Assembly (NCBI GenBank): GCA_944392155.1 | Contig: CALXVR010000017.1 | Location: forward strand, 1 to 36,816 | Source: an uncultured Alphaproteobacteria bacterium | Lineage (GTDB): Bacteria; Pseudomonadota; Alphaproteobacteria; RF32; CAG-239 | Length of the DNA stretch: 36,816 nt | Direction of reading: 5' to 3' | In this document: in pieces, positions 1 through 36,816 of the stretch | Numbering within the stretch: position 1 is the stretch's first letter | Layout: every line of letters starts with the position of its first letter | Position numbers and translations under genes: made by a program | Notes under the pieces: generated by a model | Seen by the model: only the letters and a program-made list of their open reading frames with translations | Database searches by the model: none | Told to the model about the DNA's origin: nothing

Positions 1-123
1 GGTATTTTAAAACAAAAACTTGCCGAGATGTCTCTTACATCTGCCGTTAAAGAAATGGTTGCTTCTTATGGTTTGAATAAAAACGATATTTATGATTTGG
101 CTTTGAAACTCAAAAATGAATAA
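1..123 (+). CDS. rsmI: RsmI C-terminal end (16S rRNA 2'-O-methyltransferase), partial
   Basis: Only the last 40 codons are inside the window; the frame is open from base 1 to a TAA at 121-123. The tail contains SLTSAVKEMVASYG followed by NDIYDLAL, which resembles the C-terminal helical region of RsmI (pattern S-L-K-x-A-V-x-x-V, then a helix that starts R/N-x-x-x-Y-x-x-A-L). RsmI methylates the 2'-OH of C1402 in 16S rRNA. The yraN start codon overlaps the end of this gene, and rsmI-yraN is a common gene pair, which supports the call. The catalytic domain lies outside the window. Confidence 0.72.
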   Translation, partial: GILKQKLAEMSLTSAVKEMVASYGLNKNDIYDLALKLKNE

Positions 124-466
124 TTATCACTCAGGACATTGGGCTGAATTTTTAGCGCGAAATTTATTTAGGCTAAAAGGGTATCGAATCCTTGCCTCAA
201 ATTATATTACGGGCAAAGGAACTAATGCCGGAGAAGTTGATTTTGTGGCAAGAAAAGGCAAAACTTTGGTCTTTGTCGAGGTCAAAAAGCGCTCAACACT
301 TGAAAAAGCAGCCTATGCCTTATCTGAATTACAAAAGCAACGAATCCGCAAAGGTGCGGAAGCTTTTCTGAAAAAGCACCCGCAATATTGCTCCCATGAT
401 ATTCGTTTCGATGCAGTTTTGGTTAAGCTTCCCTTCTCTCTTTTGCACCTGAAAAACGCTTTTTAA
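116..466 (+). CDS. yraN: YraN family (UPF0102) endonuclease-like protein
   Basis: A protein of 116 residues, the usual size for UPF0102. The restriction-endonuclease-like core is visible: GEVDFVARKGKTLVFVEVKKR (residues about 39-59) gives the E-x-D ... E-V-K metal-site pattern. The N-terminal pattern G-x-x-A-E-x-x-A-x-x-x-L-x-x-x-G-Y is also typical. The ATG at 116 overlaps the rsmI stop by 8 bases, so the two are probably translationally coupled. It converges on cvpA with one base between the stop codons and no visible terminator. The biological role of YraN is not well established; the fold call is solid, the function is not. Confidence 0.9.
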   Translation: MNNYHSGHWAEFLARNLFRLKGYRILASNYITGKGTNAGEVDFVARKGKTLVFVEVKKRSTLEKAAYALSELQKQRIRKGAEAFLKKHPQYCSHDIRFDAVLVKLPFSLLHLKNAF

Positions 467-467
467 C

Positions 468-1217
468 TTATTCTACCGTGTTTTCAATCAATCTATCCAG
501 ATTGTTGCGTTCGTAGTTGTTGTAGCCTTCAAATTCTTCTTTTATTTTTTGAAGTTTCTTTTTATCGTCACGCATTTTCTCAATTTGCGGCTGAGCTAAT
601 TTTTCAAACAAGGCATCAACATCACTTTTATCTTTATTGGTTTCCTTTTTAGCTTTTTCCTCGGATTTCTTCTCTTTTTCATCTTCATCTGAGGTTAGAC
701 CGACTTCTGATGTCTTTTCCTTAATGGCATCTAAAGTATCTTTAGGTATTAGCTTTTCTATCGGCTCGGCGAAATTGCCCGCTATCTGAAAATATTTTGA
801 TTTCTTAAGCAGCTCCGGCTGAGATTTGACCGGCATCATCCAGCTGATGAGAATATACATCAACACAACCAGCAAAAAGGCTCTGACAACGCCGAAAAAC
901 AAGCCAAGCATTCTATCTAAGCCGCTTAATTTGCTGGTGCGAATCTTACCAACAACTCCGGCTGTGGTGTAAATCCAGATAATCATAAAAACAATGATTA
1001 TCAGCGATGCCGTTACAACCCCTGACATCCAGCCGCTTTCAATATATTTCATCATATAAGGATTCAAGACCGGCAAAAGATAAATAACGGACGCGCCCGC
1101 TAAAACCCAGCCTACGATTGATAATACCTCTTTTACCAAACCTCGCCCTAAAGCTATGAGTGCTGAGACAGCGACGATAATTAAGATTGCGATATCCAGA
1201 TTATTTAGCTCTTGCAT
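468..1217 (-). CDS. cvpA: CvpA family membrane protein
   Basis: 249 residues. The first 125 contain four hydrophobic stretches (about 8-24, 34-52, 65-87 and 103-127), the CvpA/colicin V production architecture, with the family-typical start LDIAILIIVAVSALIALGRG and a conserved G-x-x-x-E-x-x-S-I-x-x-W. The C-terminal part (about 170-249) is very rich in Lys and Glu and likely forms a cytoplasmic coiled coil; this tail is longer than in E. coli CvpA. It is the last gene of a leftward operon, 11 bases after radA. The radA-cvpA order is common in Alphaproteobacteria. The molecular function is unclear; the family has been linked to envelope homeostasis and biofilm. Confidence 0.9.
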   Translation of the reverse strand: MQELNNLDIAILIIVAVSALIALGRGLVKEVLSIVGWVLAGASVIYLLPVLNPYMMKYIESGWMSGVVTASLIIIVFMIIWIYTTAGVVGKIRTSKLSGLDRMLGLFFGVVRAFLLVVLMYILISWMMPVKSQPELLKKSKYFQIAGNFAEPIEKLIPKDTLDAIKEKTSEVGLTSDEDEKEKKSEEKAKKETNKDKSDVDALFEKLAQPQIEKMRDDKKKLQKIKEEFEGYNNYERNNLDRLIENTVE

Positions 1218-1228
1218 TTCTTGTTTCC

Positions 1229-2602
1229 TTAGTTAAACCAATTTATAAGGCGTTGAACATTGCCTATTTCATGAATTAACATTTCGTGATTATTAAGTTT
1301 TTTATCTTTTTTATAACTTGCCGGCATTATGGCACTGGCAAAGCCCAGTTTATGCGCTTCTTTTAGGCGAGAATTTGGCTGACTGACGGCTCTGATTTCG
1401 CCTGAAAGACCTATTTCTCCAAAGATTACGGTATCTGCCGGCAATGGTTTGTTGGTCATCGATGAAATAACAGCCATAGCAACAGCTAAATCCGCTGCCG
1501 GTTCAGAAATTTTGAGTCCGCCGGCAATATTCAAATAAATATCCTGAGAGCTTAAATTCATGCCGCAACGTGCCTCCAAAACAGCCAAAACCATAGCTAA
1601 CCGATTGGAATCCCAGCCAACAACAGCGCGTTTGGGGCTGGCATAACTCGTTGGACTTACCAAGGCCTGAATTTCTACCAAAACAGGTCTGGAACCTTCT
1701 ATTCCGGCAAATACGCAAGAGCCTGATATGTTACCTTGTCTTTCAGCCAAAAACAGTGCCGATGGGTTTTCAACCTCTACCAGACCTTTGTCCTGCATTT
1801 CAAAAACACCGATTTCATCCGTTGCACCATAGCGGTTCTTAACCGCACGCAAAATACGGAAATGGTGCCCTCTCTCGCCCTCAAAATACAAAACGGTATC
1901 TACCATATGCTCTAAAACACGGGGACCTGCTATCGCTCCTTGTTTGGTAACATGACCAACCAAAAAGAGCACAAAACCTTTTTTCTTGGCTAATTTAATC
2001 AGTTCATAAGCGCAAGCTCTTACCTGCGCTACGCTGCCGGGGGTGGACTCAACTTCTTCCAGATACATGGTTTGAATTGAATCAATAATAACAACGGCGG
2101 CATCGGACTTATTCAAGGTTTCAATTATGTCTTTGACATCTGTTGTTGAAGCCAGCTTGACCGGAGATTGTTCTAAGCCCAATCTTTTGGCGCGAATCCG
2201 CACTTGGTCTATGGCTTCTTCACCGGAAATATAATAACACTCGGGATGTGTCGGTGCGTTGGCAACACTGGCACATACTTGCAACAGCAACGTAGATTTT
2301 CCGATACCGGGGTCACCGCCAACCAAAATGGCTGAGCCCGGAACCAAGCCGCCGCCTGAAACACGGTCTAACTCTTTTATTCCGGTAGGAATCCGGCTCA
2401 AGGCTGTTTCTTCGCCGCTCAGAGCAACAAATTCCAACATTTTGCCTTTCTTTTTAGCCGGAAGGTTGGAAAAACCTTCGCCTCCAACCTTTTCTTCCAC
2501 AATGGTATTCCATTCACCGCAAGCGTCACATTTGCCTTGCCATTTTGGATATACGCTGCCGCAATTTTGGCAGACAAATTCGCTTCCGCCTTTCTTGGCC
2601 AT
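1229..2602 (-). CDS. radA: DNA repair protein RadA (Sms)
   Basis: 457 residues, normal RadA length. Domains in order: an N-terminal zinc finger with Cys11, Cys14, Cys25, Cys28; a RecA-like ATPase with Walker A GGDPGIGKST (95-104) and a VVIIDSIQT Walker B; the RadA-specific KNRYG motif (about 255-259; KNRFG in most bacteria); and a Lon-protease-like C-terminal domain (about 285-457) without the catalytic Ser-Lys pair. RadA processes recombination intermediates and drives branch migration. It starts 1 base after the mlaF stop, so translation is probably coupled. The ATG start is followed directly by the zinc finger as in other RadA proteins. Confidence 0.97.
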   Translation of the reverse strand: MAKKGGSEFVCQNCGSVYPKWQGKCDACGEWNTIVEEKVGGEGFSNLPAKKKGKMLEFVALSGEETALSRIPTGIKELDRVSGGGLVPGSAILVGGDPGIGKSTLLLQVCASVANAPTHPECYYISGEEAIDQVRIRAKRLGLEQSPVKLASTTDVKDIIETLNKSDAAVVIIDSIQTMYLEEVESTPGSVAQVRACAYELIKLAKKKGFVLFLVGHVTKQGAIAGPRVLEHMVDTVLYFEGERGHHFRILRAVKNRYGATDEIGVFEMQDKGLVEVENPSALFLAERQGNISGSCVFAGIEGSRPVLVEIQALVSPTSYASPKRAVVGWDSNRLAMVLAVLEARCGMNLSSQDIYLNIAGGLKISEPAADLAVAMAVISSMTNKPLPADTVIFGEIGLSGEIRAVSQPNSRLKEAHKLGFASAIMPASYKKDKKLNNHEMLIHEIGNVQRLINWFN

Positions 2603-2603
2603 T

Positions 2604-3368
2604 TTAGACCTCCACTTTTATCGGACCTTGCGAACAGCCGTTGATAAACTGACAAACATAGGGATTATCGGTTTTTTCCATTTCTTTGACCGTGCCGCAC
2701 CAAATGATTTTGCCTTTGTAAAGCATAGCTATTCTGTCTGCAATTTTGCGCGCTGAAGCCATATCATGCGTAATGGTTAAAGCTGTTGCGCCAAGACCGC
2801 GCGCCGATTCAATAATCAAATCATTAATTACGTCGGCCATAATCGGATCCAAACCTGTGGTCGGCTCATCAAAAAAGATTATTTCCGGTTTGGTGGCAAT
2901 TGCTCTAGCCAGACTTACGCGTTTTTGCATACCACCGGAAAGTTCGCTCGGTGACAAATCTGCAACATCGGGAGCCAAACCAACCTGACGCAGTACGCGT
3001 ATGGCTTCATTCTTGGCGTCTTTGCGGTTCCATTTTTGATTCTCAATCAAGCCGAAAGCAACATTTTCCCAAACACTTAAGCTGTCAAATAAGGCTCCTC
3101 CTTGAAACAACATTCCCATTTTGGCGTGCATAGCATCACGAATCTCATCGTCCGCATTATTTATCTCTATGCCGTCAACCTTAATGGAGCCGCTGTCAGG
3201 GCTCAACAAGCCTTGAATGCATTTAATCAAAACAGATTTTCCTGTTCCGGAACCACCGATAACAACCAGAGATTCACCTTTTTTTATCTCTAAATCAACA
3301 CCGTCCAAAACAACTTTTTTTCCAAAAGCTTTGTGCAGATTTTTGACTTGTATTTTATATTCGCTCAT
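2604..3368 (-). CDS. mlaF: ABC transporter ATP-binding protein, MlaF-type
   Basis: 254 residues with all ABC ATPase signatures: Walker A GGSGTGKS (38-45), signature LSGGM (about 143-147) and Walker B IIFFDEPTTGLDP. The wording 'LSGGMQKRVSLARAIA' and 'DEPTTGLDPIMADVI' is characteristic of the MlaF/Ttg2A lipid-transport group rather than of sugar or peptide importers. It pairs with the permease directly upstream (19-base gap). MlaFE moves phospholipids between the inner and outer membranes. No MlaD (MCE) or MlaB gene is next to it here, so the periplasmic partner must be elsewhere in the genome or absent. Confidence 0.92.
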   Translation of the reverse strand: MSEYKIQVKNLHKAFGKKVVLDGVDLEIKKGESLVVIGGSGTGKSVLIKCIQGLLSPDSGSIKVDGIEINNADDEIRDAMHAKMGMLFQGGALFDSLSVWENVAFGLIENQKWNRKDAKNEAIRVLRQVGLAPDVADLSPSELSGGMQKRVSLARAIATKPEIIFFDEPTTGLDPIMADVINDLIIESARGLGATALTITHDMASARKIADRIAMLYKGKIIWCGTVKEMEKTDNPYVCQFINGCSQGPIKVEV

Positions 3369-3387
3369 AAATTTTCTCCACTTAAGC

Positions 3388-4179
3388 TTATTTTGAAAAC
3401 AGAAGTTCGGTAATGACGTAGTTGAAAATCAGGATAAGAATTGATGCCGAAACAACAGCATTCGTTGTTGCCTCACCAACACCTTGCGCGCCGCCGCGAG
3501 ATTTATATCCATTGTAGCAGCCCATAATGGCAATGATGAAACCAAAGACACAAGCTTTGACAACACCGGTAATAATATCCAAACTCTCCAAACCATTGAT
3601 GGTGGAATTGATGTAGTTAGCCGGATTGAAACCCAGCTTATAAACAGCAACGATAAAACCACCGAAAATACCGATGACGTCACCAATCAAAACCAACAAA
3701 GGCAAAACAAAAATACTGGCTAGTACACGAGGTGCAACCAGATACTTAAACGGGTTGGTTGAGAGGGTTACCAAAGCATCAATCTGCTCAGTTACGCGCA
3801 TTGTACCAATCTCGGCAGCCATTGCGGCACCGATACGACCGGCAACCATCAAGCCGGAAAATACAGGCGCAAGCTCACGCGTTACGGAAATCAGAACAAC
3901 GGAAGCAACAGCACTTTCCGCACCATAGCTTGAAAAACCAGAATAAGTCTGCAAAGCAATTACCATACCGGCAAAAATCGTAGTCAGAGCCACAACTGGC
4001 AAAGAATAGAAACCGATGTCTATCATTTGTTTGCCCAACAATTTAAGATAAAAAGGCGGCGTAAGACTATGATATACGGATTTGGCTATAAAAATAGAAA
4101 GCTCACCTAAACCTGCTACAAAACGAACCAACGGTTTACCGAGCTTCCGTAAAAAGTTTTCGATATAATTTCCTGCCAT
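3388..4179 (-). CDS. mlaE: MlaE-type lipid ABC transporter permease
   Basis: 263 residues, typical of the MlaE/YrbE family. It has an N-terminal amphipathic stretch and then five to six hydrophobic segments. The family-defining stretch 'LVAGRIGAAMAAEIGTMRVT' with 'EQIDAL' (about residues 110-135) is present and identifies MlaE with little doubt. It is an inner-membrane permease that works with MlaF in retrograde or anterograde phospholipid transport. It follows hprK by 62 bases with no terminator visible, so it may share that transcript. Confidence 0.94.
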   Translation of the reverse strand: MAGNYIENFLRKLGKPLVRFVAGLGELSIFIAKSVYHSLTPPFYLKLLGKQMIDIGFYSLPVVALTTIFAGMVIALQTYSGFSSYGAESAVASVVLISVTRELAPVFSGLMVAGRIGAAMAAEIGTMRVTEQIDALVTLSTNPFKYLVAPRVLASIFVLPLLVLIGDVIGIFGGFIVAVYKLGFNPANYINSTINGLESLDIITGVVKACVFGFIIAIMGCYNGYKSRGGAQGVGEATTNAVVSASILILIFNYVITELLFSK

Positions 4180-4241
4180 GGATTTTTCTTTCGTTTAATT
4201 AAAGTCTTTAATTGGCGTTTATTTTAGGTTAAGAACCCAAA

Positions 4242-4664
4242 TTAATCAAGCAAACTATCCATTTTTATAACAATCTTCTCCGGAGCAGAATCCTCGAAAG
4301 CAAAGAGCTTTAACACAGGAAGTTTTATACCTTCAAGCTCTGTAAAATGCTCTTCCGGCATGCGCTCTACTTCTTTAGGGTCTTTTGTTAACTCAACACA
4401 TAAAATAACACTACCTTCTTTATCAAAAGGCATTTTTTGAATACCTATACCCCTTATCTCCAGCAATCCACTAATATTTTTCGGCGCAAAAGCTTTTAAG
4501 CCGCCGTCTTTTGCCTCAATATCGGTTCTGTCATCGGCAATTAATTTGGCTCCATAGCGCATTATCAATCGTAAAGCCAAATCAGACTTTCCGCTTCCCG
4601 ACACGCCCGTCAGCAAAACAGCCTTGCCTTTGTAGTTGAGAGAGGTGGCGTAAATATTTTGCAT
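4242..4664 (-). CDS. hprK: HPr kinase/phosphorylase, short alphaproteobacterial form
   Basis: 140 residues, about half the length of Firmicute HprK; it consists only of the catalytic domain. Seen: P-loop GVSGSGKS (20-27), the ADDR stretch (43-46), and the HprK signature LEIRGIGI (68-75). Alphaproteobacterial HprK proteins are known to lack the N-terminal domain in this way, so the shortness is not a truncation. The enzyme phosphorylates a serine of HPr in the regulatory PTS-Ntr system. Neither ptsH nor a PTS EIIA gene is in this window, nor the ChvG/ChvI two-component genes often found beside it. It begins 1 base after the tsaE stop. Confidence 0.9.
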   Translation of the reverse strand: MQNIYATSLNYKGKAVLLTGVSGSGKSDLALRLIMRYGAKLIADDRTDIEAKDGGLKAFAPKNISGLLEIRGIGIQKMPFDKEGSVILCVELTKDPKEVERMPEEHFTELEGIKLPVLKLFAFEDSAPEKIVIKMDSLLD

Positions 4665-4665
4665 T

Positions 4666-5124
4666 TTATAAACTCAAATCTTGCAAACGCGATATTTTTT
4701 CGGCGGAGGTTGAAGTTATACTTATCTTCCGCCCTTCCGGATGAGCAGATATCTGAATGGAAAAGCAGTTTTTGGGCAAATAGCCGCCCATTTTTTCCGG
4801 CCACTCAATTAAGCAAACACCTTCATAAAGGGCTTCCTCCATACCTAACTCGAAAATTTCATCCGGAGATTTCAAACGATACAAATCGAAATGGTAAATT
4901 TCAAAATTCGGAGCTTCATAACTCTGAACCAAAGTAAAGGTTGGGCTGGGGACTTCTTCTGCCTTAGTTAAGCTTTGAATAAAACCTCTGGCGAAAACGC
5001 TTTTTCCCATACCTAAGGTACCGTAAAGAGCAAAGGTATCGCCCGCCTTAGCAAGACGTGCTAATTGCGTTGCAAGCTTAATCGTTTCATCCTCGCTATG
5101 GCAGATGATTGTTCTTTTTTCCAT
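4666..5124 (-). CDS. tsaE: tRNA threonylcarbamoyladenosine biosynthesis ATPase TsaE
   Basis: 152 residues, the normal length. Walker A GTLGMGKS (35-42), then 'VPSPTFTLVQSY' and 'HFDLYRL', then 'LIEWPE': the TsaE series of motifs in the correct order. The usual Walker A of this family is G-D-L-G-A-G-K-T/S; here Thr and Met replace Asp and Ala, a mild variation. TsaE works with TsaB and TsaD to make t6A37 in ANN-decoding tRNAs; tsaB is in this window at about 30.3-30.9 kb, tsaD is not. It lies 8 bases after the thermonuclease-like gene. Confidence 0.95.
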   Translation of the reverse strand: MEKRTIICHSEDETIKLATQLARLAKAGDTFALYGTLGMGKSVFARGFIQSLTKAEEVPSPTFTLVQSYEAPNFEIYHFDLYRLKSPDEIFELGMEEALYEGVCLIEWPEKMGGYLPKNCFSIQISAHPEGRKISITSTSAEKISRLQDLSL

Positions 5125-5132
5125 AAATACTC

Positions 5133-6110
5133 CTAGAGATCAAGAATGCCTTTCCGTTTTGTTTTGGGCTTTATGACCTTTATTTTCGGCTTTTTACCCT
5201 GCATCTCGCGCCAATCCCAAGGCATATAAAAACGACCTTGCCACAAACCTCTTTTGTTGGCTTGAGCCTGACGCTCATAGGGAACATAAATATCCGTATA
5301 TTTTTGGTTGGCAACAGCCCATCCGGCATTAACAAGGGCAGCGCCCAAATCATATTGCCCAAGAGAACATGTTCCGACCATGTTGCCCTTTGAGTCTTGC
5401 TGCATTACACGACATTCAAGTTCATTACTCGTAATCCAATTTTTTAACCACATGGCCGCTTCTTTACCGCAATTATACGACCGCCCTTGGTTATCGGCGC
5501 AAGTTTGGTTTGCTTCGGGAGCATCAATGCCATATAGTTTAAAATAACGACCTTGAAGTTCCAGCGTATCGCCGTTAATTACTCTGGCAGAACTATATAT
5601 TGCAGGAAAATTATTGGGATTAAACGCGGGGGCAGCATCTTCACCACCACCCCATGAGTTCATGAATTTTTGAAAAGCATTCTTTTGCGGTTGAGGTGCT
5701 CTTTGTTGCTGGTTCTGAGAACCGACCTCTGTCGAAAAATTTTCACCTAAAGCCGGCGCATATGCGGTTCCTTCAATCATTACTATATTGTTTTGCTGAG
5801 ATTGGCGCGCATTTCCCTGCATCCCCATAAAGCTTCGTAAAGATTGTCCGACACCGCCGATGCCATTATTAAAGCCACCGATAGCATATACAATGAAAGC
5901 TAATATTGAACCAACTACCAAAAAGGATGGTAAACATCCCATAGCTCTCCATGCCATTTTTCCAAAAATATAGAGCACGACAAGCCCTATTATTAATCCG
6001 ATAAAGCCAGTGCCTTGTAATAACAAATTACTGCTTTGAGTTCCACTTCCGCCAATAAAAATCAGAATCAAAGCGCCAAGACCTAAAAGTGCCTTTTTCA
6101 GAAAAACCAT
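5133..6110 (-). CDS. Membrane-anchored thermonuclease (SNase)-like protein, active site changed
   Basis: 325 residues. The N-terminus has three hydrophobic segments (about 6-22, 34-50 and 60-80), then a Gln/Asn/Pro-rich linker (about 95-168), then a staphylococcal-nuclease domain (about 170-300). The fold markers are clear: 'VINGDTLEL' (Asp181 equals SNase Asp21) and 'YGIDAPE' (Asp196 and Glu199 equal Asp40 and Glu43). Aligned by eye, SNase Arg35 is Lys191 and SNase Arg87 (in D-x-x-G-R) is Asn243 (D-S-K-G-N). Loss of both catalytic arginines suggests weak or no nuclease activity. It is first in the leftward operon with tsaE, with its own candidate promoter at 6142-6170. The topology relative to the periplasm is not resolved. 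Confidence 0.82.
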   Translation of the reverse strand: MVFLKKALLGLGALILIFIGGSGTQSSNLLLQGTGFIGLIIGLVVLYIFGKMAWRAMGCLPSFLVVGSILAFIVYAIGGFNNGIGGVGQSLRSFMGMQGNARQSQQNNIVMIEGTAYAPALGENFSTEVGSQNQQQRAPQPQKNAFQKFMNSWGGGEDAAPAFNPNNFPAIYSSARVINGDTLELQGRYFKLYGIDAPEANQTCADNQGRSYNCGKEAAMWLKNWITSNELECRVMQQDSKGNMVGTCSLGQYDLGAALVNAGWAVANQKYTDIYVPYERQAQANKRGLWQGRFYMPWDWREMQGKKPKIKVIKPKTKRKGILDL

Positions 6111-6141
6111 GATGTAACATTCCTCTTGTTTATCTTACAAC

Positions 6142-6170
6142 ATTAGAGCACAGGAATTTTATTTTTCCAA
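6142..6170 (-). promoter_or_regulatory. Candidate sigma70 promoter for the thermonuclease-tsaE-hprK-mla-radA operon
   Basis: On the minus strand: -35 TTGGAA (6165-6170), a 17-base spacer, and -10 TCTAAT (6142-6147) preceded by TGC, an extended -10. It is 32 bases upstream of the start codon at 6110, just after the parB terminator, so a new transcript is expected to begin here. Found by eye only. Confidence 0.45.
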
Positions 6171-6233
6171 GATTTTTTTGTTTCACTCTTTTTTTAGAGT
6201 TTACAGATAAGGCCTTAATAAGGAGTAAAGATA

Positions 6234-6267
6234 AAAAAAGAAACTCCTTTTTCGGAGTTTCTTTTTT
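6234..6267 (-). terminator. Rho-independent terminator of the rsmG-parA-parB operon
   Basis: A perfect 14-bp stem (6234-6247 with 6254-6267) with a 6-base loop; the outer part is A-rich on one side and T-rich on the other, so it can work in both directions. It begins 2 bases after the parB stop codon. Confidence 0.9.
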
Positions 6268-6269
6268 GT

Positions 6270-7295
6270 TTAGTCAATTATCTTCATTGTGAACTTTTCG
6301 TTTGTCTGCGATGAAGTTTCGCTTTGCGGCGCAGGAATCATTCCGGTTTTGCGTTTTTGTTCCAAAATATCAATAATCATATCAAGCTCGGCAGCAGACG
6401 CATATTGCAAAACAACTTTTCCTCCGCCTTGCTTACTCGGTGAAATTTTGATGCGAAGTCCAAGGTTTTTATTTAAATCCTTTTCTATCTCCACAATATC
6501 TTCATCTTTGGCTTTTTTGGGTTCTTTGGGTTCAGGATTTTTTTGTTTAGCAACAAGTTCCTCAACCTGACGAACATTTAAATCTTTAGCAATTATCTGT
6601 TTGGCTAAAGCTTCAGCATTATCCAAACCAACCAAAGCTCTGGCATGACCGGCTGATAATTTTCCTTCACGAACCATTACTTTTACCGAATCGGGCAAGG
6701 ATAACAGACGTAATGTATTTGCAACGTGACTGCGTGATTTTCCGACAATTTGCGCTAAGGCTTCTTGCGTGTGTGAAAACTCATCTATCAATCGCTGAAA
6801 ACCCTCAGCCTCTTCTATGGCTGATAAATTTTCACGCAAAAGATTTTCGACTAACGCGACTTCCAGAACCTCTTTGTCGTCCATCTCTTTGACAATTACC
6901 GGAACGGACTTCAGTCCGGCAAGTTTTGATGCACGCCAACGGCGTTCACCGGCGATTATCTCATATTTGTCACCTTTGCGACGAACCAATAAAGGCTGTA
7001 AAACGCCTTTTTCTTTAATTGATTCAACCAAAGCATTGAGCGCTTCTTCGTCAAAATCCTTTCGCGGTTGGAACGGGCTTGGATAAAGAGAATCTATAGC
7101 AACAGTATCATCGGCAGATTGAACGGTTTGGGTCGGTGTATCATTCAAAGCTTCATCTAAGTTAAATTCGCTATCCCCCAATAAGGCTCCCAAACCACGA
7201 CCTAAGCTCTTTCTTTTGCCGTTATGTGATGTCTCTTCGTGTTTGGGCGTATCACTCAAAATATCTAAATCATCCAAATTTGAATTTTCTAACAT
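6270..7295 (-). CDS. parB: Chromosome partitioning protein ParB
   Basis: 341 residues. N-terminal 'GRGLGALL' motif (about 31-38) that contacts ParA, the ParB/Srx domain with 'YPSPFQPRKDF' and the CTP-binding 'GERRWRASKLAG' (box II), a helix-turn-helix with 'TQEALAQIVGKSRSHVAN', and a C-terminal dimerisation domain after a Lys/Glu-rich linker. ParB is a CTP-dependent clamp that loads at parS and spreads. Three parS-type sites are visible nearby (8656, 11215, 14057). The start overlaps the end of parA by 7 bases. This is a chromosomal, origin-linked ParB, judged by context and parS sequence. Confidence 0.97.
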   Translation of the reverse strand: MLENSNLDDLDILSDTPKHEETSHNGKRKSLGRGLGALLGDSEFNLDEALNDTPTQTVQSADDTVAIDSLYPSPFQPRKDFDEEALNALVESIKEKGVLQPLLVRRKGDKYEIIAGERRWRASKLAGLKSVPVIVKEMDDKEVLEVALVENLLRENLSAIEEAEGFQRLIDEFSHTQEALAQIVGKSRSHVANTLRLLSLPDSVKVMVREGKLSAGHARALVGLDNAEALAKQIIAKDLNVRQVEELVAKQKNPEPKEPKKAKDEDIVEIEKDLNKNLGLRIKISPSKQGGGKVVLQYASAAELDMIIDILEQKRKTGMIPAPQSETSSQTNEKFTMKIID

Positions 7296-8068
7296 GCCAA
7301 TAATTCCTTCTCTCTTTTCAATACTTCGCCTGTTAAGCTAATATAGGCCTGTGAGCCCGGGCATCTGAAATCATAAATTAATACGGGTTTACCATGTGAG
7401 GGCGCCTCGGATACTCTTACATTTCTCGGAATAACTGTTTGGTATACCTTTTTTCCAAAAAAGTTTCTGACATCATCCTCAACCATCTGAGATAAATTGT
7501 TTCTTTTGTCATACATTGTCAGTACAACGCCTTGCAGCTCTAATTTTGGATTAAAGGCACGTTTAATCTGGTTAATATTGCGAATCAAATCCGTAATGCC
7601 TTCAAGCGCCAAAAATTCACATTGAAGAGGCACAATGACGGCATCTGCGGCAACCAGTGCATTAATTGTTACCAAACTCAATGACGGAGGACAATCTATC
7701 AAAACATAGTCATAATTTATGACATCATTTCCTAATGCTTTGCGTAAAGCAAATTCCCTATGCTCTACATCAACCAACTCTACTTCGGCGCCAGCTAAAT
7801 CTGCTGATGACGGTACGAGAGAAAAATTAGGTATCTCTGTCCATACCACTGCTTCATTAATTCTTTTTTCGCCAAGAAGAACTTCGTAAGAAGATGCCAT
7901 TCTGCCGGTCTTATTAATTCCCATTGAAGTTGTGGCGTTGCCCTGAGGATCAAGGTCAATTACCAAAACTTTTTTTCCGGCAGCAGCCATTGCGGTTGCC
8001 ACATTAACCGTGGTGGTGGTTTTGCCAACACCGCCTTTACGATTTGCTATAGCAATTATTCTTGGCAT
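7289..8068 (-). CDS. parA: Chromosome partitioning ATPase ParA (Soj family)
   Basis: 259 residues. The deviant Walker A NRKGGVGKTTTTVN is at residues 8-21 with the signature Lys at the start of the loop, Walker B-like 'YDYVLIDCPPSL', and 'VIVPLQCEFLALEG'. This is the short chromosomal ParA type without an N-terminal DNA-binding extension. It binds DNA non-specifically as an ATP dimer and moves ParB-parS complexes, and thus origins, to the poles. Its start codon shares a base with the rsmG stop (8068), so the three genes form one coupled operon. Confidence 0.97.
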   Translation of the reverse strand: MPRIIAIANRKGGVGKTTTTVNVATAMAAAGKKVLVIDLDPQGNATTSMGINKTGRMASSYEVLLGEKRINEAVVWTEIPNFSLVPSSADLAGAEVELVDVEHREFALRKALGNDVINYDYVLIDCPPSLSLVTINALVAADAVIVPLQCEFLALEGITDLIRNINQIKRAFNPKLELQGVVLTMYDKRNNLSQMVEDDVRNFFGKKVYQTVIPRNVRVSEAPSHGKPVLIYDFRCPGSQAYISLTGEVLKREKELLAC

Positions 8069-8697
8069 TATTTCACTCCTTTATGTTTTTTGATATCTGT
8101 TATAAGCAAAATTACACCTTCGTCGCTCTGTTCACTCGGCATAATCTCACAATTAAAATTCCAACTTTTTTTAGCCTCAGCAATTTCCTCTTGGAATTTT
8201 TTACCTTTGGGGAAAATGCAAAGTGTCTTTTTTGATGAAAACTTTGCAGCATATGAAAGCAGCTCTTTAAGTGAGCACATTGCTCTTGAGGTTATGACAT
8301 CGACAGACGGAATTTTGATGTTTTCAATTCTATCATTAATGATTTCTACATTATCAATACCCGTCAGTTTTTTCACCTCATTTAAATACAGTGTTTTCTT
8401 TAATATGCTTTCAATCAAAAAGAAATTTAAATACGGTGTTTTTTCAGCAGCCATTATTGCCAGTACCATTCCAGGAAACCCTGCTCCAGAGCCAAAATCA
8501 ACAATGTTTTTAGCTGATTTCGGAATAAACTTGAACAGCTGTGCGGAATCCTGAAAATGCCTATTCCAAGCATCCTCTAATGACGTGTTGCTGACCAGAT
8601 TAAACTTTTTTTGCCACTCATGAAGAGAGGCTTCGTAAGTTTTTAATCTCTCAAATGTTTCACGTGAAACATTGTATGTGTCCATAAATTTTTTCAT
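8068..8697 (-). CDS. rsmG: 16S rRNA (guanine-527-N7)-methyltransferase RsmG
   Basis: 209 residues. The SAM-binding motif 'IVDFGSGAGFPGMVLA' is at about 64-79, and 'FNLVSNTSLEDAWNRHFQDS' in the N-terminal part is typical. It methylates N7 of G527 in 16S rRNA. The exact parS site at 8656-8671 lies inside codons 9-14 and encodes Val-Ser-Arg-Glu-Thr. ATG 8697 is used here; a second in-frame ATG at 8685 is possible, and neither has a strong Shine-Dalgarno sequence. First gene of the rsmG-parA-parB operon. Confidence 0.95.
   Translation of the reverse strand: MKKFMDTYNVSRETFERLKTYEASLHEWQKKFNLVSNTSLEDAWNRHFQDSAQLFKFIPKSAKNIVDFGSGAGFPGMVLAIMAAEKTPYLNFFLIESILKKTLYLNEVKKLTGIDNVEIINDRIENIKIPSVDVITSRAMCSLKELLSYAAKFSSKKTLCIFPKGKKFQEEIAEAKKSWNFNCEIMPSEQSDEGVILLITDIKKHKGVK
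8656..8671. promoter_or_regulatory. parS site 1 (exact palindrome, inside rsmG)
   Basis: TGTTTCACGTGAAACA, the full 16-bp parS consensus bound by ParB, 1.4 kb upstream of the parB start. It lies in the rsmG coding sequence and is read as V-S-R-E-T. Confidence 0.95.
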
Positions 8698-8754
8698 AAA
8701 ATATTTATATATTTTTTTAAATTAATTTAAAACATCATTTATGAAGTTATAAAC

Positions 8755-8798
8755 ACAAAAAAGTCTTTATTTTAAAAAGAATCTTAAAACAAAGACTT
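8755..8798 (-). terminator. Terminator after the PHP gene
   Basis: Inverted repeat AAGTCTTT (8761-8768) with AAAGACTT (8791-8798), extended inward by further A-T pairs, and a T-rich run on the minus strand at 8755-8760. It lies 46 bases past the PHP gene stop. The rest of the 147-base gap before rsmG (8698-8754) is very AT-rich and must hold the rsmG promoter, which I could not place. Confidence 0.7.
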
Positions 8799-8844
8799 AG
8801 ACAGCGTTACTTGACTCAAAATCTGAAGATTATTTATGCTAAAT

Positions 8845-9663
8845 TTATTTACTGAACTTCCAGCGATTCGTGTAGTGTAGTTCAGACAAAAGATTCTCAG
8901 CCTCAGAAAAATATCTTCCGAGTAAATCAACCGAATGAGCATCATCGCTGATAACTATCGGGACATCTCTCTTAGCTAATTCTTTCAGCATCCATGTATG
9001 AGGGTGTTGCTCTCCGGCTTTGGTCCAGCCGCTTGTGTTTAATTCAAAGGGATGTTTGCTTTTATCTAGAGTCTCTATGACCATCCATTTATATTCATCC
9101 CATTCCGGCTCCAAACCAAGTCCGAATATTTTGATAACATCCAGATGCGCTATGAAATCAAAATAGCCACTTTTTATGGATTCTATAACATTTAACCAAT
9201 AGTTTTTTATTCCGTCTCTTAATGTATCTTCATCAACTTTTATATTTGATCTTGTCATATGATAAATATTCTGGACCCAGCTTGCGTCTTGATTCATCAG
9301 ATTATGTGTTGAGCCAATCATGTAATCTACATTAAGTCGATTCTTTAGCCTTTCAAATTCACGACGCCAATCAGAGGACTTATAATAATCAACCTCAAAA
9401 CCGACATAAACTTTGATTTTATGTCTTACTGCAGCTTCTCTTATCTCCTCAATGGTCTTTAAATACACCGTTTCAGCTTTGGCAAAATCATCAAAATTTT
9501 GTGATGACCAACAGTAAGCTCCGGGTTTACAGATTAGATGATTCGAAATTCCAAGTTCTGTAAAACCTAAGCTCTCGGCTTTAGACATCATTTCGTCAGG
9601 AGTGTTGCGACCATCAAAAATTCCTAAACTATTTGTGTGCGTGTGATATGAAAAAGCTTGCAT
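8845..9663 (-). CDS. PHP-domain phosphoesterase, HisJ/histidinol-phosphatase-like
   Basis: 272 residues. The PHP metal motifs are visible: 'YHTHTNSLG' near the N-terminus (H-x-H), 'GISNHL' (about 39-44), a Glu in 'VGFEVDYY', 'GSTHNL', 'DFIAHLDV' and 'ISDDAHS' near the end. The arrangement and length fit the HisJ-type histidinol-phosphate phosphatase subfamily, but no his genes are nearby, so the substrate is uncertain. It overlaps the stop of the upstream HD gene by one base and ends the mnmG-HD-HD-PHP transcription unit. Confidence 0.8.
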   Translation of the reverse strand: MQAFSYHTHTNSLGIFDGRNTPDEMMSKAESLGFTELGISNHLICKPGAYCWSSQNFDDFAKAETVYLKTIEEIREAAVRHKIKVYVGFEVDYYKSSDWRREFERLKNRLNVDYMIGSTHNLMNQDASWVQNIYHMTRSNIKVDEDTLRDGIKNYWLNVIESIKSGYFDFIAHLDVIKIFGLGLEPEWDEYKWMVIETLDKSKHPFELNTSGWTKAGEQHPHTWMLKELAKRDVPIVISDDAHSVDLLGRYFSEAENLLSELHYTNRWKFSK

Positions 9664-10292
9664 TATTTTAGCCCTAGAATCTCATAGACATCTTTTTCGC
9701 ATAGGCCGCTTAGCTCCTCTTTTAAAGCTTGCCCCGTATTAATAAGCTTTTGAACAATATCTTGCTTTAAGCCATAACGCTTTCCGATTGCTTTTGCTCT
9801 TTCTTCAAAAGGTATCATAGACAAGCCTTCAAATAATCTGTCAGCAAATTGCACTATGCGATCATACTCGTCAAAAACCACATCATTAAGTATCTTCTGC
9901 GTTTCAAGCAGGTCTTTTTGAGGATAAGAAGGATAATCATCAAGTATTATGTTCTTTTCCGGAAATGTGTGCGTCAGGCAAGTGCGGGCAGGGCGCTCCC
10001 AACCCAATGACATCAATTCTTTATATCCGACCAAGCCATGAAATTGTCCAATCTTTTTTTCATTATATTTTTTACCATAATCATGCAACAAACCACAAAT
10101 ATATGCGGTTTCGGGATTTAGGCCTTTTATGTTTCCGGCAATAGCATGCGATGCAAAGGCAACGCCTTGTGTGTGAAAAATATATTCGTCCATATAAATG
10201 AAATTATCATTTTCCTGCCGATATTTTAATCCGTCCCACCACAAGCGCATGGCCTCGCGCATTTCCGGACATCTTAATTCGAAAATATTCAT
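9663..10292 (-). CDS. HD-domain phosphohydrolase, downstream copy of a tandem pair
   Basis: I start at ATG 10292 (209 residues, MNIFELRCPEM), which leaves a 4-base gap after the upstream gene; a longer frame from 10346 would overlap that gene by 50 bases and adds no conserved sequence. HD motif 'ICGLLHDYGKKY', then 'CLTHTFPEKN' and 'YDRIVQFADRL', the metal-binding His-Asp pattern. The same motif series, in the same order, appears in the neighbour at 10297-10914, so they are paralogues. The arrangement recalls YqeK-type and HDIG hydrolases acting on nucleotides, but the substrate is not known. Confidence 0.75.
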   Translation of the reverse strand: MNIFELRCPEMREAMRLWWDGLKYRQENDNFIYMDEYIFHTQGVAFASHAIAGNIKGLNPETAYICGLLHDYGKKYNEKKIGQFHGLVGYKELMSLGWERPARTCLTHTFPEKNIILDDYPSYPQKDLLETQKILNDVVFDEYDRIVQFADRLFEGLSMIPFEERAKAIGKRYGLKQDIVQKLINTGQALKEELSGLCEKDVYEILGLK

Positions 10293-10296
10293 GAGA

Positions 10297-10914
10297 CTAG
10301 TTAACTCCCAGCAGTCTATAAACATCACAACCGCAACGCTTATCAAAATAATTTTTTAACCTTAGGGCTTGGCGGTAACGTTTTTTGATGAGCATTGTCG
10401 ACAGGCGATATTTGTCTTTAACATAGGCCATTCTTTCTTTAATTGTTCCAAAGCCCATACCTGTTACAAGCAAATCACATAGCTGGATTAATCGGTCATA
10501 ATCATCATACTCTATTGTTGAAAGAATGTTTTTGGTTTTTCGCATTTCGGGGTAAGAATATTCAGTATATTTGAATTCTTTATCAGGAAAAGTATGAGTT
10601 AAACAAACTTTTGCCACCTCATCAAAGCCTAATTCATTCATGGCATTATAACCTGTTAAACCATGAAAATATTCCTTGCTGTCAGCATCACAAACCATTT
10701 TGCCATAGTCATGTAACAACCCCAAGATATAGGCCTTTTGAACATCAAGATATTGTAATCTTGAAGCTATCATTTCCGCACAACAAGCAACCAAACAACA
10801 ATGGCTTCGGTAAGATTTTTCAAAATAAAAAGCAAAACGAGGTTGTTCCTCACGCATTTTAACCAAACCATCATCAAATAAGTCAAGAGCTTGTTTTATT
10901 GTCGGGCAAGTCAT
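10297..10914 (-). CDS. HD-domain phosphohydrolase, upstream copy of a tandem pair
   Basis: 205 residues. 'ILGLLHDYGKMV' supplies the HD pair; 'FHGLTGYNAMNELGF', 'CLTHTFPDKEF' and 'YDDYDRLIQLCDLL' match the next gene almost segment by segment, showing a local duplication followed by divergence. The N-terminal region (about 1-45) differs and is Cys-rich (SYRSHCCLVACCAE), which the paralogue lacks. It begins 3 bases after the mnmG stop, so it is translated from the mnmG transcript. No TM segments or signal peptide. Substrate unknown. Confidence 0.75.
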   Translation of the reverse strand: MTCPTIKQALDLFDDGLVKMREEQPRFAFYFEKSYRSHCCLVACCAEMIASRLQYLDVQKAYILGLLHDYGKMVCDADSKEYFHGLTGYNAMNELGFDEVAKVCLTHTFPDKEFKYTEYSYPEMRKTKNILSTIEYDDYDRLIQLCDLLVTGMGFGTIKERMAYVKDKYRLSTMLIKKRYRQALRLKNYFDKRCGCDVYRLLGVN

Positions 10915-10917
10915 TTA

Positions 10918-12774
10918 TCACCTCTTCACATAGCCTAAAATTGCAGTTATCGCCGCAGGTGTAACTCCAGGAATTCGCGAAGCTTCACCAATCGTTGCCG
11001 GGCGGACCTTGCTCAATTTTGTAACCATCTCTCGCGACAATCCACCTATTTTTGAATAATCTATATCTTCTTTTAACTTAAGCTTTTCATCTTTTTTGAA
11101 TATTTCAATATCAGCCATTTGGCGTTTGATATATCCGGCATAGCGGGCATCTATTTCTATTTGTTCATAAACATCTGCCGGAATATCTGACAGCTCGGGA
11201 AAAATATCTGCTATTGTTTCACGTGAAACACCTTCATAAGACATAACATTAAAGGCGCTACGATGCGTGCCGTCTTTCTTTGTATGAACACCGAATCTCT
11301 CAAGTTCATTAGGTGTTATTGTTAGTTGTTCACTCAGTTTTCTATAGTGGTCTATTTTCTCTTTTTTCGCTTTAAATACAGTGTATCTGTGTTTGCCAAC
11401 ACAGCCAATTTCGTAGCCTTGCTCCGTTAAACGCGCATCCGCATTATCCGCACGCAAGAATAATCTATATTCTGAACGAGAAGTAAACATACGATAAGGC
11501 TCATCAACGCCTTTGGTGATTAAATCATCAACCATTACGCCAATATAGGCGTTACTGCGGTCAATGTAGAATTCGCGCCCTTTACCTTCGGCCTTTAAGG
11601 CTGCATTCACGCCGGCTAACAAACCTTGTGCCGCTGCTTCTTCATAACCGGTTGTGCCGTTAATTTGCCCTGCCAAAAATAGGTTGGGGGCTTTTTTTAC
11701 CTCTAGGGTATGAGTTAGCTCTTGCGGGTCTACATAATCATATTCAATGGCATAAGCGAAACGTAAAATTTCAACATTCTCCAAGCCCTTCATTGTGTGA
11801 ATAAAAGCGTCTTGCACATCTGCCGGCAGAGAGGTTGAAATACCATTCGGATAGACAACATCCGTATTCAAACCTTCCGGCTCCAGAAAAATCTGGTGGC
11901 TGGTGCGGTCGGCAAATTTGACAAGTTTATCCTCAATACTCGGGCAATATCTCGGACCGACACCGGTAATTAAACCTGAAAATAATGCGCATTTAGAAAA
12001 ATTGTCTCTGATTATCTTATGCGTTTCTTCGTTGGTTTGCGTGATATGGCATTCTATTTGTGGATTGGTAATCTTTTCCGTTAAATAAGAAAAAGGCTCG
12101 GGGTTTTCATCACCGCTTTGGGTTTCCAAAATATCCCAGTTAATAGTTTTACCGTTCAGACGGGCAGGGGTTCCGGTCTTTAAGCGGCCGACTTTAAGCC
12201 CCAGAGACTTTAAATACGGTGTTATACCGACACAAGCAGCATCGCCTACACGACCTCCCGGGGTTGCAACGTGACCGGTAAACATAATACCGTTCAAAAA
12301 AGTTCCTGTCGTTAAAACAACAGCCCCTGCCGTATATGCTGTTCCGTCTGCCAAAGTAACACCAACAACATTATTATCTTTTATCAGCAAGCCCTCAACC
12401 GGTGCCTCAATCAAGGTCAGATTTTCTTGTTCTTGCAAAGCCTCTAACATATATTTACGATAAAGTTCTCTGTCTGCTTGCGCACGAGGACCTCTGACGG
12501 CAGGTCCTTTCGAAGCATTAAGCATACGAAACTGTATGCCGGCTTTATCAATGACTCTACCCATTAAGCCATCAAGCGCATCTATTTCTCTGACCAAGTG
12601 ACCTTTACCCAAACCGCCTATTGCGGGATTGCATGACATCTCGCCAATGCGGTCTATACGATGTGTGATTAATGCGGTTTTTGCGCCCATTCTGGCAGCT
12701 GCTGCACAAGCCTCGCAACCGGCATGTCCACCACCGACAACAATAACATCAAATTTATTATCTTTATCGTTCAT
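10918..12774 (-). CDS. mnmG: tRNA uridine-5-carboxymethylaminomethyl modification enzyme MnmG (GidA)
   Basis: 618 residues, full length. FAD-binding GGGHAGCEA at about 13-21, '[19 protein letters not shown]', 'RGPRAQADR' and 'TGTPARLNG' are all MnmG signatures, and the C-terminal helical domain ends with '[18 protein letters not shown]'. With MnmE it installs the cmnm5 group on U34 of tRNAs. An exact parS site (11215-11230) lies in codons about 515-520 and encodes V-S-R-E-T. A TGC-TAAAAT extended -10 at 12801-12809 on the minus strand could drive it. It heads a unit with two HD genes and a PHP gene. Confidence 0.98.
11215..11230. promoter_or_regulatory. parS site 2 (exact palindrome, inside mnmG)
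   Basis: TGTTTCACGTGAAACA again, identical to the site in rsmG, 2.5 kb away from it and in the same reading frame relative to its host gene (encodes V-S-R-E-T). Confidence 0.95.
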
Positions 12775-12850
12775 TTATTTTGCCTTTTTTATTTTGGTGT
12801 ATTTTAGCATATAAATCTTATTAAGCCGTTAATTTGTTCCATTAAGCCGC

Positions 12851-12887
12851 AAATAAAGACCTGAACAAGAGGTTCAGGTCTTTATTT
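12851..12887 (-). terminator. Terminator after mnmE
   Basis: Perfect 16-bp inverted repeat (12851-12866 with 12872-12887) with a 5-base loop, core GACCTGAAC/GTTCAGGTC and A/T-rich outer ends. It lies 8 bases past the mnmE stop and separates mnmE from mnmG. Confidence 0.9.
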
Positions 12888-12895
12888 TGTTTTGA

Positions 12896-14242
12896 TTATT
12901 TTCCAATACAGAAACTACCGAATATTTTATTTAATATATCATCAACCTCTATTCGTCCGGTAATCTTACCCAAGGCTCTTGCAGCAAGTCGAATGTCCTC
13001 TGCGGAAAGCTCTATCTCCTTACCAAAAGAAAAGCGTTCCAAATTATCCAAAGTTTCAACCAAAGCCTCACGATAACGCTGACGAGTGATAAGCAAATTA
13101 GAATTAGCTGTAAATCTTTCTTTGATTTGCTGATAGATAACCTCCATTAAGTCGGCTATGCCTTGTTTATGTTTTGCTGAGATAACAACACAACCTTGTT
13201 TTTTAAGTTCTGAACATTGTTCAAAAGTTAAATTATCAGATTTGTTAGCAACATATATCGCTTTGTTTTTAAAAGAATTTTTAATATTATCAAATATTTG
13301 AACAGAGTCTTTTGAAGCATCAAATAAACAAATAACCAAATCAGCATCAGCTATTTTGCGAAAAGCAATTTCTATACCTTGTTTCTCAATTTCTTCCTCT
13401 ACTTCACGAATGCCTGCCGTATCCGTAAACATTACGGGATAACCTTTAATATCCAAATGCACATCCACAGCATCTCGAGTGGTTCCGGCAATGGAAGATA
13501 CGATTGCTGCTTCTCGATTAACAACAGTGTTCAACAAACTTGATTTACCCGCATTCGGCGGACCAACAATAACAACACGAAAACCCTCACGCAATCTTTC
13601 GCCGATTGAATCAGTGTTCAAGTGTTCAGAAATGGCGGTTTTAAGTTTAAATACATCGTTCAAAAGCTTATCAACCAACTCTTGCGGAATGTCCTCATCC
13701 GGAAAATCTATATAAGCCTCAAGATAGGCCATTATCTTAATCAGCTCTTCTCGCCAGCCGTCATACAGATTTTTTAAGCCGCCTTCCATTTGGCGCATGG
13801 CATATTTTTGTTGCTCTGATGTTTCGGAATCAATCAAGTCAGCTAAACCTTCAGCTTCTGTTAAATCCATCTTGCCGTTGTGAAAAGCACGTCTGGAAAA
13901 TTCGCCGGGCTCTGCCATACGAAAGTCCGGAATTTTACTTAAGTTTTCCAGAACAGAAGCTATTACCGCTTTGGAGCCGTGAGTCTGAAACTCTACGATA
14001 TCTTCTCCCGTAAAAGAATGGGGCGCCTTAAAATAAAGCAGCAAACATTTATCTAATGTTTCACGGGAAACAATGTCCTTGATGTCAGTAAAATACGCAT
14101 AACGCGGTTTTAAGCTCTTTTCTTTTAAGTTTGTCAGCTTGGCAACTGCTTCTTTTGCCTTTGCTCCAGAAATACGAATTATAGCTACACCTGACTTGCC
14201 ATAAACCGTTGACAGGGCATAAATTGTTTGATTATCCATCAT
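12896..14242 (-). CDS. mnmE: tRNA modification GTPase MnmE (TrmE)
   Basis: 448 residues. N-terminal tetrahydrofolate-binding domain with 'APHSFTGEDIVEFQTHGS', helical domain, a GTPase domain with P-loop 'GPPNAGKSSLLN', the 'GTTRD' G2 loop and 'DTAG', and the invariant C-terminal CIGK with the catalytic Cys. It partners MnmG. Two adjacent ATGs (14242 and 14239) are possible; the second has the better spacing from AAGGAG. An extended -10 TGG-TATAAT at 14269-14277 (minus strand) probably drives it. A parS-like site lies in codons 57-62. Confidence 0.98.
   Translation of the reverse strand: MMDNQTIYALSTVYGKSGVAIIRISGAKAKEAVAKLTNLKEKSLKPRYAYFTDIKDIVSRETLDKCLLLYFKAPHSFTGEDIVEFQTHGSKAVIASVLENLSKIPDFRMAEPGEFSRRAFHNGKMDLTEAEGLADLIDSETSEQQKYAMRQMEGGLKNLYDGWREELIKIMAYLEAYIDFPDEDIPQELVDKLLNDVFKLKTAISEHLNTDSIGERLREGFRVVIVGPPNAGKSSLLNTVVNREAAIVSSIAGTTRDAVDVHLDIKGYPVMFTDTAGIREVEEEIEKQGIEIAFRKIADADLVICLFDASKDSVQIFDNIKNSFKNKAIYVANKSDNLTFEQCSELKKQGCVVISAKHKQGIADLMEVIYQQIKERFTANSNLLITRQRYREALVETLDNLERFSFGKEIELSAEDIRLAARALGKITGRIEVDDILNKIFGSFCIGK
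14057..14072. promoter_or_regulatory. parS-like site 3 (one mismatch, inside mnmE)
   Basis: TGTTTCACGGGAAACA: one base off the palindrome at the centre. Read in mnmE it still encodes V-S-R-E-T; the mismatch is a silent change in the Ser codon (TCA to TCC). ParB affinity may be reduced since the central CG-flanking bases matter. Confidence 0.75.
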
Positions 14243-14268
14243 AACTCCTTTAAAAATCTGCGCTTAGT

Positions 14269-14277
14269 ATTATACCA
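14269..14277 (-). promoter_or_regulatory. Extended -10 promoter of mnmE
   Basis: Minus-strand TGGTATAAT (TGn plus perfect TATAAT), 27 bases upstream of the mnmE start codons, with no good -35 at 17 bases, as is usual for extended -10 promoters. The plus strand of the same 186-base divergent gap has a TATAAT at 14359-14364 that could serve the HAD gene, with a poor -35. Confidence 0.5.
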
Positions 14278-14428
14278 AAGCTCGTTTTTGGCAAGATTTA
14301 AAATAAGGCCGTTTTTTTGACTCAGGAGCGGTTTTTTACTCCGTCTTAATAAATGTATTATAATATGTCTTAAAATCTTCTGTACGAGGCTTAAAAAGAC
14401 TCATCAATTTTAAACCAAAAGGTGTAAA

Positions 14429-15109
14429 ATGACTAAATTTAAACCAGAACTTATTATATGGGATTATGACGGCGTTTTGGCCGATAGCGAAAAATTATGG
14501 ATTAAGATTTGGCAAAATATGCTTAATGAAAATTTTGACCTCGGATGGGATTTTGAAACCGCTGATAAATTTTTGGGCGGATTGGCTGTTAAAACAAAAA
14601 TTAAAAATTTGCAACAACTTGGTATTTTAATTGATGATGATTTTTTGCGCGAGCTTAAAAGGCGTGAGACTTATGATATCGAGCACAATCTAAAAGCTAC
14701 CCCCGGTGTGGAAGAAATTTTGCAACAGACAAAAATTCCTTATTGCTTGGCAACCGGCGGCTTTCTGGCAAAAACAGAGGCTAAACTCAAAGCAATGAAC
14801 TTCAAAAAATATTTTCCCGATGAGCATATATTTACGGCAGAGCAGGTGGAACACGGCAAACCAGAGCCAGATCTCTTCCTTTTTTCAGCCAAGCAGATGA
14901 ATGCTTTGCCACAAAACACCATTGTTATTGAAGATTCATTACCCGGTTTGCAAGCAGCTCAAGCGGCTGGTATGTTACCGGTGGCTTTTGTCGGAAGCGA
15001 GATGAACTGCACGCCTGAATATCAGAAAAAGGTGCGGGAGCTTGGTGTTGAGCATATCTTTTTGACGATGAAAGAACTCTCTGATTTTTTAAAAAATATT
15101 GACAAATAG
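14429..15109 (+). CDS. HAD-superfamily hydrolase, beta-phosphoglucomutase/PGP-like
   Basis: 226 residues. Motif I 'WDYDGVLADSE' (nucleophile Asp12, acid/base Asp14), a helical cap of subclass IA, motif II 'LATGG', motif III Lys in 'HGKPEPDLFL' and motif IV 'VIEDSLPGLQAA'. All catalytic residues are in place. The substrate is probably a small phosphorylated metabolite, but cannot be told from sequence. It stands on the plus strand among leftward genes, 56 bases before two membrane protein genes. Confidence 0.88.
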   Translation: MTKFKPELIIWDYDGVLADSEKLWIKIWQNMLNENFDLGWDFETADKFLGGLAVKTKIKNLQQLGILIDDDFLRELKRRETYDIEHNLKATPGVEEILQQTKIPYCLATGGFLAKTEAKLKAMNFKKYFPDEHIFTAEQVEHGKPEPDLFLFSAKQMNALPQNTIVIEDSLPGLQAAQAAGMLPVAFVGSEMNCTPEYQKKVRELGVEHIFLTMKELSDFLKNIDK

Positions 15110-15126
15110 CCAAAAACATTCATAAT
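15099..15126 (+). promoter_or_regulatory. Candidate promoter for the paired membrane protein genes
   Basis: Perfect -35 TTGACA (15099-15104), 16-base spacer, -10 CATAAT (15121-15126). The -35 lies in the last codons of the HAD gene. The expected start site is about 30 bases before the ATG at 15166. Confidence 0.55.
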
Positions 15127-15139
15127 TTCTCTTATGAAT
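15118..15139. promoter_or_regulatory. Perfect dyad overlapping the -10, possible operator
   Basis: ATTCATAA (15118-15125), six bases, TTATGAAT (15132-15139): a perfect 8-bp inverted repeat that covers the -10 element and the likely start site of the promoter above. A repressor bound here would block transcription. It is too AT-rich and lacks a T-run to be a convincing terminator of the HAD gene. Confidence 0.4.
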
Positions 15140-15165
15140 TTTATTTATTAATTAATTTATTTATT

Positions 15166-15933
15166 ATGAATAAGAGATTTTTTAGCGACTTGTCAAAATC
15201 AAATTTTGGCTACGCAATGAAGATTTTTTTGGTGTTGGCTGTGTTAGTTGGCACATTGGTTTGCACCTTAAGTGCTAGTAAAGAGTTTCTCGGGTTTGGC
15301 ATTTTGTTTTTCTGTTTATCTTTCATTGTAAATTTCTTTACTGATAGATCTTTCTTAAAAATAAGGTGTCATCTTGGAAATGCCTTTTTATTTGCTACGG
15401 GAATTATGGCAATAATGACTTTGTTGCCAATCTATTTTTGGATCAAAGTCTGCATAGCCTTATTTTTTGGTGTTGTGCTGAACATATATTGGGCATTAAT
15501 TGGTTCTGTTCTATTTGCTAGAAATACTAAAGAAATAACCATGAATGCATATAATATAATGACTTCCAATGTTGTCTTTATTATCCTTTTCTTCTTGTGT
15601 CTTTTTTTCAGGTTTTTGAATAATATGGCTGATGAAAAAGAACAGGCTCAGGAAAAAAAGCAGAAAGCAGACATTGAAAATGCTGCACCCAATGGCGTTT
15701 ATACTGTCTTTAAAGACGGGGAAGGAACTTTTATTGTTAAAAAAGTTATCCCTATCATTGCAAGCGGCTATACCAAAGTTGTTCTGATTAGTGAGGATAA
15801 TATGTTCTTCACAATCGGAAAAAACCTTGAAGAAGCCATCTTAACCGAACCCGGACATATTGTTTGGGTGAAAGTTGATGAAGACGGTTATTGTGAGGAT
15901 TTTGACAACCAAAATATTGTCGTCGTAAAATAA
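15166..15933 (+). CDS. Unknown five-TM membrane protein with soluble C-terminal domain (first of a pair)
   Basis: 255 residues; I do not recognise the family. Five hydrophobic segments are predicted by eye at about 18-36, 41-58, 70-93, 94-115 and 130-150. A charged Glu/Lys/Gln stretch follows ('DEKEQAQEKKQKADIE'), then a C-terminal domain of about 85 residues with alternating hydrophobic residues that suggest beta strands ('GVYTVFKDGEGTFIVKKV', 'TKVVLISEDNMFFTIG'). The next gene, 9 bases downstream, repeats the same plan with little sequence identity. ATG start with no strong Shine-Dalgarno; the leader is almost pure A/T. Both a sensory and a structural envelope role are possible. Confidence 0.65.
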   Translation: MNKRFFSDLSKSNFGYAMKIFLVLAVLVGTLVCTLSASKEFLGFGILFFCLSFIVNFFTDRSFLKIRCHLGNAFLFATGIMAIMTLLPIYFWIKVCIALFFGVVLNIYWALIGSVLFARNTKEITMNAYNIMTSNVVFIILFFLCLFFRFLNNMADEKEQAQEKKQKADIENAAPNGVYTVFKDGEGTFIVKKVIPIIASGYTKVVLISEDNMFFTIGKNLEEAILTEPGHIVWVKVDEDGYCEDFDNQNIVVVK

Positions 15934-15942
15934 TCAATAATT

Positions 15943-16677
15943 ATGAAAAAGATAAAAGAACATTTAAAGCAACTCCTGGAGCTGGGAGTTGCTTTTTGGA
16001 AAAGAAACGGAAAATATGTGTTTTTTGGGCTCGCTGCTTTGTTTTGCATCATTGCAATATTTGTAGCATATCCTTTGTCTTGGGAATCCCTCTTTTTTGG
16101 AGGAATAGTTTCTGTTTTGATGTTTTTCAGGCTGAAGTATGCAAATCTTGATATTGAGAGTGTTTGGATAAGACTGGCCTGGGCAGCCATAAACTTCGGT
16201 ATTTTTGTTTTAATCATGCATATGATACCAAATTATGGTCTTGCCGTGGCTTTATTAGCAAATGTAATCCTTTACTCTTGTTCTTCGTATTTGTCTTTTC
16301 TGCTTGGACTTACAATCGAAAACTCAGGTTATACTTTTTTTGGCTTTGAAAGAGAAACACGATTTAACGGTTTTGTTTTGTCTTTGCTTATAAATACTAT
16401 CCTTTTGGGTATTTATGTTAAAAGTATTGATGAAATGAATACAGACCAAGAGTTTAAGAAAACAGCTTTTGTTTCTGTCATTAATTGGGATAAAGAGACT
16501 ATCAACGGGAACACATATTATATCGTAAAAATTCCGGGAAAAATAATTGGGATTAATCCAAAAACATATCCCGAAATTAGATATATAAATAAAAACACAA
16601 AAATAAAAGTCTTAACAGATGGCCATAAAATAAATGGTCTTCCTGAAATAAAAAGACTTGAAATAAAAAATTATTAA
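15943..16677 (+). CDS. Unknown five-TM membrane protein with soluble C-terminal domain (second of a pair)
   Basis: 244 residues, family not recognised. Hydrophobic segments at about 25-43, 45-62, 78-97, 98-121 and 137-157, then a soluble part of about 85 residues ('TAFVSVINWDKETINGNTYY', 'IRYINKNTKIKVLTDG') that looks beta-rich. The N-terminus is a basic amphipathic helix (MKKIKEHLKQLLELG). It shares the architecture of the gene before it, so the two probably form a complex or arose by an old duplication. A terminator directly follows. The pair is rightward among leftward genes, which suggests a later insertion. Confidence 0.65.
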   Translation: MKKIKEHLKQLLELGVAFWKRNGKYVFFGLAALFCIIAIFVAYPLSWESLFFGGIVSVLMFFRLKYANLDIESVWIRLAWAAINFGIFVLIMHMIPNYGLAVALLANVILYSCSSYLSFLLGLTIENSGYTFFGFERETRFNGFVLSLLINTILLGIYVKSIDEMNTDQEFKKTAFVSVINWDKETINGNTYYIVKIPGKIIGINPKTYPEIRYINKNTKIKVLTDGHKINGLPEIKRLEIKNY

Positions 16678-16680
16678 AAA

Positions 16681-16720
16681 CAAGCGCCGGATTTTTTATA
16701 ATTCGGCGCTTGGCTTTTTA
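16681..16720 (+). terminator. Terminator after the membrane protein pair
   Basis: CAAGCGCCG (16681-16689) and CGGCGCTTG (16704-16712) form a perfect GC-rich 9-bp stem with a 14-base loop that can pair further, followed by GCTTTTTA. It lies 3 bases past the stop at 16677 and may also serve the convergent LD-carboxypeptidase gene. Confidence 0.85.
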
Positions 16721-17602
16721 AAAACTTAAAACAGAATCTGATGCTGTGTCTAAAATCGCTTCTTTGCCCAAAGGCAAGGTCATTTGCGGCAGAGTGTGTC
16801 CAGTATCAAAACCTGCAATAACAGGGATATGACGCAAGGCTTCAAAAGCTTGCAATTTTTGCTTTACGGCCGCCACATCAACAAAGCTGTTTTGCATAAA
16901 TCTACCAATGATTAAACCTCTGATATTTTTGGCAAAATCGTAATTAAACAAGGCCCACAAATTGCGCATAAACATATTAAAAGTTTCTGTGCCGCATAAG
17001 TCATCTTCTTCGGCAATGATTATCATATCATCAAAAACAGGATAATATTTTGTTCCGGCCAGCATTATTTGGCTGCATAGATTACCTCCGACCAGACGAC
17101 CTTTGGCTTTTCCCTCATTGATGATTGTTAGCCCAAGATTGGCAAAAGTTTGCGTTTTGGAAATATGCGTATCCATATACGCCTTTGCCGGATGATAATT
17201 GGCGCCTTTTTGCTCTAGTGCCACAGAGATAAAATTTTTGATGCCATAATCATCTACATCACCGTTTAAAGCTTTAAGATTTGGTCCTAAATATTGAACT
17301 ATGCCGGTTTGCGCCAGTAAAGCATTCAATAGAACAGTGATGTCCGAATAACCACACAAGGGCTTGGTTATTTTAGAAAAATCAAGCTTTGGCAAAAGCT
17401 CTACGGAGTTAAAACCGCCGCGCGAGGTCATAATAACATCTGCCTCGCTTGCTTGTGCCTGCATAAAGTCTTCTAATTTACTTTTTGAAGTAAAAAACTC
17501 TACATTAACAGCATAATCAGCCAAGCGCTTGACGGCGGTTTCTACCTCTTGCTCAGACTTCAAGGGCAGAGAAGGGGAAATTACTCCGATTTTGTGTTGC
17601 AT
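16718..17602 (-). CDS. ldcA: LD-carboxypeptidase (peptidase family S66, LdcA-like)
   Basis: 294 residues. The S66 signatures are present: 'MTSRGGFNSVELLPKLDF' corresponds to the family R-G-G-Y/F-x-x-x-x-L-L stretch, nucleophile Ser86 in 'CGYSDIT', 'GRLVGGNL' with a following 'IIAEEDD' that supplies the catalytic Glu, and His269 in 'GHTLPQMTLPLG'. It cleaves D-Ala from murein tetrapeptides during peptidoglycan recycling in the cytoplasm; no signal peptide is visible, as expected. An AmpG-like muropeptide importer is in this window at 33.7-35.0 kb. It starts 2 bases after the stop of the unknown 611-residue gene, so both are on one transcript. Confidence 0.92.
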   Translation of the reverse strand: MQHKIGVISPSLPLKSEQEVETAVKRLADYAVNVEFFTSKSKLEDFMQAQASEADVIMTSRGGFNSVELLPKLDFSKITKPLCGYSDITVLLNALLAQTGIVQYLGPNLKALNGDVDDYGIKNFISVALEQKGANYHPAKAYMDTHISKTQTFANLGLTIINEGKAKGRLVGGNLCSQIMLAGTKYYPVFDDMIIIAEEDDLCGTETFNMFMRNLWALFNYDFAKNIRGLIIGRFMQNSFVDVAAVKQKLQAFEALRHIPVIAGFDTGHTLPQMTLPLGKEAILDTASDSVLSF

Positions 17603-17604
17603 TA

Positions 17605-19440
17605 TTAGAATCCTGCAGCTGTTTTAATTTTGTTTGATATATACGCATTTTGAACTTGTTTGCTAACAACATTTTCATCATTGCGGATGATGTTGGCAAG
17701 TCTTTTGTAAAAAACGCTTCCCGGCGCCAAAATACGGTCAAAATCTCCATTGTCAGCAAAGCGTAACAAGTTTCCTTTTACTCTTTCTTTCTGAGCTGAT
17801 TTTTCATCTTCGGACATCTGATTTCCTGTCATAAAAGAGTAAAAACGATGTACGGCCGCAGCTTCCAAAGCATCTCTTGATGAAATTGAGGCAACATTAT
17901 TAAGTAAATTATCATCTATCTTGACACTGCCGTTTACTAAATCACGATAGCCCAAAACATTACCATTTTCCTTAACGCCCCAAATTTGAGCTTGTGCCGT
18001 TCGGTAATCAAAGTTTTCAATTACTTTGCGACGGGCTTTTATATCTTCCTGATTAAACTCTGTGTGCTTACTTGCCTCATCAAAAACTTTTCCTAAAGCC
18101 TCTTTAATGCGGCGAGCGTAAACAATTTGTGAGCTTCCACCCTCAATTTTTGCACCGGTTTCCAACAAAACAACAGCTAACATAAAGGAAACTTTAGGCA
18201 TGGCCTCGCCACTTCTTAAAGCCTCGGCGATTTGTTTTCTATCCATGCTTTCAGTGTATTCGTCACCAAGCATTTTGGCAAAAGCCGGCATCTTGTTAGA
18301 GCCCATGGGCACCATATGGTCTAACAGATGATTATATTCATTATCTGATTTGGTGGTGTGAATCTTCTTCATCTCGGTTTCAAAAACTGCACGAGTTTGC
18401 GGATTATCAAAAATCTGTGATGTCAAAGATTGCGGATTTTCCAAAATATTTGCCATAAAGCCAAAAATCGGCTTTTCGGCTTCTATGCTTATTTGAATGA
18501 CGGAGCTGTCTTTTAACAAATCATTAGCCTGCATTGCGTGGATTGAGGCTAACTGCAAAGCACCAAGCTCTGTTTCCGGAGTGCCTTTTTCTTGATTGTA
18601 GGCTCTTTGTTTTTCCAACAATTTCATTACTTTTTTCAACATTCTGACATCATTTTGAAATTGTTGTTCAACTTGTGCCGAAAATTCTGTTAAGACATCT
18701 TTGTGTAATTCTGATAAAGATTTTACCGTATTCATTGTAAGATCTTTGAATTCCATACCTTTGGGCATAAATTCCTTGTTTATTAAATGGTGCCAACGCG
18801 CTTTTAATGATTTTGCCGCCAGAGATTTTTTCTCAAACATATCTTTTTTCATCTCTTTTTCATGCGCTTTTAATGTAGCTATTTTTTCAGGCGTATCATA
18901 TCCGGGAAGCGTCATGGCAATAACTTTCGGATAGATTTTGCTGTATAAATAAAGCGGAGGACCGTAAACAAAGGGGTCGCAAATCTCGGGGCCGGTCTGG
19001 TTATCAGTATTTACGCGGCCAGACATCAGAGATAAGTTAAACTTTTCACCGAAATGATGCGCTCTTGCTGCTTGGTTTACAAATTTATAGCAAGAGTGAA
19101 ACATATTATAGTCATTTTCTTCAACTGTTGCTTCAGCCCCACGCTTATCTCTTTGGCGCATGGGTCCGAGGTGGTCTGAAAAATCAAAACGAAAATCTTT
19201 TTTCAGTTGTTCATAAAGTTCTTTTGACAATAATTTTCTATTTTCTTCTTCTACTACGGCTGCGTAAGTATCGTTGACGCGCTTTAAAATCGCATGCATA
19301 AAGCTTTCGGCATAAGGAAAAAGCTTCGGATTATATGGATTTTTGTTTCCGTCGCTATAGGTTTCCCCTAACGAAGCTTCTGTATCAAGGTATGAAAATT
19401 CGGGTTTTTTGGCGAGTACTGCTTGACTATATTTGCTCAT
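17605..19440 (-). CDS. Unknown 611-residue cytoplasmic protein, co-transcribed with ldcA
   Basis: I do not recognise this protein. It is mostly helical and charged, with no signal peptide or membrane segment. Notable stretches: a Pro/Tyr-rich N-terminus ('NPYNPKLFPYAESF'), a Gly/Asn/Pro-rich segment at about 140-165 ('GRVNTDNQTGPEICDPFVYG'), then long Lys/Glu helices with coiled-coil-like spacing (about 180-300). No nucleotide-binding or zinc motif stands out. It sits between rho and mnmE, where other Alphaproteobacteria usually have no such gene, and is followed after 2 bases by ldcA. The 478-base gap upstream holds a promoter and a possible structured RNA. The Shine-Dalgarno is weak (AAGAG, about 9 bases before ATG 19440). 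It could be a lineage-specific structural or secreted factor; this is open. Confidence 0.7.
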   Translation of the reverse strand: MSKYSQAVLAKKPEFSYLDTEASLGETYSDGNKNPYNPKLFPYAESFMHAILKRVNDTYAAVVEEENRKLLSKELYEQLKKDFRFDFSDHLGPMRQRDKRGAEATVEENDYNMFHSCYKFVNQAARAHHFGEKFNLSLMSGRVNTDNQTGPEICDPFVYGPPLYLYSKIYPKVIAMTLPGYDTPEKIATLKAHEKEMKKDMFEKKSLAAKSLKARWHHLINKEFMPKGMEFKDLTMNTVKSLSELHKDVLTEFSAQVEQQFQNDVRMLKKVMKLLEKQRAYNQEKGTPETELGALQLASIHAMQANDLLKDSSVIQISIEAEKPIFGFMANILENPQSLTSQIFDNPQTRAVFETEMKKIHTTKSDNEYNHLLDHMVPMGSNKMPAFAKMLGDEYTESMDRKQIAEALRSGEAMPKVSFMLAVVLLETGAKIEGGSSQIVYARRIKEALGKVFDEASKHTEFNQEDIKARRKVIENFDYRTAQAQIWGVKENGNVLGYRDLVNGSVKIDDNLLNNVASISSRDALEAAAVHRFYSFMTGNQMSEDEKSAQKERVKGNLLRFADNGDFDRILAPGSVFYKRLANIIRNDENVVSKQVQNAYISNKIKTAAGF

Positions 19441-19499
19441 TTGTTTTTTCTCTTTCGTTTTTTTTGTTGTTCTCTATTCTTTTGTAATTTTTGCTTTAT

Positions 19500-19533
19500 C
19501 CTCTGATTATCAAATTACCCAAATAATCAGAGG
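19500..19533. repeat. Perfect 11-bp inverted repeat upstream of the 611-residue gene
   Basis: CCTCTGATTAT (19500-19510), 12 bases, ATAATCAGAGG (19523-19533). No T-run follows on either strand, so it is not a plain terminator. It lies 60 bases before the start codon at 19440 and could be an operator or a leader hairpin. Confidence 0.6.
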
Positions 19534-19619
19534 CTCATAAGCTCCAAAACCGAAAGAGTTGTTGTATTATTCTTTATTTTCATTTTCTGCTATATCTTCA
19601 CATAAAAAAATTAACCATC

Positions 19620-19836
19620 AAAAAAACAAAGCTTGTTGATTTTTCATCCTCCAAGCACCCAAGCCTTGCTAAAAAGTAAAAGTGCTTAGAGGTTCATAAT
19701 CAACAACAACAAAATGCTGATTAGCAGAATTTTTGCAGAAATAAGGGCGAAAGCTTCCGGTAAAAACTCGGAAGTTTTGAAAGAAGAATATATTTTGCCA
19801 AAATTTGACATCTTTCGCCTTTGTTTTTGTTAAACC
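19620..19836 (-). ncRNA. Candidate structured RNA (about 217 nt) or long leader
   Basis: Transcribed leftward from the promoter at 19843-19872. Visible pairings (plus-strand coordinates): 19746-19753 with 19812-19819 (8 bp, GGCGAAAG), the internal hairpin 19754-19759 with 19769-19774 (6 bp), and a long stem of 19633-19641 with 19698-19706 (9 bp) enclosing 19648-19658 with 19682-19692 (11 bp). The last stem is fully paired only in the minus-strand RNA, through one G-U; the plus strand would have a C-A mismatch. A run of seven U follows at 19626-19620. It matches no RNA family I can recall (not RNase P, SRP, tmRNA or 6S by their core motifs). It may instead be the leader of the 611-residue gene. 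Confidence 0.4.
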
Positions 19837-19842
19837 GTGTTA

Positions 19843-19872
19843 ATTATATGGACAGAAAATATTTTATGTCAA
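19843..19872 (-). promoter_or_regulatory. Near-consensus sigma70 promoter facing left
   Basis: Minus strand: perfect -35 TTGACA (19867-19872), 18-base spacer, perfect -10 TATAAT (19843-19848). It is the best promoter in the window by eye and lies just past the rho terminator, so it starts a separate transcript: the candidate RNA and possibly the 611-residue gene and ldcA. Confidence 0.7.
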
Positions 19873-19884
19873 CTTATTTTATAA

Positions 19885-19914
19885 AAAAAATCCCTCTTTT
19901 GTGAGGGATTTTTT
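19885..19914 (-). terminator. Rho-independent terminator of rho
   Basis: Perfect 12-bp stem (19885-19896 with 19903-19914), core TCCCTC/GAGGGA with A/T flanks and a 6-base loop, 4 bases past the rho stop. It can act in both directions. Confidence 0.9.
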
Positions 19915-19918
19915 GTAT

Positions 19919-21172
19919 TTAAGAATTCATGGTATTGAAAAAGTCTTGATTATCTTTGGATTGTCTGAGCTTATCCAATAAAAATTCCATACCGTCCGTC
20001 ATGCCCATTTGCATCAAAACTCGACGCAAAACCCACATTTTGGAAAGTGTGGCTTTGTCTACCAAAAGTTCTTCTTTACGAGTACCCGAACGTGTAATAT
20101 CAATGGTCGGGAAGAGACGTTTGTCGGTTAATTTTCTATCCAAAATGATTTCGGAGTTACCTGTTCCTTTGAACTCTTCAAAAATAACTTCATCCATACG
20201 AGAACCCGTATCAATCAAGGCTGTGGCAATGATTGTTAAAGAACCACCTTCCTCTACATTACGAGCCGCACCGAGCAAGCGTTTCGGTCTTTGCAGAGCA
20301 TTGGCATCAACACCACCGGTTAAAACCTTACCAGATGAAGGAATAACCGTGTTATATGCGCGACCCAAACGTGTGATGGAATCAAGCAAGATGACTACGT
20401 CTTTTTTAGTTTCAACCAAACGCTTGGCTTTCTCAATAACCATCTCGGCAACCTGAACATGGCGTGCGGCCGGCTCATCAAAGGTGGAAGAAATAACTTC
20501 GCCTTTAACGGAACGGCTCATATCCGTCACTTCTTCAGGTCTTTCATCAATTAACAAAACCATCAAATATACTTCAGGGTGGTTTGTTGCTATGGCATGT
20601 GCAATATTTTGCAACATTACGGTTTTACCTGTTCTCGGAGGAGCAACAATCAGACCACGTTGACCTTTTCCTTGCGGCGCAATCAGGTCAATGATGCGTG
20701 TGGTATAATCTTTTTCACCGCAGATAATATCAAAGTCTAATTTTTTGGTTGGATAAAGAGGGGTTAAGTTATCAAAATTTACACGAAGTTTTGATTTTTC
20801 AGGATCTTCAAAATTAATGGTGTTAATCTTGGTTAAAGCAAAATACCGTTCATTGTCTTTCGGACCACGGATTTCACCTTCAACAGTATCACCGGTGCGT
20901 AGACCAAATTTTTTAACTTGAGCCGGTGATACATAAATATCATCCGGACTTGCTAAGTAATTTGACTCGGCAGAGCGTAAAAAACCAAAACCATCTTGCA
21001 AAACTTCTATTGTTCCTTCGCCATAAATGGTTTGGTCATCAGATGCCACTTTTCTCATAATGGCAAAAATTAAATCCTGAACACGCATGGAAGATGCGTC
21101 TTCTATTCCTAGTTCCTCCGCCTGAGTTAATAACTCCTTAGGAGATTTTTGCTTTAAATCTTTTAAATGCAT
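19919..21172 (-). CDS. rho: Transcription termination factor Rho
   Basis: 417 residues, standard length. The N-terminal helix bundle begins [15 protein letters not shown], then the cold-shock-like RNA-binding domain ('[20 protein letters not shown]'), then the ATPase with Walker A 'APPRTGKT', '[13 protein letters not shown]' and Walker B '[16 protein letters not shown]', and the Q/R-loop sequences near '[13 protein letters not shown]'. Rho is a hexameric RNA helicase that ends transcription. In Alphaproteobacteria rho is commonly near oriC with mnmE/mnmG. An AAGG lies about 5 bases before the ATG. Its promoter must be inside the proposed oriC. Confidence 0.99.
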
Positions 21173-21368
21173 TGTAACCTTGAAATATATTTGATGTGAA
21201 AAAATTAAATAAGAAAGGGGAAAGTATCCCTCTGCATAGTATTATTAGAATTAATGCATGTCTGTTTTATATTATTTAAATGGGTGAAAGTCAATTAAAT
21301 GTTGTTTGATTTTTATGCACAGTCAAAAAGCCCCATATAAATATTTTAAAAGTTTAGTAGTTATTAGT

Positions 21369-21413
21369 ATATCCCTGCTGCTTATGTGGATAAGTTTTTA
21401 TACACAGGGATAT
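21369..21413. repeat. Inverted repeat framing two opposed DnaA boxes
   Basis: ATATCCCTG (21369-21377) and CAGGGATAT (21405-21413) are perfect 9-bp inverted copies. Between them lie the minus-strand box at 21385-21393 and the plus-strand box at 21398-21406, 4 bases apart. The frame overlaps the second box by 2 bases. Confidence 0.85.
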
Positions 21414-21463
21414 CCAAAAGTTGAAAGAGTGTTAATAAGATTGTTAACGAAATTTAAGAATTA

Positions 21464-21478
21464 TTAACGAATCGTTAA
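21464..21478. promoter_or_regulatory. CtrA-type site TTAA-N7-TTAA in oriC
   Basis: TTAACGAATCGTTAA, a perfect palindrome with the TTAA half-sites spaced by 7 as in CtrA boxes. It is embedded in a row of further TTAA elements (21432, 21444, 21454) with spacings of 8, 6 and 6. In this AT-rich DNA TTAA is common, so the single exact spacing is only moderate evidence. Confidence 0.4.
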
Positions 21479-21700
21479 CTTTGTTTTTCTTGATTCTGTA
21501 AACTTTAAATTGAGTAATTTGTTGATAAGTTTTTTTATCAACCCTTGTGCGAAAAAATATACCCCTGTGCGTAAAGTTGTATATTGGATTTTACATTGTG
21601 GTGATTAGTTTGTATAAATAGGCAAGAGAGCTTAGTTATGCACAGATTTTGGCTTGTTTGTGTATAAGTGAGTCAGGGGTTTGATTTTAAGGAATTTTTT

Positions 21701-22282
21701 ATGAAATTAGCAGCTATCACCGGTTCTATCGGTTGCGGAAAAACGACTTTGGCTTCAATGGTCAGACGTTTGGGATATTGTGTTTATGACGTAGATGGTT
21801 GGGTTCGCCGTCTTTATTTTAAAAAAGATTTTATTAAGGTTATTGAACAGCATTTTCCGCAAGTGGTAGAAAACGGAAAAGTTAATAAAAGAGCTTTACG
21901 TAATATTGTCTTTAATGATAATGCCCGTCTTAAGGAATTGGAAGGACTTATCCATCCTTTTTTACGTCGCTATCTTAAAAAAGTTATTCATAGACACGCA
22001 CAGAGCAATGATTTGTTTTTCTTAGATGTTGCTTTGTTGTTTGAAATGAGATGGGATATTTATTGCGATTGCATTATTGTTGCCGATGTGGATTATGAAA
22101 CGCAGAAAAAACGCGTGATGGAGCGCGATAAAATTTCGGCTGAAGATTTTGAAAAGATTAACAACGTACAGTTAAGCAACAAGGCTAAAGTTTTGTTGGC
22201 TGATGTGGTTGTGGATACGGGAAGGCCGCAAAATCAAGTCTTTGCCGATATGGTTAGTATTGTTGACGGATTGGAATGTTAA
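21701..22282 (+). CDS. coaE: Dephospho-CoA kinase
   Basis: 193 residues from ATG 21701. A GTG at 21668 would add 11 residues (MSQGFDFKEFF), but the AAGGA at 21689-21693 is placed correctly for 21701, and the protein then begins MKLAAITGSIGCGKTT, as CoaE proteins do. P-loop GSIGCGKT at 8-15, 'DVALLFEMRWD' (P/A-L-L-F-E motif) and 'KRVMERD' LID region. It catalyses the last step of coenzyme A synthesis. First gene right of the origin; overlaps dnaQ by 7 bases. Confidence 0.95.
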   Translation: MKLAAITGSIGCGKTTLASMVRRLGYCVYDVDGWVRRLYFKKDFIKVIEQHFPQVVENGKVNKRALRNIVFNDNARLKELEGLIHPFLRRYLKKVIHRHAQSNDLFFLDVALLFEMRWDIYCDCIIVADVDYETQKKRVMERDKISAEDFEKINNVQLSNKAKVLLADVVVDTGRPQNQVFADMVSIVDGLEC

Positions 22283-22974
22283 ATATGGTTAGAGAGATTG
22301 TTTTTGATACGGAAACGACGGGTTTTAATGCCGAAGAAGGTGAGCGCTTGGTTGAAATCGGCGCTGTTGAACTTATTAACCATATGCCGACGGGCAAAAC
22401 TTATCATCAATATATTAACCCTGAAAAAGAAGTTCCGGAAGAAGCTTATAAAGTTCATGGTCTATCTTATGATTTTTTGAAGGATTTTCCGACTTTTGAT
22501 AAGGTGGCTGATGAGTGGCTGGAGTTTATCGGAGAAGACAGTATTCTGGTTGCGCATAATGCACAATTTGATATTAACTTTGTGAACTATGAACTTAAAC
22601 AGCTCGGAAAACCAACTCTTTCTTGGGATAGAGTAGTTGATACTCTGGAAATTGCCCGCAATATGTTTCCGGGCGCCAGAAATAATTTGGATGCTTTGTG
22701 TAAGCGTTTCGGGGTTGATAACAGCAGTCGTACAAACCACGGAGCGTTACTCGATGCGGAGTTGTTGGCTAAAGTTTACTTGGAGCTTTTGGGCGGTGAA
22801 GAACCGACAATGGGCTTGGAAAGCAAGCAGGAAACCAAGAAAACCGCAACTTTTGAAAGTCATGAAAACAAAACTTATCGCGAGCCGCGCTCTTTTCCTC
22901 CGACAGAAGAGGAACTGGAAGCGCACAAAACTTTTTTGGAAAAAAAGCTTAAAGATGCCGTTTGGTTGTCTTAA
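22276..22974 (+). CDS. dnaQ: DNA polymerase III epsilon subunit (3'-5' exonuclease)
   Basis: 232 residues. DEDDh exonuclease: ExoI 'FDTETTG' (Asp11, Glu13), ExoII 'AHNAQFDINFV' (Asp99), ExoIII 'HGALLDA' (His155, Asp160). The C-terminal tail (about 172-232) is charged and would carry the polymerase-binding segment. ATG 22276 overlaps the coaE stop; ATG 22285 (MVREIVFD) would match the typical family start and is equally possible. It is the proofreading subunit. Order coaE-dnaQ next to oriC is common in Alphaproteobacteria; secB, often next, is absent here. Confidence 0.96.
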   Translation: MLNMVREIVFDTETTGFNAEEGERLVEIGAVELINHMPTGKTYHQYINPEKEVPEEAYKVHGLSYDFLKDFPTFDKVADEWLEFIGEDSILVAHNAQFDINFVNYELKQLGKPTLSWDRVVDTLEIARNMFPGARNNLDALCKRFGVDNSSRTNHGALLDAELLAKVYLELLGGEEPTMGLESKQETKKTATFESHENKTYREPRSFPPTEEELEAHKTFLEKKLKDAVWLS

Positions 22975-22977
22975 TTC

Positions 22978-23061
22978 TTATTTGCTTCTAAAATAGAAAG
23001 CTAAGGAAACTATGAGAATTTCCAGTATGACGAAGCATATGGTGCTTGCATTTAATTCCAT
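22978..23061 (-). CDS. Possible 27-residue single-TM protein after the SDR gene
   Basis: A short frame, ATG at 23061 to TAA at 22978-22980, 2 bases past the SDR stop and on the same strand. The peptide begins MELNASTIC and continues with 'FVILEILIVSLAFYF' and 'RSK*', a clear single membrane segment with basic residues at the end. An AAGG at the end of the SDR gene is 7 bases before the ATG. Coding is unproven; a competing 27-residue frame on the plus strand (23012-23095) looks less protein-like. Confidence 0.35.
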   Translation of the reverse strand: MELNASTICFVILEILIVSLAFYFRSK

Positions 23062-23063
23062 AA

Positions 23064-23831
23064 CTATACCTTATGCGGGAGCTTGGCATAAATAAAGTCA
23101 CTCAAGCAGTTGGGCAAAATGGACATTAGCCAGGTTGCTAAGCGCATCGGCCATGGGAAAGCTATTAAGCCGACATTATTTTCCACTCTATCCGCAATGA
23201 TTTTTGCCGCATTTTCTGCCGACATAAAGAAAGGCATAGGGCAAGTGTTTTTGTCGGTAATGCGTGATTTTACAAAACCCGGGCAGACGACATTAACCTG
23301 AATGTTGTATGGTTTTAGGTCTGAACGCAAAGCTTCGCCATAAGCTTTGACACAAGCTTTGCTGGCGCTGTATGACGGGCAAGAAGGCAAGCCGTGATAA
23401 CCGGCAATGGAAGACATTATGACCAGAGTTTTGTTTTTGTCTTTGCGGTTTTTGTATATCTCCATTGCGGGTATGATTGTGTTTAATACGCCGAAAACAT
23501 TGGTGTTGAAAGTATTGTAAATATTTTCGGGGATTTCTTGTAAGGTTGCAACACCCGCATTAGCATAAACAATGTTTAAAGGCGCAATGTCTTCGCATTC
23601 TTGTATCCAGTTTTTAGTTGCTTCTTTATCCGTTACATCCAAAATTTTGGCATAAACCTTGACATTGTATCTTTCGCAGGCTTTTTGTACGGATTCTAAG
23701 CGTTTGGGGTCACGACCGGAGATGAATAAGTTTGCTGCCTTTTCAGTTATGGCATAATGTCTGGCAAGAGCTTCTCCAATGCCTGAAGATGCGCCGGTGA
23801 TGAGAATGTTTTGTTTCTTTTTGGTCGTCAT
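23064..23831 (-). CDS. Short-chain dehydrogenase/reductase (SDR)
   Basis: 255 residues, classical SDR. Cofactor motif TGASSGIG (12-19), a basic 'SGRDPKR' after strand 2 favouring NADP(H), 'NAGVA' (91-95), catalytic Ser140/141, Tyr154 and Lys158 in 'YSASKA', and 'VCPGFVKS'. The C-terminus ends with a hydrophobic stretch ('WPMRLATWLMSILPNCLSDF') as in membrane-associated SDRs similar to the YdfG/DltE group. The substrate is unknown. It stands alone, leftward, between dnaQ and yicC. Confidence 0.88.
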   Translation of the reverse strand: MTTKKKQNILITGASSGIGEALARHYAITEKAANLFISGRDPKRLESVQKACERYNVKVYAKILDVTDKEATKNWIQECEDIAPLNIVYANAGVATLQEIPENIYNTFNTNVFGVLNTIIPAMEIYKNRKDKNKTLVIMSSIAGYHGLPSCPSYSASKACVKAYGEALRSDLKPYNIQVNVVCPGFVKSRITDKNTCPMPFFMSAENAAKIIADRVENNVGLIAFPWPMRLATWLMSILPNCLSDFIYAKLPHKV

Positions 23832-23909
23832 ATTGTCCCCGAATGGTAAATTATTATTAAGTATTTATATATATACTAAGGTTAAATTTAGGTAAAAAGG
23901 AGAGAGTTT

Positions 23910-24815
23910 GTGTCTGTTTCAAGTATGACCGGTTTTGCCAGAGAAAACGGCGTTACCGTTTTTAATGATAAAAAACAATGTTCTTGGTTTTTTGAGCTTA
24001 AAAGCGTGAACGGAAAATCTTTGGATGTTAAAACTAAGTTGCCGTCTTATGTGGACAGCTTGTCTATGTTTGTTAAAAATGAAGCGGCAAATTATTTTGC
24101 CAGAGGAAGCCTGAGTGTTTATTTAGAAGTTGATTTTGATAAGAGTAACGAGATTGTGTTTAATGAGGAATTGTTAAAACAATTTGTTGAAAAAGCTATC
24201 AAAATCTATGAAGAAAACAGCGATAAACTCTCTAAACCATCGGTTAGCGAGATGCTTGCACTTAAAGGTGTTGCAGAAGTTGCCGATAATGTATTAAACG
24301 AAGATGAAACGGCTTTGTTAATCAATGATTTGCAAAAGGGTTTTCAAAAAGCTTGTGATTCGCTGTTGTTGGCTCGTCAGGCCGAAGGTGAAAAAATAAG
24401 CTTGGCTTTGAAGGAAATTTTGAATAAAATTTCGACAGATGTCGGTTTAATTGAGCAAAAGGCAGATTTGTTACCACAAAAATTGAAAGAAAGGTTGTCT
24501 GCTCAGATTAAGGAATTATTGAGTTCGGATATACAGGTTTCTGAAGACAGATTAGCTCAAGAGGTTTGTTTGTATGTGGCCAGAGCTGATATCAGAGAAG
24601 AAATTGACAGATTGAAGGCTCACATTCAAACAGCACTGAATCTGTTGGATTCAGGTGAAGCGGTTGGCAGAAGATTAGACTTTTTGTGTCAGGAATTGAA
24701 CAGAGAAGCAAACACGACCTGCTCAAAGTCTTGTGATATAGAAATAACAAATCTGGGAATGGAACTGAAAACTTTGATTGAACAGTTTCGCGAACAAGTA
24801 CAAAACATGGAGTAA
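23910..24815 (+). CDS. yicC: YicC family endoribonuclease
   Basis: 301 residues from a GTG at 23910, which has an AAAGGAG-type Shine-Dalgarno 7-8 bases before it; an ATG at 23925 would remove the first five residues of the conserved start 'SVSSMTGFAR'. N-terminal YicC domain and C-terminal DUF1732 domain with 'ARADIREEIDRLKAHI' and 'GRRLDFLCQELNREANTTCS', both diagnostic. YicC proteins are now known as RNA-cleaving enzymes in E. coli. Five bases before gmk, the usual yicC-gmk order. Confidence 0.95.
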   Translation: MSVSSMTGFARENGVTVFNDKKQCSWFFELKSVNGKSLDVKTKLPSYVDSLSMFVKNEAANYFARGSLSVYLEVDFDKSNEIVFNEELLKQFVEKAIKIYEENSDKLSKPSVSEMLALKGVAEVADNVLNEDETALLINDLQKGFQKACDSLLLARQAEGEKISLALKEILNKISTDVGLIEQKADLLPQKLKERLSAQIKELLSSDIQVSEDRLAQEVCLYVARADIREEIDRLKAHIQTALNLLDSGEAVGRRLDFLCQELNREANTTCSKSCDIEITNLGMELKTLIEQFREQVQNME

Positions 24816-24820
24816 AAATA

Positions 24821-25483
24821 ATGGATGAGATTATTAATAGACTGAAAAAAGTTCGCCGTGGCGCAATGTTTATTATTGAGGCTCCTTCAGGAACAGGTAA
24901 AAGCGCCGTTGTTAAGGAGATTTTAAAAAGAGACAGCAATATCAAATTTTCAGTTTCGGTTACAACTCGTAAGCCGCGTGAAAATGAGGTTGAAGGCGTT
25001 GATTATTACTATGTTACCAATGAACAGTATGATGAGTTTTTAGCTCAAGACGCCTTTTATGAACATGTGGAATCGCAATATGGCGATCGATATGGTACAC
25101 TTCGTTCAGAAGTAGACAGTTTTATCAATATCGGCCAAGATGTTATTTTTGATATGGATTGGGCCGGTGCCAGACAAATGCGCAAAAAAGCAGGCTCGGA
25201 TGTTGTTTCTATCTATTTATTACCGCCGTCTATTAAGGAATTGCGTCGTCGTTTGGAGAGTAGAGGAACTGATTCTCCCGAAGTTATTAATAAACGTATG
25301 AGCATTATTTTAGATAAAATAAGCCATTGGGATGAGTTTGATTATGTAATCGTTAATGTTAATTTGGAAGAGACGATTACTAAAGTGCAAAAGATTATTT
25401 CCGGAGAGAGAATGAAAAGAGTTCGTCAGGTTGGACTGACAGATTTTGTTAAGGAGCTTATTAAGGAAGCTGAAAATGGTTGA
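24821..25483 (+). CDS. gmk: Guanylate kinase
   Basis: 220 residues. P-loop APSGTGKS (21-28), 'SVSVTTRKPRENEVEGVDYY' (GMP-binding Arg and Tyr), 'YGTLRSEVD', 'IFDMDWAGARQM' and 'RRLESRGTDS' lid. Converts GMP to GDP. Slightly longer than E. coli Gmk at the N-terminus (about 13 residues before the core). It overlaps the next gene by 8 bases. Confidence 0.97.
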   Translation: MDEIINRLKKVRRGAMFIIEAPSGTGKSAVVKEILKRDSNIKFSVSVTTRKPRENEVEGVDYYYVTNEQYDEFLAQDAFYEHVESQYGDRYGTLRSEVDSFINIGQDVIFDMDWAGARQMRKKAGSDVVSIYLLPPSIKELRRRLESRGTDSPEVINKRMSIILDKISHWDEFDYVIVNVNLEETITKVQKIISGERMKRVRQVGLTDFVKELIKEAENG

Positions 25484-25976
25484 GGTCTTTTGGGATCGCA
25501 GGGGAAAAGAAAAGTTTGCCGATGATGTTATTCCTGTTGAGCAAAAAGGTTTTTTTGCCATTTTGCTTAAGGATAACAAGGTGTTGGTTACTTATCCGCC
25601 GCAAGTGAGTGTTCCCGAATTTCCGGGAGGGGCCGTCAGCCGAAAAGAAGACTTCAGAAGTTGTTTGTTTCGGAAACTTTTTGAGGAAACAGGTATTGAG
25701 TTTATGCTTGATGCCGGCATAAAGCAATATGAGCAAGATATTAATTATTTTGCCGAAGATGCCAGACCTTTTGGTGAGTTTTGTCATTATAATATGACAT
25801 TTATTATCTATGATGCTTCTTCCTTTGGTTTTGATATAAAAAAGGAAAAGTGGAAGACCCCGGAAAACGGAGAAGCAGAATGGGTAGATATTAAAGATAT
25901 TTTTAATGAAAAAATTAAAATCAATTATGTGCACTGGCTAGCTTTTCAACAGCTTTTTGCTGAAAAGTGCAAATAG
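25476..25976 (+). CDS. Nudix hydrolase-like protein with altered Nudix box
   Basis: I start at ATG 25476 (166 residues, MVEVFWDRRG), which overlaps the gmk stop and has AAGGA about 9 bases before it; a longer frame from 25446 lies deep within gmk. Residues about 49-71 align with the Nudix box G-x5-E-x7-R-E-U-x-E-E-x-G-U: 'GAVSRKE', 'DFRSCLF', 'RKLFEETGI'. The Glu after Arg is Lys (codon AAA), while the E-E pair remains. In MutT that Glu binds metal, so activity may be reduced or the site may use another residue. Coupling with gmk suggests a nucleotide link, but the substrate is unknown. It meets the next gene tail to tail with no gap. Confidence 0.82.
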   Translation: MVEVFWDRRGKEKFADDVIPVEQKGFFAILLKDNKVLVTYPPQVSVPEFPGGAVSRKEDFRSCLFRKLFEETGIEFMLDAGIKQYEQDINYFAEDARPFGEFCHYNMTFIIYDASSFGFDIKKEKWKTPENGEAEWVDIKDIFNEKIKINYVHWLAFQQLFAEKCK

Positions 25977-26546
25977 TTAGTTGTTGATAGATGTCAGGCT
26001 GTTGCGTTGTTCGCGGGTCATGGCTTTGTATACTTGAGCTGCGTTGTTGTTGGCTCCCGGAACATTAAGAGATGCCGCTTTTTGGTATAAATGAAAAGCT
26101 TTAATTAAATCAGGTTTGATTCCTATGCCGCGTGCGTTCATCCAAGCATAAATTTCTATAGCGTCAGCCTCGTTGTTGTTGACGTGTTTTTGTAATTCTT
26201 CCAAATCAACAGGGGTTATGTTTTGATTTTTTATGGCTTTTAACGTATTTTGCCATTTTTCCTGAGCAGCTTTAAGCTCAGCTTCTCTTTTGGCTCTTTG
26301 GCTTTCTAAATTTACGGCTTTAATGTCTAAAGGTTTGGTTTCTTCCGGAGGGGTGATTTTTTTGGAACTTTCCTCATCTAAAACAAAATCGGGAGCATAG
26401 CGGTTTTTGACGAACATGGGTAAATAACCGCTGTTGTCCGAGCGTACCAAATCCCGATAGATTTCATCTAAGCTGGTGGCTTGCGCAGGCAAAACATAAA
26501 GCAGCGATGCAAAAATAACAAAGAACAGTGTTTTTTTTGTTTTCAT
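25977..26546 (-). CDS. Secreted or periplasmic Sel1-like repeat protein
   Basis: 189 residues. N-terminal signal peptide: MKTKK, a hydrophobic core (LFFVIFASLLYVLP) and AQA at 21-23, a signal peptidase I site. Middle part (60-115) is Lys/Glu/Gln-rich and likely helical. The end (about 128-172) has one to two Sel1/TPR-like repeats: 'DAIEIYAWMNARGIGIKPDL' followed by 'AFHLYQKAASLNVPGANNN'. Sel1 repeats serve protein-protein contacts; the partner is unknown. Convergent with the nudix gene. Confidence 0.7.
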   Translation of the reverse strand: MKTKKTLFFVIFASLLYVLPAQATSLDEIYRDLVRSDNSGYLPMFVKNRYAPDFVLDEESSKKITPPEETKPLDIKAVNLESQRAKREAELKAAQEKWQNTLKAIKNQNITPVDLEELQKHVNNNEADAIEIYAWMNARGIGIKPDLIKAFHLYQKAASLNVPGANNNAAQVYKAMTREQRNSLTSINN

Positions 26547-26645
26547 TTCTTTATTTTTAATAAATTGTCGTTATGCTTATACTACTTAAGACCCATCCGT
26601 ATGAAAAGGATATTTTGGGGTTTATGAACAAATTAGAGGCGTAAA

Positions 26646-27575
26646 ATGCAAAAGATTTATAATTCAGTTACCGAAATGGTCGGAAAAACTCCGTTGCTCA
26701 GACTGCATCGTTTGGAAAAACATTTTAAAATTAAGGCTCATCTTTTAGCTAAATGTGAGTTTTATAATCCTGTTTTTTCCATTAAAGACAGAGTTGCTTT
26801 AAAAATGATTGAAAAAGCCGAAGAAAAACAAAAGATTGGTGAAGATACGGTTTTTGTAGAAGCAACCTCGGGTAATACGGGTATCGGACTGGCTGCAATT
26901 TGTGCCGCGAAAGGCTATAAGTTGGTGATTATTATGCCTGAAAACATGTCAAAGGAAAGAATTTCGCTCATTAAACTTTTCGGGGCGGAAGTTATTTTGA
27001 CACCTGCCGAAGAAGGTATGACAGGCTCAATTAATAAAGCAGATATTTTGGCTGAGAAAAATAAAAATGTTATTTTATTGCGACAATTTGATAACGAAGC
27101 TAATCCCGATGCGCATAAGTTTGGGACAAGTCTTGAGATTTTGGAAGATACGGGCGGCGAAGTTGATTGTTTGGTCAGTGCAATAGGGACTGCCGGAACA
27201 ATCAATGGTATAGCTTCTGCGTTAAGAACGAATAATCCGGATTTATATGTGGTTGGTGTTGAACCCGCGGCTAGTCCGGTTTTGAACGGAGGAAAAGCCG
27301 GTCCTCATAAAATTTATGGTATCGGAGCGGGTTTTGTACCGAAGTTTTATGATGAAAAGCTGGTTAATGAAGTGTTGGATATTAAGGACGAGGAAGCTGT
27401 TGATATGGCGAAAACAGTTGCTAAAACAGATGGTTTAGCCGTCGGAATTTCGGCCGGAGCTGCTTTGGCTGCGGCGGTTAAAGTTGCGGAGAGAGACGAA
27501 ATGAAGGGCAAAAATATTGTGGTTATCTTGCCTGACGCCACCGAAAGATATTTGTCTACGGACCTGTTTGATTAA
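26646..27575 (+). CDS. cysK: Cysteine synthase A (O-acetylserine sulfhydrylase)
   Basis: 309 residues, fold type II PLP enzyme. 'MVGKTPLLRL' at the start, PLP Lys47 in 'NPVFSIKDR', substrate loop TSGNTG (74-79), PLP phosphate loop 'GTAGTINGI' and 'GISAGAALAA' near the end. It makes cysteine from O-acetylserine and sulfide. The usual P-G-G-S-V-K-D-R is here N-P-V-F-S-I-K-D-R, a mild change that occurs in the CysK/CysM group. cysE is not adjacent. GAGG lies about 7 bases before the ATG. Confidence 0.93.
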   Translation: MQKIYNSVTEMVGKTPLLRLHRLEKHFKIKAHLLAKCEFYNPVFSIKDRVALKMIEKAEEKQKIGEDTVFVEATSGNTGIGLAAICAAKGYKLVIIMPENMSKERISLIKLFGAEVILTPAEEGMTGSINKADILAEKNKNVILLRQFDNEANPDAHKFGTSLEILEDTGGEVDCLVSAIGTAGTINGIASALRTNNPDLYVVGVEPAASPVLNGGKAGPHKIYGIGAGFVPKFYDEKLVNEVLDIKDEEAVDMAKTVAKTDGLAVGISAGAALAAAVKVAERDEMKGKNIVVILPDATERYLSTDLFD

Positions 27576-27593
27576 GATTGAGGGTTGCCGTTG

Positions 27594-28526
27594 ATGATTT
27601 TTAATAAAATTGCGATTATCGGAATAGGTCTTATAGGTTCTTCTTTGGCGCGAGTTATTATGAAAAATAAGCTTGCCGGAAAACTTTGTGCTTTTGATGG
27701 TAACTCGAATTTTTTAGCTCAGGCAAAAGAGCTTGGTATTGTTGATGAGGTTTGTGCTAACCTTGAAACAGCCGTTAAGGATGCTGATTTGGTGGTTTAT
27801 GCTACGCCTGTCGGGGCTTATGGTGAGATTACGCGACAAATTGTGCCTTATTTGAAAAAAGGTGCGATTATTACCGATGTCGGTTCCATTAAAAAATATG
27901 CTATTGCCGAGATTGAAAAATATCTACCTGAAAATGCCGAGGTTGTGGTGGTTCCGGGGCATCCGGTCGCAGGTACGGAAAAATCCGGTCCGGCAAACGG
28001 GTTTGATTCTTTGTTTGAAGGACGTTGGTATATTATTACACCTTGTAAATATTCAACTCAAGAAGCTATTGATAAAGTTTCGGCTCTTTGGGAGGCTGCT
28101 AAAATGAAGGTTGATTCCATGTCGCCGGAGCATCATGACAAGGTTATGGCGGCGGTGTCCCATTTGCCACACTTGATAGCTTTTTCCATTGTGGGAACAG
28201 TTTCTGATTTGGAAGGTTATGAAAAACAAGAAATAATTAAATATTCGGCTTCCGGTTTTCGTGATTTTACGCGAATAGCTGGGTCTGACCCAACAATGTG
28301 GCGAGATGTTTTTTTGAATAATAAAGATACCATACTTGAGCTTATTCAGCGTTTTGTTGAAGATCTGATTGCGTTGGAACGAAATATTCGTTGGGGTGAG
28401 GGAGATAAGTTGTTTGAGCTGTTTTCCAGAACACAGAAAATCCGTAAAGAGGTTATTGAGGCAAAACAAGAGCAACCCGAACATGAAAAACGATTGTTGG
28501 CGGAAATTAACAGGCTTGAAAAATAG
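27594..28526 (+). CDS. tyrA: Prephenate/arogenate (cyclohexadienyl) dehydrogenase
   Basis: 310 residues from ATG 27594; a TTG at 27585 is possible but the GAGGG at about 27579 suits 27594. NAD-binding G-I-G-L-I-G at 10-15, 'ATPVGAYGEI', 'DVGSIK' and the catalytic His123 in 'PGHPVAGTEKSG', typical of TyrA without a fused chorismate mutase. It converts prephenate (or arogenate) towards tyrosine. The C-terminal end 'EAKQEQPEHEKRLLAEINRL' is a short coiled tail. 18 bases after cysK. Confidence 0.94.
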   Translation: MIFNKIAIIGIGLIGSSLARVIMKNKLAGKLCAFDGNSNFLAQAKELGIVDEVCANLETAVKDADLVVYATPVGAYGEITRQIVPYLKKGAIITDVGSIKKYAIAEIEKYLPENAEVVVVPGHPVAGTEKSGPANGFDSLFEGRWYIITPCKYSTQEAIDKVSALWEAAKMKVDSMSPEHHDKVMAAVSHLPHLIAFSIVGTVSDLEGYEKQEIIKYSASGFRDFTRIAGSDPTMWRDVFLNNKDTILELIQRFVEDLIALERNIRWGEGDKLFELFSRTQKIRKEVIEAKQEQPEHEKRLLAEINRLEK

Positions 28527-28574
28527 GAATATTTTTTATATTCTGGCGGCAGTTTTATTACAGAAGTATAGCAG

Positions 28575-29681
28575 ATGAAACCTAATTCTATTCTTGGCAA
28601 ATATTTAACTAAGCAGATTATCGTTAATTTTTTTGCGGTTTTGCTTATGGTTATGGGTATTGTACTGATGTTTGAAGTTATTGAGCTTTTGCGACGAACT
28701 TCTGACAGACCAGATGTCAATGCTTGGTTTATTATGCAGATGGCAATTACAAAATTACCCAGAACACTTGAAATGGTTTTTCCTTTTGTGATGATGATTG
28801 CGGCGATGATTACGTTTTGGCGGCTCAGTAAAAGCAATGAGTTTGTTATTATTCGAGCGGCAGGTGTTTCCATCTGGGGGTTTTTGGCTCCGGTTTTGTT
28901 TGCTGTTTTTGCCGTCGGAGTTTTGAATATTACCGTTGTTAATCCTATATCCGCAAAAATGTATGAGGCATATGAAACTTTGGATTATCGTTTTAAGACA
29001 AAAAATCCAAAGGCCGTATTGTTTTCCGATAAAGGTTTGTGGATCAGAGAAGCCATTGATGATGAAAAATTTTTGGTTTTACAGGCGAAATCTTTAAGAC
29101 AAGAAGATAATACGCTTTTGCTTAGAGATGTTGATATTTTAGAGATGGATAGAAGTTCTCAAATTTTAAGAAGACTGGAAGCTTTTGCCGCTGTTTTGGA
29201 AAATAATGAGTTTGAGCTCAAAGATGTGAAAGTTTTTGAGGCCGGAAAACCAACGCTTAATCTGAATAACGTATCCTACAAAACAGCATTGACCGTGGAT
29301 AGAATCAAAGAAAACTTCATTGATCCGGAGGCTATATCTTTTTGGGATTTGCCTGCTACCATTAAGTTTTATGAAATGTCCGGTTTCTCTGCTTTGCGTC
29401 ATCATATGCGTTTTTTGACATTATTGGCTTCGCCTTTGATGCTTTGTGCTATGGTGCTGGTGGCGGCTGTTTTTGCTTTGCGACCCAATAATAGGCGCGG
29501 CGGCGTGATGTTTTTGATTGTGGGTGGTATTGCGACAGGTTTTATTGTTTATTTTATGTCTCAAGTTATTTATGCTTTTGGTATTAACGGATATATTCCA
29601 GAGTTCTTTGCAGCTTGGACACCGGCATTGATTGCCATGCTTATCAGCGTTTCCATTTTGCTTCATTTGGAAGACGGCTAA
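28575..29681 (+). CDS. lptG: LPS export permease, LptG/LptF family
   Basis: 368 residues. Family architecture: three TM segments in the first 125 residues, a periplasmic beta-jellyroll region (about 125-275) and three TM segments at the end. 'LGKYLTKQIIVNFFAVLLM', 'LPRTLEMVFPFVMMIAAMIT' and 'SNEFVIIRAAGVSIWGFL' fit LptG best. It forms the inner-membrane LptB2FG transporter that extracts LPS. Only one of the two permeases is here; lptF is not adjacent. It is followed without a gap by a PAP2 phosphatase. Confidence 0.92.
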   Translation: MKPNSILGKYLTKQIIVNFFAVLLMVMGIVLMFEVIELLRRTSDRPDVNAWFIMQMAITKLPRTLEMVFPFVMMIAAMITFWRLSKSNEFVIIRAAGVSIWGFLAPVLFAVFAVGVLNITVVNPISAKMYEAYETLDYRFKTKNPKAVLFSDKGLWIREAIDDEKFLVLQAKSLRQEDNTLLLRDVDILEMDRSSQILRRLEAFAAVLENNEFELKDVKVFEAGKPTLNLNNVSYKTALTVDRIKENFIDPEAISFWDLPATIKFYEMSGFSALRHHMRFLTLLASPLMLCAMVLVAAVFALRPNNRRGGVMFLIVGGIATGFIVYFMSQVIYAFGINGYIPEFFAAWTPALIAMLISVSILLHLEDG

Positions 29682-30314
29682 ATGTCGTGGCAAGAGAAAA
29701 TTGCAGAAATTGATATTTATGTCAGCTCGTTGTTTTATGACAACGGGCATTTTGCGTTTGAAGAGAATATTTTGGGCAACCTTATCAGAAAAGGTATTCC
29801 GGAAATAATTGTTTTTTCTGCGGTATTGATTTTTTTTGCATGGCTTTGGGGAAAGAGAAAGCATAAGGTTTTTGCGGGAATTGATGATAAGGTTATGCTT
29901 TTGACCTCGGGTACAATGTTTTTGGGTCCGATTTTGATTGTTAATGGTATTTTTAAATCTTTTTGGGGACGAGCCAGACCGCAAGATATCTTGCAGTTTG
30001 GCGGAAATAAGCTTTTTAGTTTACCTTTGGAAATTTCAGACCAATGTGCATGGGATTGTTCTTTTATGTCCGGACATACAGCTGTTGCCTTTTGGCTTGT
30101 TGCACCGGCTTTGTTGGTTTCAAAAAAATATAAGCCTTTGACTGTCGGGGCGGCGCTTGTTTTCGGCTGTCTTACCGCGATGTTTAGAATCGGGCAGGGC
30201 GCACATTTTTTGACCGATGTTTTGTTCTCAGCCGTATTAATGCTTGTTTTGATAAGTTTTGTTTACGAGCGTTTATTTTTATTTGACGCAAACGTCAGGC
30301 GCACGAAGGTATAG
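29682..30314 (+). CDS. PAP2-family lipid phosphatase, membrane-bound
   Basis: 210 residues with about five TM segments. The three phosphatase motifs are intact: Lys92-x6-Arg99-Pro ('KSFWGRARP'), Ser130-Gly-His132 ('MSGH' instead of P-S-G-H) and Arg169-x5-His175-x3-Asp179 ('RIGQGAHFLTD'). PAP2 enzymes remove phosphates from lipids such as undecaprenyl-PP, PGP or lipid A; the neighbour lptG makes a lipid A phosphatase (LpxE-like) plausible but unproven. Its ATG follows the lptG stop directly, and its 3' end overlaps tsaB on the other strand by 36 bases. Confidence 0.87.
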   Translation: MSWQEKIAEIDIYVSSLFYDNGHFAFEENILGNLIRKGIPEIIVFSAVLIFFAWLWGKRKHKVFAGIDDKVMLLTSGTMFLGPILIVNGIFKSFWGRARPQDILQFGGNKLFSLPLEISDQCAWDCSFMSGHTAVAFWLVAPALLVSKKYKPLTVGAALVFGCLTAMFRIGQGAHFLTDVLFSAVLMLVLISFVYERLFLFDANVRRTKV

Positions 30315-30935
30315 CGGTTTGGGAAAGTCAAAAATCTTGTTTTGATATTTATATATTCCACAAGCAGCTAAGTCCTCTATCGGCGGACAATTAAGCATTT
30401 TGATGACGTGAAGGCTTAGTCCGCTCGGTTTGTTTAAAAATCTTTCAACACCGTCGCCGACCAATGTGATTTTAGGACCACGTAAAAGACTAATTATTTC
30501 TTCATAGGTTCCGGCAGAAGGTTCGGTGATTTTTTTTCTTTTGTCATCAAAGAGTTGGTAGTAAAAATCTTCGCGTTTGGTTTCAATGATAACGGCGTTA
30601 ATCGTGGCGATTTCGTCCGGCTGGAGACCGTGAACATAAGCTTCAAAAGCCGAAACGCCGATAATTTTTGTGTTTGGGCAGGCTAAGCCGAAAGCTCTGG
30701 CGGCCGAAATGGACGAACGAACGCCGGTAAAAGACCCCGGGCCGGTGCAAACAACAGCCAAGCCTAAATCTTTGAATTGAAGATTTTCGGATTCCAGGGT
30801 GTTGCGGATTTCGGGGATAAGAACTTCCGCTTGTCCAAAATCCATTTCTTCTTGGAAGGAATCTACCGTACGTCCGTCTTTGCTTAGTAGTATGGAGACG
30901 CCGTTGGCGGTGGTATCAAAAGCCAAAGTATACAT
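30279..30935 (-). CDS. tsaB: tRNA threonylcarbamoyladenosine biosynthesis protein TsaB
   Basis: 218 residues from ATG 30935 (MYTLAFDTTANG), which matches TsaB N-termini; a GTG at 30944 would add three residues but is only 3 bases from the AAGG. 'CTGPGSFTGVRSSISAARAF' is the TsaB signature. It is the non-catalytic partner of TsaD in t6A synthesis; tsaE is at 4.7-5.1 kb. Its 3' end overlaps the PAP2 gene by 36 bases antisense, with no terminator. Confidence 0.94.
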   Translation of the reverse strand: MYTLAFDTTANGVSILLSKDGRTVDSFQEEMDFGQAEVLIPEIRNTLESENLQFKDLGLAVVCTGPGSFTGVRSSISAARAFGLACPNTKIIGVSAFEAYVHGLQPDEIATINAVIIETKREDFYYQLFDDKRKKITEPSAGTYEEIISLLRGPKITLVGDGVERFLNKPSGLSLHVIKMLNCPPIEDLAACGIYKYQNKIFDFPKPLYLRAPDVCVK

Positions 30936-30957
30936 TTTATTCACTTGCCTTACATTT

Positions 30958-30986
30958 TTGAGTTTTACTAATTGTTTTTATATTAT
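30958..30986 (+). promoter_or_regulatory. Candidate promoter of the DivL-like gene
   Basis: -35 TTGAGT (30958-30963), 17-base spacer, -10 TATTAT (30981-30986), in the gap between divergent tsaB and the PAS gene, 47 bases before the ATG at 31033. Confidence 0.4.
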
Positions 30987-31032
30987 AGATTATAGAAACA
31001 GACAATAATTTTAATAAAAAAACAGAAAAATT

Positions 31033-32712
31033 ATGAGTTTTGAGCTGTTACAGGATATGTTTTACGCAGCACCGGAGCTTTGGTATGCTTTAGGTGTCAT
31101 TTTTGTTTTGTTGCTATCTTTATGGTTGGCTTGCGGAATTAAAATTTTGAAACTGAAGCAAAGAAACTATTTTTTGAACAGAGATAGAGAACGTTATGCC
31201 GAAACCCTTTATGCTTCTAAAGATGGTTATTTTGCCTTTATTTATCCTGATGAAAAAGTTAATGATCCTCGCAAAACCATTCGGGAGCGTTGCTCCAGAA
31301 GATTAGCTGTTATTTTGAATTTGGAAAAAGGAACAAACTCGTCTTTTGAGGATGTTTTAAGAACCTTTTATAAAGAAGATGCAAAAAAGATTGTTAAATA
31401 TGTTAGTTTGTTGATGGATGACGGGGTTTCTTTTGAGGAAGAATTTGTTCTAAAGTCCAGTGGAAAGCATATTAAATTGGCCGGTTCCAGAATTAACGGT
31501 TTGGATGGCAATATCTATTGCGATATGATTTGGTTTAGAGATGTTAGTTTTGAAACAGGCAGAATTGAGTCTTTGGAAAAAGAAAAAAACACAGCTCAGG
31601 AAAATGTTTTGAGACTGCGTGATTTGATTGATAATATTCCTTATCCCGTGTGGCTCAGAAACGAAGATTTAAAACCCGTATTGGTTAATAAAAAATATGT
31701 TGAATTTGTGCCGGAAGCGTCTCAGGAAGAAGTTTTGGAAGAAGGAATGGAGATACCTTCTGCCGGAGGTGAAAATATCTCAAAAAATTTGGCTTTGAAA
31801 GCTCATGCGGCAAACAAACCTAAAAAGGCAACAGTTTCATTGGTTAAAAACGGTAAGAGACTTTCGTTTGAAGCGATTGAAACACCATTTCATGCCGGAC
31901 AAAGTTTGGATAAGATATGTACAGCGGGTGCGTTAATTGATGTTACGGAGCTGGATGAGCTTAAGAGAAACCTTAAATTACACCAAAATGCGCATTTGGA
32001 AATTTTGGGTGCTTTGGGTACGGCATTTGCCGTGTTTGATGATAAGTTTAAACTTTCCTTTTATAATAAAGCTTTTGCTAATTTTTGGAAGTTGGAAGAC
32101 GTTTGGCTGGAAAGTTCCCCAACTTATGCCATGTTCCTAGATGTTATCAGGGAAAAAAGAATGTTGCCGGAAGTTCCGGATTTTCGTTTATATAAAAACG
32201 ATGAGCAGAAGGAGTTTTCGGCGATTATTGAGCCTAAAGAAGATTTACTTCACTTGCCGGATGGAAGAACATTTCGTCGTGTGCGGGCGCCGCATCCTAT
32301 GGGAGGGTTGGTGTTTGCTTTTGAGGATGTGACTGATAGATTGGCGACAAGACGAGCATATAATTCGTTGCTTTCCGTGCAGAAGGAAATATTGGATAAT
32401 TTGTTCGATCCTGTTTTGATATTTGCTTCAAATGGTCGTTTGATTTTCTATAACAAAGCTTATTTGAATATGTGGAAAGCAGATGAGGTTCTTTTGCAAA
32501 GTGAACCCGGTATTGATGAAATCATAGAAGCTCAGTCAGGATTTTTTGCCAATGTTGATAATTGGGAGCGCTTGAAGACGGATATTATTAAACACTTAAC
32601 TAGCTTAACGACCAAAAGTTTTAGCCTAAAAAGAAGTGATGGTGTTTCTATTGAGGTTTTAACCTCTGTTTTGTCTGATGGGTCTATAATGATTACTTAT
32701 AAGCAGATTTAA
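31033..32712 (+). CDS. DivL-like multi-PAS protein without a kinase domain
   Basis: 559 residues. One TM segment (about 19-37), then PAS-like domains at about 60-165, 195-310, 320-440 and 450-559. From my memory of Caulobacter DivL, the third and fourth domains match it closely: 'LPDGRTFRRVRAPHPMGGL' against L-P-D-G-R-T-L-K-V-V-R-Q-P-H-P-L-G-G-L, 'FYNKAFANFWKLEDVWL', and 'AYNSLLSVQKEILDNLFDPV'. DivL goes on with a histidine-kinase-like part of about 250 residues; here the frame ends at 'SIMITYKQI*', just after the last PAS. No kinase-like sequence follows in another frame. It may be a signalling scaffold in the CtrA/DivK pathway. Confidence 0.8.
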   Translation: MSFELLQDMFYAAPELWYALGVIFVLLLSLWLACGIKILKLKQRNYFLNRDRERYAETLYASKDGYFAFIYPDEKVNDPRKTIRERCSRRLAVILNLEKGTNSSFEDVLRTFYKEDAKKIVKYVSLLMDDGVSFEEEFVLKSSGKHIKLAGSRINGLDGNIYCDMIWFRDVSFETGRIESLEKEKNTAQENVLRLRDLIDNIPYPVWLRNEDLKPVLVNKKYVEFVPEASQEEVLEEGMEIPSAGGENISKNLALKAHAANKPKKATVSLVKNGKRLSFEAIETPFHAGQSLDKICTAGALIDVTELDELKRNLKLHQNAHLEILGALGTAFAVFDDKFKLSFYNKAFANFWKLEDVWLESSPTYAMFLDVIREKRMLPEVPDFRLYKNDEQKEFSAIIEPKEDLLHLPDGRTFRRVRAPHPMGGLVFAFEDVTDRLATRRAYNSLLSVQKEILDNLFDPVLIFASNGRLIFYNKAYLNMWKADEVLLQSEPGIDEIIEAQSGFFANVDNWERLKTDIIKHLTSLTTKSFSLKRSDGVSIEVLTSVLSDGSIMITYKQI

Positions 32713-32821
32713 TTTTTGCAACTTTGGATTTTGTTTCTTGGACAAAAACATGCTAAATGGGCTGTTTTTATTTGTTTTTTATGTTAATATTTGACAAAAT
32801 AATGTAGATATGGCATTTTAG

Positions 32822-32848
32822 TATGTGTGTTATGTGTGTTATGTGTGT
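32822..32848 (+). repeat. Three tandem copies of TATGTGTGT
   Basis: Exact 9-bp unit repeated three times (32822, 32831, 32840) within the 168-base gap before the coiled-coil gene. A TTGACA lies 25 bases before (32791-32796) with no convincing -10. The repeat is between the possible promoter and the Shine-Dalgarno GGAG at 32871. Copy number could vary by slippage. Confidence 0.8.
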
Positions 32849-32880
32849 TACCAGTAAGGTGTATGATTGTGGAGTTTTGA

Positions 32881-33744
32881 ATGAAGGAAGACATTTCAAA
32901 TCCGAACATTGAATGGAAAAAGAATAATTCCGAACCAAGTGAGAGATTAAGTCTTCGGATTAATTCCAAAGAGGCAGCGGCTTATTCGGCTGCTAAGAAA
33001 AATGTTTTTAAAACGCCTGCTGTTTTGCCAGCGGAGAGCTTGCCCAAAGGTTTGAAAAAAATTCGTAAAAAGGTCAGAACTATTGATATTTCTTCTGAAT
33101 ATGATGATGAGGAGGAAGAGGAGTTTCAGTATGTTTCGGACAGTTTGGAACAGCTTAATCAAGCCAACTCTTTGATGAATGCGCTTAATGAAGAGGAAAA
33201 AAAGCTTTTGCATCATCAAGAAGAACTTCAAAATATGAATATGCAAAGAATGGCCGGAAAAATGGAAGCTATGACTGCCGCTGCTCAAGTGGTTAAGCAA
33301 GCAGGATTGTCTGGTTTTGAAAAAAAAGCTATTGTAAAGAATCAACAATCGAATGAATCGTTTGAAAAAATCAATAAACAAGTTGTCAAAGATGTTTTGA
33401 ACGAGAAGGAAAAATTAGGAGCAAAAAAAATTCCTGAAGGCAAAGTTATTCAGACTTTAAGAGGTGTTAAGAGAGTTAAAGATATCGGCGGGAAAAAAGC
33501 TTTAGAGGGACTTTCTTTAGATGCGTTACTGAAAGCCGGAGAAAAAGAAATTTCGGATGAAGAATTGGCTAAAATTGCCGCTAAAGAAAATAATGAGCTT
33601 GCTAAAAAGATTCTCAAAAAATCAGGTCAGGATGTAAAAAAACGTCGTAAAAAAGAGGTTAAGGATATTACGGATAAAACAAAGGGCGGTAAAAAAGGAA
33701 TGCTCAGACGTAATTTATCTCTGAATAATTTACATGACCGCTAG
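32881..33744 (+). CDS. Unknown highly charged coiled-coil protein
   Basis: 287 residues, no family recognised. No TM segment or signal peptide. An acidic patch 'EYDDEEEEEF' at about 74-83 is followed by helical, Leu/Glu/Gln-rich sequence (85-130) with coiled-coil spacing. The C-terminal third is strongly basic ('KKSGQDVKKRRKKEVKD', 'KTKGGKKGMLRRNLSLN') and could bind nucleic acid. 'RLSLRINSKEAAAYSAAKKN' near the N-terminus looks weakly like the start of a DNA-binding or membrane-targeting helix. GGAG is 6 bases before the ATG. It follows the DivL-like gene in the same direction and meets the AmpG-like gene tail to tail with a 2-base gap. Confidence 0.65.
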   Translation: MKEDISNPNIEWKKNNSEPSERLSLRINSKEAAAYSAAKKNVFKTPAVLPAESLPKGLKKIRKKVRTIDISSEYDDEEEEEFQYVSDSLEQLNQANSLMNALNEEEKKLLHHQEELQNMNMQRMAGKMEAMTAAAQVVKQAGLSGFEKKAIVKNQQSNESFEKINKQVVKDVLNEKEKLGAKKIPEGKVIQTLRGVKRVKDIGGKKALEGLSLDALLKAGEKEISDEELAKIAAKENNELAKKILKKSGQDVKKRRKKEVKDITDKTKGGKKGMLRRNLSLNNLHDR

Positions 33745-33746
33745 TC

Positions 33747-35033
33747 TTAGTTATATCCTGAGGGATATTTTTTTGTTAGATAAGCCAGCAGAATTAGTCC
33801 GGGGATGACCATTAAAGCTGTTATGAAGAAGAAGATATCCCAACTTACGCGGTCTGCCAAAAATCCGCTGGTGGCTGCAAAAAGATCCCGCGCGAAACTC
33901 ATTAAGGAAGATAATAACGCATATTGTGTGGCTGTATAAGCAATATTGCATAGAGAAGACAAGTATGCAACCAAAGCCGTTGTCCCCATTCCGGCCGAGA
34001 TATTGTCTAAAGAAATGGTTACGGTAAGCAGATATATGTTGTGGCCGGCATAAGATTGCGCAACAAACATCAAGTTGGTTATACCTTGTAAAACGCCAAA
34101 CCAAAATAGGGATTTCATTATGCCGAAGCGATTGATTATCAGACCGCCGGCGATGCCTCCGAGAATCGTGGCTATCATACCATATAGTTTGCTGACATAG
34201 GCGATTTCTACTTTGCTAAAACCCATATCGTCATAAAAAGGATAAGCCATGGGTCCCATATAGGCATCACTCATACGGTAGAAAAAGATAAAAAGCAAAA
34301 TAACGCCCCAATCCGATTTGCGCATAAAATCTTTAAAGGGGTCATAAACAGCTGTCAGCAAAAATTTTTTAATACGTTTGCGAAGAGGTCCTGAGTATGA
34401 GATTTGGGCTTTTTTTTCGTTTTGTGCCGGTTCTTTAGAGCACAGAATTGCAATCATACCGATAATGGCTCCCAGAGACATAATGATATAAACATTGTTC
34501 CAGCTCATAACAGAAGCCATCCAGATAGCGCCAGCACCCGAGAAGATGAGGCCGAAACGATACCCTAAAACAAAGATGGCGACACCGGCGCCTTGTTCTT
34601 TGCTTGAAAAGCTTTCAATGCGGTAGGCATCAAGTACGATGTCTTGTGAAGCAGAAGCAATAGTTACCAAAACAGCAAAGAAAGCCATGGTTAAAGGGCT
34701 GGCGGAAGGGTTGATGGTTGACATACAAAAAATAGACAACATTAAGATAATTTGTGTAAAAAGCGCCCAGCCCCGGCGACGACCAAGACGACAGAATAGG
34801 GGTAGGCGGATACGATCAATCAGAGGCGACCAAGCCCATTTGAAGCTATATGGTGTTTTTACTAAAGAAAAAAGCCCGATGGCTGCGTAAGATATTCCGG
34901 CGTCTTTGAGCCATAAATTTAGGGTGCCAAATACCAAAAGCAAAGGAAATCCGCTGGAGAATCCAAGCGCAATCATGGTAAGCATTCGCTTATCCATATA
35001 AATTCTTGCCGCTGTCAGCCATTTTTTTAACAT
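33747..35033 (-). CDS. ampG: AmpG-like MFS muropeptide transporter
   Basis: 428 residues, about twelve TM segments. 'LGFSSGFPLLLVFGTLNLWL' (about 22-41), 'YSFKWAWSPLIDRI' and 'SQDIVLDAYRIE' are the AmpG signatures; the last holds the conserved Asp-Ala-Tyr-Arg. It imports GlcNAc-anhydroMurNAc peptides from the periplasm for recycling. Together with LdcA at 16.7-17.6 kb this indicates an active peptidoglycan recycling route. Specific to the AmpG branch by these motifs, though PAT/acetyl-CoA transporter relatives share the fold. Confidence 0.88.
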   Translation of the reverse strand: MLKKWLTAARIYMDKRMLTMIALGFSSGFPLLLVFGTLNLWLKDAGISYAAIGLFSLVKTPYSFKWAWSPLIDRIRLPLFCRLGRRRGWALFTQIILMLSIFCMSTINPSASPLTMAFFAVLVTIASASQDIVLDAYRIESFSSKEQGAGVAIFVLGYRFGLIFSGAGAIWMASVMSWNNVYIIMSLGAIIGMIAILCSKEPAQNEKKAQISYSGPLRKRIKKFLLTAVYDPFKDFMRKSDWGVILLFIFFYRMSDAYMGPMAYPFYDDMGFSKVEIAYVSKLYGMIATILGGIAGGLIINRFGIMKSLFWFGVLQGITNLMFVAQSYAGHNIYLLTVTISLDNISAGMGTTALVAYLSSLCNIAYTATQYALLSSLMSFARDLFAATSGFLADRVSWDIFFFITALMVIPGLILLAYLTKKYPSGYN

Positions 35034-35174
35034 GCTTTCTCCCTTTTTGTTGTGCTTAAGCTTATGTGAAATAGGTTAAATTTTGTATAATATGCACATT
35101 GCTTTTTTAGCAAAAACAGAGGTCTGTAAAAAAGTTTACGATATTAACCAAATTTTTATTTACTTGGCTTAAAC

Positions 35175-35190
35175 ACACAATATATTGTTG
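35175..35190 (+). promoter_or_regulatory. NrdR box 1 upstream of nrdA
   Basis: ACACAATATATTGTTG, close to the NrdR consensus ACACWATATATWGTGT (14 of 16). Centre between 35182 and 35183. It overlaps a possible -10 (TATATT, 35181-35186) with a -35 TTTACT at 35159-35164, so binding would block the polymerase. Confidence 0.85.
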
Positions 35191-35206
35191 TTTGAAAATA
35201 TTTTAA

Positions 35207-35222
35207 ATACTATATGTTGTAA
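35207..35222 (+). promoter_or_regulatory. NrdR box 2 upstream of nrdA
   Basis: ATACTATATGTTGTAA, weaker than box 1 but with the ACTATAT...TTGT core. The centre is exactly 32 bp from that of box 1, about three helical turns, the spacing typical of paired NrdR boxes. 17 bases before the nrdA ATG. Confidence 0.8.
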
Positions 35223-35239
35223 TTTTGAAAGGTCGGATA

Positions 35240-36816
35240 ATGGCGGAAAAACAGGTAGTTAAGCGTAATGGTAAAACAGAAAAGTTTGATTTAGGCAAAC
35301 TTAAAAAAGTTATGGAGCGGGCAACGAATGGTTTTGAACTTGATTTGAAACCATTGGAAGAAAAGATGTCAGATTTTGTAAAAGACCAAACCCCAACATC
35401 TGAGATTGCCAAATATCTGACGATGAGTGCCTTGAGTTTGACAACTGTTAACGATCCAGATTGGAAAAATGCGGCCGGACGCTTGAAACTTTTTGAGCTT
35501 TATAAACAAATGTCCGAAACACGTCAGACAGCCAAAGATTATGACAAACTTTATGATTATCCGAAGTTTTTGAAGTTTGCTGAAGAGAGCGGTATTTATT
35601 CAAAAAGAATCAGCGAAGTTTATTCGGCGGAAGAGATTAAGCTTGCTGCCGGTTTTATTGAGCCAAAGTTTGATTTGGTTTATGATTATGCCGGCATTAA
35701 CTTGCTGATTAAGCGTTATTTATGCGAATATGGCGATAGAATCGTTGAGCTACCGCAAGATATGTTTTTATCCATTGCGTTGTTGATTGAGCAAAATGCG
35801 GATAAAGATGTGCGTCTTGGTCTGGTTAAGGATACTTATGAAAAGCTTGCCAACAGAAAAATATCTTTGGCAACACCGCTGTTGATGAATTTGCGTCGTC
35901 CGAACGGTAATTTAAGCTCTTGCTTTATTACGGTTATGGATGACAACAGAGATTCTATTTTTTATGTGATTGACCAGATTTCGGCGATTTCAAAATTTGG
36001 TGGCGGGGTTGGTTGCAACTTGTCCAGAGTGCGCTGCAAGGGTGCCAGAATTAAGGGAATCAAAAACTCCTCCGGCGGCGTTATCCCGTGGATACGTATT
36101 ATTAACGACACGGCGGTTGCGGTTAACCAACAAGGCAAGCGCAAAGGCGCGGTTACCGTGTCCTTGGATATGTGGCATTTGGATATCGAGGACTTTTTGG
36201 AGTTGCGCACGGAAAACGGCGACCAGAGAATGAAAGCCTATGATATTTTCCCGCAAGTGGTTATTCCAGATTTGTTTATGAAAAAAGTTGAAAACAACGA
36301 AAAATGGTTGTTGGTTGATCCTTCCGAGGTGCGTCGGGTTTATGGTAAGGAAATTGCCGATTTGTGGGGTGAGGAGTTTGATAAGCTTTATAATCAGCTT
36401 TATTTAGACGCACAGTTCGGAAAGCTTGAAATGTTTAAGTTTGTTTCAGCCAAAGAGCTGTTAAAGCGGGTGATGAAGTCTCAGGTAGAAACAGGTATGC
36501 CTTATATTGCTTTCAAGGATACCTTGAACAGAATGAATCCGAACAAGCATGACGGCGTCATTGTTGGAACAAACCTTTGTACGGAATCGCATAGTAATGT
36601 TCGTCCGACACAGTTTGAAAAGAAACGTTTGGATGGCGAAAATATTGTTTCCGTGGCACATGGCGGTTTGGTTCATGTTTGTAATCTGGTTTCAATTAAC
36701 TTGGCGAATGTGGACAGCGATGAAGAGCTTGAGAGTATCTGCGATACCTCGGTCAGAATTTTGGATAATGCCATAGACTTTACGGAAGTTCCGATTTTGG
36801 AAGGTTCTTTGCATAA
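35240..36816 (+). CDS. nrdA: Ribonucleoside-diphosphate reductase alpha subunit, class I, 3'-truncated by the window
   Basis: The frame is open from ATG 35240 to the end of the window (525 complete codons). AAAGG lies 8-12 bases before the ATG. N-terminal ATP-cone ('VVKRNGKTEKFDLGKLKKVM', about 6-25 onward), then the RNR barrel with 'ISLATPLLMNLRRPNGNLSS', Cys228 (E. coli Cys225 equivalent), 'FGGGVGCNLSRVR', Cys447 in 'NLCTES' (Cys439, radical site) and Cys481 in 'VCNLVSINLA' (Cys462). It reduces ribonucleotides to deoxyribonucleotides. NrdR boxes lie upstream; nrdB should follow beyond the window. Confidence 0.96.
   Translation, partial: MAEKQVVKRNGKTEKFDLGKLKKVMERATNGFELDLKPLEEKMSDFVKDQTPTSEIAKYLTMSALSLTTVNDPDWKNAAGRLKLFELYKQMSETRQTAKDYDKLYDYPKFLKFAEESGIYSKRISEVYSAEEIKLAAGFIEPKFDLVYDYAGINLLIKRYLCEYGDRIVELPQDMFLSIALLIEQNADKDVRLGLVKDTYEKLANRKISLATPLLMNLRRPNGNLSSCFITVMDDNRDSIFYVIDQISAISKFGGGVGCNLSRVRCKGARIKGIKNSSGGVIPWIRIINDTAVAVNQQGKRKGAVTVSLDMWHLDIEDFLELRTENGDQRMKAYDIFPQVVIPDLFMKKVENNEKWLLVDPSEVRRVYGKEIADLWGEEFDKLYNQLYLDAQFGKLEMFKFVSAKELLKRVMKSQVETGMPYIAFKDTLNRMNPNKHDGVIVGTNLCTESHSNVRPTQFEKKRLDGENIVSVAHGGLVHVCNLVSINLANVDSDEELESICDTSVRILDNAIDFTEVPILEGSLH

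What the first reader, a model, noticed from the sequence alone, without database searches (positions are those of the whole stretch)
21173..21700. Proposed chromosomal origin between rho and coaE
Five 9-mers fit TTATNCACA exactly and three are close, in both orientations, in a gap with an AT-rich side, where gene direction flips. parAB and parS are 7-13 kb away. Each sign alone is weak in AT-rich DNA; together they make oriC the best reading.
Basis: partly seen in the sequence, partly recalled or inferred. Interest (0 to 1): 0.72.

Follow-up and report, generated by a model that had tools for sequence, protein, structure and literature searches.

The report
CtrA-gated chromosome replication origin
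A 528-base gap between the divergent genes rho and coaE, in an uncultured relative of gut Alphaproteobacteria, is very likely the place where the chromosome starts to be copied, and it holds sites, conserved among its relatives, at which the cell-cycle regulator CtrA would likely bind, a control of origins known mainly from Caulobacter.

Summary
Five exact TTATNCACA boxes lie in the rho-coaE gap; of the genome's 64 such sites no other two on one contig are closer than about 1.3 kb. In 78 of 80 named relatives rho and coaE diverge around the same gap, with 189 exact boxes against 3.9 expected. Third-codon GC skew is higher right of the gap in 75 of 75 measurable relatives. In a 5-contig relative the only minus-to-plus switch seen in the sampled stretches is here, with the reverse switch roughly opposite. 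hemE and COG1806, the usual flanks, have no match in the genome; outgroups suggest stepwise gene loss around a fixed origin. New: a TTAA-N7-TTAA array (143 against 18 expected; 12 of 13 family genera sampled), GANTC enrichment, and genes for CtrA, GcrA and a CcrM-like enzyme, suggesting Caulobacter-like control. Unexplained: in the window's genus the skew is strong on one arm and near zero on the other. No experiment shows that the origin fires or that CtrA binds.

The parts
21173..21700 (.). predicted oriC: the intergenic gap between divergent rho and coaE
21313..21321 (+). DnaA box TTATGCACA, followed by a GC block (GCCCC)
   Evidence: a box or near-box at this place is conserved in the alignment
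21335..21372 (.). AT-rich stretch between boxes; candidate unwinding element (inferred)
   Evidence: sequence; conservation; no unwinding test
21385..21393 (-). DnaA box TTATCCACA, left member of the inner pair
   Evidence: loose inner-pair pattern in 46 of 78 gaps, 1.6 expected
21398..21406 (+). DnaA box TTATACACA, right member of the inner pair
   Evidence: weaker conservation
21430..21438 (-). near box TTATTAACA (one mismatch) that shares a TTAA with the array
   Evidence: TGTTAATAA or its complement in 63 of 78 gaps, 4.0 expected
21432..21478 (.). array of five TTAA (starts 21432, 21444, 21454, 21464, 21475; spacers 8, 6, 6, 7): candidate CtrA sites
   Evidence: enrichment in relatives
21464..21478 (.). 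TTAACGAATCGTTAA: full TTAA-N7-TTAA with a GANTC (21469) inside
   Evidence: same letters in 5 of the 5 relatives printed there
21492..21496 (.). GANTC, predicted CcrM-type methylation site (a third is at 21670)
   Evidence: enrichment in relatives
21515..21527 (-). exact match to the IHF consensus (recalled) WATCAANNNNTTR
   Evidence: relatives 38 against 9.2 expected, but most often at another place, about 40 bp before coaE
21520..21528 (-). near box TTATCAACA (one mismatch)
21566..21574 (-). near box TTACGCACA (one mismatch)
21266..21294 (-). predicted rho promoter TTGACT-N17-TATAAA
   Evidence: sequence; loose pattern in 76 of 78 gaps (1.8 expected), tighter one in 61 (0.2 expected)
21590..21618 (+). 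predicted coaE promoter TTTACA-N17-TATAAA
   Evidence: sequence; TTTACA form in 18 of 78 gaps (0.5 expected), looser form in 38 (9.7 expected)
21636..21644 (+). DnaA box TTATGCACA, left member of the outer convergent pair
   Evidence: pair (second box in a looser form) in 68 of 78 gaps, 0.0 expected
21659..21667 (-). DnaA box TTATACACA, right member of the outer convergent pair
19919..21172 (-). rho (transcription termination factor)
   Evidence: NCBIfam TIGR00767
21701..22282 (+). coaE (dephospho-CoA kinase); an in-frame GTG start lies at 21668
   Evidence: NCBIfam TIGR00152
22276..22974 (+). dnaQ (DNA polymerase III epsilon)
   Evidence: NCBIfam TIGR01406
8656..8671 (.). parS, perfect match, inside rsmG
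11215..11230 (.). parS, perfect match, inside mnmG
14057..14072 (.). parS, one mismatch, inside mnmE
6270..8068 (-). parB and parA
   Evidence: parB over a ParB domain cut-off; parA matches ParA-type models below their cut-offs

Best explanation
The rho-coaE gap is very likely the chromosomal origin oriC, where DnaA would bind the inner and outer boxes and melt the AT-rich DNA beside them, and where phosphorylated CtrA would likely hold initiation back by occupying a TTAA-N7-TTAA array next to the inner boxes. Shown here: the box cluster, its conservation, the skew step, the array, the GANTC and IHF-type enrichment, and the presence of genes for DnaA, CtrA, GcrA and a CcrM-like enzyme. Inferred: that the cluster fires, which stretch melts, that CtrA binds and represses, that methylation reports replication state, and that three nearby parS sites segregate the copied origin. 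The unusual flanks are best explained by gene loss: outgroups keep hemH-hemE on the rho side and COG1806-maf-aroE on the coaE side, some lack part of these, and this family lacks all of them at the locus while the origin stays in place.
For: Box cluster without equal in the own genome. 78 of 80 relatives with the gap, 189 exact boxes against 3.9 expected, 4.9 per kb against 0.03 per kb in the flanks. Skew step at the gap and one opposite switch in G013. hemE and COG1806 without a match, controls positive in 8 and 3 of 14; outgroup gene series. Array: 143 against 17.9 expected at N7; N6 and N8 mildly raised (31 and 33), N3-N5 and N9-N12 at or below chance; 3.70 per kb against 0.035 per kb in flanks; in 23 of 29 gaps and 12 of 13 genera of the family sample. 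CtrA over the NCBIfam cut-off, 401 against 350 bits; GcrA; a RAMA domain whose only NCBIfam match is CcrM, below that model's whole-protein cut-off because only 93 residues were scanned. parS.
Against: No binding, firing or marker-frequency data. Exact boxes are few in many relatives (0 in 1, 1 in 15, 2 in 27 of 78), though boxes with up to one mismatch number 5-12 in each of the 78. By exact boxes alone the gap does not stand out in relative G027: two in the gap, and pairs 233 and 519 bp apart elsewhere. The window has a single true N7 site; its other TTAA spacers are 8, 6 and 6, and 14 of 78 gaps have none. N7 sites overlap DnaA boxes only slightly more than random placement (66 against 54.6, sd 5.7). 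The IHF-type site in relatives sits mostly elsewhere than in the window. The left arm's skew near zero is not what a plain bidirectional origin predicts. Canonical DnaA-trios were not found.
Confidence: 0.9

Rival explanations
1. The gap is an ordinary oriC and the TTAA array is only an AT-rich spacer or serves another regulator; CtrA has no role.
For: One N7 site in the window; 14 of 78 gaps without one; in Caulobacter, lowering CtrA affinity at all five origin sites only mildly perturbed the replication programme (PMC4468827, passages).
Against: Enrichment peaks sharply at N7 (143 against 18), about 100-fold over flanks, concentrated 220-300 bp before coaE; a CtrA orthologue is present.
Confidence: 0.27
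2. The cluster is a DnaA-titration or DnaA-regulated promoter region (datA-like, or control of rho and coaE), and the origin is elsewhere.
For: Both genes have conserved promoter-like sequences among the boxes.
Against: The skew step lies at the gap in the window and in 3 of 3 long contigs and right exceeds left in 75 of 75 loci; no other such box cluster in the own genome; the position matches the hemE-COG1806 origin site of other Alphaproteobacteria after gene loss (PMC1914354, passages).
Confidence: 0.04
3. Chance: AT-rich DNA throwing up 9-mers where a gene-direction switch mimics a skew step.
For: AT-rich gap; whole-sequence skew does follow gene direction in part.
Against: Shuffles give 3.9 boxes for 189 seen; the step is present at third codon positions of genes on both strands and outside genes.
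Confidence: 0.01

Closest known systems
Caulobacter crescentus Cori (between hemE and COG1806)
   Same: Homologous neighbourhood on the evidence of outgroups, DnaA sites, an IHF-type site, CtrA-type sites, parS and parAB a few kb away (the last for Caulobacter recalled).
   Different: Flanked by rho and coaE because hemE and COG1806 are gone; carries consensus TTATNCACA boxes, whereas Cori uses weaker G- and W-boxes (PMC4468827, passages).
Predicted origins of Rickettsia, Wolbachia, Ehrlichia, Anaplasma (PMC1914354, passages)
   Same: Small AT-rich gap with DnaA, CtrA and IHF-type sites in many of them; flanking genes rearranged in some.
   Different: In the passages seen those keep hemE on one side; here hemE has no match in the genome.
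Bacillus-type basal unwinding system (DnaA boxes plus DnaA-trios, PMC8287927; passages and its search-rule section)
   Same: Boxes with an AT-rich stretch beside them; the loose published pattern is met at one exact minus-strand box, 21385 (and at two other boxes, one of them exact).
   Different: No run of three canonical trios in the window; such runs are rarer than chance across the relatives (17 of 649 boxes, 44.9 expected; the strict form of the trio is recalled).

Membership tests
Alphaproteobacterial oriC | Cluster of DnaA boxes in an AT-rich intergenic gap, unique in the genome | tested here: met
   for the own genome; in relative G027 exact boxes alone do not single out the gap
Alphaproteobacterial oriC | At the replication-associated GC-skew switch | tested here: met
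   on contigs, not a closed chromosome; arms unequal in the window's genus
Alphaproteobacterial oriC | Beside hemE and/or COG1806 | tested here: not met
   Neither gene has a match in the genome, so the landmark itself is not met; outgroup gene order explains it, and Wolbachia and relatives already depart from the pair
Alphaproteobacterial oriC | parS and parAB nearby | tested here: met
Alphaproteobacterial oriC | Replication starts there | not testable with these tools
   needs marker frequency or a genetic test
CtrA-regulated origin (Caulobacter Cori type) | Multiple TTAA-N7-TTAA sites in the origin | tested here: inconclusive
   Relatives: 64 of 78 gaps have at least one and 49 two or more; family sample 23 of 29. 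The window itself has one exact site plus off-spacing neighbours
CtrA-regulated origin (Caulobacter Cori type) | CtrA orthologue encoded | tested here: met
CtrA-regulated origin (Caulobacter Cori type) | CtrA sites overlap DnaA boxes | tested here: inconclusive
   66 of 143 overlap, 54.6 (sd 5.7) by random placement; TGTTAATAA element in 63 of 78
CtrA-regulated origin (Caulobacter Cori type) | CtrA binds and represses initiation | not testable with these tools
   none
Basal unwinding system (DnaA-trios) | Three or more DnaA-trios within 16 bp of a box | tested here: inconclusive
   Loose pattern met, strict (recalled) pattern absent in the window; relatives 17 of 649 boxes against 44.9 expected

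The most novel reading that the evidence does not exclude
A whole family of gut Alphaproteobacteria runs a CtrA- and CcrM-gated origin that arose independently of Caulobacter, with the methylation site built into the CtrA site in the window's genus, and the two forks leaving this origin imprint different mutational signatures, so that one arm of the chromosome is nearly strand-neutral.
Probability: 0.25. Interest if true: 0.75.

Novelty: new member of a known kind. Interest (0 to 1): 0.48.

Why it matters
It places the origin of an uncultured family whose standard origin landmarks are lost, so replication-rate estimates from metagenomic coverage can be anchored there. A 2015 review (PMC4468827, passages) says CtrA sites are not seen in origins outside Caulobacter, Rickettsia possibly excepted; an array found in 12 of 13 genera sampled in another lineage makes the question of how often CtrA was recruited to origins testable. 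Chromosomes with skew on one arm only are listed among hard-to-explain data in SkewDB (PMC8941118, passages); here is a family with nearly symmetric and one-armed members to compare.

Tried and rejected
Partly unidirectional initiation as the cause of the one-armed skew: it should scale GC and TA skew alike, but in G041 the left arm has GC near zero while TA keeps the right arm's sign and size (-0.02 and +0.10, against +0.29 and +0.12 on the right); not supported. DnaA-trios: not conserved. Rfam: no match in the window. sigma-70 scan: 4 hits against 3.3 by shuffling; it missed the two conserved promoter-like pairs that the alignment showed. dif in G013: best match has 8 mismatches to the recalled E. 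coli dif, not claimed. GATC/SeqA control: GATC is depleted in the gaps (6 against 43), no support. Papers: of four searches only named the family; it gave two papers (listing only), neither about origins by title; two searches listed 10 of 19 and 10 of 48. Most subscription papers and all preprints are not held, so this is weak evidence of absence. Other papers seen only in passages: PMC7858055, PMC2275245.

Full report
What is there. The window is the whole of contig C17 of a 1,626,133-bp, 53-contig genome. Between rho (19919-21172, minus) and coaE (21701-22282, plus; followed by dnaQ) lies a 528-bp gap (names by NCBIfam). It holds five exact TTATNCACA boxes and five more with one mismatch. 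Genome-wide there are 64 exact sites; the pattern read backwards gives 57; apart from this gap no two on one contig are closer than about 1.3 kb. The best DnaA-domain match is on contig C1, whose single exact box is about 25 kb from it; no exact box lies in its 3,483-bp locus. A second, weak DnaA-domain match (249-aa frame, contig C2) has none in its locus either.

Conservation. Of 49 genomes drawn from the family, 44 have a coaE match. Loci were returned for 30 of these; rho lies upstream and divergent in 29 of 30, the other being a contig end. These 29 gaps come from 13 genera and hold 83 exact boxes (1.4 expected), at least one in each. A scan of named genomes gave the best 80 loci of 141; 25 of the 29 gaps recur among them letter for letter, so the two sets are not independent. 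The nearest record with a genus-like name is Azospirillum sp. CAG:239; most are titled uncultured Alphaproteobacteria or proteobacterium, several from deer, yak and other gut samples. In 78 of 80 the gap is readable, 412-624 bp long (median 487); the other two had no rho match, with coaE 452 and 514 bp from the contig end. The 78 gaps hold 189 exact boxes (3.9 expected) and 675 with up to one mismatch (85.7 expected); exact counts per gap are 0 in 1, 1 in 15, 2 in 27, 3 in 21, 4 in 13 and 5 in 1. Density is 4.9 per kb in gaps and 0.03 per kb in the flanks. The outer convergent pair (second box in a looser form) is in 68 of 78 (0.0 expected). A genome-wide count in three relatives (the G041 list was cut) shows 4 exact boxes in 356 bp at the gap in G041; 2 at the gap in G013 with no other pair within 1 kb; but in G027 2 at the gap and pairs 233 and 519 bp apart elsewhere, so exact boxes alone would not find its origin. 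The best conserved blocks in the alignment are the boxes, the AT-rich stretch, part of the TTAA region and two promoter-like pairs.

Skew. At third codon positions the window has GC skew -0.015 (minus genes) and +0.028 (plus genes) left of the gap, and +0.347 and +0.338 right of it; between genes -0.07 and +0.35, the right-hand figure including 300 bp of the gap itself. Contigs of relatives give left and right means of -0.02 and +0.29 (G041, same genus), -0.09 and +0.15 (G013), -0.10 and +0.26 (G027) over 130-229 kb a side. Of the 78 named loci 75 were measurable on both sides and the right exceeds the left in 75 of 75, in one (L117) by only 0.03. For G013, whose 5 contigs total about 1.50 Mb, I read C4 whole and sampled about half of each other contig: C2 switches from plus to minus between 320 and 350 kb, C1 and C3 are plus, C5 is minus. 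A few 20-kb bins are near zero. Adding contig lengths by sign gives arms of about 731 and 773 kb, so the gap sits nearly opposite the terminus-type switch; a small second switch in the unsampled half is not excluded.

Why between rho and coaE. In Caulobacter and Rickettsia the origin lies between hemE and COG1806 (PMC1914354, passages read). Here hemE, COG1806 and aroE have no match in the genome, with positive controls in 8, 3 and 14 of 14 genomes; maf is on another contig. Of 115 genomes drawn from the class 93 have a coaE match; I fetched longer stretches for 18 of them. rho is upstream and divergent in 13 of 18; the other five show no rho there, one of them only a hit of 20% identity. Pfam scans of 20 intervening reading frames from seven of the loci give a series: L224 has rho, UPF0093, hemH, hemE, boxes, COG1806, maf, aroE, coaE; L217 has hemE, boxes, COG1806, maf, aroE (one 144-aa frame next to its rho was not scanned); L214 has hemH, hemE, boxes, maf, aroE; L215 and L227 have rho, boxes, maf, aroE, coaE; the window's family has rho, boxes, coaE. 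L216 and L221 were scanned for one frame each (COG1806 and hemE). In six of the seven loci whose near-boxes were listed these cluster in the gap where direction changes; L216 shows only one near-box there. No shuffle control was run on these outgroups. Gene loss around a fixed origin is the simplest reading; the order of losses was not put on a tree.

Predicted regulation. Across the 78 gaps TTAA-N7-TTAA occurs 143 times (17.9 expected, largest shuffle total 27). Spacings N6 and N8 give 31 and 33; N3-N5 and N9-N12 give 7 to 18, at or below chance. 64 of 78 gaps have at least one; most copies lie 220-300 bp before coaE, beside the inner boxes. In the family sample it is in 23 of 29 gaps and 12 of 13 genera (60 against 5.9 expected). 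Flank density is 0.035 per kb against 3.70 in gaps. The window has one exact site, TTAACGAATCGTTAA at 21464, with the same letters in the five relatives printed; its other TTAA spacers are 8, 6 and 6. Between rho and coaE of eight outgroup loci, five have no N7 site and three have one or two, not all in the origin gap, so the array may be a feature of this family. GANTC is enriched (176 against 49) and GATC depleted (6 against 43) in the gaps; 16 of 143 N7 sites contain a GANTC (1.1 expected by spacer shuffling). The IHF-type consensus is enriched (38 against 9) but most copies lie nearer to coaE than the window's. N7 sites overlap DnaA boxes in 66 of 143 cases, 54.6 (sd 5.7) by random placement, so competition by overlap is only weakly suggested. 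The genome has a CtrA orthologue (74% identity to a recalled Caulobacter-type sequence; over the NCBIfam cut-off). GcrA is found in 120 of 126 family genomes including this one, and there is a RAMA domain whose NCBIfam match is CcrM, below that model's whole-protein cut-off since only 93 residues of a 370-aa frame were scanned. [quoted passage not shown] I therefore infer CtrA control here; nothing tests it.

What does not fit. In the window's genus the skew is one-armed. Of 20 other contigs of the own genome sampled (20 kb each, of 52 others), 12 have third-position GC skew of size 0.21 or more, with TA skew of the same sign in 12 of 12, and 8 have 0.09 or less. In G041, 10 of 18 other contigs sampled are at 0.21 or more and 8 at 0.13 or less. 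G013 is nearly symmetric. Close to the gap the 78 named loci also show it: left mean +0.03, right +0.30. SkewDB reports around 250 chromosomes in which one strand's skew is at least three times the other's, among hard-to-explain data (PMC8941118, passages). A share of unidirectional initiations would scale GC and TA alike, which G041 does not show. This remains unexplained.

Verdict. The finding is right: oriC, with confidence about 0.9 on sequence evidence. Its kind is known. The parts that go beyond the ordinary are the CtrA-type array conserved across the family, the loss of both standard landmarks, and the one-armed skew.

Noticed in passing
window 1-21172 against 21701-36816; G041 and own-genome contigs: Replication-type GC skew is about +0.3 on the right arm and about zero on the left; contig samples of the genome fall into a strong and a weak class.
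   Followed up: partly
   Followed up: no
window 8845-10914: A PHP-type and two adjacent HD-type proteins (names recalled from motifs, not scanned) lie between rsmG and mnmG.
   Followed up: no
window 17605-19440: A 611-aa protein near rho that I did not identify.
   Followed up: no
own genome: No match to the shikimate dehydrogenase N-terminal domain (aroE) in a genome listed as 100% complete, with 14 of 14 controls positive.
   Followed up: no
G013:C2:345442 (L264): Palindromic AT-rich 28-mer near the plus-to-minus skew switch, 8 mismatches to the recalled E. coli dif; possible dif, weak.
   Followed up: no
L089-L093, 236-246 bases before coaE (window 21464): A GANTC sits inside a perfect CtrA-type palindrome TTAACGAATCGTTAA in the five relatives printed.
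   Followed up: partly
window 21214-21233, minus strand: One terminator-like stem with a T-run in the leader of rho (1 found, 0.3 by shuffling); could be rho autocontrol or chance.
   Followed up: no
own genome C2:27801-28190: Second, short DnaA-domain protein (249-aa frame, 24.5 bits), perhaps an Hda-type regulator (name recalled).
   Followed up: no
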